Shown here: piece after piece, positions 1 through 64,000 of the stretch | Position numbering within the stretch: position 1 is the stretch's first letter | Layout of the letters: every line of letters starts with the position of its first letter | The notes under the pieces: generated by a model | Told to the model about the DNA's origin: nothing | Databases searched by the model: none | The model's input: the letters and a program-made list of their open reading frames with translations, nothing else | Assembly (NCBI RefSeq): GCF_000764535.1 | Contig: NZ_CP009571.1 | Coordinates: forward strand, 186,001 to 250,000 | DNA: 64,000 nt | From: Sphingomonas taxi | GTDB taxonomy: Bacteria; Pseudomonadota; Alphaproteobacteria; Sphingomonadales; Sphingomonadaceae | Direction: 5' to 3' | Made by a program: the position numbers and the translations under genes

Positions 1-334
1 AATCGGACCGTCCCGTCCGCGGCACGCTCCAGCGGACCGTAAGCGATGACGGTTTCGAGCAGCAGCGGCTCGTAGAGATGCGGGAAAAGCTGGCCGCCGC
101 GCGATTCCTCCCACTTCAGCGTGTCGCCGAAACTGCCGAGGTCGATTGCGACGACGTGCAGGTCGCTCTGCCCGGCGAAATGCTTGTCGACCGTCTCGGT
201 GAGCTGTGCCGCCGTCGACATATGGATGTAGCCGTCGGACAGGTCGACGGGCGCCCCGGCGAACTGCCGGTCCCGCTCCAGCACCGCCATCTGCTCGGCG
301 GTCAGCACTTTATAGGCGGTGGTGGGACGCTCGC

Positions 335-338
<4 letters not shown>
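1..338 (-). CDS. DUF952 family protein (3' end outside window)
   Basis: The reading frame starts at ATG 338 (MSERPTTAYKVL) and runs off the left edge, leaving about 112 residues. The GYIHMSTAAQ stretch around residue 35 and HFAGQ at about 52 are typical of the small DUF952 proteins, whose biochemical role is unknown. The start codon overlaps the gyrA stop (ATGA), so it is probably translated by coupling to gyrA. The C-terminus cannot be judged. The family assignment is from recalled motifs and is fairly secure; function is unknown. Confidence 0.8.
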
Positions 339-3151
<2,813 letters not shown>

Positions 3152-3265
3152 GGCTATACGCTTTCGGATTGTTACAGAAGTGTGCCGATCTTGTAGGACC
3201 ACCCGGACCGAAAGTCACGCGCGCACGCACATACGCGTGCGCGCGGGATACAGGAGTGGCGACGC

Positions 3266-3562
3266 TTATTTCTTGCAGGCGGTCTTGGTCGCGTTGCCGG
3301 CCTTGCTGCAATCGTAGGTGACGGTCTTGCCGGTGCTGGTCTTGGTCGTCACCATCCGGCCCTTGGCGGCGGAGGTGGTGCGCGTCGTCGTCTTGGCCGT
3401 CGCGGTGGGGCGGCCGACGGCGGGCTTGGTGGTGGTCGTCGTGCGGCTGGTCGCCACCGTCCTTGCGGTGGTCTTCGGCGTGGCGGCCTGCGTGGCGAGG
3501 GCCGCCGAGCCGCAGCACAGCGACGCGACGGCCAGCATGGCGAAGGGCAGGGACTTGGTCAT
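3266..3562 (-). CDS. Small secreted Thr/Lys-rich protein
   Basis: 98 residues. A clear signal peptide (MTKSLPFAMLAVASLCCGSAALA) should be cleaved before TQAATP. The mature part is dominated by Thr, Lys, Ala and Arg with no recognisable domain. It ends with YDCSKAGNATKTACKK, whose two cysteines could form a disulfide. This looks like the short basic periplasmic proteins of sphingomonads. Function is unknown. It is read in the same direction as gyrA but lies 115 bp upstream of it, so it is probably a separate unit. Confidence 0.7.
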   Translation of the reverse strand: MTKSLPFAMLAVASLCCGSAALATQAATPKTTARTVATSRTTTTTKPAVGRPTATAKTTTRTTSAAKGRMVTTKTSTGKTVTYDCSKAGNATKTACKK

Positions 3563-3750
3563 GGCATCATCTCCAGCGGCGGACGCGTGGATCGCGTCGC
3601 CCTGCCGGCAAGGATGCGCGCGCCGGGCTGACGCGTAAATGGCTGAAACATGACGATTATGTCATGTTCGGGGGGCTTGCCGGCTACCCGTCGTCTTCCC
3701 GCGCGGCGCTGCACGATGGCGTTCCAGGCGCACCCGGCCACCGTGCCCTG

Positions 3751-3842
3751 CAGTGTTCCTGCGGACGCAGGAACTCAGGGTCAAGCAGAACCACAGCTGA
3801 CGGCGTTCCGGACCCTGGGCTCCTGCGTTCGCAGGAGCACTG
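3751..3842. repeat. REP/BIME-like paired palindrome, copy 1
   Basis: Two facing hairpin units bounded by CAGTG and CACTG. The left unit folds as GTTCCTGCG/CGCAGGAAC and the right unit as GCTCCTGCG/CGCAGGAGC. An outer arm CAGGGTC also pairs with GACCCTG. The same architecture occurs at 11025-11117. It sits in a 402-bp gap between the small secreted gene and the SDR 3' end. The rest of the gap shows no gene. It resembles REP-type intergenic elements; no REP-associated transposase is in the window. Confidence 0.75.
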
Positions 3843-3964
3843 GTGGGGTTGGGCAGGGGCAGCGGTACACGTCGGGGGTGACATCGAGCGGTGAAGCCCC
3901 AATCGAGCCCCATCACCACAGCCTTATGCACCGGGTTAGGTCAGGCGTCGCATCCAGCCGCGCC

Positions 3965-4669
3965 CTAAGGCGCGACTTCCTTGCCCTCGAAGTCGAACAG
4001 CTTGCCGCTGTCGGTTACGGTCAGGCCGTCGATCACGTCGAGTAATTGCGACGCCGCGCGATCCGGCGTGAACAGCGTGCCCGGCCGCACATTGCCCTGG
4101 AACGGCTTCGACAGCGCGGTGTCGACCGTGCCCGGATGCAGCCCGACGACGATCGAGCGATCGTTGCGGCGCTTTTCCTCGATGCTCAACGTCCTAACCA
4201 ATTGATTGAGCGCGGCCTTCGCCATTCGATAGCCGTACCAGCCGCCGAGCCGGTTGTCGGAGATGCTGCCGATCCGCGCCGAGAGGACGGCGAACACCGT
4301 CCGCCCCTGTTTGGGCATCAGCGGCAGCAGATGCTTGGCGACCAAGGCCGGCCCGACCGCATTGACGCGCAGCACCTGTTCGAGCCACGCCGGATCGAAT
4401 TCGCGATAGCTTTTCTCCGGGCCGCGCTCCGCATCGTGCAGCAGGCCGGTGGCGAGGATGACGAGCGACGGCGCCGGCCCGGTGGCGATCCGCGCCGCGG
4501 CGGCGGCGATGCTCGCCTCGTCGGTGATATCGATCGGCGCGGCACCCGAGCGCGACAGCGCGTGGATGCGGGCGTAGGCCGCTTCCTCGACCAGCGCCTC
4601 ATGCAGCGCGGCACCGATCCCGCCGGATGCGCCGATGACGACCGCGGCGCTCAACGCGAGAACCGCCAT
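3965..4669 (-). CDS. SDR family oxidoreductase (C-factor-like)
   Basis: 234-residue short-chain dehydrogenase with the N-terminal nucleotide-binding GASGGIG and a catalytic Tyr-x3-Lys in YGYRMAK about residue 150, preceded by VLSARIGSIS that supplies the Ser. The sequence type (no transmembrane segment, HPGTVDTALSKPF loop) resembles CsgA/C-factor-like SDRs. Substrate unknown. ATG 4669 (MAVLALSAAVVIGAS) was chosen; it overlaps the 3' end of yaaA by 19 bp, so the two are probably cotranscribed. The open frame extends upstream inside yaaA but that part is not SDR-like. Confidence 0.85.
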   Translation of the reverse strand: MAVLALSAAVVIGASGGIGAALHEALVEEAAYARIHALSRSGAAPIDITDEASIAAAAARIATGPAPSLVILATGLLHDAERGPEKSYREFDPAWLEQVLRVNAVGPALVAKHLLPLMPKQGRTVFAVLSARIGSISDNRLGGWYGYRMAKAALNQLVRTLSIEEKRRNDRSIVVGLHPGTVDTALSKPFQGNVRPGTLFTPDRAASQLLDVIDGLTVTDSGKLFDFEGKEVAP

Positions 4670-5391
4670 TGATCGTCGCTGCTCGCCGCCGCGTCGAACG
4701 CATAGCCGTCGCTGTCGAACCCCCGCATCGCGTCGATGTCGGTGATGCGATGCTCGACCATCCAGCGCGCCATCATCCCGCGCGCCTTCTTGGCGTGGAA
4801 GCTGACGAAGCGGTCGCCGTCGCGGAAATCGATCGCCACCACGCGGACGTCGGCGGGCAGGTAGCCCGCGACCCCCGCCCAATATTCCTGGCTGGCGAGG
4901 TTGAGGACGACCCGCTCGCCGTCGGCGGCGACATCCTCGGCCAGCGCCTTGCCGATGCGGTCGCCCCACCAGTCGGTCAGCTTCTTGTGCCGTGGCGCCC
5001 AGCGCGTACCCATCTCCAGCCGGTAGGGGCGCATCAGGTCGAGCGGGCGCAGCATGCCGTACAGGCCCGAGAGCAGTCGCAGATGATCCTGTGCGAAGGG
5101 GAGCGCCTCCTCCTCCAGCGTCTTGACGTCGAAGCCGGTGTAGACGTCACCGTCGAACCCGAAGATCGCCGGCCGTTCGGGCGCGTCCGCAAAGTTGCGG
5201 AAGCGGTCGGCGTTGAGCTTGGCCAGCGCCGGCGAGATTTGCATCAGCTCCGACAGCTTCTTCTGCGTCAGGTGCGATGCGGCGGCGGCGAGCGTCTGCG
5301 CCTCCTTGGCGAAACGCGGCCGGGTCGGCGCGAGATCGGGGATGGGCGACTCATAGTCGAGCGTCTTGGCGGGGGAGAGGACGGCGATCAT
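4651..5391 (-). CDS. yaaA: Peroxide stress protein YaaA
   Basis: 246 residues covering the whole YaaA/DUF328 family length. It starts MIAVLSPAKTLDYESP and contains LSGLYGMLRPLD in the middle and FHAKKARGMMARW near the C-terminus, which are family hallmarks. In E. coli YaaA limits free iron and Fenton damage under peroxide stress and binds DNA; here that is by homology. It is cytosolic, with no signal peptide. It is the first gene of a two-gene unit with the SDR that overlaps its 3' end. No OxyR-type site was identified in the 160 bp upstream. Confidence 0.92.
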   Translation of the reverse strand: MIAVLSPAKTLDYESPIPDLAPTRPRFAKEAQTLAAAASHLTQKKLSELMQISPALAKLNADRFRNFADAPERPAIFGFDGDVYTGFDVKTLEEEALPFAQDHLRLLSGLYGMLRPLDLMRPYRLEMGTRWAPRHKKLTDWWGDRIGKALAEDVAADGERVVLNLASQEYWAGVAGYLPADVRVVAIDFRDGDRFVSFHAKKARGMMARWMVEHRITDIDAMRGFDSDGYAFDAAASSDDQWRFSR

Positions 5392-5554
5392 CGTGTCCGC
5401 CGGTAGCCGCCCCGCGGCGGCCGTTCAATCGCCGTTCAGTGCGGGTGCCGCAACCGGGACGGGCATGGCATCGCTTGAACGGCTTGCGACGGACCGTTAC
5501 AGCCCCGCAGACGTTAGCGGCAGCGATGCCTCACTATCTGGAGAGAGAGTTAGC

Positions 5555-6874
5555 ATGAAGACCCTTTCGAAGCTCGCGCTGGCCGCGGTGCTGGCCACCG
5601 GCGTGAGCGGTCTGGCGATCGTCGCCCCCGCGGCCGCCAAGGACAAGAAGGAAGAGCAGGCGGCTCCTGGCTTCAAGCTCAGCAAGCCGGTGCAGGCGAT
5701 CGCCTTCCAGGCGCAGGAAGCCGTCAAGGCCCGCAATCCAGCCACCGCCGAGCCGCTCGTCGCGCAGGTCGAGGCCGCGGCCACCACCGACGACGACAAA
5801 TATATCGCCGCCGCACTCCGTTACGATCTGGAGAACACCAAGCTCGTCATCGCGCAGGAGGCCAATCCCAAGGCACCGCTTGACGAGACCGTGCTCGCCA
5901 AGCCGCTCGACGCGCTGATCGCCGCCAAGAACACGCCGGCCGCCGACCGCGGCAAATATCTGTTCCGTCGTGGCCAGCTCGCCTACAACAGCGGTCAGTA
6001 TCCGGTGGCGACCCAGTATTTCACCCAGGCGAAGGCGGCCGGCTACAACAGCCCCGATTTCGATCTGCAGCTCGCCAAGGTGAAGGTGCAGGCCGGTGAC
6101 ACCGCCGGTGGCCTCGCCGATCTCGACCGGTTCATCACCGCGCAGAAGGCGGCGGGCCAGACCGTGCCGGAGGCCTATTACCGCTTCGGCATCGCCACCG
6201 CGAACAACAAGAAGATGGCGCCGGAAACGCTCGCCTGGATGCAGAAATACGTCGCGGCCTATCCGAATGCCCGGGTGTGGCGTGACGTCATCCTGCAATA
6301 TGCCTTCGCGCAGAACAGCCTCGCCGCGCCGGACAAGGCGCAGACGGTCGATCTGTATCGCCTGCTGCGTACCGCCGGTGCGATGCCGGATCAGGCGATG
6401 TACGAGGATTATGCCAAGAACGTCTACGACCGCGGCAATCCCTATGAGGCGGCGGCGGTGCTGAAGGAAGGCATGGCCTCGGGCAAGATCCCGGCGACCA
6501 GCGCCTTCTCAAAGAGCCTGCTGACCGCGGCGAACACCGCGATCAAGGCGGACGGATCGCTGGCGAGCAGCGAGAAGACCGCGATGGCATCGAAGGATGG
6601 CAAGATCGCCGCGTCGACCGCCGACGCCTATCTCGGCCAGAACAACTATGCCAAGGCGATCGAATTGTATCGTGCGGCGCTGAGCAAGGGTGGTGTCGAC
6701 GCCAATGAGGTGAACACCCGCCTCGGCATCGCGCTCGCCAAGTCGGGCGACAAGGCCGGCGCGCAGGCGGCGTTCGGTGCGGTCACCGGCAATCCGCGCG
6801 CGGGCATCGCCGCGTTGTGGAATACCTGGACGCAGGTCGGCGCCACGCCGGCCACGCCCGCCACGCCGGCCTGA
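5555..6874 (+). CDS. Periplasmic TPR-like repeat protein
   Basis: 439 residues starting at ATG 5555, preceded by a GAGAGAGAG ribosome-binding stretch; the open frame continues upstream but the signal peptide (MKTLSKLALAAVLATGVSG) fixes this start. The mature protein is a helical Ala-rich array with TPR-like pairs such as RRGQLAYNSGQYPVATQYF and a second cluster near residues 350-420 (YLGQNNYAKAIELYRAAL). It ends in a low-complexity Ala-Thr-Pro tail. It is probably a periplasmic protein-interaction scaffold. No enzymatic motif is visible. A strong terminator follows it directly. Confidence 0.85.
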   Translation: MKTLSKLALAAVLATGVSGLAIVAPAAAKDKKEEQAAPGFKLSKPVQAIAFQAQEAVKARNPATAEPLVAQVEAAATTDDDKYIAAALRYDLENTKLVIAQEANPKAPLDETVLAKPLDALIAAKNTPAADRGKYLFRRGQLAYNSGQYPVATQYFTQAKAAGYNSPDFDLQLAKVKVQAGDTAGGLADLDRFITAQKAAGQTVPEAYYRFGIATANNKKMAPETLAWMQKYVAAYPNARVWRDVILQYAFAQNSLAAPDKAQTVDLYRLLRTAGAMPDQAMYEDYAKNVYDRGNPYEAAAVLKEGMASGKIPATSAFSKSLLTAANTAIKADGSLASSEKTAMASKDGKIAASTADAYLGQNNYAKAIELYRAALSKGGVDANEVNTRLGIALAKSGDKAGAQAAFGAVTGNPRAGIAALWNTWTQVGATPATPATPA

Positions 6875-6892
6875 TCGACCGGTAACGACGGG

Positions 6893-6930
6893 AAGGGGGC
6901 GGTCCGGCGACGGGCCGCCCCCTTTCGTTT
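6893..6930 (+). terminator. Intrinsic terminator after the TPR-like gene
   Basis: Stem AAGGGGGCGG (6893-6902) pairs with CCGCCCCCTT (6915-6924); three more inner pairs leave the loop GGCGAC. A T-rich run (TTTCGTTTGT) follows. It lies 19 bp past the TPR-like stop and before the convergent Lrp gene. Confidence 0.85.
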
Positions 6931-6948
6931 GTCAGTCGCCGTCGCGGG

Positions 6949-7416
6949 TCAGTCGATGACGACGGGGATGCCCGACGTCGACTTGGCGGTGCGGATGGTG
7001 AGCGAGGTCTTGACGCTGGCAACGTTCGGTGCGGGCGTCAGGTGCGTCGTCAGGATCTCCTGGAAGCTCTTGAGGTCGCTAGCGACGATCTTCAGGATGA
7101 AGTCGATTTCGCCGTTTAGCATGTGGCATTCGCGGATTTCCGGGATGTCCGCGACATGCGCCTCGAACGCGGCGAGGTCGTGCTCGGCCTGGCTGCGCAG
7201 CGACACCATCGCGAATACGGTGATCGGAAAACCGAGGCTGGCGGGATCGAGATCGGCGTGATAGCCGCGGATCACCCCAGCCTCTTCCAGCGCGCGGACG
7301 CGGCGCAGGCAGGGTGGCGCGGTCAACCCGACGCGTTCGGCCAGTTCGACATTGGTCATCCGCCCATCCTGTTGCAGGTGGGCGAGAATCTGACGATCGA
7401 TCCGATCGAAGGACAT
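6949..7416 (-). CDS. Lrp/AsnC family transcriptional regulator
   Basis: 155 residues with the standard layout: an N-terminal winged HTH (DRQILAHLQQDGRMTNVELA, then APPCLRRVRALEEAGVI) and a C-terminal RAM/AsnC ligand-binding domain (HMLNGEIDFILKI). Such proteins sense amino acids and usually autoregulate. The start at ATG 7416 gives the family length. A 7-bp inverted repeat at 7477-7496 upstream is a plausible autoregulatory site. It is divergent from the histidine kinase gene. Target genes and ligand cannot be read from the sequence. Confidence 0.93.
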   Translation of the reverse strand: MSFDRIDRQILAHLQQDGRMTNVELAERVGLTAPPCLRRVRALEEAGVIRGYHADLDPASLGFPITVFAMVSLRSQAEHDLAAFEAHVADIPEIRECHMLNGEIDFILKIVASDLKSFQEILTTHLTPAPNVASVKTSLTIRTAKSTSGIPVVID

Positions 7417-7476
7417 TGCGTATCAAACTCCAGAAACAGGCCGGATGTAAACGGCGGCTCCCCCTAAGCATAAGAA

Positions 7477-7496
7477 AATTGCGGCGCAACGCAATT
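7477..7496. promoter_or_regulatory. Inverted repeat upstream of the Lrp/AsnC gene
   Basis: AATTGCG and CGCAATT are separated by 6 bp. The site lies about 60 bp upstream of the Lrp start and in the shared intergenic region with the histidine kinase gene. AT-flanked dyads of this kind are common for Lrp-family binding. The assignment is inference from position and symmetry. Confidence 0.4.
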
Positions 7497-7613
7497 GTCC
7501 CACTATGCGACGTGTTGCCGGCGGGCGACAAATCGGCAGTTCCTCTCGCGTGCCCCGATCGTTAAGGGATCAGCGCGCACATCGTTGAGGTGGGGCGGTC
7601 TCCAGGAGTTGGT

Positions 7614-9275
7614 GTGCGTTTCGACGATAGCCTGAAAACGGTGCTTTCGGCCGACATGGAGAGTGGGTTCGGCGCGCAATCGGCGTGGCGGCAGCTGACC
7701 GACCTGATGGGCCGCGGGCGCATCGCTGCGGATGCGGCGTCGCTGGACCGGCTGCGCGGGCTGCGACCGGCGGTGCCGCTGGCGATTCGGGCGGCGAGTG
7801 CGCGGGCGTTGGCCTTCGCCCGCCCGCCCGCGGCGCTGATCGGCTTCTTCGCCGAGGATTCGATCGAGGTCGCCGCGCCGTTGCTGCGCACCGCACAACT
7901 GGCAGATACGGACTGGCTGGCGCTGCTGCCCCGGCTCGATGCACATGGTCGCGCCCTCCTCCGTCACCGCCGCGACCTGCCGGGTGCGGTCGAGCGCGGG
8001 CTCGCCAGTTTCGGCCCGGCGGATTTCGTGCTGCGTTACGACGCGCCGGCCGCCGCCAACGATCTGGCCGAGCCGACGCCGCCGGCAGACATCGCCCCCG
8101 TCCCGCATCTCCACCCGGTCGCGCCGCCGCCGCCCGAGCCCAATGCCGAGGGTGGGTTCCAGATCGCCGATCTCGTCGCGCGGATCGACGCGTTCCAGAA
8201 GCAGCGCGATCCCAACGAGCCGATCGCTGCCGCCGCGAGCGAGCCGCCGAGCTATTTCCATTTCGACACCGATCACCTTGGCATCATCCGCGCTGTCGAC
8301 GGCGTGGCGCGGGGGGCGCTGATCGGTGCCTCGCTCGCGGTCGGCATGCCGCAGGGGGAGGTCCGCGTCGACGCGGTGATCACCGGGGCATTGCGGCAGC
8401 GCCAGCGCTTCGCCGGCGCGCGGCTCGATGTCGGCGGCCATTCCGATGCGGCGGGGGCATGGCGGGTCGCGGGCACGCCGCAGTTCGATGCCGAGAGCGG
8501 CCGCTTCACCGGCTATGTCGCGATCGCCCGCCGGCCGCGCGCCGACGAGGAGGCAAGCCTCACCCCGCGCAAGATGGTGTCCGATTCGCTGCGCCAATTG
8601 GTACACGAGCTGCGCACGCCGACCAATGCGATCGCCGGTTTCGCCGAGCTGATCGAGGCGCAACTGCTCGGCCCGGTCGCCCCGGTCTATCGCGAGCATG
8701 CGGTGACCATCCGTCAGCAGGCGGCGAGCCTGCTCGGCGCGATCGAGGATCTCGACACCGCCGCGCGGATCGAGGGCAAGGCGCTCGAGCTGCGGCCCGG
8801 CCCGGTCGTGCTCGAACCGCTGCTCGAACGGATCGCGCAGGATCTCGCGCCGCTGGCGGCGCTGCGCGGTACCGCGCTCGACATCCATCCGATGGGCGAC
8901 CATGCCGCGCTGAGCGACGATCGCGCGCTGGAGCGGCTGCTGTCGCGACTGCTGGCGGCGCTGACCGCGGCGGCGGTGGCGGGCGAGCGGATCGACATCG
9001 CCGAGGCACCGGCGCCGGACGGGCAGGTGGCGATCTGCTTCGCCCGGCCGCTGGCGCTGTCCGCGGACGGCGAGGAGGCGTTGTTGAGCCTCGACGGCGA
9101 GGCGGCGGGGCCGACCGATGCGGAGGGCGCGCCGCTACTCGGCACCGGCTTCGCGCTGCGGCTGGCGCGCAATCTGGCGGTCGAGCTGGGCGGTGAGCTG
9201 GTGTTCGGCGAGGATCTCCTGACGCTGCGATTGCCCGCGGCGGTCGACGAGACGGTGGCGCAGGCGACGCATTGA
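7614..9275 (+). CDS. Histidine-kinase-like protein with degenerate ATPase domain
   Basis: 553 residues from GTG 7614, chosen for the AGGAG five bases upstream; an in-frame GTG at 7590 is the alternative. There is no signal peptide or clear membrane segment, so it is likely cytosolic. Residues 1-300 are Ala-rich with a Pro-rich linker. A HisKA helix carries LVHELRTPTNAI with His331. The following ATPase-like part is unusual: the N-box region (RLLSRLLAALTAAAV) lacks the Mg-binding Asn and no DxGxG is seen, though a G2-like GTGFALRLAR remains. It may dimerise or receive phosphate but not bind ATP normally. The stop overlaps the next start. Confidence 0.8.
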   Translation: MRFDDSLKTVLSADMESGFGAQSAWRQLTDLMGRGRIAADAASLDRLRGLRPAVPLAIRAASARALAFARPPAALIGFFAEDSIEVAAPLLRTAQLADTDWLALLPRLDAHGRALLRHRRDLPGAVERGLASFGPADFVLRYDAPAAANDLAEPTPPADIAPVPHLHPVAPPPPEPNAEGGFQIADLVARIDAFQKQRDPNEPIAAAASEPPSYFHFDTDHLGIIRAVDGVARGALIGASLAVGMPQGEVRVDAVITGALRQRQRFAGARLDVGGHSDAAGAWRVAGTPQFDAESGRFTGYVAIARRPRADEEASLTPRKMVSDSLRQLVHELRTPTNAIAGFAELIEAQLLGPVAPVYREHAVTIRQQAASLLGAIEDLDTAARIEGKALELRPGPVVLEPLLERIAQDLAPLAALRGTALDIHPMGDHAALSDDRALERLLSRLLAALTAAAVAGERIDIAEAPAPDGQVAICFARPLALSADGEEALLSLDGEAAGPTDAEGAPLLGTGFALRLARNLAVELGGELVFGEDLLTLRLPAAVDETVAQATH

Positions 9276-10291
9276 TCGGGCGAGGCGGCGCAGTTTCGCC
9301 GTATCGGGTGCCGGCGCCGACGGACGACGCGCTCATCCGCTGGCCGGCTTCGTTCGGGCGCCGCTTCATCGTCTTCGTCGACGTCGAGGAGGAGTTCGAC
9401 TGGTCGGCGCCGCTCGATCCCGGCCATCGCGCGGTCACGGCGATGCGCGCGCTGCCCGAGGCGCATGCGCGCTTTGCCGAGCGGGGGATCGGGCCGGCCT
9501 ATATGGTCGATCATCCGGTGGCGAGCGATGCGGCGGCGGTGGATATCCTGCGGGAGATACTGGCGGATGGGCGCGCGTCGCTGGGCGCGCAGCTCCATGC
9601 CTGGGTGACGCCGCCTTATGCCGCGCCAGCGGCGGGCGACAGCTACGCGGGCAATCTGCCGCCGGCGCTGGAGGCGGGCAAGCTCGACAGCCTGACCGGT
9701 CTGCTCACCGAAGCGTTCGGACGGCCGCCACTCGCCTATCGGGCCGGACGCTATGGCATCGGGCCGGCGACCGCCGGGCTGCTCGCCAGCCGCGGCTATC
9801 GCGTCGAGAGCTCGATGCGGGCGCGCTATGACTATCGCGGCGATCTCGGGCCGGACTTCACCGCGGTGGGCAGCGAGGCGTTCCGGATCGGGTCCTTGGT
9901 CGAGCTGCCGCTGACCACCGTGTTCACCGGTCGGCTGCGCCACTATGGCGCGACGCTCTATTCGGCGCTGGCGCGCGTGCCGCGCGGGCGCGGTGCGGCG
10001 GCGCGTGCGGGGCTGTTGCAACGCGTGGCGCTGACGCCCGAGGATATGCCGATCGCCGATGCGCTTGCCGCGGTGCGCGTCGCGGTCGAGGAGGAGGGGC
10101 AGCGGCTGATCAGCTTTTCCTTCCATTCGCCGAGCCTCGTGCCCGGCCACACGCCCTATGTGCGCAGCCGCGACGATCTGGCGCGGTTCTGGACGTGGTG
10201 GGCGCGCATGTTCGACCTGCTCGACGCGCTCGGCGTTCGGCCAGCGGGCGTCGACGACATCCTGGCGGCGGCGGATCGGACGACGGGCTGA
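9272..10291 (+). CDS. Polysaccharide deacetylase-like protein (WalW type)
   Basis: 339 residues if started at TTG 9272, which overlaps the kinase stop (TTGA). A later GTG in the first 15 codons is possible. It has the NodB/polysaccharide-deacetylase fold signature pattern: FIVFVDVEEEFDW near residue 33, HAWVTPPY near 110 and a C-terminal FSFHSPSLVPGHTPYV. The DVEEEFDW and His-rich loops could bind a metal. No signal peptide is visible, so substrate and location are uncertain. The tight coupling to the kinase-like gene suggests a shared role, perhaps in envelope or capsule control (inference). Confidence 0.75.
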   Translation: MIGRGGAVSPYRVPAPTDDALIRWPASFGRRFIVFVDVEEEFDWSAPLDPGHRAVTAMRALPEAHARFAERGIGPAYMVDHPVASDAAAVDILREILADGRASLGAQLHAWVTPPYAAPAAGDSYAGNLPPALEAGKLDSLTGLLTEAFGRPPLAYRAGRYGIGPATAGLLASRGYRVESSMRARYDYRGDLGPDFTAVGSEAFRIGSLVELPLTTVFTGRLRHYGATLYSALARVPRGRGAAARAGLLQRVALTPEDMPIADALAAVRVAVEEEGQRLISFSFHSPSLVPGHTPYVRSRDDLARFWTWWARMFDLLDALGVRPAGVDDILAAADRTTG

Positions 10292-10595
10292 TGCCTGCCG
10301 CACAAGCAATGCCGGACCCGGCAGATGTTGCCGCAAGATGAAGATCACGACTTCAAAGTGCAACAAACCACCGTGGCCGCGATATCTTCCGCTTTGGACC
10401 AGTCCTGACAAGCAAGCATTGCTTTGTACGCCCTCGTCCGGGGCTATTGCCGTCGGATAGGCAGTCGAACGCGCCGTTCATCGTGCCGGATCGGGCGATT
10501 CATCGCCTATTCGATGGTAGCGCGACCTTTTCGGATTGTATTTTGTTCGTGCCGCTGCCAAGGGAGCGGCTCACCACGTGAGAGGGGAGACCATC
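10292..10595. other. Intergenic region, no gene seen
   Basis: 304 bp between the deacetylase-like gene and the small membrane protein. It is less GC-rich than its flanks and should contain the promoter of the downstream gene. No reading frame with protein-like composition or repeat was seen. Confidence 0.5.
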
Positions 10596-10835
10596 ATGGT
10601 TGCCAAGTATCTGATGGCTGCTGCTGCAGCCGCCCTGGCCGTTGCTCCGGCCGCTGCCGCTCCTGCCAACCCGGCAGCGAGCCTGTCGGTTGCCAAGTCG
10701 GTTCGCACCGGTTCGGTTTCGGCGAAGAAGAACGAGCTCGCCGGTGGCGGTCTGATCATCGCGCTCGTCGCGGCGGCTGCCGTCGTTGCGGGCATCGTGA
10801 TCGTCGCCGACGACGACAACAGCGACAGCAACTAA
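10596..10835 (+). CDS. Small Ala-rich secreted/membrane protein
   Basis: 79 residues from ATG 10596 with an AGAGGGGAGA ribosome-binding stretch. It has a signal peptide (MVAKYLMAAAAAALAVAPAAA), a short basic linker (VRTGSVSAKKNE), then a hydrophobic helix starting LAGGGLIIALVAAAAVV and an acidic tail DDDNSDSN. The result is a tiny protein anchored in the inner membrane or lying in the periplasm. Function is unknown. A strong Shine-Dalgarno and a strong terminator just downstream suggest a well-expressed single-gene unit. Confidence 0.75.
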   Translation: MVAKYLMAAAAAALAVAPAAAAPANPAASLSVAKSVRTGSVSAKKNELAGGGLIIALVAAAAVVAGIVIVADDDNSDSN

Positions 10836-10889
10836 GATCGTTCGCGGATCGGCGGCGTCCTCGCGGCGCCGTCCATCGGAACGTGACGC

Positions 10890-10911
10890 AAGGGGGGCTT
10901 CGGCCCCCCTT
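10890..10911 (+). terminator. Strong intrinsic terminator
   Basis: Perfect 9-bp stem AAGGGGGGC/GCCCCCCTT closed by a TTCG tetraloop and followed by GTTGATT. It terminates the 79-residue protein gene. Confidence 0.85.
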
Positions 10912-11024
10912 GTTGATTCTGCGGGCTGGGGGGTCGGTGTTGCGTGGGGGCGGAGCTTTGGCCTTCTCGCTGTCCGGGGGTGGCCGAGACCTCTACGAAC
11001 GTCCGCATCGCTGGTGGATCAGCG

Positions 11025-11117
11025 CAGTGCTCCTGCGAAAGCAGGAGCCCAGAGCCAAGCTAGACAACGTCTTATGGCGTTCGAGACTCCTGGGCTCCTG
11101 CTTTCGCAGGAGCACTG
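11025..11117. repeat. REP/BIME-like paired palindrome, copy 2
   Basis: Same design as 3751-3842: bounded by CAGTG and CACTG, with two facing hairpins GTGCTCCTGCG-AAAG-CAGGAGCCCAG and its inverse. The loop is AAAG/CTTT here and GTTC-type in copy 1. Length 93 bp against 92 bp. Short frames that read through it are not protein-like. Confidence 0.75.
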
Positions 11118-11514
11118 GGCAGCTTTGGCAGGCCTTGCGTTCCGAAGTGACGGATCGATGGTGTCGAGGTCGTGGCGCGACCTTGCCGGAATGCGTCGGT
11201 CGATGCGTGTGACATGCTCGTCGTGTTGGACGACATGGACAAGATGGACACCTTAATGGAAACGATTCACGTCCGATCGTTTCCATACTTGCACCAGTCT
11301 CGTGGTCGCGATGAAAAAGAGCGTGAGCGCCGTTTGCGGACGCCTATCATTGCGACGACGATGTAGGACAGGCCGGCAAATTGGTCTTTGGCTGTCAGGG
11401 GGATGACGACAGTCGCGTCCCACGCGTGGCGCGGGGTCATGCGAATCGCGCGACGAGTGTCGCAGGCGAACCGATACGGGGCGGCTGCGTCCGCCGCCCC
11501 GGCTGCGGTGCGGA
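11118..11514. other. Intergenic region with one orphan palindrome
   Basis: 397 bp between the repeat and the 3' end of the outer-membrane factor gene. An 11-bp inverted repeat lies at 11256-11286. The rest shows no convincing gene on either strand. Confidence 0.5.
11256..11286. promoter_or_regulatory. Orphan 11-bp inverted repeat
   Basis: ATGGAAACGAT and ATCGTTTCCAT separated by 9 bp. The arms resemble halves of LacI-type sites, but no promoter or gene start is nearby. It could be a binding site, a transcript hairpin or the remains of a lost control region. Confidence 0.35.
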
Positions 11515-12939
11515 TCAGCGCGGCGTGGCGACCGGGCCGCCGCTGGCCTGGAACAGCGCGACGGTGTCGCTGAGCCGGGCGGCGCGGGCCTGCACCAGTT
11601 GCGCGCGCGCCTGCGCGTCGGCGGCGGTGGCGTTGAGCAGCGCGAGCGTGCCGACGTCGCCGAGTGCGAGCTGGCGGCGGACGTAGGTCAGCGCCCGGCC
11701 CGAGGCGTCCGCCGCGCGCGTGGCCGCGTCGAGCGCATTGGCGTCGGTGGCGAGGCCGGTCAGCGCATCGGAGACGTCGCCGAACGCCTGTAGCACCGCG
11801 CTGCGATAGGCCGCCTTGGCACCGTCGAGCGCCGCCTCCGCCGCGTGCTGCTGATGGCGCAACGCGCCGGCGTGGAAGATCGGCTGGGTGATGCCGCCGA
11901 TCAGCGTCCAGAACGGATTGCCGTCCTTGAACATGTCGCCGAAGCGCTGCGCCGAGCCGCCGGCATTGGCGCTGAGCGTGATCGAGGGCAGCCGCGCGGC
12001 GATCGCGGTGCGCACGTCGGCACCGGCCCCTTCGAGCTGCGCACGGGCCGCGAGCACGTCCGGCCGCCGCGCGACGAGATCGGATGGCAGGACCAAGGGC
12101 AGTGCGCCGGGCAGCGTCAACGCGGCGAGCGCGGGCAGTGGCGGCAGCGTATCGCCGGCGGGGCGGCCGAGCAGCGTCGCGATGACGACCCGCTGGTGCG
12201 CTTCCTGCCGGATCAGTGGCGGCAGTGCGCCCTCGGCGGTGGCGAGCGCGGTCTGCTGCGTGGCGACGTCGGCGGCACCGATCGCGCCGAGCTGCTGACG
12301 GCGGAGCAGGCTGTCGAGGATGTCACGATTGACCGCGACCGCGGTCTTCGCCGCCTCGACCTGATCGGCGAGCGCGGCGCGCTGGATCACCGCCTGGACG
12401 AGATTGGCGACGACCGTGGTGCGTGCGGCGCCGAGCCGCTGGCGCTGGACCTCCGCGGCGGCGCGCGCCGAACGCACCCGCGAGCGCGTGCCGCCGAACA
12501 GGTCGAGGCCGTAGCTGACGTTCACCTGCGCGGTGTGCAGCGTATAGAGTTCCTGATTCTGGTCGGCGACCGGCGGCGACAGCGCGTTCGAGACACGGGC
12601 GCGTTCGGCCTGATAGCCGGCGTCGACCTGCGGCAACGCCGCGCCGGCGGCGGCACCGGCCAGCTCGCGCGCCTGACGCAGCGAGGCGTCGGCGCTGGCG
12701 ATATCGTTGTTGTGCGCGAGCGCTTCGGCGACGAGCGCGTCGAGCTGCGGGCTGGCGAAGGCGGTCCACCAGTCGACGCGCAGCGGCGCGGCGGTGAAGG
12801 TCTGCGCGGTGCCGGCCGCGGGCGCGATCGGCGCCGGCGTCGCCGCCGGGGGCAGCGGCGCGTGCGCGTCGAGATCGTGCGGTCCCGCGGCGCAGGCGGC
12901 GGTGGTGCAGGCGAGCAGCAGGGCGAGGGCGCGGCTCAT
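11515..12939 (-). CDS. RND efflux outer-membrane factor (NodT/CzcC family)
   Basis: 474 residues. The N-terminal LLLACTTAACAAG is a signal peptide with a lipobox-like Cys, as in NodT lipoproteins. Two repeated TolC-type halves follow, with helical barrel sequences (ALAHNNDIASADASLRQARE and the second-half counterpart AQLEGAGADVRTAIAARLPS). It would form the trimeric outer-membrane channel of the metal pump. Its start overlaps the 3' end of the RND gene by 4 bp, so it is the last gene of an adaptor-pump-channel operon read leftwards. Confidence 0.92.
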   Translation of the reverse strand: MSRALALLLACTTAACAAGPHDLDAHAPLPPAATPAPIAPAAGTAQTFTAAPLRVDWWTAFASPQLDALVAEALAHNNDIASADASLRQARELAGAAAGAALPQVDAGYQAERARVSNALSPPVADQNQELYTLHTAQVNVSYGLDLFGGTRSRVRSARAAAEVQRQRLGAARTTVVANLVQAVIQRAALADQVEAAKTAVAVNRDILDSLLRRQQLGAIGAADVATQQTALATAEGALPPLIRQEAHQRVVIATLLGRPAGDTLPPLPALAALTLPGALPLVLPSDLVARRPDVLAARAQLEGAGADVRTAIAARLPSITLSANAGGSAQRFGDMFKDGNPFWTLIGGITQPIFHAGALRHQQHAAEAALDGAKAAYRSAVLQAFGDVSDALTGLATDANALDAATRAADASGRALTYVRRQLALGDVGTLALLNATAADAQARAQLVQARAARLSDTVALFQASGGPVATPR

Positions 12940-15900
12940 GCCACCACCTCCGGGCCGGCGGCATCGCCATGCGGCGGGGCATGGCCCACGTCACGACCGT
13001 GCGCGCCGCGATCCTCCGGCGGCACCCGCTTCGAGAAGCGGTCGATCAGCACCGGCAGCACCAGCAGGATCAGCAGCGGCGCGAGCGCCATGCCGCCGAC
13101 GACGACGAGCGCGAGCGGCTTCTGAACCTGGCTGCCGATGCCGGTCGACAGCGCCGCGGGCAGCAGGCCGATCGCCGCGACGAGGCAGGTCATCACCACC
13201 GGGCGCAGGCTGTGGCGCACCGTGGTGCCGATCGCCGCGGCGCGATCGACGCCTTCATCCACCGCATTGTTGAAGGTGGTGACGACGAGGATGCCGTCCA
13301 TCACCGCAATGCCGAACAGCGCGACGAAGCCGATCGCCGCGGAGATGCTGAACGCGGTGCCGGTCAGCGCCAGCGCGAGCACGCCGCCGACGACCGCCAT
13401 CGGGATGGCGGAGAAAGCGAGCAGACTGTCGCGGATCGAGCCGAAATTGGCGTAGAGCAACAGCAGCATGAGCAGCAGGCTGATCGGCACGACGATCTCC
13501 AGCCGCGCGATCGCGTTGGTGAGATTGTCGAGTTCGCCCGCCCATTCGAGATGATAGCCGGCAGGGAGATGCACCTTCTGCGTGATCCGCGCGCGCGCCT
13601 CCTCGACCGCACCGCCGAGATCGCGGCCGCGCACCGAGAATTTGATCGGGATGTAGCGTTCCTGATGCTCGCGGTAGATGAACGATGCGCCCGAGGTGAG
13701 GTGGACGTTCGCCACTTCCGACAGCGGCACCTGGATCGTGCCGCTGGTGCCGTCGGGGGCGGGGGCGCCGATGGTGATGCGGCGGATCGCCTCCAGCGAA
13801 TCGCGCTGCTCCGATTTCAGCCGGACGATGATCGGGAAGTGGCGGTCGGTGCCGGCCTCGTAGAGATCGGCGGACGAACTGCCGCCGACCGCGGCGGCGA
13901 CGGTCGCGTTGATGTCGTCAGGCGTCAGGCCGTAGCGGGCGGCGCGCGCGCGATCGACGTCGACGCGCACCGTCGGCTGGCCGAGCGACTGGAACACGCC
14001 GAGATCCTCGATGCCGCGGACCTGGCTCATCTGGTCCTTGATCTGGTTGGCGTATTTTTCGAGCGTCGCGAGATCGGGGCCGAACAGCTTGATCGAATTG
14101 GCACCCTTCACGCCCGAAGCGGCTTCCTCGACGTTATCCTCGATGATCTGCGAGAAGGAGAAATCGACGCCGGGATATTTGGCGGTCAGTCGCTGCGACA
14201 GTTCGGCGATCAGCGTTTCCTTGGTGACGCCGTGCGGCCATTCGCTGGCGGGCTTGAGCGGCACGAAGAATTCGGCGTTGAAGAAGCCGGTGGCGTCGGT
14301 GCCGTCGTCGGGCCGGCCATGCGCGGAGAGCACCGCGGTCGTCTCGGGATAGCTGGCGATGATGCGGCGGATGCCGTTCACCGCGGGCTCGCCCGCCTCC
14401 AGGCTGATCGAGCCGGGCAAAGTGGCGCGGATGTACATATTGCCCTCTTCGAGGTGCGGCAGGAATTCGATGCCGAGCGTGCGCACGCCGAGCACCGCGA
14501 CCAGCAGCATCAGCGCGGCGGCACCGAGCGTCAGCACGCGATTGCCGAGCGCGAAGGCGGCGGCGGGTTCGTAGGCGCGGCGCAGCTTGCCGACGATCCA
14601 CGTCTCGACCTCGGACAGTTTGTCGGGGAGGAGGAGGGTGGCGAGCACCGGTGCGACGGTGAAGGTCGCGAGCAGGCCGCCGCTGATCGCATAGGCATAG
14701 GTCTTGGCCATCGGGCCGAAGATATGGCCCTCGACCCCGGTCAGCGTGAACAGCGGCAGGAAGCTGGCGATGATGATCGCGGCGGCGAAGAAGATGCCGC
14801 GGCTGACCTCGCTGCTCGCGCCGAGCACCGCCGAGAAGCGGTTGGCGAGCGTGTAATGGCCGCGCCCGCTTTCGAGGTGCGCGGAGCGTTCGACCATGTG
14901 GCGGAAGATGTTCTCGACCATGATGACGCAGGCGTCGACGACGAGGCCGAAGTCGAGCGCGCCGACCGAGAGCAGGTTGGCGCTCTCGCCCTGCAGCACG
15001 AGGATCAGGATCGCGAAGGCGAGCGCGAAGGGGATGGTGGCGGCGACGATGATCGCGCTGCGTAGATTGCCGAGGAACAGCCATTGCAGCGCGAAGATCA
15101 GCAGGATGCCGACCACCATATTCTCGAGCACGGTATGGATGGTGAGGTGGATGAGGTCCGACCGGTCGTAGATGCGGTCGAGATGGACGCCGGGCGGCAG
15201 CACGCCCGAATCGTTGATATTGGCGACCTCCTTCTGCACCGCCTCGATCGTCGGCATCGACTGGGCGCCGCGCTGCATTAGCACGATGCCCTGCACGATA
15301 TCGTCCTGGTCGTTATAGCCGGCGATGCCGAGCCGCGGGCTGTTGCCGACCTTCACCGTGGCAACGTCCTTGACCAGCACCGGCTGGCCGCCGGCGCTGC
15401 CGACGAGGACGTTCTCGATCCCCGACGGGGTCTGGATCAGGCCGACGCCGCGGACGATCGCCGCCTGGCTGCCGAAGTTGATCGTCTGGCCGCCGACGTT
15501 GCCGTCGCTCTTGGCGATCGCGGCGAGCACCTGGCTGACGGTGACGTTGTGCGCGGCGAGCCGGTCATTGTCGATCACCACGTCATAGGCGCGCAATTTG
15601 CCGCCCCAGCCGGTGACGTCGATCACGCCGGGGATGCGCTTGAACCGGCGTTGCAGCACCCAGTCCTGCAACGTCTTGAGGTCCATGACCGAATAGCCCT
15701 TGGGGGCGCTGATCTTGTAGCGGTAGATCTCGCCGACGGGACTCGTCGGCGACAGCGTCGGCTGCGCACCGCCGCTGAGCGGCGGCAGCTGCGACAGGCG
15801 GTTGATCACCTGCTGCTTGGCTTGGTCGTTGGTCAGGTCGTAGCTGAACTGGATCTTGATGTCGGACAGGCCGAACAGGCTGATCGCGCGGATCGCGGTG

Positions 15901-16133
15901 AGGTGCGGGATGCCCGCCATGCCGACCTCGATCGGGATGGTGACGTTGCGCTCCATCTCCTCGGCGGAGAGGCCCTGCGTCTGGGTGATGACCTCGACCA
16001 TCGGCGGGACGGGATCGGGATAGGCCTCGATATTCAGGTTGGCGAAGCCGATCACGCCGGCGGCGAGCATCGCGACGAAGACGCCGACGATGAGCAGCCG
16101 CTGGCGGAGCGCGAAGGCAACGATGCGGTTCAT
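12936..16133 (-). CDS. RND efflux pump, heavy-metal (CzcA/CusA) type
   Basis: 1065 residues, the usual size of HME-RND inner-membrane pumps. The N-terminus MNRIVAFALRQRLLI begins TM1; TM4 carries DFGLVVDACVIMVEN, matching the proton-relay Asp/Asp/Glu pattern of CzcA-like proteins. Two large periplasmic loops and a C-terminal membrane bundle are present. It exports a divalent or monovalent metal using the proton gradient; which metal cannot be decided. It is coupled by 4-bp overlaps to the adaptor upstream and the channel downstream, opposite a two-component system that probably senses the same metal. Confidence 0.94.
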   Translation of the reverse strand: MNRIVAFALRQRLLIVGVFVAMLAAGVIGFANLNIEAYPDPVPPMVEVITQTQGLSAEEMERNVTIPIEVGMAGIPHLTAIRAISLFGLSDIKIQFSYDLTNDQAKQQVINRLSQLPPLSGGAQPTLSPTSPVGEIYRYKISAPKGYSVMDLKTLQDWVLQRRFKRIPGVIDVTGWGGKLRAYDVVIDNDRLAAHNVTVSQVLAAIAKSDGNVGGQTINFGSQAAIVRGVGLIQTPSGIENVLVGSAGGQPVLVKDVATVKVGNSPRLGIAGYNDQDDIVQGIVLMQRGAQSMPTIEAVQKEVANINDSGVLPPGVHLDRIYDRSDLIHLTIHTVLENMVVGILLIFALQWLFLGNLRSAIIVAATIPFALAFAILILVLQGESANLLSVGALDFGLVVDACVIMVENIFRHMVERSAHLESGRGHYTLANRFSAVLGASSEVSRGIFFAAAIIIASFLPLFTLTGVEGHIFGPMAKTYAYAISGGLLATFTVAPVLATLLLPDKLSEVETWIVGKLRRAYEPAAAFALGNRVLTLGAAALMLLVAVLGVRTLGIEFLPHLEEGNMYIRATLPGSISLEAGEPAVNGIRRIIASYPETTAVLSAHGRPDDGTDATGFFNAEFFVPLKPASEWPHGVTKETLIAELSQRLTAKYPGVDFSFSQIIEDNVEEAASGVKGANSIKLFGPDLATLEKYANQIKDQMSQVRGIEDLGVFQSLGQPTVRVDVDRARAARYGLTPDDINATVAAAVGGSSSADLYEAGTDRHFPIIVRLKSEQRDSLEAIRRITIGAPAPDGTSGTIQVPLSEVANVHLTSGASFIYREHQERYIPIKFSVRGRDLGGAVEEARARITQKVHLPAGYHLEWAGELDNLTNAIARLEIVVPISLLLMLLLLYANFGSIRDSLLAFSAIPMAVVGGVLALALTGTAFSISAAIGFVALFGIAVMDGILVVTTFNNAVDEGVDRAAAIGTTVRHSLRPVVMTCLVAAIGLLPAALSTGIGSQVQKPLALVVVGGMALAPLLILLVLPVLIDRFSKRVPPEDRGAHGRDVGHAPPHGDAAGPEVVA

Positions 16134-17407
16134 TCGCCGATCCCCGCTTCGTTGACGAACAAGGCGCCGGCGGTGACGATGCGCTCGCCGGGGGCGAGGC
16201 CCTTGACGATGACGACTTGGCCGTCCTGCGCGTCGCCGGCGACGACGTCGCGCGCGACGAGCAGGCCGTCGGGGCGGACCACCCAGACGCGCGCCTGATC
16301 GCCCTCGTGGATCACCGCGGCGGCGGGGACGCGGATCGCGTCGCCGGCCTGCGCACGGTGGATCTGGAAGCTGGCGAACATCTGCGGCTTGAGCGCGCCG
16401 TCGGGATTGGCGATCGCGGCGCGCACCGGCAGGCGGTGCGTCTGCGGATCGAGCGCGGCGCCGACGAGGTCGATGCGCGCCTGGAAGCGGCGGTCGGGCA
16501 GCGCGGGGGTGGTGACCGTCGCCGAATCGCCGACGTGAATCGCCTCGGCATCGCTTTCGGCGACCTGCGCGACGAGCCAGACGCGCGACGGATCGGTGAT
16601 CGTCATCACCGGCTTGTCGCCGCCCTGGCTGACATATTCGCCTGCGGACACGTCGCGCGAGGCGATCAGGCCGCTGATCGGCGCGTGCAGCGTGGTGACG
16701 TCGTGGATGCCGGAGACTTCGCCGACGCCCTCGAGCTGGCGGATCTCCGCCGGCGACTTGCCGAGCACCGCGAGCTTGTCGCGCGCGGCGCCGAGCGCGG
16801 CGGCGGCGGTGCGGGCGGTCGCCTGCGCCGCGGCGAGATCGGTTTGCGCCTGCTGATAGTCCTTCTGCGCGCCGCCCGCGGTCTCGTAGATCAGCCGCTG
16901 GCGTTCGGCGGTGCGCTGCGCGGTGGCGAGCTGCGCCTGCGCGTTCTGATAGGCTGCCCGCGCCGCGAATAGCGCGTTGCGGCCGTCGACGAAGTCGTTG
17001 GTGCGGACCAGCAGCAACGGCTGCCCCTGCGTGACGCGCTGGCCGGCATCGACGAGCACGCGGACGACCTGGCCGCTATAGGGCATCAGCACCGGTGTGC
17101 TGTGGTCGCCGTCTACCGTGATCGCGCCGCTGGCCAGCGTGCGCGCGTCCGACGCGCCCATGCCGACCCGCATCGTGGCGAGCGACGCCATCTGCGTTTT
17201 GGTCGGGCGAAAGGTGCCCGGCGGCGGGGGCGGCGGCGCGGTCTCCTCATGATGGGTGAGCTTGCCGACGAGCATGACGAGCAGCACCACGCCCGCCAGC
17301 ACCACCGCGACGATGCCCAGCCAGCGCCATTGCGCCGATCGGGACAAAGTGGTGGCGGGGGCGAGGGGTTCGGGGTGTTCGGTGGCGTGCATCGGGGACC
17401 TGCGCAT
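16130..17407 (-). CDS. RND efflux periplasmic adaptor (CzcB/CusB-like)
   Basis: 425 residues, or 420 if the second ATG is used. It has an N-terminal membrane anchor (WLGIVAVVLAGVVLLVMLVG), a biotinyl-lipoyl motif (YSGQVVRVLVDAGQRVTQGQ), a long Ala/Gln-rich coiled-coil hairpin, then LHAPISGLIASRDVSAGEYV and a beta-barrel domain. It bridges the RND pump and the outer-membrane channel. No His-rich metal-binding insertion is seen, apart from HHEE just after the anchor. It is first in the operon and divergent from the response regulator gene. Confidence 0.92.
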   Translation of the reverse strand: MRRSPMHATEHPEPLAPATTLSRSAQWRWLGIVAVVLAGVVLLVMLVGKLTHHEETAPPPPPPGTFRPTKTQMASLATMRVGMGASDARTLASGAITVDGDHSTPVLMPYSGQVVRVLVDAGQRVTQGQPLLLVRTNDFVDGRNALFAARAAYQNAQAQLATAQRTAERQRLIYETAGGAQKDYQQAQTDLAAAQATARTAAAALGAARDKLAVLGKSPAEIRQLEGVGEVSGIHDVTTLHAPISGLIASRDVSAGEYVSQGGDKPVMTITDPSRVWLVAQVAESDAEAIHVGDSATVTTPALPDRRFQARIDLVGAALDPQTHRLPVRAAIANPDGALKPQMFASFQIHRAQAGDAIRVPAAAVIHEGDQARVWVVRPDGLLVARDVVAGDAQDGQVVIVKGLAPGERIVTAGALFVNEAGIGE

Positions 17408-17479
17408 GCGATGAAGCTTGGAGCCGATAGGCGGGCTGGCTTACAGCGTGCTGACGGATGCTGCGGCGCGGGAGGATGT

Positions 17480-18154
17480 TTGCGGATTTTGCTGATCGAG
17501 GACGATGCGGCGCTGGCCGACGCGCTGACCGGTGCGCTGCGCCAGCGCGGCATGACGGTGGACCATGCCGCCAGCATCGAGGAGGCGGAGGCCTATCTCG
17601 CCGCGATCGACCATGCCGCGGTGCTGCTCGACCTCGGCCTGCCCGACGGCGACGGGCTGGCGCTGCTGCGGCGAATGCGTGCCGGCGGCAACGTCCGCCC
17701 GGTGCTGGCGCTGACCGCGCGCGGCAGCGTCGATGCGCGCATCCGCGGGCTCCACGGCGGCGCCGACGATTATATTGTCAAGCCGTTCGATCCCGACGAG
17801 CTGCACGCGCGCATCCTCGCGGTGCTGCGCCGGCAGGGCGGCTATCTGGGCGTATCGCTGAGCTGCGCCCGGCTCGTCTTCGACGTCGAGACGCGGGTGG
17901 CGCGGGTCGGCGAGACGTTGCTGCCGCTGTCGGCGCGCGAAACCGAATTGCTCGAGCTGCTGCTGCGTCGCGGCGGCAACGTCGTGCCCAAGCGGCTGGT
18001 CGAGGACCATCTGTTCGGCGCCGGCGGCGATCTCGGCTCGAACGCGGTCGAGGTCTATGTTCACCGGCTGCGCAAGCGGCTCGACGAGGCGGAGACCGGC
18101 GCGCGGATCGAGACGGTGCGCGGCGTCGGCTATCTGCTCCGCGCCGCGGCGTGA
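17480..18154 (+). CDS. OmpR-family response regulator of the metal pump
   Basis: 224 residues from TTG 17480, preceded by GGAGG. The receiver domain has IEDD acidic residues, phospho-acceptor Asp51 (LLDLGLPDGDG) and Lys in DYIVKPFDP. The C-terminal winged helix includes SARETELLELLL and VEVYVHRLRKRLD. It is divergent from the efflux operon and its stop overlaps the kinase start (GTGA). This CzcR/CopR-like arrangement strongly suggests control of the pump. The larger open frame upstream of TTG is a shadow of the adaptor gene. Confidence 0.93.
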   Translation: MRILLIEDDAALADALTGALRQRGMTVDHAASIEEAEAYLAAIDHAAVLLDLGLPDGDGLALLRRMRAGGNVRPVLALTARGSVDARIRGLHGGADDYIVKPFDPDELHARILAVLRRQGGYLGVSLSCARLVFDVETRVARVGETLLPLSARETELLELLLRRGGNVVPKRLVEDHLFGAGGDLGSNAVEVYVHRLRKRLDEAETGARIETVRGVGYLLRAAA

Positions 18155-19506
18155 GGCTGCGCGCGCCGCGCTCGCTCGCCGGGCAGTTCGCGCTGCTCCA
18201 CGGCGTCACCGCGCTGATCGCCGCGGCGATGCTGCCGCTCGGTGCCTTGATGCTGCATCGCGTTGCGCATCATTACCAGCGCGACGTGCTGCGCCAGCAG
18301 GCCGAGGGGATCGCGACGCTGCTGCGCGACCATGATCCCGGCCAGGCGATCGAGGCGGCGGACATCCTCGCGGGCGGGCTCACGCTGACCGTTGTGGATG
18401 GCGGCCGGCACATCCTCGCGCAGCGCGGGCGGCCGCGGCCGGGGATCATCCGCGCGGTGCCGCTCGACGGGCAATTGCGGATCGTGCGACGGGGCACGCT
18501 GGCGGCGGTGAGCCGGCCGGCCGGCGGGCGCTGGGTGGTGGTGGCGCAGGACGATGCCGCGCCGGAGGTGGTGGCGGACGATATCGTGGACGCCTTCCTC
18601 GCGCGGTTCGCGCTGCTGCTGCTGCCGCTGGTCGTGCTGCTGCCGCTGGTCGGGGTCGGCCTGACGCGGCGGCTGACGCGGCGGATGACCGCGGCGTCGG
18701 ACATCGCCGCGGCGATCGGCCCGCAGACGCTCGACCGGCGACTGCCGCACGGCACGCTGCCGTGGGAGGTCGAGCCGCTCGCCGCGGCGACCAATGCCGC
18801 GCTCGACCGGCTCGAACAGGCGTTCGCCGCGCAGACCGCCTTCGCCGCCGACGTCGCGCACGAATTGCGCACGCCGCTGGCGACGATCCGGCTGCGCGCC
18901 GATGCGATCCCCGACGAGGCCATCCGCCGCACGCTGCTCGGCGAGGTCGATCGCGCGGCGCGAGTGATCGCGCAATTGCTCGTGCTCGCCGAGCTGGAAC
19001 GGCCGATCGAGGGGGCGGGGGCGGCGATCGACCTGATTTCGGTGGCCGCCGACGTGGTCGCGGACCGCGCGCCGGCGATCATCGCGGGCGGGCGGCGGAT
19101 CGCGCTCGACGACCGCGGCGCGCCGCTGCTGCCCGGTTATGCCGGGGCGATCGGCCTCGCGCTGGAGAATCTGATCGACAATGCCGCGCGGCACACGCCG
19201 CCGGGGACGCGGATCACCGTGCGGGTCGGGCCGGGGCCGGAGGTGAGCGTCGGCGACGACGGCCCGCCGATCGCCGCGGCGCATCTCGAACGGATGGCGA
19301 CGCGCTTCTGGCGGGCCGGCACCGCGCGCACTGAGGGTTTCGGACTCGGCCTGTCGATCGTCCAGCGCGTCGCGGCGGCGCATGGCGGACGGCTGCACAT
19401 CGGCGCCGGCGACGACGGCCGCGGGTTGCGCGCGACGATCCGCTTCAAGCGGACGGCGGAGGACGCTATCGCTCAGCCGTTCGCGGCCACCGCGGAGAGG
19501 CCCTGA
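18151..19506 (+). CDS. Sensor histidine kinase of the metal pump
   Basis: 451 residues from GTG 18151. TM1 lies near residues 10-30 (FALLHGVTALIAAAMLPLGA) and TM2 near residues 150-175, enclosing a short periplasmic sensor domain. HAMP follows, then HisKA with phospho-acceptor His237 in VAHELRTPLATIR. The ATPase has an N-box LENLIDNAARHTPP and a G2 box GFGLGLSIVQ; the G1 box reads DDGPPI rather than DxGxG. It is partner to the upstream regulator. The 3' end overlaps the convergent LysR gene by 34 bp. Confidence 0.92.
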   Translation: MRLRAPRSLAGQFALLHGVTALIAAAMLPLGALMLHRVAHHYQRDVLRQQAEGIATLLRDHDPGQAIEAADILAGGLTLTVVDGGRHILAQRGRPRPGIIRAVPLDGQLRIVRRGTLAAVSRPAGGRWVVVAQDDAAPEVVADDIVDAFLARFALLLLPLVVLLPLVGVGLTRRLTRRMTAASDIAAAIGPQTLDRRLPHGTLPWEVEPLAAATNAALDRLEQAFAAQTAFAADVAHELRTPLATIRLRADAIPDEAIRRTLLGEVDRAARVIAQLLVLAELERPIEGAGAAIDLISVAADVVADRAPAIIAGGRRIALDDRGAPLLPGYAGAIGLALENLIDNAARHTPPGTRITVRVGPGPEVSVGDDGPPIAAAHLERMATRFWRAGTARTEGFGLGLSIVQRVAAAHGGRLHIGAGDDGRGLRATIRFKRTAEDAIAQPFAATAERP

Positions 19507-20366
19507 ACCAGCGCGTCGAAGACGGCGCGATAGCGTTCGCTGCGGCGCAGATCCTCGTGCATCACGATCCACATCGGCAGCGGCAGGTCGAGCGCGTCGG
19601 GTAACAGGCGGACCAGCGCGGGATCCGTGCGGGCGATCGCGATTTGGCAGATACCGATGCCGAAGCCGGCGCGGATCGCCGCCAGTTGCGCCGCCTCGCT
19701 GTCGACGCGCAGCGCGAAGGCGTCGCGGTCGATCCCCGGCAGATGGCGCATCGCGCTGCGGATGAACGGCGTCTCGGTGTCGAAGCCGATCAGGTCGTGG
19801 GCGCGCAGCTCGGCGGCGCTCTCCGGCATGCCGCGACGGTCGAGATAGTCGCGATGCGCGTGGAAGCCGACGTGGAGCGCGCCGATCCGCCGCGCGACCA
19901 GCGCCTGCTGCGTCGGCTCGACCATGCGGACGGCGATATCGGCGCGCCGCTGCAACAGGTCGTCGACCTCGTTCGACAGCGCCAGCTCGACGATCAGCCC
20001 CGGATGCTCCCGGCGCAATGCGGTGAGGATCGGCGGCAGGTGTGCGACGCCGACCGAATGACTGGCGCTGATCCGCACCACGCCGGCGACCGCATCGGGC
20101 CGGCCGGTCCCGGTCCGGCGCAGCGCGTCCGCCGCCACCGCCAGCGCCTCGGCATGCGGCCGCAGCGCAAGCGCGCGATCGGTCGGCGACAGGCCGCGCT
20201 GCGAGCGGACGAACAACGTGCCGCCGATCGCGCGTTCGAGCGCATCGACGTGGCGGGCGATGCTCGGCTGGGTCATGCCGAGCGCGCGCGCAGCGGCGGA
20301 CAACGAACCCTCGCGCAGCACCGCGGCGAAGCTGCGGTAGACGTCCCAACTCGGTTCGCTGTTCAT
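19473..20366 (-). CDS. LysR family transcriptional regulator
   Basis: 297 residues from MNSEPSWDVYRS. N-terminal HTH with GSLSAAARALGMTQPSIARH, then a LysR substrate-binding domain (RISASHSVGVAHLPPILTAL). It is divergent from the epimerase-like gene across 91 bp, the classic LysR-target layout, so it probably controls that gene. Ligand unknown. The open frame upstream of this ATG has no HTH-like sequence. Confidence 0.92.
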   Translation of the reverse strand: MNSEPSWDVYRSFAAVLREGSLSAAARALGMTQPSIARHVDALERAIGGTLFVRSQRGLSPTDRALALRPHAEALAVAADALRRTGTGRPDAVAGVVRISASHSVGVAHLPPILTALRREHPGLIVELALSNEVDDLLQRRADIAVRMVEPTQQALVARRIGALHVGFHAHRDYLDRRGMPESAAELRAHDLIGFDTETPFIRSAMRHLPGIDRDAFALRVDSEAAQLAAIRAGFGIGICQIAIARTDPALVRLLPDALDLPLPMWIVMHEDLRRSERYRAVFDALVQGLSAVAANG

Positions 20367-20457
20367 GCATTTCCGTATAGCAGCCCATCGGCTTTCGACA
20401 ATTCCCGTGGTGCTGGATCGCGGCCATTTCCTTCTTCGCACGATGATGGAGATGGTG

Positions 20458-21405
20458 ATGACACAGCGGACGGCATTGATCCTCGGCGCGACCGGCGGGA
20501 TCGGCGGCGCGGTCACGCAGCGGCTGCTGCACGACGGCTGGCAGGTGCGTGCGCTCGTCCGGCATGGGGCGGCGCGGCTCGATCCGCGCTGCGTGCCGGT
20601 CGTCGGCGATGCGATGGACCCGGCGGCGGTGGAGGCCGCGGCGCGCGGCGCGGCGGTGATCGTCCATGCGGTCAACCCGCCGGGCTATCGCGACTGGCAG
20701 CGGCTGGTGCTGCCGATGATCGATGCGACGATCGGCGCGGCGCGGACCAGCGGCGCGCGCATCGTCCTGCCCGGCACGGTGTACAATTACGGCCCCGATG
20801 CCGGCGACCCGATCGACGAGGATGCCCCGCAGCGGCCGGTAACGCGCAAGGGCGCGATCCGGGTGGCGCTGGAGCGGCGGTTGCAGGCGGCGGCGGAGCG
20901 TGGCGAGGCGCGGGTGCTGATCGTCCGCGCCGGCGATTATTTCGGGCCGGGCGCGGCGAACAGCTGGTTCGCGCAGGGGCTGATCGCGCCCGGTGCGCGC
21001 CCCAAAGTGATCCGCCAACCGGGGCGGCGTGGTGTCGGCCACCAATGGGCGTATCTACCCGATGTCGCCGAGACGATGGTGCGGCTGCTCGACCGGCCGG
21101 GAGCGGCCGCCTTCGAGCGCTTCCACATGGAAGGGCAATGGGATGGCGACGGCCGGCGGATGGTCGAAACGATCGCGCGGGTGCTCGGCGACCCCGCCCT
21201 GCCGATCCAGCCGCTGCCGTGGTGGCTGCTGCGGCTCGCCGCTCTGGTCGCGACGACGCCGCGCGAGATGATGGAGATGCGCTATCTGTGGCAGCGGCCG
21301 GTGCGGCTGGGCAATGCGCGGCTGGTCGCGGCGCTCGGCGCGGAGCCGCATACGCCGCTGGAGCGTGCGGTGCGGACGACGCTCGCCAGCCCTGGCTGCC
21401 TGTGA
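20458..21405 (+). CDS. NAD(P)-dependent epimerase/dehydratase-like protein
   Basis: 315 residues. Start ATG 20458 was chosen among several in-frame ATGs because GGAGA lies five bases upstream. The Rossmann fold begins ALILGATGGIGGAVTQRL. The position of the catalytic Tyr-x3-Lys reads YNYGPD with no Lys, so it is an atypical extended SDR, perhaps closer to NmrA or SDR_a5 types. FGPGAANSWF and WAYLPDVAETMVRLL follow the pattern of sugar or isoprenoid epimerases. Likely regulated by the divergent LysR gene. Substrate unknown. Confidence 0.85.
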   Translation: MTQRTALILGATGGIGGAVTQRLLHDGWQVRALVRHGAARLDPRCVPVVGDAMDPAAVEAAARGAAVIVHAVNPPGYRDWQRLVLPMIDATIGAARTSGARIVLPGTVYNYGPDAGDPIDEDAPQRPVTRKGAIRVALERRLQAAAERGEARVLIVRAGDYFGPGAANSWFAQGLIAPGARPKVIRQPGRRGVGHQWAYLPDVAETMVRLLDRPGAAAFERFHMEGQWDGDGRRMVETIARVLGDPALPIQPLPWWLLRLAALVATTPREMMEMRYLWQRPVRLGNARLVAALGAEPHTPLERAVRTTLASPGCL

Positions 21406-21470
21406 GCCGGGCGGTCGATCGCACCGTCGTGGCTTGACTTTGCCCGCGGGCCGCGGGGTTAGTCGTCGCC

Positions 21471-22493
21471 ATGCGTGCCAAGAGCCTTTCCGATCTCGCC
21501 CGGTTGAGCGGTTTGTCGATCTCCACCATCTCGCGCGCGCTGTCGGGTCATTGGTCGGTCGCCGAGGGGACGCGCGAACGGGTACGCGATCTCGCCGAGA
21601 CGCATGGCTATCGTCCCAACGAGATGGCGCGGAACCTGCGCCTGCAGCGGACCAATGCGATCGGCATCGCCTGGCCGCTCGGCCATGCGGTCGGGCAGCA
21701 TCTCACCGATCCGTTCTTCCTCAGCCTGCTGGGGCATGTCGCCGACGCGCTGGTGCTGCACGGCTATGACATCGTGCTCAGCCGGGTGCTGCCGGCGGGC
21801 GAGGACTGGCTCGACCGGCTGGTCGATTCGGGCAAGATCGACGGGCTGATCCTGATCGGCCAGTCGGATCAGGCCGAGACGATCGCGCGGGTGGCACGGC
21901 GCTATCCGCCGCTGGTGGTGTGGGGCGCGGCGCTGCCGGACGCGGGCTATCCGACGGTCGGGTCCGACAATCGCGAAGGCGGACGGGTCGCGGCGCACCA
22001 TTTGCGCGCGCTCGGGCGGCACCGCTTCGCCTTCGTCGGCGATGCCGGCCTGCCCGAATTCGGCCAGCGGCTCGCCGGCTTTCGCGCGGAACTGGCGGGG
22101 GTGGAGGTTGTGATCGTGCCGGCGGCGGCGACGGTCGATGCGGCCGCCGCGGCGGTGGCCGCGTGGTGGCGCGACGGCGCGCGCGCCGATGCGCTGTTCG
22201 CCGCGTCCGACGTGGCGGCGATCGGGGCGATGCAGGCGCTGGTCGCGGCGGGGGCCAAGGTACCGGAGGAGGTCGCGATCGTCGGTTACGACGACGTGGC
22301 GATGGCGGCGCATGTCACGCCCGGCCTGACGACGATCCGCCAGGATGTCGCCGAGGGCGCGCGACGGCTGGTCGCGGCGCTGTTCGAGCGGCTCGCCGGG
22401 CGGGCCGCGCCGTCGAGACTGCTGCCAGCCACGCTGATCGTGCGCGGCTCGACCGTCTCAGGCGGCGGCGTGGCGCGGCCCGCGGACGGCTAG
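21471..22493 (+). CDS. LacI family repressor (SuxR-like)
   Basis: 340 residues. The N-terminal HTH reads SLSDLARLSGLSISTISRAL, followed by a hinge and a periplasmic-binding-protein-like domain (VGYDDVAMAAHVTPGLTTIR near the C-terminus). By analogy with sux-type loci it should bind a sucrose-derived ligand and repress the transporter and amylosucrase genes. The perfect 16-bp palindrome at 23835-23850 is the probable operator. It is convergent with the MFS gene and overlaps its 3' end by 36 bp. Confidence 0.92.
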   Translation: MRAKSLSDLARLSGLSISTISRALSGHWSVAEGTRERVRDLAETHGYRPNEMARNLRLQRTNAIGIAWPLGHAVGQHLTDPFFLSLLGHVADALVLHGYDIVLSRVLPAGEDWLDRLVDSGKIDGLILIGQSDQAETIARVARRYPPLVVWGAALPDAGYPTVGSDNREGGRVAAHHLRALGRHRFAFVGDAGLPEFGQRLAGFRAELAGVEVVIVPAAATVDAAAAAVAAWWRDGARADALFAASDVAAIGAMQALVAAGAKVPEEVAIVGYDDVAMAAHVTPGLTTIRQDVAEGARRLVAALFERLAGRAAPSRLLPATLIVRGSTVSGGGVARPADG

Positions 22494-23786
22494 CGTCGCG
22501 ATTGCGGCGGCGATCATCAGCCCGCCGGCGAGCATGATGACGTGGCGCGGATCGCCGCCGAGCAGCGAGCGGTAGAGCAACGGCATCGTGACGCTCTCGA
22601 TCATCATCGGCACGACGATGAACATATTGAAGATGCCCATATAGACGCCGTTGCGCTCGGCCGGGATGCTGTCGGTCAGCATGACATAGGGATTGCCCAT
22701 CAGGCTCGCCCAGCCGAAGCCGATGCCGAGCATCGGCAGCAGCAACGTCCAGCGGTCGGCGCAGAAGGGGATGGCGAGCATCGCGACCCCGGCGAACGCG
22801 ACGCAGGCGGCGTGGACGATCTTCGGCCCGGCGCGGCGGGTGAAGGGGACGAGCGCGAAGGCGGCGACGAAGGCGACGAAATTGTAGAAGCCGCCGAGCA
22901 GGCCGACGTCGAGCGCCGCCTGGCGGAAGCCGGCGCTGGCGGGGTCGGCGGTGTGGTAGAGCGAGGCGGCGAGGCCGTGCGCGATGAACTGCCAATACGC
23001 GAACATCGCATACCATTGGCAGAACATCGCGATCCCCAGCCGGCGCATCGCCAGCGGCATCTCGCGGATCGCCACCGCGATATCGGCGAGCGCGGTCGCC
23101 GCGGACAGCGGCCGGCGCCGCATCGCCGCCACCGCCGCGGGATCGAGCGGCAGTTCGGGCACCCGCCACACCGACCAGAGGATCGTGCCGAGCGACAGCG
23201 CCGCGCCGATCAGGAAAGCGATACGGGTGATATCGGGAATGCCGTTGGCGTCGACCGCGTCGCGGCTCATGCCGAGCGCGACGAGCAGCGACGGCGACAG
23301 ATAGGCGAGCGTCTGCGCCAGACCGGTGAACGCGCTCTGCATCAGGAAGCCGAGCGGCCGCTGCCGCGCGTCGAGCCGGTCGCCGACATAGGCGCGATAG
23401 GGCTCCATCGTGACGTTGTTGGCGGCATCGAGGATCCACAACAGGCTCGCCGCCATCCACAGCGTCCGGCTGTAGGGCATCCCCAGCAGCCCCAGCGAAC
23501 ACAGGATGGCGCCGATCAGAAAATAGGGCGTGCGCCGCCCCCAGCGACTCACCGTGCGGTCGGACAGCGCGCCGACGATCGGCTGGACGAGCAGCCCGGT
23601 CACCGGCCCGGCGAGCCAGAGCAGCGGCAGCGTCGCCTCGTCGGCGCCGAGATAGCCGTAGATCGGCCCCATATTGGCCTGTTGCAGTCCGAAGCTGAAT
23701 TGCAGGCCGAAAAAGCCGAGGTTCATCTGGACGATGTGCCAGACGCCGAGCCGCCCTGCCGTCGTGCCGCCTGTCCTGTCGTGCAT
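22458..23786 (-). CDS. MFS sugar transporter (SuxC-like)
   Basis: 442 residues from ATG 23786, preceded by AGAGG five bases upstream; an ATG ten codons earlier is less favoured. About 12 membrane helices. MFS signatures include IVGALSDRTVSRWGRRTPYF between TM2 and TM3. The sequence is of the sucrose/maltose:H+ symporter type (YGYLGADEATLPLLWLAGPV). It probably imports sucrose or a related disaccharide across the inner membrane for the amylosucrase encoded divergently. The LacI-type palindrome lies 49 bp upstream of the start. Confidence 0.9.
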   Translation of the reverse strand: MHDRTGGTTAGRLGVWHIVQMNLGFFGLQFSFGLQQANMGPIYGYLGADEATLPLLWLAGPVTGLLVQPIVGALSDRTVSRWGRRTPYFLIGAILCSLGLLGMPYSRTLWMAASLLWILDAANNVTMEPYRAYVGDRLDARQRPLGFLMQSAFTGLAQTLAYLSPSLLVALGMSRDAVDANGIPDITRIAFLIGAALSLGTILWSVWRVPELPLDPAAVAAMRRRPLSAATALADIAVAIREMPLAMRRLGIAMFCQWYAMFAYWQFIAHGLAASLYHTADPASAGFRQAALDVGLLGGFYNFVAFVAAFALVPFTRRAGPKIVHAACVAFAGVAMLAIPFCADRWTLLLPMLGIGFGWASLMGNPYVMLTDSIPAERNGVYMGIFNMFIVVPMMIESVTMPLLYRSLLGGDPRHVIMLAGGLMIAAAIATLAVRGPRHAAA

Positions 23787-23834
23787 CGTCGCCTCTCCCC
23801 CCGGGGCCGCCGTCATATCCGCTCCGCTTGACGA

Positions 23835-23850
23835 TCACAATCGATTGTGA
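23835..23850. promoter_or_regulatory. LacI-type operator palindrome
   Basis: TCACAATCGATTGTGA is a perfect 16-bp palindrome with the central CG typical of LacI/GalR operators. It lies in the 131-bp divergent region, 49 bp from the MFS start and 68 bp from the amylosucrase start. The LacI gene is adjacent. It could repress both promoters. Confidence 0.8.
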
Positions 23851-23917
23851 AAGGCGGCGCGGATCATCGGGGCAGGCAGGCCGCAGCGGGTGATACCGGC
23901 GGCACGGGAGGACGGAC

Positions 23918-25666
23918 ATGCACGGTTCACCAGTGGCGGGCGACGGCCCGGCGGATCGCGGCGCGGCGCTGATCGCCTTGCTCGATCCCTTGTATCGCGA
24001 TCATCCGCAATGGGCGGCGGAGCAGGCCCGGCTGCGCGCGGTGCTCGATGCCGCCGCCGAGGCGCGCGCCTACGATCTGCGTACGCTCGACGGCGACCGT
24101 GCGGCGGATCCGCGCTGGTTCGGTGCGTCCGACATGATCGGCTACAGCTTCTACGTCGATCGCTTCGCGCGCAATCTGGCGGGGCTGCAAATGCGGCTGG
24201 GCTGGCTCAACCGGCTGGGCGTGCGGCTGCTCCACCCGCTGCCGATGACGCTGCCGCAATCGGGCGACAGCGACGGCGGCTTCGCGGTCGCCGATTATCG
24301 CGCGATCGATCCGCGGCTCGGCAGCGTCGACGACGTGCGTGCGATCGCCCGCGACCTGCACGAGCGCGGCATGGCGCTGGCGATGGACTGCGTGCTCAAC
24401 CATTGCGCGCGCGATCACGCCTGGGCGCAGGCGGCGCTCGCCGGCGACGCCGAGAAGCGCGGCTATTTCCGGATCGTCGCCGAGGCCGGCGAGGTCGCCG
24501 CCTGGGAGGCCGGGCTGGACGAAGTCTTCCCCGATACCGCGCCGGGCAATTTCACGTACGAGCCGGCGCTCGACGGCTGGGTGTGGACGACCTTCTATCC
24601 GTTCCAATGGGATCTCGACTGGTCGAACCCGGCGGTGTTCCGCGAGATGCTCGACGTATTGCTGTTCTGGGCGAACGTCGGTGTCGACGTGTTCCGGCTC
24701 GACAGCGCGCCCTATCTCTGGAAGCGGCAGGGCACGGCGTCGCGCAACCTGCCCGAGACGCACCGGCTGGTCGCCGCGCTGCGCGCCGGGCTCGACGCGG
24801 TGGCGCCCGGCGTCGCGCTGCTCGCCGAGGCGATCGAACAGACCCGCGAGGTGCTCCCCTATCTGGAGCCGACGGACGGCAGCCGCGCCTGCCAGATCGC
24901 CTATCACAACGGCGCGATGGCGGCGCTGTGGACCGCGCTGGCGACCGGGGATGCGGCGCCGTTGGTCACCGTGCTCGACCGGACGCGGCTGGCGCGGCCG
25001 GATACCGCGTGGCTGACCTATCTGCGCTGCCACGACGACATCATCTGGACGGCGCTGCGCGGGATCGTGCCGGAGGCGGTGCTGCGCGGCTGTTCGGCCT
25101 TCTTCGCCGGGGAGGGCAGCTACGCGCAGGGCCGCTCGTTCCAGGCCCGCGCCGATGCGCCGGTCGCGACGGTCGGCATGCTGGCGTCGCTGCTCGGCGG
25201 CGAGGGGGAGGCGACGCTGGCGCGCTATCGGCTGATGCTGGGGGTGCTGCTGGCGCTGCCGGGGATGCCGATGCTCTATATGGGCGACGAGATCGGCCTG
25301 CCCAACGACGACGAGGGCGCGGCGGCGCTCGACGCGCGCTGGCTGCACCGGCCGGCAATGGACTGGACCCGTGCCGAGGCGGCGGCCGGCGACGCCGGTC
25401 CGGGGGCGCCGTTCCTCCGCATCACCCGCGCTTTGCTCGCGGCGCGCGCTGGGAGCCCCGCCTTCGCCGCTGCGGCACCGGCCCGGGCCGAGATGACGGC
25501 GGACGGCGTGCTGGTGATCGACCGCGGCGAGGTCGTGGTGCTCGCCAATTTCCACGACACCGCGCGGCCGATCGATCGCGGTGGCGACCGCACCGACATG
25601 CTGACCGGCGCGGCCGCGGGCGAGACGATCCCGGGCTACGGCCTGCTCTGGCTGGCGCGCGACTGA
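23918..25666 (+). CDS. Amylosucrase-like GH13 glucosyltransferase (SuxA-like)
   Basis: 582 residues, the size of amylosucrases. The GH13 barrel carries the nucleophile Asp in VDVFRLDSAPYLWKRQGT, the acid Glu in LLAEAIEQ and the HDD of LRCHDDIIW; the first two match the GH13_4 subgroup best. It would convert sucrose to alpha-glucan and fructose, or hydrolyse it. No signal peptide, so cytosolic. ATG 23918 follows GGGAGG. Divergent from the sugar transporter with a shared operator. Hydrolase or trehalose/isomaltulose-forming activity is possible. Confidence 0.88.
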   Translation: MHGSPVAGDGPADRGAALIALLDPLYRDHPQWAAEQARLRAVLDAAAEARAYDLRTLDGDRAADPRWFGASDMIGYSFYVDRFARNLAGLQMRLGWLNRLGVRLLHPLPMTLPQSGDSDGGFAVADYRAIDPRLGSVDDVRAIARDLHERGMALAMDCVLNHCARDHAWAQAALAGDAEKRGYFRIVAEAGEVAAWEAGLDEVFPDTAPGNFTYEPALDGWVWTTFYPFQWDLDWSNPAVFREMLDVLLFWANVGVDVFRLDSAPYLWKRQGTASRNLPETHRLVAALRAGLDAVAPGVALLAEAIEQTREVLPYLEPTDGSRACQIAYHNGAMAALWTALATGDAAPLVTVLDRTRLARPDTAWLTYLRCHDDIIWTALRGIVPEAVLRGCSAFFAGEGSYAQGRSFQARADAPVATVGMLASLLGGEGEATLARYRLMLGVLLALPGMPMLYMGDEIGLPNDDEGAAALDARWLHRPAMDWTRAEAAAGDAGPGAPFLRITRALLAARAGSPAFAAAAPARAEMTADGVLVIDRGEVVVLANFHDTARPIDRGGDRTDMLTGAAAGETIPGYGLLWLARD

Positions 25667-25673
25667 GCGCCGG

Positions 25674-26504
25674 TCACAGCATCTCGAGCGGCACCGGCCG
25701 GGTCGGGCGTGGGAAGAGCTGGTCGAGATGGGCGAGGTCTTCGCGGGTGAGTGTCAGGTCGGCGGCGGCGCGATTGGCCTCGACATGGGCGAGCATGCCC
25801 GCCTTGGGGATGGCGATGACGTCGTTGCGGGCCAGCAGCCAGGCGAGCGCGAGCTGCGCCGCCGTCACGTCCCTCTCCGCCGCCAGCGTGCGCAGGCCGG
25901 GATGGGCGGCGAGGCGGCCCTGTTCGACCGGGCTATAGGCCATGACGGGGATCGCGCGCTGCGCCAGCCAGGGCAGCAGGTCATGTTCGGGGCCGCGACG
26001 GGTGAGATTGTAGAGGATCTGGTCGGTGGCGCAGGCGGCACCGCCCGCGGCGATCAGCTCGTCCATATCGTCGGTATCGAGATTGCTGACGCCCCAGCGC
26101 AGGATCTTGCCCTCGGCGACCAGCCGCTCCATCGCCGCGACCGTCTCGCCGAGGGGCACGCCGCCACGCCAGTGGAGCAGATAGAGGTCGAGCCGGTCGG
26201 TGCCGAGCCGGCGCAGGCTCGCCTCGCATGCCTGAGGCAGCCGGTCGCGGGAGGCGTTCTGCGGATAGGCCTTGCTGACCAGAAACACCCCGTCGCGGCT
26301 ACCGGCGATAGCCTCGCCGACCAGCCGTTCGGATTCGCCGTCGGCGTACATCTCGGCGGTGTCGATCAGCGTCAGGCCGAGGTCGATACCGGCGCGCAGC
26401 GCGGCGATCTCATCGGCGCGGCGCGCGGGGTCCTCGGCCATCATCCAGCTGCCCTGGCCGAGCGCGGGAACGTGGGTGCCGTCGGGCAAGGCGATCGTCT
26501 TCAT
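25674..26504 (-). CDS. Aldo/keto reductase
   Basis: 276 residues with the AKR barrel signature. Asp and Tyr lie in DTAEMYADG, Lys in LVSKAYPQN and His in LLHWRG, so the catalytic tetrad is complete. C-terminal AIPKAGMLAHVEANR binds NADPH. It is convergent with the amylosucrase (8 bp apart) and lies downstream of the TonB receptor on the same strand. It might reduce a sugar or aldehyde, but membership of the sucrose system is only positional. Confidence 0.9.
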   Translation of the reverse strand: MKTIALPDGTHVPALGQGSWMMAEDPARRADEIAALRAGIDLGLTLIDTAEMYADGESERLVGEAIAGSRDGVFLVSKAYPQNASRDRLPQACEASLRRLGTDRLDLYLLHWRGGVPLGETVAAMERLVAEGKILRWGVSNLDTDDMDELIAAGGAACATDQILYNLTRRGPEHDLLPWLAQRAIPVMAYSPVEQGRLAAHPGLRTLAAERDVTAAQLALAWLLARNDVIAIPKAGMLAHVEANRAAADLTLTREDLAHLDQLFPRPTRPVPLEML

Positions 26505-26544
26505 GACGCTTCGAACGCCCGAGCGTCGATTTGGATCGACGGGG

Positions 26545-28941
26545 TCAGAAGCGCAGCGACGTCTCCACGCCGATCTCGCGCGGCCGGCCGGGGGTGAAGC
26601 GATCGATGCCGAAGCCGCCGAAGAAGCCGGTCCGCGCCTGCTGCGTCACCGTGTCGAAGAGGTTGGTGCCCCACAGGCCGATCCGCCACGGCCCGTCGGC
26701 GCGTGGGGCGAAATCGAGCCGGAAGCCGACCAGCGCATAGGCCGGCAGGCGGCAGACATAGTCCGCGCCCGACTGGCAGGCGGGCTTGGCGCCGACGCCG
26801 CGCACGTCGACGCTCGGCGTCACCGTGCCGCCGTCGGCGAGATGCAGGTCGTACGCGACCGCGGCGCTGTAGGTATATTTGGGCGCGGAACTGACCGGCG
26901 TGTCGAGCGTCAGCGTCACCGCATTGGGGCGGATGCTGTCGTAACCCTGCGTCAGATAGGCCGCATTGCCGCGCAGCGTCAGGTCCGGCACCGGGCGCAA
27001 CACTACCTCCGCCTCGAACCCCGCCTCGTGCGCGGAGGCGGCGCTCTGCACCTGCCGGGTCGAGACGTTGCCGATCAGCACGTTCACGCCCGCCTGGATA
27101 TCGGTGTATTTCTGGTAGAAGCCGGACAAGTTGACGACCGCGCGCCGCGCGAGCAGGTCGAGCTTGATGCCGGCCTCGTACGACCACAATTTCTCGGGAT
27201 CGTAGGAGGAGGGGAAGCGGCCGTCGCTCGACGAGCCGCCGATCTGCTGGTTGAAGCCGCCGGCGTTATAGCCGTGCGCTGCGGTGAGATAGGTGAATAT
27301 GGTGTTCGACCAGCGATAGGACAGCTGGAGCTTGGGATCGAAGCCGTCCCAATGATTCCGGCCGCTGGCGGTGAACGGCGCGCCGCCGCAATTGGCGATG
27401 CCGCCGAGAAAGTCGCCGGTGAAATAGCCGCATGACGTCGGCAGGCCATTGTAGAGGAACGTGTTGCTGCGGCCGGCGAAGAAGACGTAGCTCGATCCGG
27501 TCTTGCGGTCGTAGGTGTAGCGCGCGCCGAGCGTCAGTTCGAGCTTCGGCGTGACCTTGTACGATGCCTGCGCGAAGCCGGCGTAGCTGCGGTAGGTGAG
27601 CGCGGCATCGTAGACGTAGCCGAGCGGATCGATCCAGTCGGGGCCGGTGTCCTGCAGGAAGCGGGTCTTCTGCTGGAAGTAGAAGGCGCCGGCGAGGAAG
27701 GTGAGGCGGTCGTCGGCGACGGTGCCGCCGATCGTCACCTCCTGCGTGAACTGGCTGGTGCGGGTGTCGTCATATTCGGCGTAGATGTCGTCGGGGGCGT
27801 TGTTGACCGGCGTGTAGAAGCGCGCGCGCGAGCGGCGATAGGCGGTGACGCTGTGCAGCGCGATGCCGCCGCCGAGATCGTAGCCGAGGCGGCCGTTGAG
27901 CGTGGTGGCCGTCGTGCGGTTGAACGGGCCGAGGCCGCGATAGCGGCCGGCGCCGTCGGCGTCGCCGCCGCGGGCGAGGTCGGTGACCGCGGCGCTGGTC
28001 GGGGCGAGCAGCGTCGCGCCGCCATAGACCGTGTCGCTGCGCCCGAGCACGGGATAAGCGGTGCAATAGGGCACGCGATGCAGCGCATCGTAATTCTGGA
28101 TATAGTCCGCGCCAGGCAGGCAGGCGAGCGGGATGGTCGCGCCACCGTCGGTCGAGGAGCGGTTGTACTCGCCGAGCAGGTCGATGGTGAGTGGGCCGCC
28201 CTTGTCGAGCCGCAGCTGCAGCCGGCCCGACTGGTTGTTGACGTTGCCGCTGCGCCCGTCGTCGAGAACGTGCTTGATGAAGCCGCGGACGCTCTGCGTG
28301 CGGAAGCTGGCGCGGGCGTAGATACCGTCCGCCAGCGGCAGGTTGAGCGCGCCCTCCGTGTCGATGCGGCGCAGGCTGCCGGCGCGAACCTGCGCATAGC
28401 CTTCGAACCGGTCGGTCGGGCGCTGCGTGGTCAGCAGCACCGCGCCCGCAGTGGTGTTCTTGCCAAACAGCGTGCCCTGCGGCCCCTTGAGCACCTGCAA
28501 CGACGCGATGTCGTAGAAATAGAGGTCGTTGCCCTCCTGCCGGCTGACGTACATCTCGTCGACGTAGAAGCCGGCCTTGGTGTCGGAATTGACCTGGTTG
28601 AAGGTCTGGCCGATGCCGCGGACGGTGAAGCTCGTCCCTCCCGACAGCAGCGGCACCAGTTCAAGGTTGGAGACCGCGCCGCGCAGGTCCTGAAAGCTGC
28701 GGACGTTCTGCTGGAGCAGGTCGCTGCCGGACAGGACGGTGGCGGAGACCGGCGTGGTGGCGAGGCTTTCCGTACGGCGGCGGGCGGTGACGGTGATCTC
28801 GGCGATCTCCGACGGTGCGGGGCTCGCGGCCGCATCCGGCTGGGGCGCGACCGACTGTGCCGCCGCGGGGGCTGCGACGATGCCGGCGCCGAGCGCGACC
28901 ACGCACAGGACGTGCGGCGCCGATGATCGAAATATTGCCAT
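26545..28941 (-). CDS. TonB-dependent receptor
   Basis: 798 residues. A signal peptide ends near AAPAAAQ. A TonB-box-like segment EITVTARRR follows, then the plug domain (LRGAVSNLELVPLLSGG, YVDEMYVSRQEGNDL, LKGPQGTLFGKNTTAGAV) and a 22-strand barrel ending in VETSLRF. It imports a bulky substrate across the outer membrane. It could be the outer-membrane step of the nearby sucrose system, but the LacI palindrome is not repeated upstream, so this is uncertain. A 10-bp inverted repeat (CCGTCATTCC...GGAATGACGG, 28967-29031) lies upstream of its start. Confidence 0.92.
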   Translation of the reverse strand: MAIFRSSAPHVLCVVALGAGIVAAPAAAQSVAPQPDAAASPAPSEIAEITVTARRRTESLATTPVSATVLSGSDLLQQNVRSFQDLRGAVSNLELVPLLSGGTSFTVRGIGQTFNQVNSDTKAGFYVDEMYVSRQEGNDLYFYDIASLQVLKGPQGTLFGKNTTAGAVLLTTQRPTDRFEGYAQVRAGSLRRIDTEGALNLPLADGIYARASFRTQSVRGFIKHVLDDGRSGNVNNQSGRLQLRLDKGGPLTIDLLGEYNRSSTDGGATIPLACLPGADYIQNYDALHRVPYCTAYPVLGRSDTVYGGATLLAPTSAAVTDLARGGDADGAGRYRGLGPFNRTTATTLNGRLGYDLGGGIALHSVTAYRRSRARFYTPVNNAPDDIYAEYDDTRTSQFTQEVTIGGTVADDRLTFLAGAFYFQQKTRFLQDTGPDWIDPLGYVYDAALTYRSYAGFAQASYKVTPKLELTLGARYTYDRKTGSSYVFFAGRSNTFLYNGLPTSCGYFTGDFLGGIANCGGAPFTASGRNHWDGFDPKLQLSYRWSNTIFTYLTAAHGYNAGGFNQQIGGSSSDGRFPSSYDPEKLWSYEAGIKLDLLARRAVVNLSGFYQKYTDIQAGVNVLIGNVSTRQVQSAASAHEAGFEAEVVLRPVPDLTLRGNAAYLTQGYDSIRPNAVTLTLDTPVSSAPKYTYSAAVAYDLHLADGGTVTPSVDVRGVGAKPACQSGADYVCRLPAYALVGFRLDFAPRADGPWRIGLWGTNLFDTVTQQARTGFFGGFGIDRFTPGRPREIGVETSLRF

Positions 28942-29175
28942 GATTCCCCCGTCGCGGACATGTCGCCCGTCATTCCCGTCCGCTGGTCGCGGCCGGTGCG
29001 ATCATTCCTACCGGCGGGATCGGAATGACGGACAGAGGAATTGTTGGCCGCGGCATCGCTCGGCTTGGGCGGCGATGCCGCCGGCCGATTGCCGTATCGC
29101 CGACCAGCGTCCGCTTCGCATCCGCGTGATCGCGGGGTAAGGGCGCGGTCGTCCGCCAGCAGGAGGCTCTTCTCG

Positions 29176-30018
29176 ATGACCCGTCCGTTTCGCCTCGTCG
29201 ATGTGTTCGGCACCGGTGCCTTCACCGGCAATCCGCTCGCCGTGATCGCCGACGCCGACGGCCTGTCGGGCGAGGAGATGCAGGCGATCGCCGCCTGGCT
29301 GAACTTCTCCGAGACGACCTTTCTGCTGCCGCCGGGCGATCCGGCCGCGGATTATCGCGTCCGCATCTTCACCATGGCGCACGAGCTGCCGTTCGCCGGC
29401 CATCCGACGCTGGGCAGCGCGCATGCGTGGCTGGAAGCGGGCGGCCGGCCGAAGACGGAGGGGACGATCGTGCAGGAATGCGGCGTCGGGCTCGTCGCGA
29501 TCCGTCGCGGCGCGGATCGGCTGGCATTCGCGGCGCCGCCGCTGGTGCGCGGCGGCGCGCCGAGCGAGGCGGAGATCGACGCGGTGGCGGCGATCCTGCG
29601 CCTCGACCGCGCCGCGATCGTCGATGCCGCCTGGGTCGACAACGGGCCGGGCTGGATCGCGGTGATGCTCGACTCCGCGGACGCGGTGCTGGCGGTGGAG
29701 CCGGTGCGCCATCATCCCAGCCATGTCGACATCGGTATCGTCGGGCCGCATGCCGCGGGCGGCGAAGCGGCGTTCGAGCTGCGCGCGATCTTCAGCGACG
29801 CGCATGGCGGTTTGATCGAGGACCCGGTGACCGGCAGCCTCAACGCCTCGGTCGGCCAATGGCTGTTCGCGAGCGGCCGGGCCAGCGGTGGCTATGTCGC
29901 CGCGCAGGGCACGCGGCTGGGGCGGACCGGGCGCGTCCACGTCACGCAGGACGGGGCGGGGCAGGTCTGGGTCGCCGGCGAGACCCGCACGCTGTTCGTG
30001 GGCGAAAGCGGCGGGTGA
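29176..30018 (+). CDS. PhzF family isomerase/epimerase
   Basis: 280 residues from ATG 29176 with AGGAGG nine bases upstream. The diaminopimelate-epimerase-like fold begins RLVDVFGTGAFTGNPLAV; the active-site Glu is in WLNFSETTFLLP, and HELPFAGHPTLGSA and EDPVTGSLNASVG are family hallmarks. PhzF proteins catalyse proton shifts; no phenazine genes are present, so this is a general PhzF paralogue of unknown substrate. It is convergent with the second TonB receptor across a hairpin. Confidence 0.92.
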   Translation: MTRPFRLVDVFGTGAFTGNPLAVIADADGLSGEEMQAIAAWLNFSETTFLLPPGDPAADYRVRIFTMAHELPFAGHPTLGSAHAWLEAGGRPKTEGTIVQECGVGLVAIRRGADRLAFAAPPLVRGGAPSEAEIDAVAAILRLDRAAIVDAAWVDNGPGWIAVMLDSADAVLAVEPVRHHPSHVDIGIVGPHAAGGEAAFELRAIFSDAHGGLIEDPVTGSLNASVGQWLFASGRASGGYVAAQGTRLGRTGRVHVTQDGAGQVWVAGETRTLFVGESGG

Positions 30019-30023
30019 CGGAA

Positions 30024-30048
30024 GCCGGCGCGGATGATCCGCGCCGGC
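30024..30048. terminator. Bidirectional hairpin between convergent genes
   Basis: Perfect 11-bp stem GCCGGCGCGGA/TCCGCGCCGGC with a TGA loop, in the 40-bp space between the PhzF stop and the TonB receptor stop. It lacks a T tract, so termination strength is uncertain. Confidence 0.6.
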
Positions 30049-30058
30049 CCCATGCCGC

Positions 30059-32986
30059 CTAGAAGTGGACGTTCGCGCCGAAGCGGAAGGTCCGGCCGAC
30101 CGCGCCGATCTGCGTATAGGTCGGGTTGTAGTTGGTCGCGGCGTAATTGCCCGCGTTGAGCGGCGCCTTGGCGTCGAGCAGGTTGATGACGTTGAAGTAG
30201 AAGTTGAACTTGTCGTTGACCTTGACGCTGCCGGTCAGGTCGACGTCGATGAAGCGGCGGACGTGGCAATTGAAGTTCGGATCGCTGCCGCCGTAGGTGC
30301 TGCCGCCGTTGCAATCGGTGGTGCCGAACTGATCGAAGGCGACCGCCTTGTAGCCGGCCACGTAATAAGCGGTGCCGGTCAGCGTATAGGCGCCATATTC
30401 GACGCTGTTCTGCCAATTGCCGCGCCATTGCGGCGTGCCCGCGCCCGACGAGGTGATATAGGGCGCCTGCGTGCCGACGAAGTCGCTGTAGGGCTGGTCG
30501 GCGCTCGGCTTGAATAGATAGTGGAGGATGTAGGTCGCCTCCGCGCGGCTGGTGACGTGCAGATCGTCGCTCGGATGGAGCTGGACCAGCGCCGACACGT
30601 CGATCCCCGAGGTCTTGAGCGCCGCGGCATTGGCGAAGGGCGAGTTGACGAACAGCGCGCGTTGCGGCGCGTTGGGGAAGGCCGGATCGATCGCGTCCGG
30701 CGTCACCGAATAGCCGTTGGGCAATTGGGTGCCGGCATAATAAGCCGCGAGTGCCTGGTTCGACAGCGGACCGCCCGAGATCACGTCGGTCTTCTTGATG
30801 TTGTAGTAATCGGCGGTGAAGCTCAGCCAGCGCAGCGGCTGGACGACGACGCCGCCGGTGAAGCTGCGCGACAGTTCGGGCTTGATATTGGGATTGCCGA
30901 CGGTGTTGAAGCCGATCGAATAGCTCTGGTTGTAGGCGCTGCCGCCCGAACAGGTGCCGTCGGTCGCGACGGTGCCGCCATGCTGCGCCTGGATCGAGCA
31001 GGGCGCCTTGGTGGTGGTGAAGCCGATCACCGATCCCGACGTCTCGGCGAAGCTCGGCGCGCGGAAGCCCTTCGAGAAGGTGCCGCGGATCGCGAGCTGG
31101 CGGAACGGCGTGAACTTGGCGCCGATCTTCGGCGAGAAGCGGTTGTAGCCCTCCTCGTAATGATCGAACCGGCCCGAGCCGTTGATCTCCAGGCTGGTGA
31201 GCACCGGCGCGTTGACCTCGAAATAGCCCGATTCCACCGTGCGGCTGCCGACGGCGGTATATTGGTTGAGCCCGATCGTGGTGAGGTTCGGGTTCTGGTT
31301 GGGATCGTTCTGCGCCTCGTAGCGGAACGAGCCGCCGACGCCGAGCTGCAGCGGACCGCCGGGCAGCGCGAACAGGTCCTTAGTGATCGTCGCCTGGATC
31401 ATGTCGAGGTCGCTGGTCGCCTGCGTCCGCACCGCCGGCGACAGCGCGCTGCGCACCGCCGCGCTGTTCTGCGTCGGGTCGACGAAATTGTAGCTGCCGG
31501 TGTTGATCGCGTTGGTCAGCGCGGAGAGGTTGAGATAGCCGTTCTGGGTGATGTCGAGCCACGAATGCGCGACCGTCGCCGACACCGAATAGCCCCAGCC
31601 GTCGCCGAACCGGCCGTCGATCCCCGCCGCGCCGCGCAGCACGTGGTTCTTGTAATCCGACGAACCCGGTATGTCGCCGAACCGGTAATAGATCGACGCC
31701 GGCTGGCCGGTGGCGGCGAAGGGGTTGTTGGGGTTGAGCTGACCGTTGCTCAGCAGCACCGGCAGGACGATGTTCTGCGTGTTGATCGGATTGTACGAGC
31801 GGATGTTGGCGGCGGTGCTCGACGCCTTCACCTCGTTCTGGAAATAGGAGGCCATGATATAGGCCTGGGTCTGGTCGTTGACCTGCGCCGTCGCATGGAC
31901 GGTGACGCCGAAGCGGGTCTGTTCGGGCTGGATCTGGCCATAATCGGCGACGAGATTCTGCTGGCAGCCGTTACCGGCGGTGCCGCTGATCGGCGTCGTC
32001 GAGCCGGTGCAGCCATTGGGGTTGAGCACCTGGAACGGCCCGGTCGCCAGCCCCGATCCGGACAGGACGTTGCCCGGCGTCAGCTGCGTCGTCGGCGCGA
32101 CCACCGCGCTGGTCGTCGTGCCGGGGACGGCGGACCCGGCATTGTTGTTGTCGCCGCCGATCCCGCTCAGATCGGCGGTGTTGAGCGGAAAGCCGCGGTT
32201 GCGCGCCCAGATCGGGTCGTCGTGCTGATATTCGCCGCTGATGTAGAGGTTGAACCCCTTGTCCTTGAGATGGCCGGTGCCGAGCGTCAGCGTCGCGCGC
32301 TGCTCGCCGCCGTCGCCGCGCTGCGACACGCCGCCCTCGACGGTGCCGTAGACCCCGGTGATCTCCTTCTTCATGATGATGTTGACGACGCCGCCGATCG
32401 CGTCGGCGCCATAGCTGGACGAGGCGCCGTCCTTGAGCACCTCGACCCGGTCGACGATCGCGTCGGGAATGGTGTTGAGGTCGACGAACGAACGCTGGCC
32501 GTCGTCGGACAGCGGATAATTGGCGGTGCGCAGCCCGTCGATCACGGTCAGCGTCGAATTGACCGTCAGCCCGCGCAGCGACACGCCCGACGAGCCCGCG
32601 CCGAAGCCCGAGGAGAAAGCGGTCGGGATCGAGCCGCTGCTGTCCGCCGAGATCGAGCGGATCGCATCGGAGACGGTGGTGATGCCCGCCTTGGCGAGCG
32701 AGTCCGCGGTCAACGTGGTGACCGGCGAGGGCGTCTCGGTATCGGTGCGGCGGAACAGCGATCCAGTGACGATGATGTCCGCGCCGGTGGCGGGGGTCGC
32801 CTGTGCGGACGGTTGCGCCGTTTGGTCGGGCGCGGCCGCCGCCGGGGCGGCGGTGTCCTGTGCATTGGCGTCCTGGGCGGCGGCCGGGCTGGCCGTGATC
32901 GCCATGCCGATCATCGCGGCGGGCAGCAGCACGGGCAGGGCCGCGCCGCGCATCAGGGACGTCCGGATCGGGGAAACTCGGGTCAA
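30059..32986 (-). CDS. Large TonB-dependent receptor
   Basis: 975 residues from TTG 32986, chosen because AGGTGGAG sits nine bases upstream; the frame is open to 33001. Signal peptide ends near ASPAAAQ. After a Pro/Ala/Gln-rich linker comes ADIIVTGSLFRR and the plug (LRGLTVNSTLTVIDGLRTAN, VEVLKDGASSSYGADAIGGV). The barrel ends TFRFGANVHF. Size and plug type match sphingomonad/Caulobacter receptors for plant oligosaccharides or similar compounds. It appears to be alone; an inverted repeat at 33155-33182 may control it. Confidence 0.92.
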   Translation of the reverse strand: MTRVSPIRTSLMRGAALPVLLPAAMIGMAITASPAAAQDANAQDTAAPAAAAPDQTAQPSAQATPATGADIIVTGSLFRRTDTETPSPVTTLTADSLAKAGITTVSDAIRSISADSSGSIPTAFSSGFGAGSSGVSLRGLTVNSTLTVIDGLRTANYPLSDDGQRSFVDLNTIPDAIVDRVEVLKDGASSSYGADAIGGVVNIIMKKEITGVYGTVEGGVSQRGDGGEQRATLTLGTGHLKDKGFNLYISGEYQHDDPIWARNRGFPLNTADLSGIGGDNNNAGSAVPGTTTSAVVAPTTQLTPGNVLSGSGLATGPFQVLNPNGCTGSTTPISGTAGNGCQQNLVADYGQIQPEQTRFGVTVHATAQVNDQTQAYIMASYFQNEVKASSTAANIRSYNPINTQNIVLPVLLSNGQLNPNNPFAATGQPASIYYRFGDIPGSSDYKNHVLRGAAGIDGRFGDGWGYSVSATVAHSWLDITQNGYLNLSALTNAINTGSYNFVDPTQNSAAVRSALSPAVRTQATSDLDMIQATITKDLFALPGGPLQLGVGGSFRYEAQNDPNQNPNLTTIGLNQYTAVGSRTVESGYFEVNAPVLTSLEINGSGRFDHYEEGYNRFSPKIGAKFTPFRQLAIRGTFSKGFRAPSFAETSGSVIGFTTTKAPCSIQAQHGGTVATDGTCSGGSAYNQSYSIGFNTVGNPNIKPELSRSFTGGVVVQPLRWLSFTADYYNIKKTDVISGGPLSNQALAAYYAGTQLPNGYSVTPDAIDPAFPNAPQRALFVNSPFANAAALKTSGIDVSALVQLHPSDDLHVTSRAEATYILHYLFKPSADQPYSDFVGTQAPYITSSGAGTPQWRGNWQNSVEYGAYTLTGTAYYVAGYKAVAFDQFGTTDCNGGSTYGGSDPNFNCHVRRFIDVDLTGSVKVNDKFNFYFNVINLLDAKAPLNAGNYAATNYNPTYTQIGAVGRTFRFGANVHF

Positions 32987-33154
32987 GGCTAGATACTCCA
33001 CCTGACATCCGCGGGACCGGCGACACGGCCCATTGTCGTGTCGCTGTGCGGAAGCAGCACTCGCTGTCGGGCGAGTTAGGAGGGTGCCGAGCCCGGTGTA
33101 AACGACCGGAACGAGCGTAATTGCGGAAGCAGATACGGTGTTGCCCGGCCGCTA

Positions 33155-33182
33155 CGGATAATGACGGTTGCATCATTATCCG
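33155..33182. promoter_or_regulatory. 10-bp inverted repeat upstream of the TonB receptor
   Basis: CGGATAATGA and TCATTATCCG flank an 8-bp spacer, about 170 bp upstream of the receptor start. The arms are perfect and AT-rich inside a GC-rich genome. A regulator-binding site is the likeliest reading; the protein is unknown. Confidence 0.45.
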
Positions 33183-33616
33183 ATACGGACATTATAACTG
33201 TCTATTCTGCTAAGTCACGGACGGGGAAGGAAAACTAATTGGGCACGCTGCTGTAAGCAAATTGTCAGCAAAAAGCTGTCATCGAGCTGTCATGTTGCTG
33301 GAAAGCGGCTCCTGCCGGGTGCGCCCGGCTTCGTAGGGCTCTGCTGCACAAGATCCGTCGAGAGATCGCCGATGCGCGGGGTGGGAGTGGGCCAAGGGAA
33401 TGTAACTCGAGCGGATATATCAACAAAATGGGACAGCAGCTTTGGCCCGCCGTTCACCCAAACCGCACCGATAAGGATCCACCACGCCCTGCATTCCTGA
33501 AACACCATCGAGATTCGGGAATGGTTGTGGATGGGGCGTTTCCAACCGTCAGCTCTGGACGGATAAGGCGAAAAGCCGCCGCAACGATACAAATGCCGCG
33601 GCGATGGCTCTTGATT
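33183..33616. other. Low-GC intergenic region with remnants
   Basis: About 430 bp of lower GC than the flanks. It contains a Pho-box-like direct repeat at 33276-33293 and a GCCGGG/CCCGGC hairpin near 33314. Frames on both strands have poor protein character. It looks like a recombined or decayed segment. Confidence 0.45.
33276..33293 (+). promoter_or_regulatory. Pho-box-like direct repeat
   Basis: CTGTCAT-CGAG-CTGTCAT, an exact match to the alphaproteobacterial PhoB consensus of two 7-mers with a 4-bp spacer. It points rightwards, where no intact gene starts, so it may be orphaned. The nearest gene start behind it is the TonB receptor, 290 bp away and in the opposite orientation. Confidence 0.6.
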
Positions 33617-33736
33617 CTACTCGGCCGGGCACCGCCAACAGATCAGCTTACCATTTTCATCATCGATCCGCTCGCCGACCTGAACGAAGCCGTTGCGAGT
33701 GAGCACTCTGCGTGCCGTTGATTGCTGGTGCTCGTT
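33617..33736 (-). pseudogene. C-terminal remnant of a GNAT acetyltransferase
   Basis: 39 codons and a stop read NEHQQSTARRVL, TRNGFVQVGERIDD, ENGKLICWRCPAE. This matches the end of RimJ/RimL-type acetyltransferases, where an Asn-x2-Ser/Ala-x2-VL-x2-NGF helix precedes the last strands. No N-terminal part or start codon is visible upstream towards the ClC gene. It is a leftover of a deleted gene. Confidence 0.55.
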
Positions 33737-33807
33737 TCCGCCGTCATCGCCGTCACTCCTGGCTTGGGACGATCCGGTTGCGATCGGGACGGGGATGACC
33801 GGTCTTG

Positions 33808-35559
33808 CTAGCTTCGGTCGACCTCTGCGCGCTTGCGAGTGCTCCGGACCTTGAGCAGGTCATGGCGCGAGAGGATGCCGAGAACCCGATTGGTGCCCAC
33901 CTCGACGATGGGAATGCGCCCGACCCCGCTCTCGACCATCAAATCGGCAACCTCGCCGATCGGCGAGTGCAAATAAGCGATCTGCTGCGACGAGTCGGAC
34001 AGCGCTTCGGCAAGCGACGTCTCCGGCAGCTCGCTTTCGACCTGCCAGCGCAGCGCATCGGACCTCGACACCATCGCCACCAGTCGCCCAGCCGCGTCCA
34101 CCACGGGATATGTCCGGTGCGTCGCGCCGTTCCCGAAATAGGCCACGGCATCCTTGATCGACATCGCCCCCGACAGAACGGCGGGATCGGGTGTCATCAC
34201 CTGCTCCGCTTGCAGGAACTCGTGCGGATCGACCGTATATTCCTGAAGGATGTGGCGGCCGCGGCGAGCGATCTTCTCGGTGAGGATCGACCGGCTCATG
34301 ATTAGGACGCTGATCGCATAGGCTCCGGTCGCAGCGGCGATCGTCGCCGGCAAGGCGTCGAAATGGCCCGTCAGCTCGACCGCGAACAGCGCGCCGGTCA
34401 GTGGTGCGCGCATGGCACCGCTCATCATCCCCGCCATGCCGACCATCGCCCAGAACCCTGTCGACCCGGGCAGGAACTGTCCAAGCAGGGCACCCAGGGC
34501 ACCGCCCATGATCAGCAAGGGCGCAAGCACGCCGCCCGACGTTCCCGAACCCAGTGCGACCAGCCACACGATCGCCTTCACGACCAGCAGTGCCAGGATG
34601 ACCCGCACCGCCAATGATCCGTCGAGCAGTGCCTGGATGTTCGAATAGCCTGCGCCGAGGACGCGGGCGTCGATCAGGCCGCCGATCCCGACGACGATAC
34701 CGCCCAGCGCCGGCCACCACATCCAATGCACGGGCAGCCGGTGGAACGCGTCCTCGACGCGGTAGAGCAACGCGGACAGCAGAGCCGCCTCCAGCCCGAC
34801 CAAGACACCCATGCCCAGTGCCAGACCTTCGGTCGGCCACCACGCCTGCACGGGTGCCGCCACGAACGGAAAGAGCGGTGCGGCCCCCAGCAGCATGGGC
34901 CGCCAAGCAAATGCCACCAGCGTTCCGAGGACCACGGGAACGAAGCTGCGGGGCTTCCACTCGAAGAGGAGGACCTCGATCGCCAGCAGGATCGCGGCGA
35001 TCGGCGTACCGAATATGCCGGTCATGCCGGCCGCAGCACCGGCAACCAGCAGCGTCTTCCGCTCGGCCGCGCTCAGATGAAAGCGTTGAGCGAAGAGCGA
35101 TCCGATGGCACCCCCGGTCATGATGATCGGACCTTCCGCGCCGAACGGACCCCCGCTGCCGATCGAAATCGCCGAGGACAATGGCTTGAGGATCGCGACC
35201 TTGAGCGACAGACGGCTTTCACCGTAAAGAATGGCCTCGATCGCCTCGGGAATCCCGTGCCCCTTGATCTTTTCCGAGCCGAAGCGCGCCATCAGGCCGA
35301 TCAGCAGACTGCCGATGACCGGTATCGCGACGACCGCCAGTCCGACACGCGCGTTCACGATCTCAGCCGGTGCGGCCGATATCCTGCCGAACCAGAAGAG
35401 GTTGGTGGCGAGCGCGATGAGCTTCAGCAGAACCCAGGCTCCGAACGCAGCGCCGGTGCCGACGACGACGGCCGCTCCGGCGAGCATGATCATGCGCCGG
35501 TCGGCGCTATGATCGGCAAGCCGCCTGGGTTCTGGAATGTTGATTGTGGACGCCGTCAT
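33808..35559 (-). CDS. ClC chloride channel/antiporter with CBS domains
   Basis: 583 residues from ATG 35559. The ClC membrane domain carries GSGGPFGAEGPI, keeping the gating Glu of the GxEGP motif that marks H+/Cl- antiporters, and GSGTSGGVLAPLL. The C-terminal third has two CBS repeats (VMTPDPAVLSG and the region ending RVLGILSRHDLL). It exchanges chloride for protons and may support acid resistance or volume control. It is divergent from a MarR regulator with a 19-bp palindrome 33 bp upstream of the start, so MarR repression is likely. Confidence 0.92.
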   Translation of the reverse strand: MTASTINIPEPRRLADHSADRRMIMLAGAAVVVGTGAAFGAWVLLKLIALATNLFWFGRISAAPAEIVNARVGLAVVAIPVIGSLLIGLMARFGSEKIKGHGIPEAIEAILYGESRLSLKVAILKPLSSAISIGSGGPFGAEGPIIMTGGAIGSLFAQRFHLSAAERKTLLVAGAAAGMTGIFGTPIAAILLAIEVLLFEWKPRSFVPVVLGTLVAFAWRPMLLGAAPLFPFVAAPVQAWWPTEGLALGMGVLVGLEAALLSALLYRVEDAFHRLPVHWMWWPALGGIVVGIGGLIDARVLGAGYSNIQALLDGSLAVRVILALLVVKAIVWLVALGSGTSGGVLAPLLIMGGALGALLGQFLPGSTGFWAMVGMAGMMSGAMRAPLTGALFAVELTGHFDALPATIAAATGAYAISVLIMSRSILTEKIARRGRHILQEYTVDPHEFLQAEQVMTPDPAVLSGAMSIKDAVAYFGNGATHRTYPVVDAAGRLVAMVSRSDALRWQVESELPETSLAEALSDSSQQIAYLHSPIGEVADLMVESGVGRIPIVEVGTNRVLGILSRHDLLKVRSTRKRAEVDRS

Positions 35560-35591
35560 ACACACCCGCCGGTTCAGGAACGGCAACCGCT

Positions 35592-35610
35592 TATATCGTG
35601 ACACGATATA
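35592..35610. promoter_or_regulatory. MarR-type operator between ClC and marR genes
   Basis: Perfect inverted repeat TATATCGTG-A-CACGATATA, 19 bp. It is centred between the divergent ClC and MarR genes (33 and 24 bp from the starts). MarR proteins bind such AT-bounded dyads and usually autoregulate. A near copy is at 36079-36090. Confidence 0.8.
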
Positions 35611-35633
35611 CTTCAACGCTTAGGATACTATCG

Positions 35634-36044
35634 ATGATCGATCGGGATGAGCTGACTGACGCCGACTATGCCGCGCTCGCGGATTTTCGGTATGCGCTTC
35701 GGCAGTTTCTGGCGTTCAGCGAGCGCGGCGCGGCAAGCTGCGGTCTGACGCCTCAGCAACACCAGGCGCTGCTCGCCATCCGGGGGGCTGCGCATGCGAA
35801 CGTCACCGTCGGCTATGTCGCCGAGCGTCTGGCCTTGAAGCCGCATAGCGCGACCGGGCTGGTCGATCGTCTGGAGACGCTTGGTCTCGTCACACGTCGG
35901 CCATCCCCCGACGACGGCCGACAGGCCTTGCTCGCACCGACGCAGAAGGCTCGAACGCTCTTGCGGGAGCTGTCGGAGACGCATCGCGAAGAGATCCTGC
36001 GGCTTCGCCCCATGTTGACCGAACTGCTTGCCCGCATGGATTGA
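35634..36044 (+). CDS. MarR family transcriptional regulator
   Basis: 136 residues from ATG 35634 with AGGA eight bases upstream. Winged HTH: VGYVAERLALKPHSATGLVDRLE then LVTRRPSPDDGRQ, the MarR wing. Helices at both ends form the dimer. It probably represses the divergent ClC antiporter gene and itself through the 19-bp palindrome. Ligand unknown. Open frame upstream lacks MarR features and overlaps the ClC start. Confidence 0.92.
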   Translation: MIDRDELTDADYAALADFRYALRQFLAFSERGAASCGLTPQQHQALLAIRGAAHANVTVGYVAERLALKPHSATGLVDRLETLGLVTRRPSPDDGRQALLAPTQKARTLLRELSETHREEILRLRPMLTELLARMD

Positions 36045-36078
36045 TCCAGTCTGCCAATCGCTCTGGTTGCGACATGTG

Positions 36079-36090
36079 TCGTATCACGAT
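36079..36090. promoter_or_regulatory. Second MarR-like half palindrome downstream of marR
   Basis: Read on the minus strand it is ATCGTGATACGA, differing at one base from the core ATCGTGACACGA of the operator at 35592-35610. It lies 35 bp past the marR stop, with no gene start nearby. It may be an auxiliary site or the trace of a lost promoter. The following 228 bp up to the SDR 3' end hold no gene. Confidence 0.4.
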
Positions 36091-36318
36091 GTATCGCGCA
36101 TCAGGGAGTCGGCGACATGCTGCCTGCCGAAGCTGAAGAGCAATATCATGTTGCCGCGGAGAAGCTCGATATGACAGCGTAACCCACAACCTATGGCCTC
36201 CGGTAAATCCGGGGCGGTTCACCTCGTATCGAGCCGAACCGGGATGGGCGCCATAGGAATGCGCTGCTCGCCTACGTCAACGCCCGTCGTGACATCCAGC
36301 GGGTCGATCGGCCGGTGG

Positions 36319-37092
36319 TCATCGCCGCGCCGTGCGCAGCCGCCGGCGCAGCAGCATCGTCACGACCGGCCGGGGCAGGATGGTCGCCAGCCTCACGAGC
36401 CAGCTCGTCACCGCGGGAAAACGATAATCGCGGCGTTCGCGGCGTAGCGCGCGAACGATATGGGCGACGCCTTGCCGCTCCGAAATCTCGAACGGGGACG
36501 GCATGTCGTGCGCCCGCGTCCGTTCGGTCGCGACGAAGCCGGGATAGATGCTGACGAAGCGGATGCCGTGATCGGCGAATTCGATGCGGCACGTGTCCAT
36601 CAGCAACCGCATCGCGCCCTTGGCGGCCGAATAGGGGCCTTGTAGCGGCACGCCCATCAACCCCGCGAGGGAATTGGTATGCGCGATCAACCCGTCGCGC
36701 TGTCGCATCATCTGGCGCAGCACGGGAAACAGGTAATGGACGCAGACATCGTAATTGCTCCGCATGTAACCGATGACCTCGCCCGCGCCGATCGTGCGCA
36801 GGTCGAGATCGGGCGCGCCGCCGACGTTCATCAAAAGCAGGTCGACCCGCCCGAATTGCGCGATGGTCGCGGCAACCACCACCGCGGCCGCCGCCGCGTC
36901 GCGCGCGTCGGCGGGATGGATCGCGCATTGCCCGCCTTGCAAAAGGATCTCGGCGGCGAGGCTTTGCAATTTCGCCTCGCGGCGCGCGGTGGCGACGATC
37001 GTCGCGCCTTCGGCGGCCAGATGCAGCGCGACGCCGCGACCCATCCCGCTCGATGCGCCGACGATGAGCACGACCTTGTCCCTGAACATCAT
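36319..37092 (-). CDS. SDR family oxidoreductase
   Basis: 257 residues from ATG 37092, which overlaps the aldehyde dehydrogenase stop (ATGA). It has VLIVGASSGMGRGVALHL, the NVGG variant of NNAG, a Ser in HTNSLAGLMG and catalytic YSAAKG. The C-terminus is basic (MLLRRRLRTARR) and might touch the membrane. It is coupled to the aldehyde dehydrogenase, so it probably oxidises an alcohol or reduces a ketone on the same pathway. Substrate unknown. Confidence 0.9.
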   Translation of the reverse strand: MMFRDKVVLIVGASSGMGRGVALHLAAEGATIVATARREAKLQSLAAEILLQGGQCAIHPADARDAAAAAVVVAATIAQFGRVDLLLMNVGGAPDLDLRTIGAGEVIGYMRSNYDVCVHYLFPVLRQMMRQRDGLIAHTNSLAGLMGVPLQGPYSAAKGAMRLLMDTCRIEFADHGIRFVSIYPGFVATERTRAHDMPSPFEISERQGVAHIVRALRRERRDYRFPAVTSWLVRLATILPRPVVTMLLRRRLRTARR

Positions 37093-38513
37093 CGCCCGTC
37101 GCCGATCGGTTTCAGTCCGGCGAGCAGGCGCATCGTCAGTCGCGCGGTCGCACCCCAGGGCGGCCCGAGCCGTTCGAACATGTTGATCGGCCCCGCCTTG
37201 TGGACGCCGCGCGCATGGCTGAACCGGCGGAAGCCGTCGCGGCCGTGATACGCGCCCATGCCACTCGGGCCGATCCCGCCGAAGGGCAGGGTGTGCTGGC
37301 CGACATGGAGCAGCGTCCCGTTGATCGTGACTCCGCCCGAAGTCGTGCCGTCGAGGATCGCCCGCTGCGTCGCCGAGCCATCGGCAAAGCAATAGAGCGC
37401 GAGCGGGCGCGGGCGCGCACGGACGAAGGCCAGCGCCGCGTCGAGCGTGTCATAGGGCTTCACCGGCAGCACGGGGCCGAAGATCTCCTCGCGCATCAAA
37501 GTGCAATCGTCGGGTGCGCCGAGCACCACCGTCGGCGCGATGCGATGGCTGGTGGATGCCGGGGCAGGGTGGGTCAGTATCTCGGCACCACAGCGACGGG
37601 CTTCCTCGATCGCATCGGTCAGACGCCGGTGGTGGCGCGCATCGATGACGTTGCTGTAATCATTGTTGTCGGCGATCGACGGATAGCGGCGCACCGCAGC
37701 CGCCAGCACGCCCTCGGCGAAGCGCCGCGCCGACGCCGCCGGCACCAGCGCATAATCGGGTGCGACGCAGGTCTGGCCGGCGTTGAGATAGCGGCCGAAG
37801 GCGATCGATCCGGCGGCGCGTTCGATCGCGTAATCGGGGGCGACGATCGCCGGCGACTTGCCGCCGAGTTCGAGCGTCACCGGTGTCAGATGCTCGGCGG
37901 CGGCGCGCAGGATATGGCGCCCGACATTGGTCGATCCGGTGAAGACGAGGTGATCGAGCGGCAAGCCCGACAGGGCTTGCGCCACCTCGACCCCGCCGGT
38001 CACGACGGTCAGCCGGTCGGCGTTGAACCGTTCCGCGACCAGCCGGGCTAGCAGCGCCGCGAAGGCGGGCGAGGATTCGGAAGGCTTGATCAGCACGCGA
38101 TTGCCCGCGGCGAGTGCATCGAGCGCCGGCCCGAGCGTCAGGAACAGCGGGTAGTTCCACGGCGCGATCACGCCGATCACCCCGAGCGGTTCGTACCGCA
38201 CCCAGGCACTGCCCGGTTTCAGGCTCAGATCGACGCGCCGCGGTTCGTCGCGCATCCAGTGTTTCAGATGGCCGCGGGCGTGGCGGATCGCGGTGATAAG
38301 CGGGACGATCTCCAATATGTCGGTCTCGCTCCGCGACCGGCCGCCGAAGTCGTCGGAGATCGCCTGCGCGAGCGCCGGGCGCCCGTCGAGCAGCAGGCCG
38401 TGCAGCGAATCGAGCAGCGCCCGCCGCGTCGCAAGGTCGGCGGCGGGTGCCTCGCGCGAGGCGCGATACTGGCGGTCGAAGGCGGCGTGCAACGCCTGCG
38501 CGTCGGGGGTCAT
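37089..38513 (-). CDS. Coniferyl aldehyde dehydrogenase-like enzyme
   Basis: 474 residues from ATG 38513 (MTPDAQALH), chosen because GAGAGG lies six bases upstream; earlier ATGs up to 38531 are in frame. NAD(P)-dependent aldehyde dehydrogenase with LELGGKSP, the nucleophile Cys in GQTCVAP and REEIFGPVLPV. Overall resemblance is to the coniferyl aldehyde dehydrogenase class (hydroxycinnamaldehyde to acid), which also covers fatty aldehyde enzymes. It is first in a two-gene unit with the SDR and divergent from the PLP-enzyme operon, so it may oxidise an aldehyde made there. Confidence 0.9.
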   Translation of the reverse strand: MTPDAQALHAAFDRQYRASREAPAADLATRRALLDSLHGLLLDGRPALAQAISDDFGGRSRSETDILEIVPLITAIRHARGHLKHWMRDEPRRVDLSLKPGSAWVRYEPLGVIGVIAPWNYPLFLTLGPALDALAAGNRVLIKPSESSPAFAALLARLVAERFNADRLTVVTGGVEVAQALSGLPLDHLVFTGSTNVGRHILRAAAEHLTPVTLELGGKSPAIVAPDYAIERAAGSIAFGRYLNAGQTCVAPDYALVPAASARRFAEGVLAAAVRRYPSIADNNDYSNVIDARHHRRLTDAIEEARRCGAEILTHPAPASTSHRIAPTVVLGAPDDCTLMREEIFGPVLPVKPYDTLDAALAFVRARPRPLALYCFADGSATQRAILDGTTSGGVTINGTLLHVGQHTLPFGGIGPSGMGAYHGRDGFRRFSHARGVHKAGPINMFERLGPPWGATARLTMRLLAGLKPIGDGR

Positions 38514-38680
38514 ATCCATCCTCTCCATCATGCGTCGCCGGGCGACACCTTGCGACCCTATGGCGCTCGATCGGATATAACAAGATCAACGCTCACATAT
38601 AGATGTAGCGTAGTTTATAAAAGCTGATAGGGTGATCGTATCGACTCGGTGAAGAAGTCGACACGATGGAGAGGAGCGAC

Positions 38681-39916
38681 ATGGTCGATCGCGAGAGCGT
38701 CGCGTCGGCACGGACCGGTGCGTCCGCAGCCGTTGCCTACCGTCTTTATGCCGATGCGCTCGCGGGCGAGCGGCTGCCCGCTGCCTTCGTCGATCTCGAC
38801 GCGCTCGACCGCAACGGCGAGCGGCTTGGCGCGCGTGCGGCGGGACTACCGGTCCGGCTCGTCACCAAGTCGATCCGCTCGGTGGCGATCCTGCGCTATC
38901 TGCTCGCCAGCTTTCCCTATCTGCAAGGCCTGCTCTGCTTCTCGCCCACCGAGGCGGCGTGGCTGGCGGGGCAGGGGTTCGACGATCTCGTCGTCGCCTA
39001 CCCGACCGTCGAGCGGAGCGAGATCGCGCTGGTCGCGGCGGCGGTACGCGGCGGCGCGTCGATCACGCTGATGGTCGATCATGTCGACCAGCTCGACATC
39101 ATCGATGCCTGCGCGGCTGCGGCGGCGACCTCGCTGCCGGTGGCGATCGACATGGACGCGTCGACCGCTTTCCCCGGCGTGCATTTCGGTGTCTATCGCT
39201 CGCCGGTGGCGACCCCGGCGGCGGCGCTGGCGCTCGCCGCGGAGATCGCGGGGCGGCCCTATCTGCGGCTCGACGGGGTGATGGGCTATGAGGGCCAGAT
39301 CGCCGGTCTCAACGACGCCGTGCCGGGCCAGGCGGTGCGCAACCGCATCATCCGGACGCTCAAGGCGCGCTCGATCCGCGACGTCCGGCGGCGACGGGGC
39401 GCGATCGTCGCCGCGCTGCTAGCGGCCGGACACCGGCTGCGCTTCGTCAACGGCGGCGGCACGGGCAGCTTCGAGAGCACTGCACGCGATCCCAGCGTTA
39501 CCGAACTCGCAGCGGGATCGGGCTTCTACCTGCCGGGGCTGTTCGATCATTACGCGATCCGCCTCGGCGAGCCCGCCGCGGGCTTCGCGCTGCCCGTCAC
39601 GCGCCGTCCGACGGCCGGGATGGTGACCTGTGCGGGCGGCGGCTATCCCGCCTCCGGTCCGATCGGGCCCGACCGGCTGCCCAAGCCGTGGCTACCGGCG
39701 GGGACGACGCTGATCGCCAACGAGGGCGGCGGCGAGGTGCAGACGCCGGTGCGGCTCGCCGCCGCCGGCGCACTGCCGATCGGCGCCCCCGTCTTCTTTC
39801 GCCACGCCAAGGCCGGCGAGCTCTGCGAGCGCTTCGAGACGCTGCTGCTTCTGCGCGGCGGTGCGATCGTCGACCGCGTCGCGACCTATCGCGGCGACGG
39901 CCGCTGCTTCTTCTGA
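38681..39916 (+). CDS. PLP-dependent alanine racemase-fold enzyme (deaminase/aldolase type)
   Basis: 411 residues from ATG 38681, chosen for the GAGGAG just upstream; ATG 38666 is in frame. The N-terminal barrel has a PLP Lys63 in VRLVTKSIRS, DGVMGYEGQI and the phosphate-binding NGGGTGS. The C-terminal domain has FRHAKAGELCERFE, placed like the metal-binding loop of D-threonine aldolase and D-serine dehydratase. It may cleave or deaminate a beta-hydroxy D-amino acid. It heads the operon with a TonB receptor, MFS transporter and flavoprotein oxidase. Reaction is inference; fold is fairly certain. Confidence 0.8.
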   Translation: MVDRESVASARTGASAAVAYRLYADALAGERLPAAFVDLDALDRNGERLGARAAGLPVRLVTKSIRSVAILRYLLASFPYLQGLLCFSPTEAAWLAGQGFDDLVVAYPTVERSEIALVAAAVRGGASITLMVDHVDQLDIIDACAAAAATSLPVAIDMDASTAFPGVHFGVYRSPVATPAAALALAAEIAGRPYLRLDGVMGYEGQIAGLNDAVPGQAVRNRIIRTLKARSIRDVRRRRGAIVAALLAAGHRLRFVNGGGTGSFESTARDPSVTELAAGSGFYLPGLFDHYAIRLGEPAAGFALPVTRRPTAGMVTCAGGGYPASGPIGPDRLPKPWLPAGTTLIANEGGGEVQTPVRLAAAGALPIGAPVFFRHAKAGELCERFETLLLLRGGAIVDRVATYRGDGRCFF

Positions 39917-39957
39917 CCTGCAACGACAGGATTGCGCCAACGGCAAAGGGGATGACG

Positions 39958-42204
39958 ATGACACGGCACGGATTACATTACGGGATGCTCGCCATCGCGC
40001 TGGCCGGATCGACCGGCGCGCGCGCGCAGACCGCCGATCAGCCCGCGGCGCCGGCCGAGGGCGATATCGTCGTCACCGCGCAACGTCGGTCCGAACGGTT
40101 GCAGGACGTGCCGATCGCGGTGACCGCGATCACCGGCGACGATCTGCGCGAACGCCGCATCGCCGACGTGCTCGACCTGTCGGGCCGCGTCCCCGGCCTG
40201 CAGATCCGTTCGGCGGACAATGGCGCCAACCCGCGCATCTTCATCCGCGGCGTCGGCCTCAACGACTTCAACCCGGCGACCGCCAGCGCGGTCGGCATCT
40301 ACGTCAACGGCGTCTACGTCGCCTCGACGCTGGCGCAGCGCGATGCCTTCTTCGATCTCGGGCAGGTCGAGGTGCTGCGCGGACCGCAGGGGACGCTGTA
40401 CGGCCGCAACACCACCGGCGGCGCGATCAACGTCACCACGCGCAAGCCGGGCGATACGCCCGAGGGCGACCTGTCGCTCGATTACGGCCGCTTCGATGCG
40501 GTGACGTTTCAGGGCGGGGTGAGCGCGCCGGTCGTGCCCGACCTGCTCGCGGTGCGCGTCGCCGGCCTCTACCAGCGCGACGACGGCTATATGCGCAACA
40601 CGCTCACCGGCGATCGCGGCAACAACGTCGATCGCTGGGCCGTGCGCAGCAGCGCCCATGTCACGCCGTCGAGCACGATCACCGACGATCTCACCGTCAA
40701 TGCCAGCCGCTCGAGCGGTGGCTCGCTTCAGGCATATTCTCGCTCGCTGATCCCGCAGACCGCGGCGGCGACCGGAGCGGACGGCCTGTGCGCGCCGGCT
40801 TTCTACACTTCCGGGCAATGCACCAACATCCTCGGCTACGCCAATACCAGCCGCAACCTCTACGAGGGCGCCTACCGGTTCGAGGGACGCGACCGGGTCA
40901 GCCTCTATGGCGTCGGCAACACCGTGTCGGTCGATCTCGGGACGGTCAGCCTGATCGCGGTGACCGGATTCCAGCATGCCACCCGCAACGATCAGGAGGA
41001 TACCGACGCCAGCCCGGTGCCGGTCGTCGCTGCCTCCTACATCACCCGGCAGGACACGGTCAGTCAGGAATTGCGGCTCCAGTCGAACGGCCACGGCCGG
41101 CTGCGCTATGTCGCCGGTCTCTATTATGCGCACGATCTGATCCGCAACGCCTCGTCGTTCGACGTATTGCCAGGCCTGCGTTCGCCGACCGCCGACAATC
41201 CGAGCGGCGTCGATCTCGCCGCGGGGATCGGCGACTTCGCCTGGCCATCGCGGCAGGCGACCGACAGCTATGCCGCCTTCGGCCAGCTCGACTACGACCT
41301 GACGCCGCGGCTGACGTTGACCGGCGGCCTGCGGTATTCCGCCGATCGCAAGGACTTCACCTATCGCGCCGACGCCGCCGGCGGCAGCATCACCCTGTTC
41401 ACCTTCGCCGATGCCAAGACATTCGGTGCGTGGTCGGGCCGCGCCGGACTGCAATACCGGTTTTCGGAGGCTGCCAACGTCTACGCGAGCTACAATCGCG
41501 GCACCAAGAGCGGCGGCTTCTTCAGCGGCTTCGCGCAGGATCCGTCGCTGATCGGCCCTTACAGGGACGAGACGGTGGACGCTTATGAGGTGGGTGCCAA
41601 GACGCAATGGCTCGACCGCCGGCTCGGCCTCAATCTCTCGGCCTTCTATTACGATTACCGCGATCTGCAGGTCTATACCTCGGTGGTGCAGGGGCTCATC
41701 ACGACACAGCTCTTCACCAACGCCTCGGCGGCGCGAATCTACGGTGCTGAAATCGAACTGACCGCGCGACCGATCGACGGGCTCAACCTCGCCGCCTCGA
41801 CATCGCTGCTCGACGCCACCTATCGCAACTTCATCTCGCAGGGGGCCGACTATTCGGGCAATCGCCTGCCATCGGCGCCCAGGGTCAGCGTCCAGGCGAG
41901 TGCCGACTATCGCAAGCCGATCGGCAGCGGTGCGCTCGTCGCGCGCGCCGATTTGTCCTATCGCAGCCGCGTGTTCTTCGACACGTCGAACGCCGCCCGG
42001 CTCGGCGACCCCGCGCGTGCCTTCGTCGACGGGCGGATCGGCTGGCAGTTCGCCGGGGACCGCTACGAGGCGGCATTGTGGGTCCGCAACCTGTTCGACG
42101 TACCGGTCATCTCCGACATCACGCCGCTGCCCGCGCTCGGCTTCGACGCGATCGTCGTCGGGCGGCCGCGGACCTGGGGCCTGTCGCTGCGGGCGCACTA
42201 CTGA
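39958..42204 (+). CDS. TonB-dependent receptor of the PLP/oxidase operon
   Basis: 748 residues from ATG 39958 (AAAGGGG upstream; ATG 39952 is also in frame). Signal peptide ends near GARAQ. The TonB-box-like GDIVVTAQRR precedes the plug (LQIRSADNGANPRIFIRGVG, VEVLRGPQGTLYGRNTTGGA) and a barrel ending LSLRAHY. It imports the operon's unknown substrate. The MFS gene starts one base into its stop (TGATG), and it begins 41 bp after the PLP-enzyme gene, so all are cotranscribed. Confidence 0.92.
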   Translation: MTRHGLHYGMLAIALAGSTGARAQTADQPAAPAEGDIVVTAQRRSERLQDVPIAVTAITGDDLRERRIADVLDLSGRVPGLQIRSADNGANPRIFIRGVGLNDFNPATASAVGIYVNGVYVASTLAQRDAFFDLGQVEVLRGPQGTLYGRNTTGGAINVTTRKPGDTPEGDLSLDYGRFDAVTFQGGVSAPVVPDLLAVRVAGLYQRDDGYMRNTLTGDRGNNVDRWAVRSSAHVTPSSTITDDLTVNASRSSGGSLQAYSRSLIPQTAAATGADGLCAPAFYTSGQCTNILGYANTSRNLYEGAYRFEGRDRVSLYGVGNTVSVDLGTVSLIAVTGFQHATRNDQEDTDASPVPVVAASYITRQDTVSQELRLQSNGHGRLRYVAGLYYAHDLIRNASSFDVLPGLRSPTADNPSGVDLAAGIGDFAWPSRQATDSYAAFGQLDYDLTPRLTLTGGLRYSADRKDFTYRADAAGGSITLFTFADAKTFGAWSGRAGLQYRFSEAANVYASYNRGTKSGGFFSGFAQDPSLIGPYRDETVDAYEVGAKTQWLDRRLGLNLSAFYYDYRDLQVYTSVVQGLITTQLFTNASAARIYGAEIELTARPIDGLNLAASTSLLDATYRNFISQGADYSGNRLPSAPRVSVQASADYRKPIGSGALVARADLSYRSRVFFDTSNAARLGDPARAFVDGRIGWQFAGDRYEAALWVRNLFDVPVISDITPLPALGFDAIVVGRPRTWGLSLRAHY

Positions 42205-43364
42205 TGGCGGCACCCACGACCCGCGCGGCCTATGTCGCCGCCTTCGTCGCCGGGGTCTACGGCATCCTGATGGCGGGGCTCGCGCCGCTGCTGCTCGGTA
42301 CGCTCGTCACCGAGGGTCATCTTACCGCGGCGCAGCTCGGGCTGGCCGCGACCGCCGAGCTGGTGACGATGGGACTCGCCGCGGGCACCGCCAGTCTGCT
42401 GGTCGAATGCGTGTCGCCGCGGCTGCTGGCGCCGATCAGCGTGGTGGCGATCATGGTGCTCGACGCCGCGACCGGCCGCGCCACCGGCATCGGCGTCATC
42501 CTGATGCGCGCACTCGCCGGCGTGCCGAGTGGCGTGCTGATCGGCCTCGTCACCGCGATGATCGTCCGGTCGGCACAGCCGGCGCGGCAGGCGGGCCTCT
42601 ATCTCACCATCCAGACGGTGGCGCAGCTCACCTGCGCCGCGCTGATCGGTGGGCTGGTCGCGCAACGGCTGGGCGCGGCGGCGGGATTTCTCGCCGTCGC
42701 CGCGCTCGGCGCGCCGGTCGGGCTCGTCGCGCTGTGGACGCCGGCACGGCTGTCACCGTTCGCCGCCGGACGGGGGATCGCATTGCCCGACGTCTATGGC
42801 TGGCTGGCGCTGGTCGCCGCCTTCTGCTTCTTTGCCGGCATCCTTGCCATCTGGATCTATCTCGAACCGCTCGCGCATCAGGCCGGGCTGTCGCCCGCCA
42901 CCGCCGGACTGGCGGTGGTGCTCGCACTGGCGGGGCAGGTGGTCGGCGGCGCGCTGGGTGCCGCGAGCGTGCCGCATTGGCCATGTCGCGTCGTCCTGCT
43001 CGGCTCGACGCTCGTGCTGATCGTCGCCGCGGCGATATTTGCGACGTTGCCCGGCGCCACGCTCTTCCTCGCCACCGCAATCCTCTTCGGACTGCTCTGG
43101 GCCTTCGCCAGCCCGTATTTCACGCGGCTGCTGATCGACGTCGATCCCAGCCATCGCGCCGCCTTGCTCGGGTCGGCGGCGCTGCTGCTCGGCTGCGCGA
43201 CCGGGCCAACGCTCGCTTCGCTGAACGTTGGCGATGTCGACGTGCGCGGCTGCCTGCGCCTCGGCACCGGGATGCTGACCGTCGCCGGTGGTATCGTGCT
43301 GCTGCTTCCCGTTCTCCGGCGACTGGGCGGGATCGCCTTCGCCCAACCGAAAGATCGATCATGA
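42204..43364 (+). CDS. MFS transporter of the PLP/oxidase operon
   Basis: 386 residues from ATG 42204, about 12 membrane helices (first near AAYVAAFVAGVYGILMAGL). MFS proteins of this length usually carry small solutes; the loop between TM2 and TM3 has no strong signature. It would move the substrate from the periplasm into the cytosol, or export a product. It overlaps the TonB receptor stop and its own stop overlaps the flavoprotein start. Confidence 0.85.
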   Translation: MAAPTTRAAYVAAFVAGVYGILMAGLAPLLLGTLVTEGHLTAAQLGLAATAELVTMGLAAGTASLLVECVSPRLLAPISVVAIMVLDAATGRATGIGVILMRALAGVPSGVLIGLVTAMIVRSAQPARQAGLYLTIQTVAQLTCAALIGGLVAQRLGAAAGFLAVAALGAPVGLVALWTPARLSPFAAGRGIALPDVYGWLALVAAFCFFAGILAIWIYLEPLAHQAGLSPATAGLAVVLALAGQVVGGALGAASVPHWPCRVVLLGSTLVLIVAAAIFATLPGATLFLATAILFGLLWAFASPYFTRLLIDVDPSHRAALLGSAALLLGCATGPTLASLNVGDVDVRGCLRLGTGMLTVAGGIVLLLPVLRRLGGIAFAQPKDRS

Positions 43365-44632
43365 CCGAATGGAGCAACTGGTCGGGCAGCGTCGTCGCGC
43401 ATCCCGCCGCGGTCGCGCGTCCGCGCGGTCTCGACGAACTGGCGGCGATCGTCGCCGGCGCTCGACGGCTGCGTCCGGTTGGCGCGGGCCATTCGTTCAT
43501 GCCGCTGTGCCAGACCGAGGGGACCTTGCTGTCGCTCGCCGATCTCGAAGGCGATGTCGAGGTCGCCGCCGACCGCCGCTCGGTCTGGGCACCTGCCGGC
43601 TGGAGCCTCGCGCGGCTGACCGACGCTTTGTGGCCGGAGGGGCTGTCGCTCTACAATCAGGGCGACGTCAACCCGCAGGCGCTGGCCGGCGCCGCCGCCA
43701 CCGGTACCCACGGCACCGGAGAGACGCTCGGCAGCATCGCCACGCAGGTCACCGGTGTCCGGCTGATGCGCGCCGACGGCACGCTCGTCACCTGCGACGC
43801 GCAGACCGAACCCGCATTGTTCCAGGCGCAACGGCTCGGCCTCGGCCTGCTCGGCGTCGCCGTGGCGATGCGAATCGCGGTACTGCCGGCCTATCACCTC
43901 GAGGAGCGGGTCGAGCGCTGGCCGCTTGCCGTGGTGCTCGACCGGTTCGACGAGCTGGCGGCGGCGTCGCGACACATGGAATTCTGGGTCTTTCCTTATG
44001 CGGACCACGTCATCCTCAAGCGGCTGCATCCGGTCGAGCCCGAGGGCCCTTATCGTCACGCCAACGACGTCAACGAGGGCGCCTTCCGCGTCGCCTGCAA
44101 CATCTCACGGCGCCGGCCGGGGCTGATCCCCATGCTCCAGCGCGGCATGATGCACGCGATCGGCGGCCCGAAGCGCCGCGTCGGCCCCGCCTATCGGATC
44201 TTCGCGCAGGAGCGGACCGTGCGTTTCGAGGAAATGGAATATGAGGTGCCGCGTGCCGACGGGCTGGCGACGTTGCGCGAGGCGCTCGGCTACGTCCGAA
44301 AGGCGCGGCTGCCGCTTTCCTTTCCATTCGAGGTGCGTACCGTCGCGGGTGACGATATCTGGCTGAGCCCGTTCCACGCCGGACCGTGCCTGTCGATTTC
44401 GGTCCATCAATATGCCGGCATGCCGTGGCGCGATGAGTTCGCCGCGGTCGAGTCGATCCTGCGCGGCGCGGGCGGGCGGCCGCACTGGGCGAAACGCCAC
44501 ACGCTCGATCCGGCAAGCGCGCACGCGCTCTACCCGCGGCTCGCCGACTTCCTCGCGGTGCGCCGCGACGTCGATCCGGAGGGCAAGTTCGTCAACGCCT
44601 TCTTCGGCCGGCTGTTCGCCATCAGGGGGTGA
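43361..44632 (+). CDS. Aldonolactone oxidase-type FAD oxidoreductase
   Basis: 423 residues from ATG 43361 (ATGA overlap with the MFS stop). The VAO/PCMH FAD-binding domain has VGAGHSF, where His is the covalent FAD-attachment residue of gulonolactone, arabinonolactone and alditol oxidases, and ATGTHGTGETLGS. The C-terminal D-arabinono-1,4-lactone oxidase domain includes FPFEVRTVAGDD and the end DPEGKFVNAFFGRLF. It oxidises a sugar lactone, alditol or related alcohol. No signal peptide, so cytosolic. Its substrate is probably what the receptor and MFS deliver. Confidence 0.9.
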   Translation: MTEWSNWSGSVVAHPAAVARPRGLDELAAIVAGARRLRPVGAGHSFMPLCQTEGTLLSLADLEGDVEVAADRRSVWAPAGWSLARLTDALWPEGLSLYNQGDVNPQALAGAAATGTHGTGETLGSIATQVTGVRLMRADGTLVTCDAQTEPALFQAQRLGLGLLGVAVAMRIAVLPAYHLEERVERWPLAVVLDRFDELAAASRHMEFWVFPYADHVILKRLHPVEPEGPYRHANDVNEGAFRVACNISRRRPGLIPMLQRGMMHAIGGPKRRVGPAYRIFAQERTVRFEEMEYEVPRADGLATLREALGYVRKARLPLSFPFEVRTVAGDDIWLSPFHAGPCLSISVHQYAGMPWRDEFAAVESILRGAGGRPHWAKRHTLDPASAHALYPRLADFLAVRRDVDPEGKFVNAFFGRLFAIRG

Positions 44633-44645
44633 CAGGGCGCGGCGA

Positions 44646-44659
44646 CAAACGGCCGTTTG
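44646..44659. promoter_or_regulatory. Candidate TetR operator
   Basis: CAAACGGCCGTTTG is a perfect 14-bp palindrome between the flavoprotein stop and the TetR ATG at 44695. Its position suggests autoregulation. No copy was seen in the 38514-38680 divergent promoter, which weakens the idea that it controls the whole operon. Confidence 0.5.
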
Positions 44660-44694
44660 CCTTCGGCGGCGTGGCAAGCCACAGCGATCCCGTC

Positions 44695-45321
44695 ATGGTC
44701 CAACCACGCCGACTTCCGATGCAGGAGCGCAGTCTCCGCCGCCGCGAGGCGATCCTCGTCGCCGCGCAGGAGCTGCTCGTCACCGAAAACCCCGAGGATC
44801 TCGCAATGCGCGAGGTGGCGCGCCGCGCCGGGATCTCGATCGGCTCGCTCTATCAATATTTCCCGTCGAAGCCCGCGATCCTGCGCGCGCTGGTATTGCG
44901 CAATCTCGAGAAGGTCGGCGAACTGCTGCGCACCGAGGTGGAGACGCTGCTCGCCGATCATGGTGGCCGGCCGACGATCGTACAGGCCGTCGACCGGATC
45001 ATCGACGCGTATGTGAACCATTATCGCAGCCATCCCGAGACGATCGCGGTGTGGGCCGGGGCGCAGGCCGATCTGGAGCTGCGCCGGCTCGACGTGATCG
45101 ATACGCATGCCACCGCCGACTTCATGGTCGCGCCGATGATGATCCTGCTATCGTCGTCCGACCGCGATCGGATCCTGTCGGCGGCGCTGCTCATCACCGA
45201 ACTCGCCGGCCATGCGGTGCGGCTGGCGCTCGCGGTCGAGTCGCCGATGACTGAGCGAATCGTCGCGCAATTCAAGACGATGGTCGTCGCGGTCCTCGAA
45301 GCCAATCGCGAGGCGGGTTAG
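44695..45321 (+). CDS. TetR family regulator of the PLP/oxidase operon
   Basis: 208 residues from ATG 44695; GTG 44629 in frame would overlap the flavoprotein stop but would put the palindrome inside the gene. N-terminal HTH: LAMREVARRAGISIGSLYQYFPSK. The C-terminal ligand domain contains DVIDTHATADFMVAPMMIL. It is last in the operon, so it probably controls it. The stop overlaps the convergent DUF962 gene by 4 bp. Confidence 0.9.
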   Translation: MVQPRRLPMQERSLRRREAILVAAQELLVTENPEDLAMREVARRAGISIGSLYQYFPSKPAILRALVLRNLEKVGELLRTEVETLLADHGGRPTIVQAVDRIIDAYVNHYRSHPETIAVWAGAQADLELRRLDVIDTHATADFMVAPMMILLSSSDRDRILSAALLITELAGHAVRLALAVESPMTERIVAQFKTMVVAVLEANREAG

Positions 45322-45806
45322 CGCGGCGTCATGCTCCGCTTCACCTCCAGCCGCAGCCCGAGAAGGAAGGCGATTTCCGCCACGACGAACAACGGCCCGA
45401 CGATCAGGCCGGACAGATCGTCGACGAACGCCGGTTTGCGGCGTTCGAAATAATGGCCGACGAATTGAAACGCCCAGCCTACCACGAAGGCGCCGATCCC
45501 GATCCCCAGCCACGCGCCGGTGGACAGGCCGGCGACCGCGACGCCCACCCAGCAGCTCAGCGCGAGCAATATGGTCATGACGAGCCCGAACCGCAGGTCG
45601 AGCCTCAGATAGAAGACCGCGACCGCCGCCGACAGCAGCATCGCCGGTGTCAGCGACATACCCCCGCCCACTGCGATCGCCGGCCGAGACGCGAGGATCG
45701 CGATCGCCAGCACGATCAGCGGTATGCCGAGCATATGCGTTGCGATATTGCGTTCGTCGCGATGATAGTCGGCATAAACGGACAAATGCCTCACGAGGTC
45801 GGTCAT
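45318..45806 (-). CDS. Mpo1-like / DUF962 membrane protein
   Basis: 162 residues with about four membrane helices. YHRDERNIATHMLGIP gives the conserved His-x-Asn-x-His pattern and QFVGHYFERRKPAF the second His motif of the Mpo1/YGL010w family. Yeast Mpo1 is an Fe2+-dependent dioxygenase that oxidises 2-hydroxy fatty acids. Sphingomonads make 2-hydroxy fatty acids in sphingolipids, so this is a reasonable role by inference. It is a single gene divergent from the Crp/Fnr regulator. Confidence 0.88.
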   Translation of the reverse strand: MTDLVRHLSVYADYHRDERNIATHMLGIPLIVLAIAILASRPAIAVGGGMSLTPAMLLSAAVAVFYLRLDLRFGLVMTILLALSCWVGVAVAGLSTGAWLGIGIGAFVVGWAFQFVGHYFERRKPAFVDDLSGLIVGPLFVVAEIAFLLGLRLEVKRSMTPR

Positions 45807-45845
45807 CGTGATTCTCCTCTGGTCTCAAATGACGATAGTTGATGC

Positions 45846-46571
45846 GTGCGGTTGCGACTGTCGCATGGGCGACATCGGAAGCGCGCGGTGACCCGCGACG
45901 CCATGCTGGCCATCCTCGCCGAGGGGGCGTGGTTCAACCGACTGTCGCCGTCCTTCCGTGCGGCGTTGCTCGCGGACGGGCGGGAGATGCGGTTTGCGGC
46001 GGGGGCGCCGGTCTTCTGGCGCGGCGACACCGCCGACGGGCTTTACGCGGTGCTCGACGGAGCGGTCGAGATCGGTGGGGTCGATGCGGCCGGTCACGCC
46101 GCGACCTTGATCCATGTGCAGCCGGGCATGTGGTTCGGCGAGATCGCGCTGATCGACGGCATGGCGCGCACCCACGACGCGATCGCGGTGCGCGAAACGA
46201 TGTTGCTTTGCGTTCCCCGCGGACCGCTGTTTGCCGGTCTGGACCAGCGGCCCGGTCATTGGCGCGAATTGGCGTGGCTGACCACGGAGAAACTCCGTCT
46301 CAGTTTTCGGGCGGCCGAGGCCGCATCGCTGCTCAGCGCGCCGCAGCAGGTGGCGACCCGGTTGATGATGATGGTCGATGGCTATGGGGGCACGGGCGCG
46401 CGCCATACCACGCTACGGCTTTCGCAGGAGCAACTCGCGGCGATGCTTTCGCTGTCCCGTCAGACGGTCAACCGCATTCTAAAAGCGCTCGAACAGAATG
46501 GCGTAATCGCCGTCAGTCATGGCCGAATAGACATCGTGGATCTTCCGTCGTTACGAACAATCTGCGAATGA
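45846..46571 (+). CDS. Crp/Fnr family transcriptional regulator
   Basis: 241 residues from GTG 45846; GTG 45888 or ATG 45903 are possible shorter starts. Cyclic-nucleotide-binding-like beta roll (MRFAAGAPVFWRGDTADGLY, QPGMWFGEIALIDG), then a C-terminal HTH LSQEQLAAMLSLSRQTVNRI. No N-terminal Cys cluster for an Fe-S sensor is seen, so it is not a classical Fnr. Effector unknown. It is divergent from the DUF962 gene across 39 bp. Confidence 0.92.
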   Translation: MRLRLSHGRHRKRAVTRDAMLAILAEGAWFNRLSPSFRAALLADGREMRFAAGAPVFWRGDTADGLYAVLDGAVEIGGVDAAGHAATLIHVQPGMWFGEIALIDGMARTHDAIAVRETMLLCVPRGPLFAGLDQRPGHWRELAWLTTEKLRLSFRAAEAASLLSAPQQVATRLMMMVDGYGGTGARHTTLRLSQEQLAAMLSLSRQTVNRILKALEQNGVIAVSHGRIDIVDLPSLRTICE

Positions 46572-46686
46572 CTGACAGGTCTCCCGTGATCCAAGGTGAA
46601 AGCTATGCTGTGTACAGGGCTTGGTGCTTGCCGATCTGCCGCCGCTTAGCTCGAGCGCCTCGTCAGGCGTGATTGTCCCGCGCACT

Positions 46687-46776
46687 ATGGTCATCTACAG
46701 CGAGGGTGATCGTGTCTGTCGGCGGCCGCGAGACCCGGACGGCAATCTGATCGAAATCTCGTCCTACGACGAATAG
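46687..46776 (+). pseudogene. C-terminal remnant of a VOC/glyoxalase-fold protein
   Basis: Thirty codons ending RRPRDPDGNLIEISSYDE and a stop. RDPDGNLIEIS is the diagnostic last strand of VOC (glyoxalase/bleomycin resistance) proteins. The 115 bp upstream to the Crp stop contains no matching N-terminal domain. It is a fragment of a deleted gene. Confidence 0.6.
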
Positions 46777-46839
46777 GTTCGTCATCGAATTGCCAAGGCC
46801 GTATCGCGCGACGACCGACATTAGGCCGGCGTCCGCCCT

Positions 46840-47430
46840 CTAAGCGATGGGCGGGCCGGGAAGCGGATCGATCGCCAGCACGAGACGACGTTCGCCAGTA
46901 GCGCTGATTGGTGGCGAGCGGTGGAGAATGGTGGGCGGGTCGAGCAGCAACCGCCCCTTGAACACAGCCACCGCGCCGGTCGGCACCTCGCAGACGGCAT
47001 CGGCGGCATCGGCGCGGCACCACTGGGTGCCAGGCCCGATATAGCTGCACAGCAGCCGCAGCGTCACGAAGTCGGCGTGGAAGCGGCGGCAGGCATCGGT
47101 TTCGACGACTTCGAGTCGCAGCCGCAACCGATCCTCGCCGATCAGCGCGGCATGGCGCCGCACCAACAGTCCGATATCTTCAGCAAGCAGCGTCGCGACC
47201 GGATCGGCATAGCTCGCGTCGGCAAGTGCGCCATCGATCGCCTCTCCGGCGGCGAGGTCGAGCGACACATCATCGACTGTGTCGAGGTCGAGAAATGCCA
47301 GCGCGGCGCGCAGCGCGTCCGGCAGCGACCGCCACCAGATGGCCAAAGCGGCATCGGGCCGCGCAATCGCGTCGAGCGAAGAGCGATCATGGCCGAGCAC
47401 CACGATGTCATCAGGCATGACGAGCGTCAT
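46840..47430 (-). CDS. DUF1826 family protein, zinc-linked
   Basis: 196 residues from ATG 47430, overlapping the ZigA stop by 4 bp. [42 protein letters not shown] and [12 protein letters not shown] recall the DUF1826 family, which keeps conserved His residues and occurs beside COG0523 GTPases in zinc-starvation operons. Activity is unknown; it could be an Fe/2OG-like fold by the HAD and RLV motifs (speculation). Its expression should follow the Zur box upstream of zigA. Confidence 0.8.
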
Positions 47431-48662
47431 TCTGCCGCCTCCGGCTGGCGCTTGCCCCAGCCCGGGAACGGATCGCGCAAGCCGGACCACAGTGCCGGGG
47501 TGAAGGCGGCGGCGGGCACGAGGCAGGCGTCGAGTCGCGTGCGAATCCTTGCCTCGTCCATGCCGATGCCGATGAACACCAGCTCCTGCCGCCGATCGCC
47601 CCAGATCATATCCCAATGCCTGGCGACGAACTCCTCGAACCGGCCATCGTCGGGCCATTGGTGTTTGGGGATCGACGCCCACCAGCGACCCATGCGCGCA
47701 GTTTCGGTCTGGCTGCCCGCCACCGCCAGCTCGCCGACCCAGTCGGGGCGCGTCGCCAGCCAGAAATGCCCCTTGGCACGCACGACGTGATCTAGGCCAC
47801 CATCGGTCAGGAAGGCATGGAACTTCGCCGGATCGAACGGCGCGCGTGTGCGGTAGACGAAGCTCTCGATGCCATATTCCTCGGTCTCGGGCTGGTGATG
47901 GGCATAGCCGTACAGCTCCTTGGCCCAGAGCGGATGGCGCGACGCCTTCTCCTCGTCGAACAGCCCGGTGGCGAGGACGAGATCGAGATCGATGCGGGAA
48001 TGGTCGGCCGCGACGATCACCGCATCGGCATTGAGGCTGGCGACCAGTTTCGTGACCACCCCGAGCTGCTCGGCCGACACCGACGAGGCCTTGTTGACGA
48101 TCACCACATCGGCGAATTCGATCTGCTCGACCAGCAGGCCGACCAGGCTGCGCGTATCGTCCTGGCCCATGCTTTCGCCGCGATCGGCGAGGAAGTCCTG
48201 GCTGGAATAATCGGCGAGCAGGTTCACCGCATCGACCACCGTCACCATCGTGTCGAGCCGCGCGACATCGCCCAGCGATACGCCGTCCTCGTCGCGGAAC
48301 GAGAAGGTGGTGGCGACGGGCAGCGGCTCGGAGATGCCGGTGCTCTCGATCACCAGATAGTCGAACCGTCCTGCCTCGGCGAGCGTGCGCACCTCCGCCA
48401 GCAGGTCGTCGCGCAGCGTGCAGCAGATGCAGCCATTGGTCATCTCGACCAGCGCTTCCTCCGACCGCGACAGTGCCGCCTCTCCACCGCGCACCAGGTC
48501 GGCGTCGATATTCACCTCCGACATGTCGTTGACGATCACCGCCACCCGCCGCCCCTCGCGGTTCACCAGGATGTGGTTGAGCAGGGTCGTCTTTCCGGCC
48601 CCGAGGAAACCGGACAGCACCGTCACCGGCAGGCGGGTGTCTTGCAGAATATGGCTTGCCAT
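47427..48662 (-). CDS. zigA: COG0523 zinc metallochaperone GTPase ZigA
   Basis: 411 residues. G1 motif [16 protein letters not shown], metal-binding CxCC in [12 protein letters not shown] and a G3-like [10 protein letters not shown]. The CobW C-terminal domain follows, ending [13 protein letters not shown]0523 proteins of this subclass deliver zinc under starvation. The perfect Zur-type dyad upstream (48679-48703) and the coupled DUF1826 gene agree. The symbol is by resemblance to Acinetobacter ZigA. Confidence 0.88.
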
Positions 48663-48678
48663 GTTTGTCTCTTTGGCA

Positions 48679-48703
48679 GGTAATGTTACAACGTAACATT
48701 GCC
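48679..48703. promoter_or_regulatory. Zur box upstream of zigA
   Basis: Inner arms AATGTTAC and GTAACATT (48682-48700) flank AAC; outer bases GG/CC also match. It resembles the Zur consensus (AATGTTAT-ATAACATT type). It lies 17 bp upstream of the zigA start, where it would cover the promoter. Zur-Zn should repress zigA and the DUF1826 gene. Confidence 0.8.
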
Positions 48704-49043
48704 ATTAGCTTCAGCGGATGTCCAGTAGCTCCCCGATCACAGGCGATCGCCCGCCTTGCTGGCTCGACGTGACCACCTCGATCCTGCGTCTGATCCATTG
48801 TCCCTTCCACCAGTCACGATCCTTTTTGGGAAAGCGGGCGGGGTAGCGGGCAGGACCAAGGCTAATCACCTCCTGCATTGCGAGAGTGAATGAATTGCAT
48901 GAGCTTGGCAGCCGAAAAGAGGCCGGGAATGACCGGACGTGGATCTCGTAGCTCGCCGCCGCTTCGCCAGCCTCCACATCCGGCTCGATGTAGGTACGGA
49001 GGGGCGAGGTGCCGCAGCAAGGACCGACACCATCCGGTCCCTT
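48704..49043. other. Region with no confident gene
   Basis: 340 bp between the Zur box and the 232-residue gene. A minus-strand frame of 88 codons (48711-48977) has a protein-like stretch (RFPKKDRDWWKGQWIRRR), and an AGGAGGTGA sits near 48870 on that strand, but no family is recognised. It may be a remnant. Confidence 0.3.
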
Positions 49044-49742
49044 CTAGCTCCCAGTGATGGAACGGCTGACGCGTCCCTCGGCGTCAAGGAAGTCGATCGC
49101 CGCCTTTCCGTCTGCGGTCACGCGCACCTCCAGCCGTTTTCGGCCGGTCGCGTCACGCATCGTCAAGATCGACGATTTGTCCAGCGCCCTTCCCAAGAAC
49201 GCGCGCGGCGTCACCGCAGCACCCGCCGCGCGCACGGCTGCGTCGCGGGTGCCGCTCGGCGGTTCCTGCACCAGTTGTGCTACCGCGGGGAAATCAACTG
49301 GCTGATCGGGGCGGTCGTTGATCGCAAGCCCGACCTGGCGATCTTTGCCATCCTCGGTGCTGCTGAGCGCAAGCGTCTGGTCCTGTCGCCAGCGATCGAA
49401 CGACAATGCGCCCAGATTAGTCGGTTTGCCGTCCTTCAGTGCCCCGGAGAATACAAGTCCGCCGTTCTCGGTGCCTTCGTCATTGTAGAACAGCATGCCG
49501 GCCTGCGGTCGATCGGGATGTGGAGTCTCACGACCGGCAACGATGATCCCGGGCATCCGGCTGCGGGACGCGACGGTCATGCGCAGCGTGCCGTCCGGCT
49601 CCCGGACGTTGATCCGTTCGACGTCGATCGTTTCGAACGCCGCGACCTTTGAACCAGTGTTCGCTCCAAGAAGCAGCCACGCGGTGGCGAGGGTCATCAC
49701 AGCAGCGTACCCGCCCAATGCCCGAGACGCATCCACTCTCAT
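49044..49742 (-). CDS. Hypothetical exported or anchored protein
   Basis: 232 residues from ATG 49742 (MRVDASRALGGYAAV), with GGAGGAAGAG just upstream. The N-terminal hydrophobic helix is a signal anchor or signal peptide. The rest has beta-rich repeats of the type VNVREPDGTLRM, GLVFSGALKDGKPTNL and LTMRDATGRKRLEV, reminiscent of short repeated strands. No family recognised. It is a single gene; no partner is obvious. Confidence 0.7.
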   Translation of the reverse strand: MRVDASRALGGYAAVMTLATAWLLLGANTGSKVAAFETIDVERINVREPDGTLRMTVASRSRMPGIIVAGRETPHPDRPQAGMLFYNDEGTENGGLVFSGALKDGKPTNLGALSFDRWRQDQTLALSSTEDGKDRQVGLAINDRPDQPVDFPAVAQLVQEPPSGTRDAAVRAAGAAVTPRAFLGRALDKSSILTMRDATGRKRLEVRVTADGKAAIDFLDAEGRVSRSITGS

Positions 49743-49978
49743 CTCTTCCTCCCGTTCTATCGTGCCATACGGAGCGGAACGGATGTCGAGCACCGTCGGA
49801 GACAATGCGCCGACTTCGCTCCGTCCCGAACCTAAAGCATTGATATACTACGGGTCAGGCACTTGTTTTAGCTTCGAGTTCTCGGTCTTTTCCCCGCCGC
49901 GTGCCGCAACGTACTCGGACACGAACCAGCGGCCGGTTTGGGGTGGCAGGCGACCCGGGCTGAGTGACGGCAACCGGG

Positions 49979-50266
49979 TCAGAATACTTGGATGCCGGAC
50001 CTCGCGACAGGCAGCGATCTGACCCTGGTTCCATCCGCTGCCGCAAGTGCGTTAGCGAGCGCGGCAGCGGTCGGCCCCTGCGCGCACTCGCCCGTCCCGA
50101 GGAACGGCGTGCCTGGCCGGTCCACGACGTCGACCACGACGCTACGTGGTGCGTCGCCGAAGCGGAGGATGGGATAGGTGCTCCAGTCGTAGTCGGTTCC
50201 GCTGGTGGGCGATCACCGCCGGTCGAATGCAATCGTCTCGCCTGTAGCGAACGGCGGGCTTACCAT
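49979..50266 (-). pseudogene. C-terminal remnant of a molybdenum hydroxylase large subunit
   Basis: The frame reads YDWSTYPILRFGDAP, VVVDVVDRPGTPFLGTGEC, AQGPTAAALANALAA and ends in GIQVF. This is the C-terminus of xanthine dehydrogenase/aldehyde oxidase-type molybdopterin-binding subunits. A TGA at 50213-50215 interrupts the homology after IAFDRR, so a nonsense mutation as well as loss of the 5' part has occurred. No FAD or 2Fe-2S subunit gene is nearby. Confidence 0.6.
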
Positions 50267-50601
50267 GGCTTCGTACCAATCGGCACGGACGCCCGGCAGT
50301 TCAGATAGGTGCGTGATGAGGTCTGGTCAGCTAGTCTCTTCCTCATGGAAGGTCTATACATGTCCTGCGACTTTAACGTCGCAGCAGATCAAATCTATCT
50401 TGAGTCCATTTCGCTTGTAGAAGACCACCGCACAGACATTAGGTAGCGATAACTGAGCTAGGACGGCTGGAGTGGTTGTCACCTTTAATTTGTGCCTTGA
50501 TTAATGAACGGCTGAAATTGGACCGTGCAACGGTAACTAAGGACGGCGAACCTTTGTCGTCAACGTAAGGTCCGGTCTTCGGTGCAAAGCTGACGTTTGC
50601 C
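50267..50601. other. Intergenic region with no gene seen
   Basis: 335 bp of lower GC. The minus frame 50439-50783 is open but its codon use and lack of a domain make it doubtful. Nothing else was seen. Confidence 0.35.
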
Positions 50602-50799
50602 TTGACGTTGCGTTGGGCGACGCGGATGGCGTCGCGTTCGGGTTGGCTAAGAGGCGGTCTCATCTTGGTCCCGGCGGCAATTGTCCTGCGAGGAATGGCA
50701 GAACGTCGGCCTGATAAGCTGGCTGTGATCGGAGCGATTGCCGCTGCTATCGCCACGATCGCCATCGGATGGGTGTTCGCCATTGAGCGCGAGCGCTAG
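50602..50799 (+). CDS. Possible small membrane protein
   Basis: 65 residues from TTG 50602 with two hydrophobic helices: one near GGLILVPAAIVL and one near LAVIGAIAAAIATIAIGWVF, ending in the charged tail AIERER. Codon third positions are GC-rich as in real genes. No clear ribosome-binding site and a competing frame on the other strand keep confidence low. Confidence 0.35.
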   Translation: MTLRWATRMASRSGWLRGGLILVPAAIVLRGMAERRPDKLAVIGAIAAAIATIAIGWVFAIERER

Positions 50800-50820
50800 C
50801 CGGTCGTCCGCCTGTGGGCG

Positions 50821-50955
50821 TCAGTGGCCGCGAAAGATGGCGATCAGAACGCATGTCGTCACGCCCGTCGCTGTTATCAAAAGCCATAGACGCCAATTTT
50901 CGCGGTTCGGCCCGCCGGTTGCGATTAAGTATTCGAGGGATGAGTTGATCAACAC
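50821..50955 (-). CDS. Possible 44-residue membrane peptide
   Basis: GTG-started frame reading VLINSSLEYLIATGG and RENWRLWLLITATG, ending CVLIAIFRGH. A single hydrophobic helix follows a polar N-terminus. There is no strong ribosome-binding site. Could be chance in this sparse region. Confidence 0.25.
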   Translation of the reverse strand: MLINSSLEYLIATGGPNRENWRLWLLITATGVTTCVLIAIFRGH

Positions 50956-51176
50956 CGTTCAACTTTTGCCGCCGTCGGTATCAATATCTTACGGATTAGC
51001 AGGTATTCGGAAGGGAGCGCAAGCAGACGTCGGCGTACGGGATGGGCGGGGCTTCTGTTCGACCGGTACCGTTGCCCTCGTGGAATGCCGATGGCGAAGG
51101 ATAGATTGCCTAGCGCGACTGCCGTGATTTCGCCACGTAAGGATTATCCACCGCAACACCCGAACTTTCCTATCGC

Positions 51177-51419
51177 CTATCGCCTATCGCTAGGGCGCGG
51201 GGTGAGGTTTTTTGGGGCCTTTAATGACTTCTTGGTGGCATGAGGCTCGGCACGGACACGCTGCCTAGACTTGCTATACTCGCGTTCTTTCCATTGCTCG
51301 GTGCCACTGTGAATGCCAACCGAACGTGGGTCTGACGCATACGAACCTAAGGCTTGGGCAGCCAAGACAGGAAAAGGGGCCATGCCAAATAGCAGGGTCG
51401 CGATTGTCGCCGTTTTCAC
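51177..51419 (-). CDS. Small secreted basic protein
   Basis: 80 residues from GTG 51419 with GAAGGTGAT upstream. The signal peptide MKTATIATLLFGMAPFPVLA is followed by AQALGSYASDP. The mature part is polar and Lys/Arg-rich. No family recognised. A 7-bp triplicate CCTATCG (51169-51189) overlaps its 3' end. Confidence 0.5.
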   Translation of the reverse strand: MKTATIATLLFGMAPFPVLAAQALGSYASDPRSVGIHSGTEQWKEREYSKSRQRVRAEPHATKKSLKAPKNLTPRPSDRR

Positions 51420-51625
51420 GATGTATCACCTTCGCTCGCTGTGAAGCAGCTCCTATATCAATTAGGGTGCGAGGCAACTAGCACGAGGGTTGGTAAGCAA
51501 GCGCCTGGTCAATGACTTGGAGATTGGATCTCGGGCCAATGAGCATGTCCGCAATGTTCAAGGTCGCATAACGCACCCGATTTCGCGCGATGCTCGTTCC
51601 GCCGACGACATTCTGGAGTGACCGC

Positions 51626-52555
51626 ATGGACCTGACCGGCATCGTGACTGCCATCGCCGACGAAATTGACGCGAAGGCGCTGGAGATCGAGGGCTCGGCC
51701 GATGCGAAGAACCCCGACGCGGAGCCGGGCGGCTTTGGCATGGCGATCGTGCCCGTCGACGGCCCCGTCGTTCAAGTGGGTGCGATCGACACCTTCCCGA
51801 TCCAGAGCATCTCGAAGGTGCTAGCGCTCAACCTTGCTCTATGCGAGCGGGGGGATGCCGTATTCGAGCGGGTGGGACGCGAGCCGTCCGGCGATCCCTT
51901 TAACTCGATCGTGGATCTGGAGCGAACAAGCGGCCTACCGCGCAACCCCTTCATCAACGCCGGCGCGCTCGTCATCGCCGACATGCTGGTAGAGCAAAGC
52001 GGCGGCCCCGACTCGGTGGTTGACTTCGTCACCGAGCAACTCGACGGCAATATTGTCCCGCTCGATGACGATGTGTTGCACGAAGGCGGCGACCTCAATC
52101 GGGCAATGCTCAGCTTCATGCGCCACCACGGCAACGTCCGCTCGGACAGCGAGTCGGTAATGCACGCCTATGTGCGGCAGTGCGCGATTATGGTCGACTG
52201 CGAAGGACTGGCGAGGGCCGGTCACTTCTTAGCTCATACTCGGCTCGCCGGAAAGGACGACGCCGGTCAGGTTGAGGCGAAACGCATGCGCACGGTTCTC
52301 GCGCTTATGATGACCTGCGGGCACTACGACGGCTCGGGCGACTTCGCGGTGCGGGTGGGGCTGCCGGCCAAGAGCGGCGTAGGCGGCGGCATTTTGGCGG
52401 TCGCTCCCGAGGTTGCATCCATTGCCGTATGGTCGCCAAATCTAGACCAGCACGGCAACTCGATACTTGGAATTCGCGCGCTCGAGATGCTGGCGGCGCG
52501 CACCGGTTGGTCAGTGTTTGGACCGCCGCTCAGCTCAAATGGCCGACCTTCCTAG
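51626..52555 (+). CDS. glsA: Glutaminase A (serine-dependent family)
   Basis: 309 residues from ATG 51626 with GGAG upstream; E. coli glutaminase is 308. Catalytic Ser-x2-Lys in IQSISKVLALN, NPFINAGALV and KSGVGGGILAVAP are all present. It hydrolyses L-glutamine to glutamate and ammonia in the cytosol. The usual YIP motif of the N-terminal part is replaced by ADAKNPDAEPGGFGM, so the entrance region diverges. It is monocistronic; the next gene starts 146 bp later. Confidence 0.9.
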   Translation: MDLTGIVTAIADEIDAKALEIEGSADAKNPDAEPGGFGMAIVPVDGPVVQVGAIDTFPIQSISKVLALNLALCERGDAVFERVGREPSGDPFNSIVDLERTSGLPRNPFINAGALVIADMLVEQSGGPDSVVDFVTEQLDGNIVPLDDDVLHEGGDLNRAMLSFMRHHGNVRSDSESVMHAYVRQCAIMVDCEGLARAGHFLAHTRLAGKDDAGQVEAKRMRTVLALMMTCGHYDGSGDFAVRVGLPAKSGVGGGILAVAPEVASIAVWSPNLDQHGNSILGIRALEMLAARTGWSVFGPPLSSNGRPS

Positions 52556-52700
52556 CGCAAGAAGTTGACGCCCATCGCCCTGAACGATCGTCCGAAGCTG
52601 GGCACGCGAGCATCGATCCCCTAGTGACCGAAATCGGGTCTTTACCCCGGCGATGCGGGGGCTGTGACTACAATGGTGGCGGGGCCATCGACGTAAGCGA

Positions 52701-53543
52701 ATGGGGCGCCTAAACGGTCTTCATAGCCAGCCGGGGTGCAGGATTATAGTAACAGGGTCCGCCAGGATACGACTTGCGACCGTCGCGGCGCCGGGCGCAA
52801 TGCCACCGGTGATCTGGTTAGGTATCACAATCATTCTCACGATCGTCGACGCCTTTGGCGTCGCTACGGCGTTCGGATTAATGCTCGCGCTGGTTTTTTG
52901 GGGCGCACTGGTCGCCGTAAACATGCTCGGCTGGTCCGCTTGGCGACGATCACTGCCGGGGAAGCGTGACAGCGCCGGCCGTACGGCGCTTGGGGCCCTC
53001 GTCCTTAATTTGCTGCTCCCGATCGAGGTGCCGCTGCTCTATCGCCTGATGGGGCGGGGAGACGCCTCAGTTGATTGGAAACCGTTCGCTTATGGTCTGC
53101 TGGTGACGGGCTTCGTCACGGTCCTGCTCCGCGCCACGCGCGCGCGGCATACGCCGGCCGGGCAGGACGACGAGGTGGCCGACACTGCTCGCTCGCCAGC
53201 GATGCCGGCAACGAGTTTCGGCATTCTCGCCCGCGCCGGCATTGATCCGGCCGACCTCCTCTCGGTTCGGGCCGAAGACCATTACTGCCGCCTCGCGGTA
53301 CGCGGTGGGGGGACGCTGCTGGTCCATTATCGCTTCCGCGATGCGGTCGGCGATCTTGCCGACGTGCAAGGTGCTCAGGTCCACCGCGGGGCATGGGTCG
53401 CCGATCGCGCCGTCACGGGCAGCGAGCGCACCGGGCGGCGCTGGTCGCTGCAGCTCGTCGACGGGTCGCGCGTGCCGGTCAGCGAGACCAGCATTGCACT
53501 GTGTCGTGCGCGTGGCTGGCTGGAGCGCGGTGGACTGGCGTAA
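52701..53543 (+). CDS. LytTR-domain transcriptional regulator with membrane segment
   Basis: 280 residues. Four hydrophobic helices lie in the N-terminal half (IWLGITIILTIVDAFGVA and WKPFAYGLLVTGFVTVLL are two). The C-terminal LytTR DNA-binding domain has LLSVRAEDHYCRLAVRGG and VHRGAWVADRAV. No receiver domain is present, so it is a one-component membrane regulator. ATG 52701 is kept, but ATG 52800 is possible. It is followed by DUF2306 and HExxxH membrane genes, probably its targets or partners. Confidence 0.88.
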   Translation: MGRLNGLHSQPGCRIIVTGSARIRLATVAAPGAMPPVIWLGITIILTIVDAFGVATAFGLMLALVFWGALVAVNMLGWSAWRRSLPGKRDSAGRTALGALVLNLLLPIEVPLLYRLMGRGDASVDWKPFAYGLLVTGFVTVLLRATRARHTPAGQDDEVADTARSPAMPATSFGILARAGIDPADLLSVRAEDHYCRLAVRGGGTLLVHYRFRDAVGDLADVQGAQVHRGAWVADRAVTGSERTGRRWSLQLVDGSRVPVSETSIALCRARGWLERGGLA

Positions 53544-53650
53544 CGCCAGACCGGTTTCGCGAAATTTGTATCTATCCGGCGCAATCACACCTTACCGAAC
53601 CGCGATCCGCCGACCATCACCGCTCCCGTATTGGGGAAAGGGGACGGGCG

Positions 53651-54148
53651 ATGGGAGGAATATCGACAATCGGTGCGGCGCATGTTTCGATGGGAAGCGT
53701 GGCGCTGGTCAGCGCCGCCGCCGTGTTGATGTTGGCCAAGGGGGCAGCGCGGCACGGGCGCGTTGGCAGAGTCTATGCCGCCGCGATCCTCGCGATCAAT
53801 GGCACCGCTCTGTCGATGTACGACCTTACAGGGCGACCCAACGTCTTTCACGTCATCGCGCTCGTCAATCTCGCTACGCTGGCGATGGGACTGCTGGCGC
53901 TACGTCGGTGGCGTCGAACGCATGAACCCGGCGACCTCGTCACCCACCAGCGACGGATGGCGATGAGCTATGTCGGCGTGTGGATGGCCTTCGTCACCGA
54001 ACTGCTGGTCAATCCTATGATGGGCGTCAGCCGAATGAGCGACCCGCGCAGCCACTGGCCATTGATGATCGCACTGAACCTTGCGCTTTTCGTCGCTGGT
54101 GGCTGGCTGGTGCTGACGCGCCTGACCGTTACGACGGTGCGGGCATGA
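53651..54148 (+). CDS. DUF2306 family membrane protein
   Basis: 165 residues from ATG 53651 after AAAGGGG. About four membrane helices. HVSMGSVALVSAAAVLMLAKG, HGRVGRVYAAAILAING and THQRRMAMSYVGVWMAFVTE follow the DUF2306 pattern with spaced His residues that could bind heme or metal. Role unknown. It lies 107 bp after the LytTR stop; its stop overlaps the next ATG. Confidence 0.85.
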   Translation: MGGISTIGAAHVSMGSVALVSAAAVLMLAKGAARHGRVGRVYAAAILAINGTALSMYDLTGRPNVFHVIALVNLATLAMGLLALRRWRRTHEPGDLVTHQRRMAMSYVGVWMAFVTELLVNPMMGVSRMSDPRSHWPLMIALNLALFVAGGWLVLTRLTVTTVRA

Positions 54149-54948
54149 CGCCGGGGTCATCCGCGGGTCTGCGCCTGCCGCCCGCCGACGTCGTCGCGCT
54201 GACGGCGCTGGCCTGGGTAGCAGCGGCCGCGCTGCACGAGGGCGTGGGGCATGGCCTCGCCTGCACCGCGTTGGGGGGGCATCCGTCGAACTGGAGCACC
54301 TTCCACTTCGGCTGCGACCCACAACCCATGTCGCTGTGGGGCCGGCGGATCGTCGCAGGAGCGGGAACCGCGGTCAACGTCATCCTCGCCGCGCTTGGTT
54401 GGCTCGTCTGGCGAGGGAGCAGCGTGCTGAGGGGCCGGCTTGCAGGTTGGATCGTGTTCGCGCTCAACGGATTGACCACCTTCGGCTATCTCGTCTTCTC
54501 CGCAGTCCTCGGGATCGGCGATTGGAACGGGCGCGGAGTGATGACCGGGGTGGCCGATCCTGTTCTCGCCCGTGTCGCGCCCGCGGTTATTGGCGTCGCC
54601 GGTTACTATGCCGTTGTTCGCCTCGCCGCAGGAATGCTGTCGCCCATGCTCAACGGTGCAGATGTCGCTGCGCAGGCACGGCGGTATTCAGTCATCGCGT
54701 GGATGACGACAGGGGTGATCTCGCTAGCCGCTGCGCTCGCTGCGGGCAGCGACTGGCGCTCTACGATCGGCGCGTCGATCGGGGTCGCACTCGGCGGTAA
54801 TGCCGGCCTGTTGAGCATGGGTCGGTTCATTAAGCCAACGGCTGCCGCATCGACAACCACCCTTCCGCCGAATTGGCTGCTGCGGGTGGCTGCTATCCTC
54901 GGGACGGTAGCGTTTGTCGCGATCCTGGGGCCGGGGATCGCCTTGTAG
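54145..54948 (+). CDS. Membrane protein with HExxxH motif
   Basis: 267 residues from ATG 54145 (ATGA overlap). Six or more membrane helices. AALHEGVGHGLAC has His-Glu near the start of a membrane helix, reminiscent of site-2/M50 proteases (HExxH), but with one extra residue (HEGVGH). A second GGNAGLLSMG may help shape the active site. It is uncertain whether it is a protease. Coupled to the DUF2306 gene. Confidence 0.75.
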   Translation: MTPGSSAGLRLPPADVVALTALAWVAAAALHEGVGHGLACTALGGHPSNWSTFHFGCDPQPMSLWGRRIVAGAGTAVNVILAALGWLVWRGSSVLRGRLAGWIVFALNGLTTFGYLVFSAVLGIGDWNGRGVMTGVADPVLARVAPAVIGVAGYYAVVRLAAGMLSPMLNGADVAAQARRYSVIAWMTTGVISLAAALAAGSDWRSTIGASIGVALGGNAGLLSMGRFIKPTAAASTTTLPPNWLLRVAAILGTVAFVAILGPGIAL

Positions 54949-55176
54949 CGCAACGGACTAGGGGCTTCGCCGAGTGGTCACGGGACTGCCTCCCCCTTGG
55001 ACATGAACCAGTGTCTGAAGTTGAGAAGCGGGGGAGGGCATCCGAATGGCCGAAATGGGCATGGCGGCCGAGGGGAGGGCGGCCGCTCCCGCCCCGCATT
55101 CCGACATTCTGCTGCGGAGCTGATCTGATACTGGAGGCGGCGTCGATCCGCAGCACGGCGACCATTATTCACCTTG
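54949..55176. other. Intergenic region before the twin operators
   Basis: 228 bp with no gene; with the operator region the gap to the next start is 372 bp. It is GC-rich and frames on either strand look accidental. Confidence 0.4.
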
Positions 55177-55209
55177 TACCGATCGGTAAATGTTGGTACC
55201 GATCGGTAC
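55177..55209. promoter_or_regulatory. Twin TetR operators
   Basis: Two copies of the perfect palindrome TACCGATCGGTA, at 55177-55188 and 55197-55208 (the second extends to GTACCGATCGGTAC). Their centres are 20 bp apart, about two helical turns, so two TetR dimers could bind side by side. The regulated genes are the DUF1348 and TetR pair starting at 55321. Confidence 0.85.
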
Positions 55210-55320
55210 AAAGGGACGTACGAGTAAGGGACATCGACCGTGCGCTCAACCGCTGTGCCAACGGTGTTTTCCCAAGTGCCGGCGCTTGCTCACGCTTTCC
55301 GTATGCCGAAAGGATCAGAG

Positions 55321-55785
55321 ATGTCCCGTCCACCGCTCCCTCCGTTCACGCATGACTCCGCCGTCGAGAAGGTTCGCCTGGCGGAGGATGGTTGGAACAC
55401 GCGTGATCCGGCGAAAGTCGCGCTCGCCTACACGCTGGATACCCGCTGGCGTAATCGGGTCGAGTTCGCGACGAACCGGGATGAGGCTCAAGCCTTTTTG
55501 ACCCGCAAGTGGAACAAGGAACATGAATATCGGCTCATCAAAGAGCTCTGGGCCTTCACCGGCAACCGGATCGCCGTACGCTATGCGTATGAATATCGGG
55601 ATGATGGCGGTCAGTGGTTTCGTGCCTACGGCAACGAGAATTGGCTGTTCGTCGAGGACGGCCTGATGTCGGACCGCCATGCCAGCATCAACGAGATGCT
55701 GATCGCCGAAGCGGACCGGAAGTTTCGCTGGCCGCTGGGTCGGCGTCCGGACGACCATCCGTCGCTGAGCGATCTGCACCTATGA
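55321..55785 (+). CDS. DUF1348 family protein (NTF2-like)
   Basis: 154 residues from ATG 55321 with AGGA upstream. [38 protein letters not shown] and [20 protein letters not shown] are hallmarks of the DUF1348/NTF2-like family. These are small fold proteins of unknown activity that occur near TetR regulators. It overlaps the TetR start by 4 bp. The twin operators lie about 110 bp upstream. Confidence 0.88.
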
Positions 55786-56363
55786 GGCCGAAGCGCGTCC
55801 TGACGGATCGCGCACGCGCACTTCCGGCTTTGGCGGAAGCCTTCCGCGAGCACGGCTACGACGGCGCAAGCCTTACCGTGCTCTCGAAGGCGACGGGCCT
55901 GGGCAAGGGCAGCCTCTACAACTTCTTTCCCGGCGGGAAGGAGGAGATGATGGCAGCCGTGCTCGACGATATCGACCAGTGGTTCGCTGAAGCAATCTTC
56001 CGGCCATTGGAAGAGAGCACGGACCCAGCCCAGGCGATCGCGGTTATGCTCGACGTCGTCTCTACCTATTTTCTGTCCGGAAGACGGGTCTGCGTCGTGG
56101 GCAGCCTCGGTCTGAATTCCTCTGGCGAGCTTTTTGCGAGCCGAGTTAGGCAGTATTTCGCGCGCTGGATTGTCGCTCTCGCCGGCTGCCTTGAAAAGGG
56201 CGGCGTCGCGCCTGTAACGGCAACGGATCTCGCGGAAGAGGCGGTTTCCAGCATCCAGGGAGCGATTGTTCTAACCCGCGCGCTCAATGAAGAAGCCGCG
56301 TTTCGACGCATCATCGCTCGACTTCGATCTCTGTTGATTGATGCCATCAACCACAAGCGCTGA
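55782..56363 (+). CDS. TetR family regulator
   Basis: 193 residues from ATG 55782. [25 protein letters not shown]. The C-terminal domain ([24 protein letters not shown]) is of the type that often senses electrophiles or small aldehydes. It probably represses its own operon by binding the paired palindromes. Ligand unknown. Confidence 0.92.
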
Positions 56364-56594
56364 TCGATATTCCCGGCGAATGTCCGCCCCCCGATAGAAG
56401 ATACTAAGCTTCCTAGCATTGTGGTAAGTGACCCACTTTAGAGCGATGAACGAACGGCAGAAAGCGGGAAGCAGCCTCGCAGCCGCGAACGGCCGTTTCA
56501 TGGGTTTGTCCGCCTTTGATCGGCGGAGGGGCTGTAGGACTTCGGGGCTACCGGTTGCGGCGATCGACAGGCCTCGTAGGCCGTTACCCGAAAG

Positions 56595-57074
56595 CTACGG
56601 ACGTTTAGATCCAGCGCTGTCTTGTCGGGAGCGGGGCAGGGCTGTCCCGCAGGCGGCACCTGGTCGGCAGGGCGGAGCCTTCCACCCTGACATTTCGGCT
56701 TGCAGGGCCAATAGGATTTGGGCGGCGTAGGTCCCGCGCTCGTCTTGGCTCAGAATGCCGTCATGATCCGTATCGGCGTCGGCGAACGATCGATCTGCGC
56801 CTTCAACGGCTTCTTTGAGCGATATCCGTCCGTCATGGTCGGCATCCGCCAAGTCAAACTGTCGGCGAGCAACCCGGCTCTCGACGGATGGGGCGGGGAG
56901 GGCCCCCTTTGGGACCACCATTGAATGTGCTGTCGTGCTAAGCTCTTGAAAGGTGACGTAGCCATCGTGATTGGCGTCCATTCTCTCGTGAAGCGCGATT
57001 GCAGCCGATCTGTTCTGTACACGGGTTTGACCGACGGCCGCGGACATGCCGATGAATAAGGAAAGCAGGACCAT
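56595..57074 (-). CDS. EF-hand calcium-binding exported protein
   Basis: 159 residues from ATG 57074; no good ribosome-binding site, and a start up to 33 codons upstream is in frame. N-terminal signal peptide (MVLLSLFIGMSAAVG). Three EF-hand-like loops: DANHDGYVTFQE, DADHDGRISLKE and DTDHDGILSQDE, each with Asp at positions 1, 3 and 5 and Glu at 12 or near. It should bind Ca2+ in the periplasm or outside. The C-terminus carries Cys/Pro-rich sequence. Isolated gene. Confidence 0.8.
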   Translation of the reverse strand: MVLLSLFIGMSAAVGQTRVQNRSAAIALHERMDANHDGYVTFQELSTTAHSMVVPKGALPAPSVESRVARRQFDLADADHDGRISLKEAVEGADRSFADADTDHDGILSQDERGTYAAQILLALQAEMSGWKAPPCRPGAACGTALPRSRQDSAGSKRP

Positions 57075-57352
57075 ATGGGATGGTGTGGGCCACCGAGAGT
57101 GACAAGATGATGACCGGTATATGGAGATTGTCGCTCTCATCCTTGCCGGCAAGCCACAATCCGCTACCGCCAAAAAAGGCCAATCAATCGACCGATGTAA
57201 CCCTCGATGATCTGCAACTTACGATATAAACCAATGGCAGGAGCTGGAACGCTGGCGGGCCGCTCGGAACGACCGGTTCTGGTCCCTCCGTATCAGGCTG
57301 CCGAGTGCCATCGCTCTCCCTGAGCTTCGCAGCGGAGAGCGATGGGCATCAT

Positions 57353-58087
57353 TCAAGCGGTTGCGCCGCCATCGATGTTGATCGTGGTACCGGTGATATA
57401 GCTTGCATCCGGTCCGGCGAGGAATGCGACCGCGCCCGCGATCTCCTCGACCTTGCCGTAGCGGCCGAGCGGGATGGCTTGCAGCACCTGCCCCGCGAAC
57501 TCGCTGTCGGCGGGGTTCATGTCGGTGTCGATCGGTCCCGGCTGCACGGTGTTGACCAGGATGCTGCGCGGAGCGAGATCCTTCGCCCAGCCCCGTGCCA
57601 GCGCCGCGACCGCCGCCTTGGTAGCGCTGTAGACCGTGGTCGCGGGGAAGGCCATTTCGCCCGAGATGCTGCCGATCAGGATGATCCGGCCGCCATCGCT
57701 GAGATGCGGCAGCGCGGCGCGCGTGCCGACATGCAAACCCTTCACATTGACGTCGAACTGGCGGTCATAGGTCTCGTCGGTATCGTCGGTAACGATGGAA
57801 AATTCGGCCACGCCGGCATTGTGGACGAGGATGTCGATCCCGCCAAGGGCAGCGGCGGCCTGCTCGACGCCCGCGCGCTGCGATACTGGATCGGCGGCAT
57901 TGGCCTGGAAGGCGAACGCCGTGCCGCCGACGCTTTCGATCTGCGCTACGGTGGCGTCTGCGGCGGCCTTGTTGCCGGCATAGGTGATCGCGACGCTCGC
58001 GCCATCCGCTGCCAGTCGCTTGGCGATCGCCGCACCGATGCCGCGCGATCCGCCCGTGACTAGCGCCTTCTTGCCCTGAAGTGACAT
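57353..58087 (-). CDS. SDR oxidoreductase (FabG-like)
   Basis: 244 residues from ATG 58087 with GGAG upstream. VTGGSRGIGAAIAKRL, VHNAGV, a Ser in ILIGSISGEM, and YSATKAAV provide the NAD(P) and catalytic residues; LNTVQPGP-like VNTVQPGPIDTDM is also typical. It ends TGTTINIDGGATA. Likely reduces a carbonyl substrate with NADPH. Divergent from the ArsR regulator, which probably controls it. Confidence 0.92.
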   Translation of the reverse strand: MSLQGKKALVTGGSRGIGAAIAKRLAADGASVAITYAGNKAAADATVAQIESVGGTAFAFQANAADPVSQRAGVEQAAAALGGIDILVHNAGVAEFSIVTDDTDETYDRQFDVNVKGLHVGTRAALPHLSDGGRIILIGSISGEMAFPATTVYSATKAAVAALARGWAKDLAPRSILVNTVQPGPIDTDMNPADSEFAGQVLQAIPLGRYGKVEEIAGAVAFLAGPDASYITGTTINIDGGATA

Positions 58088-58219
58088 GTGCTTTCTCCAA
58101 AAGTGTCGCCGGCGATTGCGATGTCGTGTGCTGCCGGCAGGCAGGAAGATGGCGTGCCGTTCCAACGGTTCAATATTCCCGAACTATTAAATTCACGGCG
58201 GTGCCCTATATTCCCATGC

Positions 58220-58531
58220 ATGGCCCGCTTCACCCACCCCCGGCTGGAGGACGTTCCGCTCGATCTGGCGCTGCATGCGCTGGCAGATACCAATCGGCTT
58301 GGCATGGTGGCACGGCTTGCGGAGACCGAGCGGCTGAGTTGCACGGACGCGGCGCCATGCGAGACGATCCCCAAAAGCACGCTGTCGAACCACCTCAAAT
58401 TGCTGCGCGCCGCGGGACTGATCGAGACGACGCAGGCCGGGCGCGAGATGATCAACACGCTGCGGCGCGACGACTTCGATAAGCGCTTTCCCGGCCTGCT
58501 CGACGCGGTCCTCGCCAACCGGCCCGCCTAA
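58220..58531 (+). CDS. ArsR family winged-helix regulator
   Basis: 103 residues from ATG 58220. HTH: IPKSTLSNHLKLLRAAGLIETTQAG. The N-terminus (LADTNRLGMVARLAE) is the typical ArsR leader helix. The metal-binding CxC of ArsR/SmtB is absent, so it probably senses a non-metal signal. It is 132 bp from the divergent SDR start. Confidence 0.9.
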   Translation: MARFTHPRLEDVPLDLALHALADTNRLGMVARLAETERLSCTDAAPCETIPKSTLSNHLKLLRAAGLIETTQAGREMINTLRRDDFDKRFPGLLDAVLANRPA

Positions 58532-58794
58532 TTCTCGCCAAACGCGTCAAGCTCGGTTGGCGCGGCGGATCAGCTCTTGAACGAGGCGGTCGCGGGTGGT
58601 GGATATATATCTCTATCCAAGGATTGGCTTTGGCCGGCGCTGGACAGCGGCACACCCGAGGCGGTGCTGCGTGACAAAGCGGTTTATTCGCTCACATGAA
58701 TGGGCGGCATGTTTCGGGAAGCGAGAAGGGACGTGCGAACCGCCGGGACAGGGTCCCCACCGCCGCATTGAGTCTTGCTCTGGTCTGCCGGCAG
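58532..58794. other. Region with no gene seen
   Basis: 263 bp between the ArsR gene and the MsrA remnant. It contains no protein-like frame. It may be a recombination boundary. Confidence 0.35.
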
Positions 58795-58987
58795 TCAAGC
58801 GGTTGCGATCTCACTGCCGGCAGCAGGCGTACGCTGTAACAGTTTCCATTTCGGCCGGACGAAGTGACACGTGTATTCGTTGGGTCTCCGTTCGAGATAA
58901 TCCTGATGTTCCGGCTCGGCCTCCCAGAAATCGCCTGCCGGGGATAGTTCGGTGACGACCTTGCCCGACCAGAGCCCCGACGCTGGC
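58795..58987 (-). pseudogene. msrA: C-terminal remnant of peptide methionine sulfoxide reductase
   Basis: About 63 codons: [40 protein letters not shown] and RPKWKLLQ match the end of MsrA, including the conserved EHQDYL. The N-terminal catalytic GCFW part is absent. Sequence upstream of 58987 belongs to a different gene (LysR remnant, opposite strand), so a deletion or rearrangement has cut it. Confidence 0.65.
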
Positions 58988-59006
58988 CGGCGGCATTTTT
59001 TCTGCC

Positions 59007-59360
59007 GTGGTGTGCAACCGCGCATTCGAGAGCAGCTGGACGATCGACACCGCCGATGGGCAACACGCAATTGCAGTCAATCCAGTGCTCCGCTTGTTCT
59101 CGCTGGTGATGATCCGGGATGCGGCGCGTCATGGTGCCGGCGTGGCGCGCTTACCCCTGTCGCTGGTCAGCCGGGACATCACACGAGGGCGGCTGATCGT
59201 GTGGGGCGATGTCCAGAGCTCACGCATCGCGCTATGGGCGCTTTACCCCTCGCGTCGCTTGCTGAACGCCAGGGTGTCGGCATTCTTGGAGTTCCTGCGG
59301 CAATCCTTTCCGAACGGGACGGCCGAGGAACTTGCAGCCTATCTGGATGATCGGTGCTGA
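59007..59360 (+). pseudogene. C-terminal remnant of a LysR regulator
   Basis: About 117 codons match the LysR substrate-binding domain: [37 protein letters not shown] and ARVSAFLEFLRQSF. The N-terminal HTH is missing. Its 5' end abuts the MsrA remnant. It could still be translated, but it would not bind DNA. Confidence 0.65.
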
Positions 59361-59547
59361 CCTCCAGCAGCTAGCCGGTCACGACGGGTCACCTCCACGA
59401 ATGACGGCTTTCGGGCGGCGCCTGCCTGGCGACGAATGGCAGGATGTGGATCGGGCCAGCCAAAGTGCCCGCCTGAAAGCGAGCACGGCAATCCATGATA
59501 GTCGTGCGACTTATTCGCTCCCGTTCGTTGGGCGGGTGAGGAGTAAC

Positions 59548-59970
59548 ATGCCGATGACCCGTCGCATTCTTATCACCGGCGCGAGCGTCGCCGGCAACAC
59601 CGCTGCCTGGTGGCTGGGGCGCACTGGCTTCGGCGTCACCGGATTCGAGGGCACGCCCGGATTTCGCGATGGCGCCCAAAACATCGACGTGCGCGGTGTC
59701 GGCCGCGAGGTGTTGCGCCGCATGGCGCTGGAGCAGGCGGCATTGGACCTGAGTACGGGCGAAGAGGGCACCGCCTCGGTGAACAAGAACCGCAAGATCA
59801 AGGCGGAGTTTCTATTCAACGATACGGTTGCCGACGGTCCTACCGCGGAGGTGGAGATCTCGCGTAGCGACCTCGACCGGCTGCTCTACGAACCGGCACG
59901 CGAGCATGCGCCCTACCGGTTCCGGCCGCACCTGCAGCGGTTGCCGGCCCGGCGTGAGGCGCTGACATGA
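59548..59970 (+). pseudogene. Truncated FAD monooxygenase
   Basis: 140 codons from ATG 59548 with GAGGAG upstream. The FAD-binding GASVAGNTAAWWLG begins a PHBH/TetX-type monooxygenase, and ISRSDLDRLLYEPAREHAPY follows the family. Normal members are about 400 residues; homology stops near residue 125 and a short unrelated tail runs to the stop. It lacks the FAD pyrophosphate and substrate domains. The stop overlaps the DUF427 start. Confidence 0.7.
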
Positions 59971-60461
59971 GGCCGCGTCCAGATCCGGTGGCGTCCGGTC
60001 AGGAAAGCGTGTGGCGTTATCCCCGACCCGCCATCGCCGAGCCCAGCGATCGGCACATCCGCATCGAACATCACGGCGTCCTCGTCGCGGACACCCATGC
60101 GGCCGTCCGGACGCTGGAAACCAGCCATCCGCCGACCTGGTATCTGCCGCCGGTCGATCTGACGCCCGGCCTCCTGCGACGGTCGGAGCGACAATCGTTC
60201 TGCGAGTGGAAGGGCCATGCGGTCTACTGGCACCTGATGATCGGCGGCGAGCTCTTGCGCGACGTGGCGTGGAGCTATCCCGATCCGACGCCGGGCTTCG
60301 CCGTGATGCGCGACCATGTCGCCTTCTACGCCGGTCCGCTCGATCACTGCACGGTCGACGGTGAACAGGTCCGTCCCCAGCCGGCCGGCTTCTACGGCGG
60401 GTGGATCACGTCCGACCTCGCCGGGCCATTCAAGGGCGCGCCGGGCAGCATGGCATGGTGA
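59967..60461 (+). CDS. DUF427 family protein
   Basis: 164 residues from ATG 59967, overlapping the upstream stop. IRIEHHGVLVADTHAAVRTL and TWYLPPVDLTPGLL are DUF427 features; CEWKGHAVYWHL lies in the middle. The fold is a small barrel, function unknown. The ATGA overlap with the truncated oxidase suggests the upstream gene once drove its translation. The stop overlaps the photolyase start. Confidence 0.85.
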   Translation: MRPRPDPVASGQESVWRYPRPAIAEPSDRHIRIEHHGVLVADTHAAVRTLETSHPPTWYLPPVDLTPGLLRRSERQSFCEWKGHAVYWHLMIGGELLRDVAWSYPDPTPGFAVMRDHVAFYAGPLDHCTVDGEQVRPQPAGFYGGWITSDLAGPFKGAPGSMAW

Positions 60462-61933
60462 CGCCCCCTCTGCCCCCCGGCCTTCACGACTGGTGGGAGG
60501 CACCGCGCGTGCGGGCGTTGAACGAGCGCGTAGGGAAGCCTGACGGTCGCTACGTTCTCTGCTGGCTCCAGCAGGCGCTGCGCGCGCGCGATAATCCCGT
60601 GATCGATGCGAGCATCCGGCTCGGTAACGCACTTGGGCTCCCGGTGCTGGTCTATCATGGCGTACGCGAGGATTATCCTTACGCCTCCGACCGGCTGCAT
60701 CGCTTCATCCTGGGAGCCAGCCGCGATTTGGGGACCGAATGCCGCGACCGCGGCCTCGCCTGTGTTCAGCACGTCGACAGGGCCGGCCACCGGGAAAAAG
60801 GCCTCGTCCATCGCCTCGGGGCCGAGGCGGCGGCGATCGTGCTGGAGGATCAGCCGACCTTCGTCGCGCGCTGGCAGGCCGGGCGGGTCGCAATCCGCAC
60901 CGCCGTGCCCGTCTACGCGGTCGATGCCGCCTGCCTGGTGCCGCCGGCGGTGCTGGGTGACGGCATCGGCGGCCGGTCGGCCTTTCTGCGCCGCCACGAG
61001 CCCGAGCGTGACGGCTGGATGAAAACGCAAGACGTGGTGCCGCAGCTGCCGGTCTATACGGGACCGCTGCCGTTCGTCCGGGATGCGTTGGACGCATGCG
61101 ATCTCGACGGCCTGGTCGCCGGGCTCGCGATCGATCACACGCTGCCGGTCAGCGCCATGCATCCGGCCGGGCGGGGTGCGGCGGCCGACCGGCTGCGTCG
61201 CCTGACAACTCAGGTGCTACCCGGCTACGCCTCGACCCGCAACGACGCTACCCGGCCCGACGGCGCGAGCGGGCTGTCGCCCTATCTGCACTTTGGCGTG
61301 CTCGGTCCTAGGGAGGTGATGGCCGCCGTCGCTGCCGCTGACGCAGGCAGCCAACACAAGCGCAAATTTGCCGATGAGCTGCTCGGCTGGCGCGAATGGT
61401 TCCACTTCCAGGCGCGGGCGCTCGCCGCACCGGAACGCTACGATCGCATACCAGCATGGGCGTTGCAGACGCTCTCAGCTCATGCCGGAGATCCAAGGCC
61501 CGAGCTGGAGACGCTGGAGGCGCTGCTTCATGGCGAGACGCGCGACGAAACTTGGAACGCCTGCCAGAGGCAGTTTCTGGCCGACGGGTGGATGCACAAC
61601 AACCTGCGGATGTACTGGGGCAAGCGCCTCCTGGCGATGACGCCCAGTCCCGAGGCGGCATGGGCAACCGCCTGCTATCTCAACGATCGACTGAGCCTCG
61701 ATGGTCGCGATCCGTCGACCTACGGCAACATCGCCGCCATGTTCGCCAGCTCCCCGTCAGACCGCGAGCGGCCGATCTACGGCCGCGTCGCGACCCGCGG
61801 CGACGGTTCTACCCGCCGCAGGGCGGGCGGCGATGCATGGCTATCGGCCGCCGCGTCAAGGCCTGTCCCGCAGGTATCGACTCCCGTGGAGGTGCCCGTC
61901 GATCCGTATCTCACCGGCGAGCCGACGATCTAA
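60455..61933 (+). CDS. Class II CPD photolyase-like protein
   Basis: 492 residues from ATG 60455 (GTG 60458 alternative). The C-terminal FAD domain has YLHFGVLGPREVM, KRKFADELLGWREWFHF, NNLRMYWGKRLL, LDGRDPSTYGNIAAMF and ERPIYGRV, which match class II photolyases. N-terminal antenna-like domain is shorter than in class I. It repairs UV pyrimidine dimers with light. It overlaps DUF427; the pair may form a light-stress operon. Confidence 0.88.
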   Translation: MVTPPLPPGLHDWWEAPRVRALNERVGKPDGRYVLCWLQQALRARDNPVIDASIRLGNALGLPVLVYHGVREDYPYASDRLHRFILGASRDLGTECRDRGLACVQHVDRAGHREKGLVHRLGAEAAAIVLEDQPTFVARWQAGRVAIRTAVPVYAVDAACLVPPAVLGDGIGGRSAFLRRHEPERDGWMKTQDVVPQLPVYTGPLPFVRDALDACDLDGLVAGLAIDHTLPVSAMHPAGRGAAADRLRRLTTQVLPGYASTRNDATRPDGASGLSPYLHFGVLGPREVMAAVAAADAGSQHKRKFADELLGWREWFHFQARALAAPERYDRIPAWALQTLSAHAGDPRPELETLEALLHGETRDETWNACQRQFLADGWMHNNLRMYWGKRLLAMTPSPEAAWATACYLNDRLSLDGRDPSTYGNIAAMFASSPSDRERPIYGRVATRGDGSTRRRAGGDAWLSAAASRPVPQVSTPVEVPVDPYLTGEPTI

Positions 61934-62045
61934 AGCATAATGGAATCGGTCTTTAGGGCGTGCGATTTTGCTTTAAGGTCGCTGCGGCGACAGGTTCTCA
62001 CGCATGTCGGAGGGTCTGTGGCCGACCACCTGACGGGCAGCACGT

Positions 62046-62825
62046 TCAGTTCGGTTGGTTACCCTCTTCACGCTGCTTGGCGGCGCGCTCCGTCAGCGTT
62101 TTCAACGTCTCGTCGAAGCGGCCCTCGCGTTCGGCCTGACGCAGGAACTGGACCTCGTCAACAAGGATTTCGGCTGGCGTAGGTTGCTGGGCGAATTGCA
62201 TGGCGACAGCATCGGCGAACGCGTCGAGCGGCATGTAGCCTGGTCGGTTCGCCTGTCCTGGCGTGAGGTCGGTCTGCACGCCCGGCGGGGCCAGCTCGAT
62301 CACCTCGATCTTGCCCGCCAACTGGGTCCGGAGCGAGACTGAGTAGGAGTGGATAGCTGCCTTGGTCGCCGAGTAGGTCGGCGCCGCCACCAGCGGCACA
62401 TATGCAAGGCCCGAGGTGACCGTGACGATCGCGGCATCGGGCTGACCCATAAGATGGTCGATCAGCGCGTTCGTCAGCCGGATCGTGCCGAGTATATTGA
62501 TCGCCAGCGTCGCTTCGGCGTCGGCCAGGTCGCGCCGACCCGTCAGATCCTCAAACTTCATGATGCCGGCATTGTTGAACAGCACGTTCAGCGCCGGAAA
62601 GTCGGCTACGACCTGCTTGGCGAAATCGTCGACTTGCGCAGCGTCTTCGACATCCAGCGTTATTGTATGGATGCGATCACGCCCATCTGCCGCCCGCTGA
62701 AGCGCCTCTTGGCGTCGCCCGGCGATTATGACCGTGTCACCGCGATCATGGAAGCGGTGCGCCAGCGCTTCGCCGATACCGCTGCCTCCACCCGTCATCA
62801 GGATCGTGTTGCCGCTAATCTTCAT
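62046..62825 (-). CDS. SDR oxidoreductase (DltE-like)
   Basis: 259 residues from ATG 62825 with GGAG upstream. LMTGGGSGIGEALAHRF, FNNAGIMKFEDL, YSATKAAIHSYS are intact. It belongs to the DltE-like subset with a long insert after the YxxxK. Substrate unknown. It is convergent with the photolyase, 112 bp away. Confidence 0.9.
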   Translation of the reverse strand: MKISGNTILMTGGGSGIGEALAHRFHDRGDTVIIAGRRQEALQRAADGRDRIHTITLDVEDAAQVDDFAKQVVADFPALNVLFNNAGIMKFEDLTGRRDLADAEATLAINILGTIRLTNALIDHLMGQPDAAIVTVTSGLAYVPLVAAPTYSATKAAIHSYSVSLRTQLAGKIEVIELAPPGVQTDLTPGQANRPGYMPLDAFADAVAMQFAQQPTPAEILVDEVQFLRQAEREGRFDETLKTLTERAAKQREEGNQPN

Positions 62826-63338
62826 GGTTGATCGCTCCGCATCGGGAAAAGGTCGTCGGCTCAGAATGATCGCCGCACCGGATCGTTCATCGATGCCTGA
62901 GCCGGCGCGTCGACATACCTGAACGAGCGACCGAATTCGGTAGAGCCTCAACCTGTCCTGAATGACTGCAACTGGGCGGAAGCGGAAGCGATACCCACCA
63001 ATCGCCCGTGATCGCATAATGAACGGGTGTCCGAAGATGGTGAGCGCACAAATTGGTTTGGCAGTCGGCTTCCGGGTCCGAACGGTTATGGCCTGCCGAA
63101 CATCGCTATCATCGATGCCTGCCGTCGATCTATGCGCCAGTGAGGTCGGTGGATGCCGTAAATGTGCAAGAATATCCCGGAATGCTATCGACGGCAGGCA
63201 GGGTACGTCGTGCTGAATGGCCGCTCGAAGCGCAAGCGAGACAGCAATCGCTATGCCGGCACTATGAAGAAATCTAAAATCAATCTCGAGATGCTACGTC
63301 GCGCGCGATAGCTGAACTGCCACAACAAGGATTGTGGC
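62826..63338. other. Intergenic region with inverted repeat
   Basis: 513 bp of low coding potential between the SDR and the next gene. It holds a 14-bp inverted repeat (63116-63129 and 63187-63200) around 57 bp. No clear frame on either strand was seen. Confidence 0.4.
63116..63200. repeat. 14-bp inverted repeat with 57-bp spacer
   Basis: TGCCTGCCGTCGAT and ATCGACGGCAGGCA are exact inverse copies. No transposase or recombinase gene lies nearby. It could be a long transcript hairpin or the trace of a small mobile element. Confidence 0.45.
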
Positions 63339-63887
63339 ATGCCTGCTCGACATCGTCTGCAACCCGTCGATTTTGGTCTCCGTGCTGTCGGTGCACTTCT
63401 CTGCTGCATCGCCTACGTTGCGATCGCGCATCTCACGGCCATGCACATCCGGCCTCGATCGGCAGGAGCGCTCGCCTACGGCCTGGCCACGGCCGGCTTC
63501 TTGGGTGCGAGTGCGGGCAGCACCATGACCGTTCTCGGTCATCATCTCTTCGACGCGATCGAGGTGAGCCAGCGGTGGCAGCACCGGCCGCAAGCCATAA
63601 CGCAATCGTATCTTCAACCGGAGTTTGCAACTGCGATGGACAGGTCGGATGTCGAGATGCTGGTCGTCGGTATGGATGCCGACGGCGGCTGGACGGTACT
63701 AGGCGGCGAAGGGTGGCTGCTCGGACGTTTTCCCACAAGACAAGCGGCCCAGCATTACGCGCGCGACCAGCGGCGGCAGCGTCCGGCCATTTCGATCGCG
63801 TCGTCATCGGGCCATCCTCCCCGGCTTGAGGGGCGTCTCAGCCTGGCAAGCGTGCAGCGGCCCAACGGATCTGTCGGGAATGTATGA
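63339..63887 (+). CDS. Two-module hypothetical protein
   Basis: 182 residues. The N-terminal ~80 residues form two helices (LLCCIAYVAIAHLT, YGLATAGFLGASAGSTMTVLG) ending in HHLFDAIEVSQRW, a pattern of small sphingomonad membrane proteins. From about residue 98 comes a soluble module: DADGGWTVLGGEGWLLGRFP and TRQAAQHYARDQRR, resembling DUF2188-like units. It may be a fusion of two small genes. No function known. Confidence 0.6.
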   Translation: MPARHRLQPVDFGLRAVGALLCCIAYVAIAHLTAMHIRPRSAGALAYGLATAGFLGASAGSTMTVLGHHLFDAIEVSQRWQHRPQAITQSYLQPEFATAMDRSDVEMLVVGMDADGGWTVLGGEGWLLGRFPTRQAAQHYARDQRRQRPAISIASSSGHPPRLEGRLSLASVQRPNGSVGNV

Positions 63888-63888
63888 C

Positions 63889-64000
63889 ATGGGCCACCGC
63901 CTCTGCGGTCTCGCCACGTTCGTGTTGGGATGTCTCGGATGGCTGCTCGTCATCCACGGCAGGGCGCTATTCAGGCGTGGAGATCGGTCAACGGGTATAG
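63889..64000 (+). CDS. Possible membrane protein, 3' end outside window
   Basis: From ATG 63889 the frame (MGHRLCGLATFVLGCLGWLL) continues past the window end. It begins two bases after the preceding stop and is hydrophobic. Too short to judge further. Confidence 0.4.
   Translation, partial: MGHRLCGLATFVLGCLGWLLVIHGRALFRRGDRSTGI

Follow-up and report, generated by a model that had tools for sequence, protein, structure and literature searches.

The window, a stretch of 64,000 nucleotides from Sphingomonas taxi, contains two divergent gene units: one encodes an aldehyde dehydrogenase (ALDH) and an SDR, the other a PLP enzyme, a TonB receptor, an MFS transporter, a flavoprotein (ALO) and a TetR regulator (Table 1). 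All seven genes of the original prediction, together with their family assignments, were recovered by Pfam and NCBIfam profile matches in the window. The junctions within the units had been described as 4-bp or 1-bp overlaps, which holds for ALDH/SDR (4 bp), TonB/MFS (1 bp), MFS/ALO (4 bp) and, given a TetR start at the GTG at 44629, ALO/TetR (4 bp). The PLP and TonB genes are separated by a 35-bp gap without any overlap, so that this description was slightly overstated. For the PLP gene, we favor the start at 38681 (411 amino acids), because a 96% homolog (P0008) has the same length and this ATG is common to the five orthologous loci described below.

Table 1. Features of the cluster and its neighbor (positions in the window).
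Feature	Position	Strand	Details
SDR family dehydrogenase	36319..37092	-	257 aa; PF00106 1.6e-40
Aldehyde dehydrogenase (ALDH), class-3-like, hydrophobic aldehydes	37089..38531	-	480 aa; PF00171 1.8e-84
Candidate operator, inverted repeat CATCGAC-N11-GTCGATG 5' of PLP gene	38639..38663		predicted
PLP enzyme, alanine-racemase fold, D-threonine-aldolase-like	38681..39916 (alternative start 38666)	+	PF01168
TonB-dependent outer-membrane receptor	39952..42204	+	PF00593, PF07715
MFS transporter, putative inner-membrane uptake	42204..43364	+	PF07690 1.5e-15
VAO/ALO-family flavoprotein (FAD_binding_4+ALO; VGAGHSF)	43361..44632	+	TIGR01679, PF04030
TetR-family regulator	44629..45321	+	PF00440, PF17928
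Mpo1-like protein (2-hydroxy-fatty-acid dioxygenase family)	45318..45806	-	PF06127 5.3e-21; tail-to-tail with TetR

The inverted repeat preceding the PLP gene is a candidate operator. It occurs in the window and in the five orthologous loci, perfectly in three of the six and with one mismatch in the other three, the window among them. No Rfam family was found between positions 36000 and 46000. The Mpo1-like gene is possibly linked to the cluster; as a member of the module it was rejected, since searches around the cluster and genome-wide gave no match in the five Sphingomonas relatives and the family is widespread (82 of 199 genomes).

The PLP enzyme is modeled as a fold type III barrel with a PLP lysine (predicted Schiff-base residue Lys68, numbered on the 416-aa open reading frame from 38666), and its predicted structure is nearest to D-β-hydroxy-amino-acid aldolases. 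Identity to D-threonine aldolase and the β-hydroxyaspartate aldolase BhcC amounts to 20-24%, and the BhcC model scores 72 bits against a cut-off of 690. D-threonine aldolases are defined by a metal-binding HCD motif and an AKTHK motif. In window-type enzymes these are changed to RHAKAGELCERF and xKSxR, respectively; aligned with canonical rows, the window protein itself reads RLVTKSIRS at the AKTHK position and RHAKAGELCERF at the HCD position. In related genomes, canonical D-threonine-aldolase-family genes occupy the PLP slot beside the same flavoprotein.

The flavoprotein scores 377.4 bits with TIGR01679 (bacterial FAD-linked oxidoreductase; curated cut-off 292.25), and its VGAGHSF motif indicates that FAD is probably bound covalently. 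An aldonolactone role, as proposed initially, did not hold up: the sugar-1,4-lactone-oxidase model reaches 201 bits, below its cut-off of 397. Homology to the alditol oxidase AldO (2vfr) extends over the full length (149 bits), and Glu324, Arg326 and Lys378 are conserved relative to the AldO/TIGR01679 relatives. Unlike AldO, the window protein has a glycine (Gly101) at the oxygen-gatekeeper position and is linked to PLP aldolases; the adjacent Asp102 is a serine in AldO, presumably Ser106. Asp102 was rejected as a specific acidic residue for amine binding: it is present in 97 of 99 distinct subfamily rows (the other two have a Ser and a gap), also where the ALO gene has no PLP neighbor, and is therefore no marker of amine substrates. 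The predicted Gly gatekeeper agrees with a cytochrome-free cluster; no CxxCH motif was found in the six frames of positions 36000 to 46000, and none of the seven genes matched a cytochrome family. A strict rule by which Gly marks oxidases and any other residue cytochrome-linked enzymes holds only partly. Pro or Ser gatekeepers also occurred with cytochrome or Tat signs, which weakens the oxidase/dehydrogenase argument; these signs were scored by rough text matching, and the cytochrome of locus L162 (see below) escaped it.

Although the original prediction could match the set to no named pathway, it resembles the sphingosine-responsive sphBCD genes of Pseudomonas aeruginosa. There, the published order is argB-sphR-sphA-sphDCB, sphingosine induces sphBCD and its consumption requires sphBC (PMC3900636, PMC11893366). 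Counting against a sphingoid-base reading of the window, P. aeruginosa can grow on sphingosine without sphD and direct action of SphB or SphC is unproven; that study identified neither a product nor the enzymes directly responsible for the sphBC-dependent sphingosine loss (PMC11893366). Locus L162 shows the same order, argB-AraC-porin-PLP-ALO-cyt c (cytochrome: PF13442, 6.8e-14), followed by crc-like and rph genes; its ALO and PLP proteins are taken here as SphC and SphD. Both systems combine an ALO flavoprotein (SphC) with a PLP protein of the alanine-racemase fold (SphD), and genes for an outer-membrane protein and a regulator lie nearby. The window ALO matches the L162 SphC-position protein at 37% over 423 columns (E 2.8e-82), and the window and SphC-type flavoproteins both exceed the TIGR01679 cut-off. 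The PLP proteins are homologous, but at a low identity of 25% (E 7e-14, and E 4.5e-32 when profiles of the clades are compared); window-type enzymes and SphD both lack the D-threonine-aldolase metal motif and separate with full support in a tree of three PLP clades. In contrast to sphBCD, the window set lacks export signals and cytochrome c, carries TetR instead of AraC, adds ALDH, SDR, MFS and TonB genes and uses another PLP clade. The L162 flavoprotein has a Tat motif (SRRQLLQ), whereas that of the window, read by eye, begins leaderless with MTEWSNWSG. The best genome-wide match to SphR adjoins the cluster in nine of nine genomes, and SphR-like AraC genes also lie beside window-type PLP genes in other genomes. 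The porin of the Burkholderia clusters was rejected as a SphA homolog: it had no match in 12 Pseudomonas/Nitrospirillum regions and the families differ (PF13609 versus PF13557).

The same cluster is present in five other Sphingomonas genomes (L032-L036), with proteins 77-89% identical to those of the window and the SDR detected in four of the five. A search of other genomes for this neighborhood, suggested with the original prediction, found the two units together in these relatives and in other genera, ruling out a chance juxtaposition; parts of the cluster recur across phyla. Among 80 loci with a window-type PLP gene, all scored by direct matches, 56 have ALO, 9 GMC and 5 ceramidase, while 15 lack both oxidases (ALO and GMC) within 6 kb, certain contigs being short. 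The PLP gene occurs in seven phyla, adjoined by an ALO or GMC oxidase in six and by a ceramidase in the seventh (Bacteroidota). It is nevertheless rare overall, since only the window's own genome reached E 1e-30 with the PLP profile in a 398-genome sample of the phylum. Within the Sphingomonadaceae, 29 of 30 ALO-bearing genomes, the window included, have a PLP gene in the cluster. In contrast, 20 of 29 alphaproteobacterial ALO loci have none in the 1.5-kb flanks examined, so that linkage to a PLP gene is not a general property of the flavoprotein family.

Leaving L032-L036 aside, the window's ALDH type accompanies the PLP gene at 5 of 75 loci, in certain other genera. SDR homologs (50-60% identity) lie less than 6 kb from a window-type PLP gene in Solimonas, where the order is PLP-SDR-ALO, and in Paraburkholderia ferrariae, and about 9 kb away in Pseudomonas QS1027. 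The TonB receptor is 60% identical to that of a TonB-MFS-TetR-ALO-PLP cluster in a same-genus relative and 47% to the receptor beside the cyt c-ALO-PLP operon of Nitrospirillum; MFS homologs occur in four Sphingomonadaceae clusters, three of them at 46-48% and one at 37%. The nearest solved sequences to the ALDH are a steroid aldehyde dehydrogenase, followed by ALDH3-type, fatty-aldehyde and benzaldehyde dehydrogenases. The SDR was rejected as a 3-ketosphinganine reductase, as generic FabG-like proteins were its top matches among solved structures (best 60 of 568).

Ceramidase genes provide a further link to sphingolipids. By Pfam, one lies directly 5' of the PLP gene (L098), one in line in PLP-ALO-MFS-ceramidase (L068) and one about 3 kb from the PLP gene (L065); another was found near it by BLAST (L069), and L066 gave a weak match. 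Searches of the window's genome and of those of the five Sphingomonas relatives gave no ceramidase. Within the Sphingomonadaceae the co-occurrence is negative (6 of 298 genomes with ceramidase, none among the 30 with ALO); as about 0.6 would be expected by chance, this result fails to support the link without excluding it, and the ceramidase evidence comes from other families and phyla.

From the genes present, their homology, the predicted fold, the conserved linkage and the exchange of parts, we lean towards a regulated module that takes up and degrades 2-amino-1,3-diols, with sphingoid bases (sphinganine, phytosphingosine, sphingosine) as the most likely substrates. Import would run through the TonB receptor and the MFS carrier, and the cytosolic flavoprotein would oxidize its C1 alcohol, perhaps on to the acid, passing electrons to O2. 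In a natural sphingoid base, C2 would thereby acquire the D configuration. The D-threonine-aldolase-like enzyme could then split C2-C3 to yield glycine (or aminoacetaldehyde) and a long-chain aldehyde, which the class-3-like ALDH would convert to a fatty acid. A hydroxyl or aldehyde may be the target of the SDR, and TetR would control the gene set. The earlier idea that a β-hydroxy D-amino acid is cleaved to an aldehyde for the ALDH is thus the best-supported predicted chemistry, given the aldolase-like model, the canonical aldolases in the same slot and the ALDH linkage.

The same chemistry could act on a non-sphingoid plant or microbial 2-amino-1,3-diol such as an aryl-serinol, which after oxidation would be split into glycine and an aromatic aldehyde for the ALDH. 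The best NCBIfam model of the ALDH is indeed the benzaldehyde dehydrogenase MdlD, albeit at 318 bits (cut-off 550), and the module-bearing Sphingomonadaceae lack ceramidase. In chloramphenicol degraders (capO/chdABCDE), the known or proposed logic likewise combines an alcohol oxidase (GMC type, acting on the C3 hydroxyl), a threonine aldolase, an aldehyde dehydrogenase and a transporter. By their published descriptions, these systems differ from the window in the GMC oxidase, the L-threonine-aldolase annotation and an amidohydrolase; neither GMC oxidase nor amidohydrolase was found by Pfam among the seven genes, which also lack nitro-aromatic genes. Together with the homology and synteny to sphingosine-regulated genes and the ceramidase neighbors elsewhere, this makes an aryl-serinol substrate unlikely. 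That the PLP enzyme is a D-amino-acid dehydratase or racemase instead of an aldolase would fit its changed metal motif and a fold family that includes D-serine dehydratase and D-threo-3-hydroxyaspartate dehydratase, and appears quite improbable. Catabolism of amino-sugar acids or polyols, in which the flavoprotein would oxidize an alditol or aldonolactone while a D-amino-sugar acid such as D-glucosaminate would be cleaved or deaminated by the PLP enzyme, is suggested by the family names (PF04030), the solved relative AldO, and SMP-30 lactonase-family and SDR genes following a PLP-ALDH-MFS set in certain Pseudomonas and one Burkholderia, but is very unlikely given that the seven genes include no sugar kinase or lactonase, and given the hydrophobic-aldehyde type of ALDH and the SphR-like regulators and ceramidases of the relatives, which point to lipids.

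Returning to sphingoid bases, we more tentatively propose an oxidative-aldol route for their unphosphorylated forms, in which C1 oxidation and PLP-dependent retro-aldol cleavage to glycine and a fatty aldehyde would occur in many phyla with interchangeable parts (three PLP-aldolase clades, ALO or GMC oxidase, TonB or porin uptake). Sphingomonas would carry a cytosolic version with an O2-using oxidase, whereas sphBCD is periplasmic and linked to a cytochrome. Among the papers listed by literature searches, none dealt with this cluster or with sphingoid-base breakdown by Sphingomonas. For bacterial metabolism of free sphingoid bases, the clusters offer enzyme families, a missing aldehyde-oxidizing step and ceramidase-linked relatives, and their spread among many bacteria makes a proposed route of sphingoid-lipid breakdown directly testable. 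Their leaderless, probably cytosolic versions should lend themselves to assays more readily than the Pseudomonas proteins, which are exported. Plants and the sphingomonads themselves are rich in sphingolipids, and the route could therefore matter for life on leaf surfaces; judging by strain names such as Leaf242, certain cluster-bearing strains seem to be of leaf origin.

The seven-gene cluster is real, conserved and functionally coherent. All genes of the original prediction were found in the 4.06-Mb genome (three contigs), and their families agree: an SDR and an aldehyde dehydrogenase (ALDH) gene on the minus strand, overlapping by 4 bp, and genes for an alanine-racemase-fold PLP enzyme, a TonB receptor, an MFS transporter, an ALO/VAO flavoprotein and a TetR regulator, in this order, on the plus strand. 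The overlaps proposed for the junctions hold downstream of the TonB receptor gene (1, 4 and 4 bp, that between the flavoprotein and TetR genes depending on a GTG start at 44629), but the PLP and TonB receptor genes are separated by a 35-bp gap. The likely start of the PLP gene is 38681, an ATG common to five orthologous Sphingomonas loci. Upstream of it, an inverted repeat (CATCGAC-N11-GTCGATG), perfect in three of six sequences and with one mismatch in the others, including the window, is a candidate operator. The flanking genes show no evident connection to the cluster. Yeast Mpo1 has a role in phytosphingosine breakdown; the adjacent Mpo1-like gene was not found in any of the five related Sphingomonas genomes, and its family is present in 82 of 199 Sphingomonadaceae genomes.

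Features next to the window cluster and at compared loci in other genomes
Feature	Position	Strand	Assignment
Mpo1-like gene, window	45318-45806	minus	PF06127, 2-hydroxy-palmitic acid dioxygenase family; tail-to-tail with TetR gene
Flanking genes, window	33808-36044 and 45846-48662		CLC chloride channel with CBS domains, MarR regulator, Crp-type regulator, CobW-family GTPase
L162 argB			TIGR00761 over cut-off
L162 AraC			PF12625 + PF12833
L162 outer-membrane protein			PF13557
L162 PLP			PF01168; twin-arginine-like leader
L162 ALO			PF04030; twin-arginine-like leader; VGSGHSF
L162 cytochrome c			PF13442
L162 rph			TIGR01966 over cut-off
L159 (Pseudomonas sp. MWU13-2105)	7000-19900		two gene sets
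L083	6834-11484		GMC-type locus
L104	6653-11236		GMC-type locus
L093 (Brevibacillus gelatini)	10001-11176		PLP gene

Contigs were scanned with 20 aligned PLP homologues, and the best 80 of 257 loci, including the five Sphingomonas loci, were kept. These five carry the same cluster with 77-89% protein identity, the SDR being seen in four. Within 6 kb of the PLP gene, an ALO flavoprotein is encoded at 56 of the 80 loci, a GMC oxidoreductase at 9 and one or the other at 65; MFS genes occur at 29, the window-type ALDH at 10, and SDR and TonB genes at 6 each. AraC regulators (18/80) and ceramidases (5/80) were counted within 10 kb. Beyond Sphingomonas, the other five loci with the window-type ALDH belong to Pseudomonas or Burkholderia, and at one locus (L043) PLP, ALO, ALDH and MFS genes form a single run on one strand. 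Fifteen loci carry neither oxidase gene, some of them on short contigs. ALDH is also present at eight of the nine GMC loci; L083, L104 and related loci combine a window-type PLP gene with GMC, a small protein of ~139 aa (that of L083 has no Pfam match) and ALDH, an apparent swap of the oxidase. Window-type PLP sequences in the tree come from Pseudomonadota, Myxococcota, Bacillota, Chloroflexota, Acidobacteriota, Bacteroidota and Hydrogenedentota. For sphBCD, the STRING co-occurrence described by DiGianivittorio et al. (PMC11893366) names Firmicutes, Actinobacteria and three Proteobacteria classes, and nothing beyond these in that account. The window-type PLP gene of L093 has serine at the position of the PLP lysine (RIASSSIRSV), has no detected ALO neighbor and is possibly decayed.

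From 148 Pseudomonadaceae genomes, 11 regions were taken together with one from Nitrospirillum. Region L162 reads argB, AraC, outer-membrane protein, PLP, ALO, cytochrome c, an exonuclease-III-family gene, which we take to be crc, and rph. This order matches that published for P. aeruginosa PA5323-PA5328, which are argB, sphR, sphA, sphD, sphC and sphB (PMC3900636). The sphBCD genes are induced by sphingosine via SphR; the authors propose that SphC oxidizes C1 before aldol cleavage by SphD, and report that sphBC are required for sphingosine loss while growth without sphD is possible (PMC11893366). SphC is termed an FMN-linked oxidoreductase there; the protein at this position in L162 matches TIGR01679 with 464 bits, which places it in the ALO/VAO family together with the flavoprotein of the window, to which it is 37% identical (E 2.8e-82). 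The window PLP enzyme is only remotely related to SphD (25%, E 7e-14); in profile-profile comparisons, 82 sequences of its clade matched 51 of the SphD clade at E 4.5e-32 and 39 of the D-threonine-aldolase type at E 4.7e-26. In Nitrospirillum (L160), cytochrome c, ALO and PLP genes are followed by a TonB receptor and an ALDH (47% and 49% identical to those of the window). The window cluster would work like sphBCD but lacks several of its defining features (the cytochrome, export and SphR) and is therefore set apart as a variant rather than a member. L159 harbors an sphBCD-like operon and, ~3 kb apart, a window-type PLP-ALDH-MFS-SMP30-SDR set. Other Pseudomonadaceae loci (L127-L132, L134, L136-L142, L144) contain SphD-like PLP genes (43-47% identity), with no ALO detected within these roughly 4-kb loci.

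Nine genomes were hand-chosen from the 18 loci with AraC near a window-type PLP gene and searched with SphR of L162. In all nine, the best genome-wide match was the AraC protein encoded no more than 10 kb from the PLP gene, in one case with a close runner-up (242 versus 235 bits). That orthologues of the SphR regulon exist in other genera was pointed out earlier by LaBauve and Wargo (PMC3900636). A ceramidase gene (PF04734) lies directly upstream of the PLP gene on the same strand in L098 (Bacteroidota; E 1.1e-119) and completes a PLP-ALO-MFS-ceramidase series in L068 (Rhodospirillales; E 7.6e-63). In L065 (E 2.3e-143) and the closely related L069 (by BLAST), it is located ~3 kb away with other genes intervening, and L066 has a weak match (40 bits) on the opposite strand. 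Of 44 other cluster-bearing genomes searched, none of them from these five loci, 7 encode a ceramidase; by a rough estimate, fewer than 0.2 neighbors would therefore be expected by chance in 80 loci of ~20 kb, against five observed.

Based on homology and on neighbors in other genomes, sphingoid bases are the best reading of the substrate, a reading we favor slightly. Uptake would be followed by C1 oxidation, retro-aldol cleavage and aldehyde oxidation; by our own reasoning, C1 oxidation of a natural sphingoid base would yield an amino acid of D configuration, which is what a D-threonine-aldolase-like enzyme should require. Since Pfam revealed no amidohydrolase among the cluster genes, a substrate with an N-free amine is likelier. 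Against the sphingoid link, no ceramidase was found in the genome of the window or the five Sphingomonas relatives, and none of the six ceramidase-bearing genomes among 298 Sphingomonadaceae carries the flavoprotein; another 2-amino-1,3-diol is a possible substrate. A parallel logic of oxidase, threonine aldolase and aldehyde dehydrogenase, with a GMC oxidase, was proposed for chloramphenicol in Nocardia (PMC13400229), and the CapO oxidase step was demonstrated by expressing a Sphingomonas gene in P. putida (PMC9590159).

Window-type PLP genes are rare in the 298 genomes of Sphingomonadaceae, being found in that of the window and one other (G227, 66%), and the flavoprotein is present in 30. 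Besides the window, 28 of 29 flavoprotein-bearing genomes have an adjoining alanine-racemase-fold PLP gene (19 canonical D-threonine-aldolase, 8 SphD and 1 window type) and one has none; counting the window, where TonB and MFS genes stand between, both genes share a cluster in 29 of 30. The three PLP types form fully supported clades in a tree of 54 sequences hand-picked from 181. One same-genus genome shows the order TonB (60%)-MFS (48%)-TetR-ALO (60%)-PLP, in which the PLP protein belongs to the canonical D-threonine-aldolase family and has the HCD motif; among solved structures, D-3-hydroxyaspartate aldolase is its best match (266 bits). In L240, the only one of 20 regions taken with an ALDH above 40% identity, this gene (45%) diverges from ALO-PLP, an arrangement shared with the window. 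All three PLP clades thus occur together with related uptake and oxidase genes. In a sample of 240 alphaproteobacterial genomes, a PLP gene was present in the 1.5-kb flanks of 9 of 29 ALO loci, so the ALO-PLP link is limited to some branches of the ALO family.
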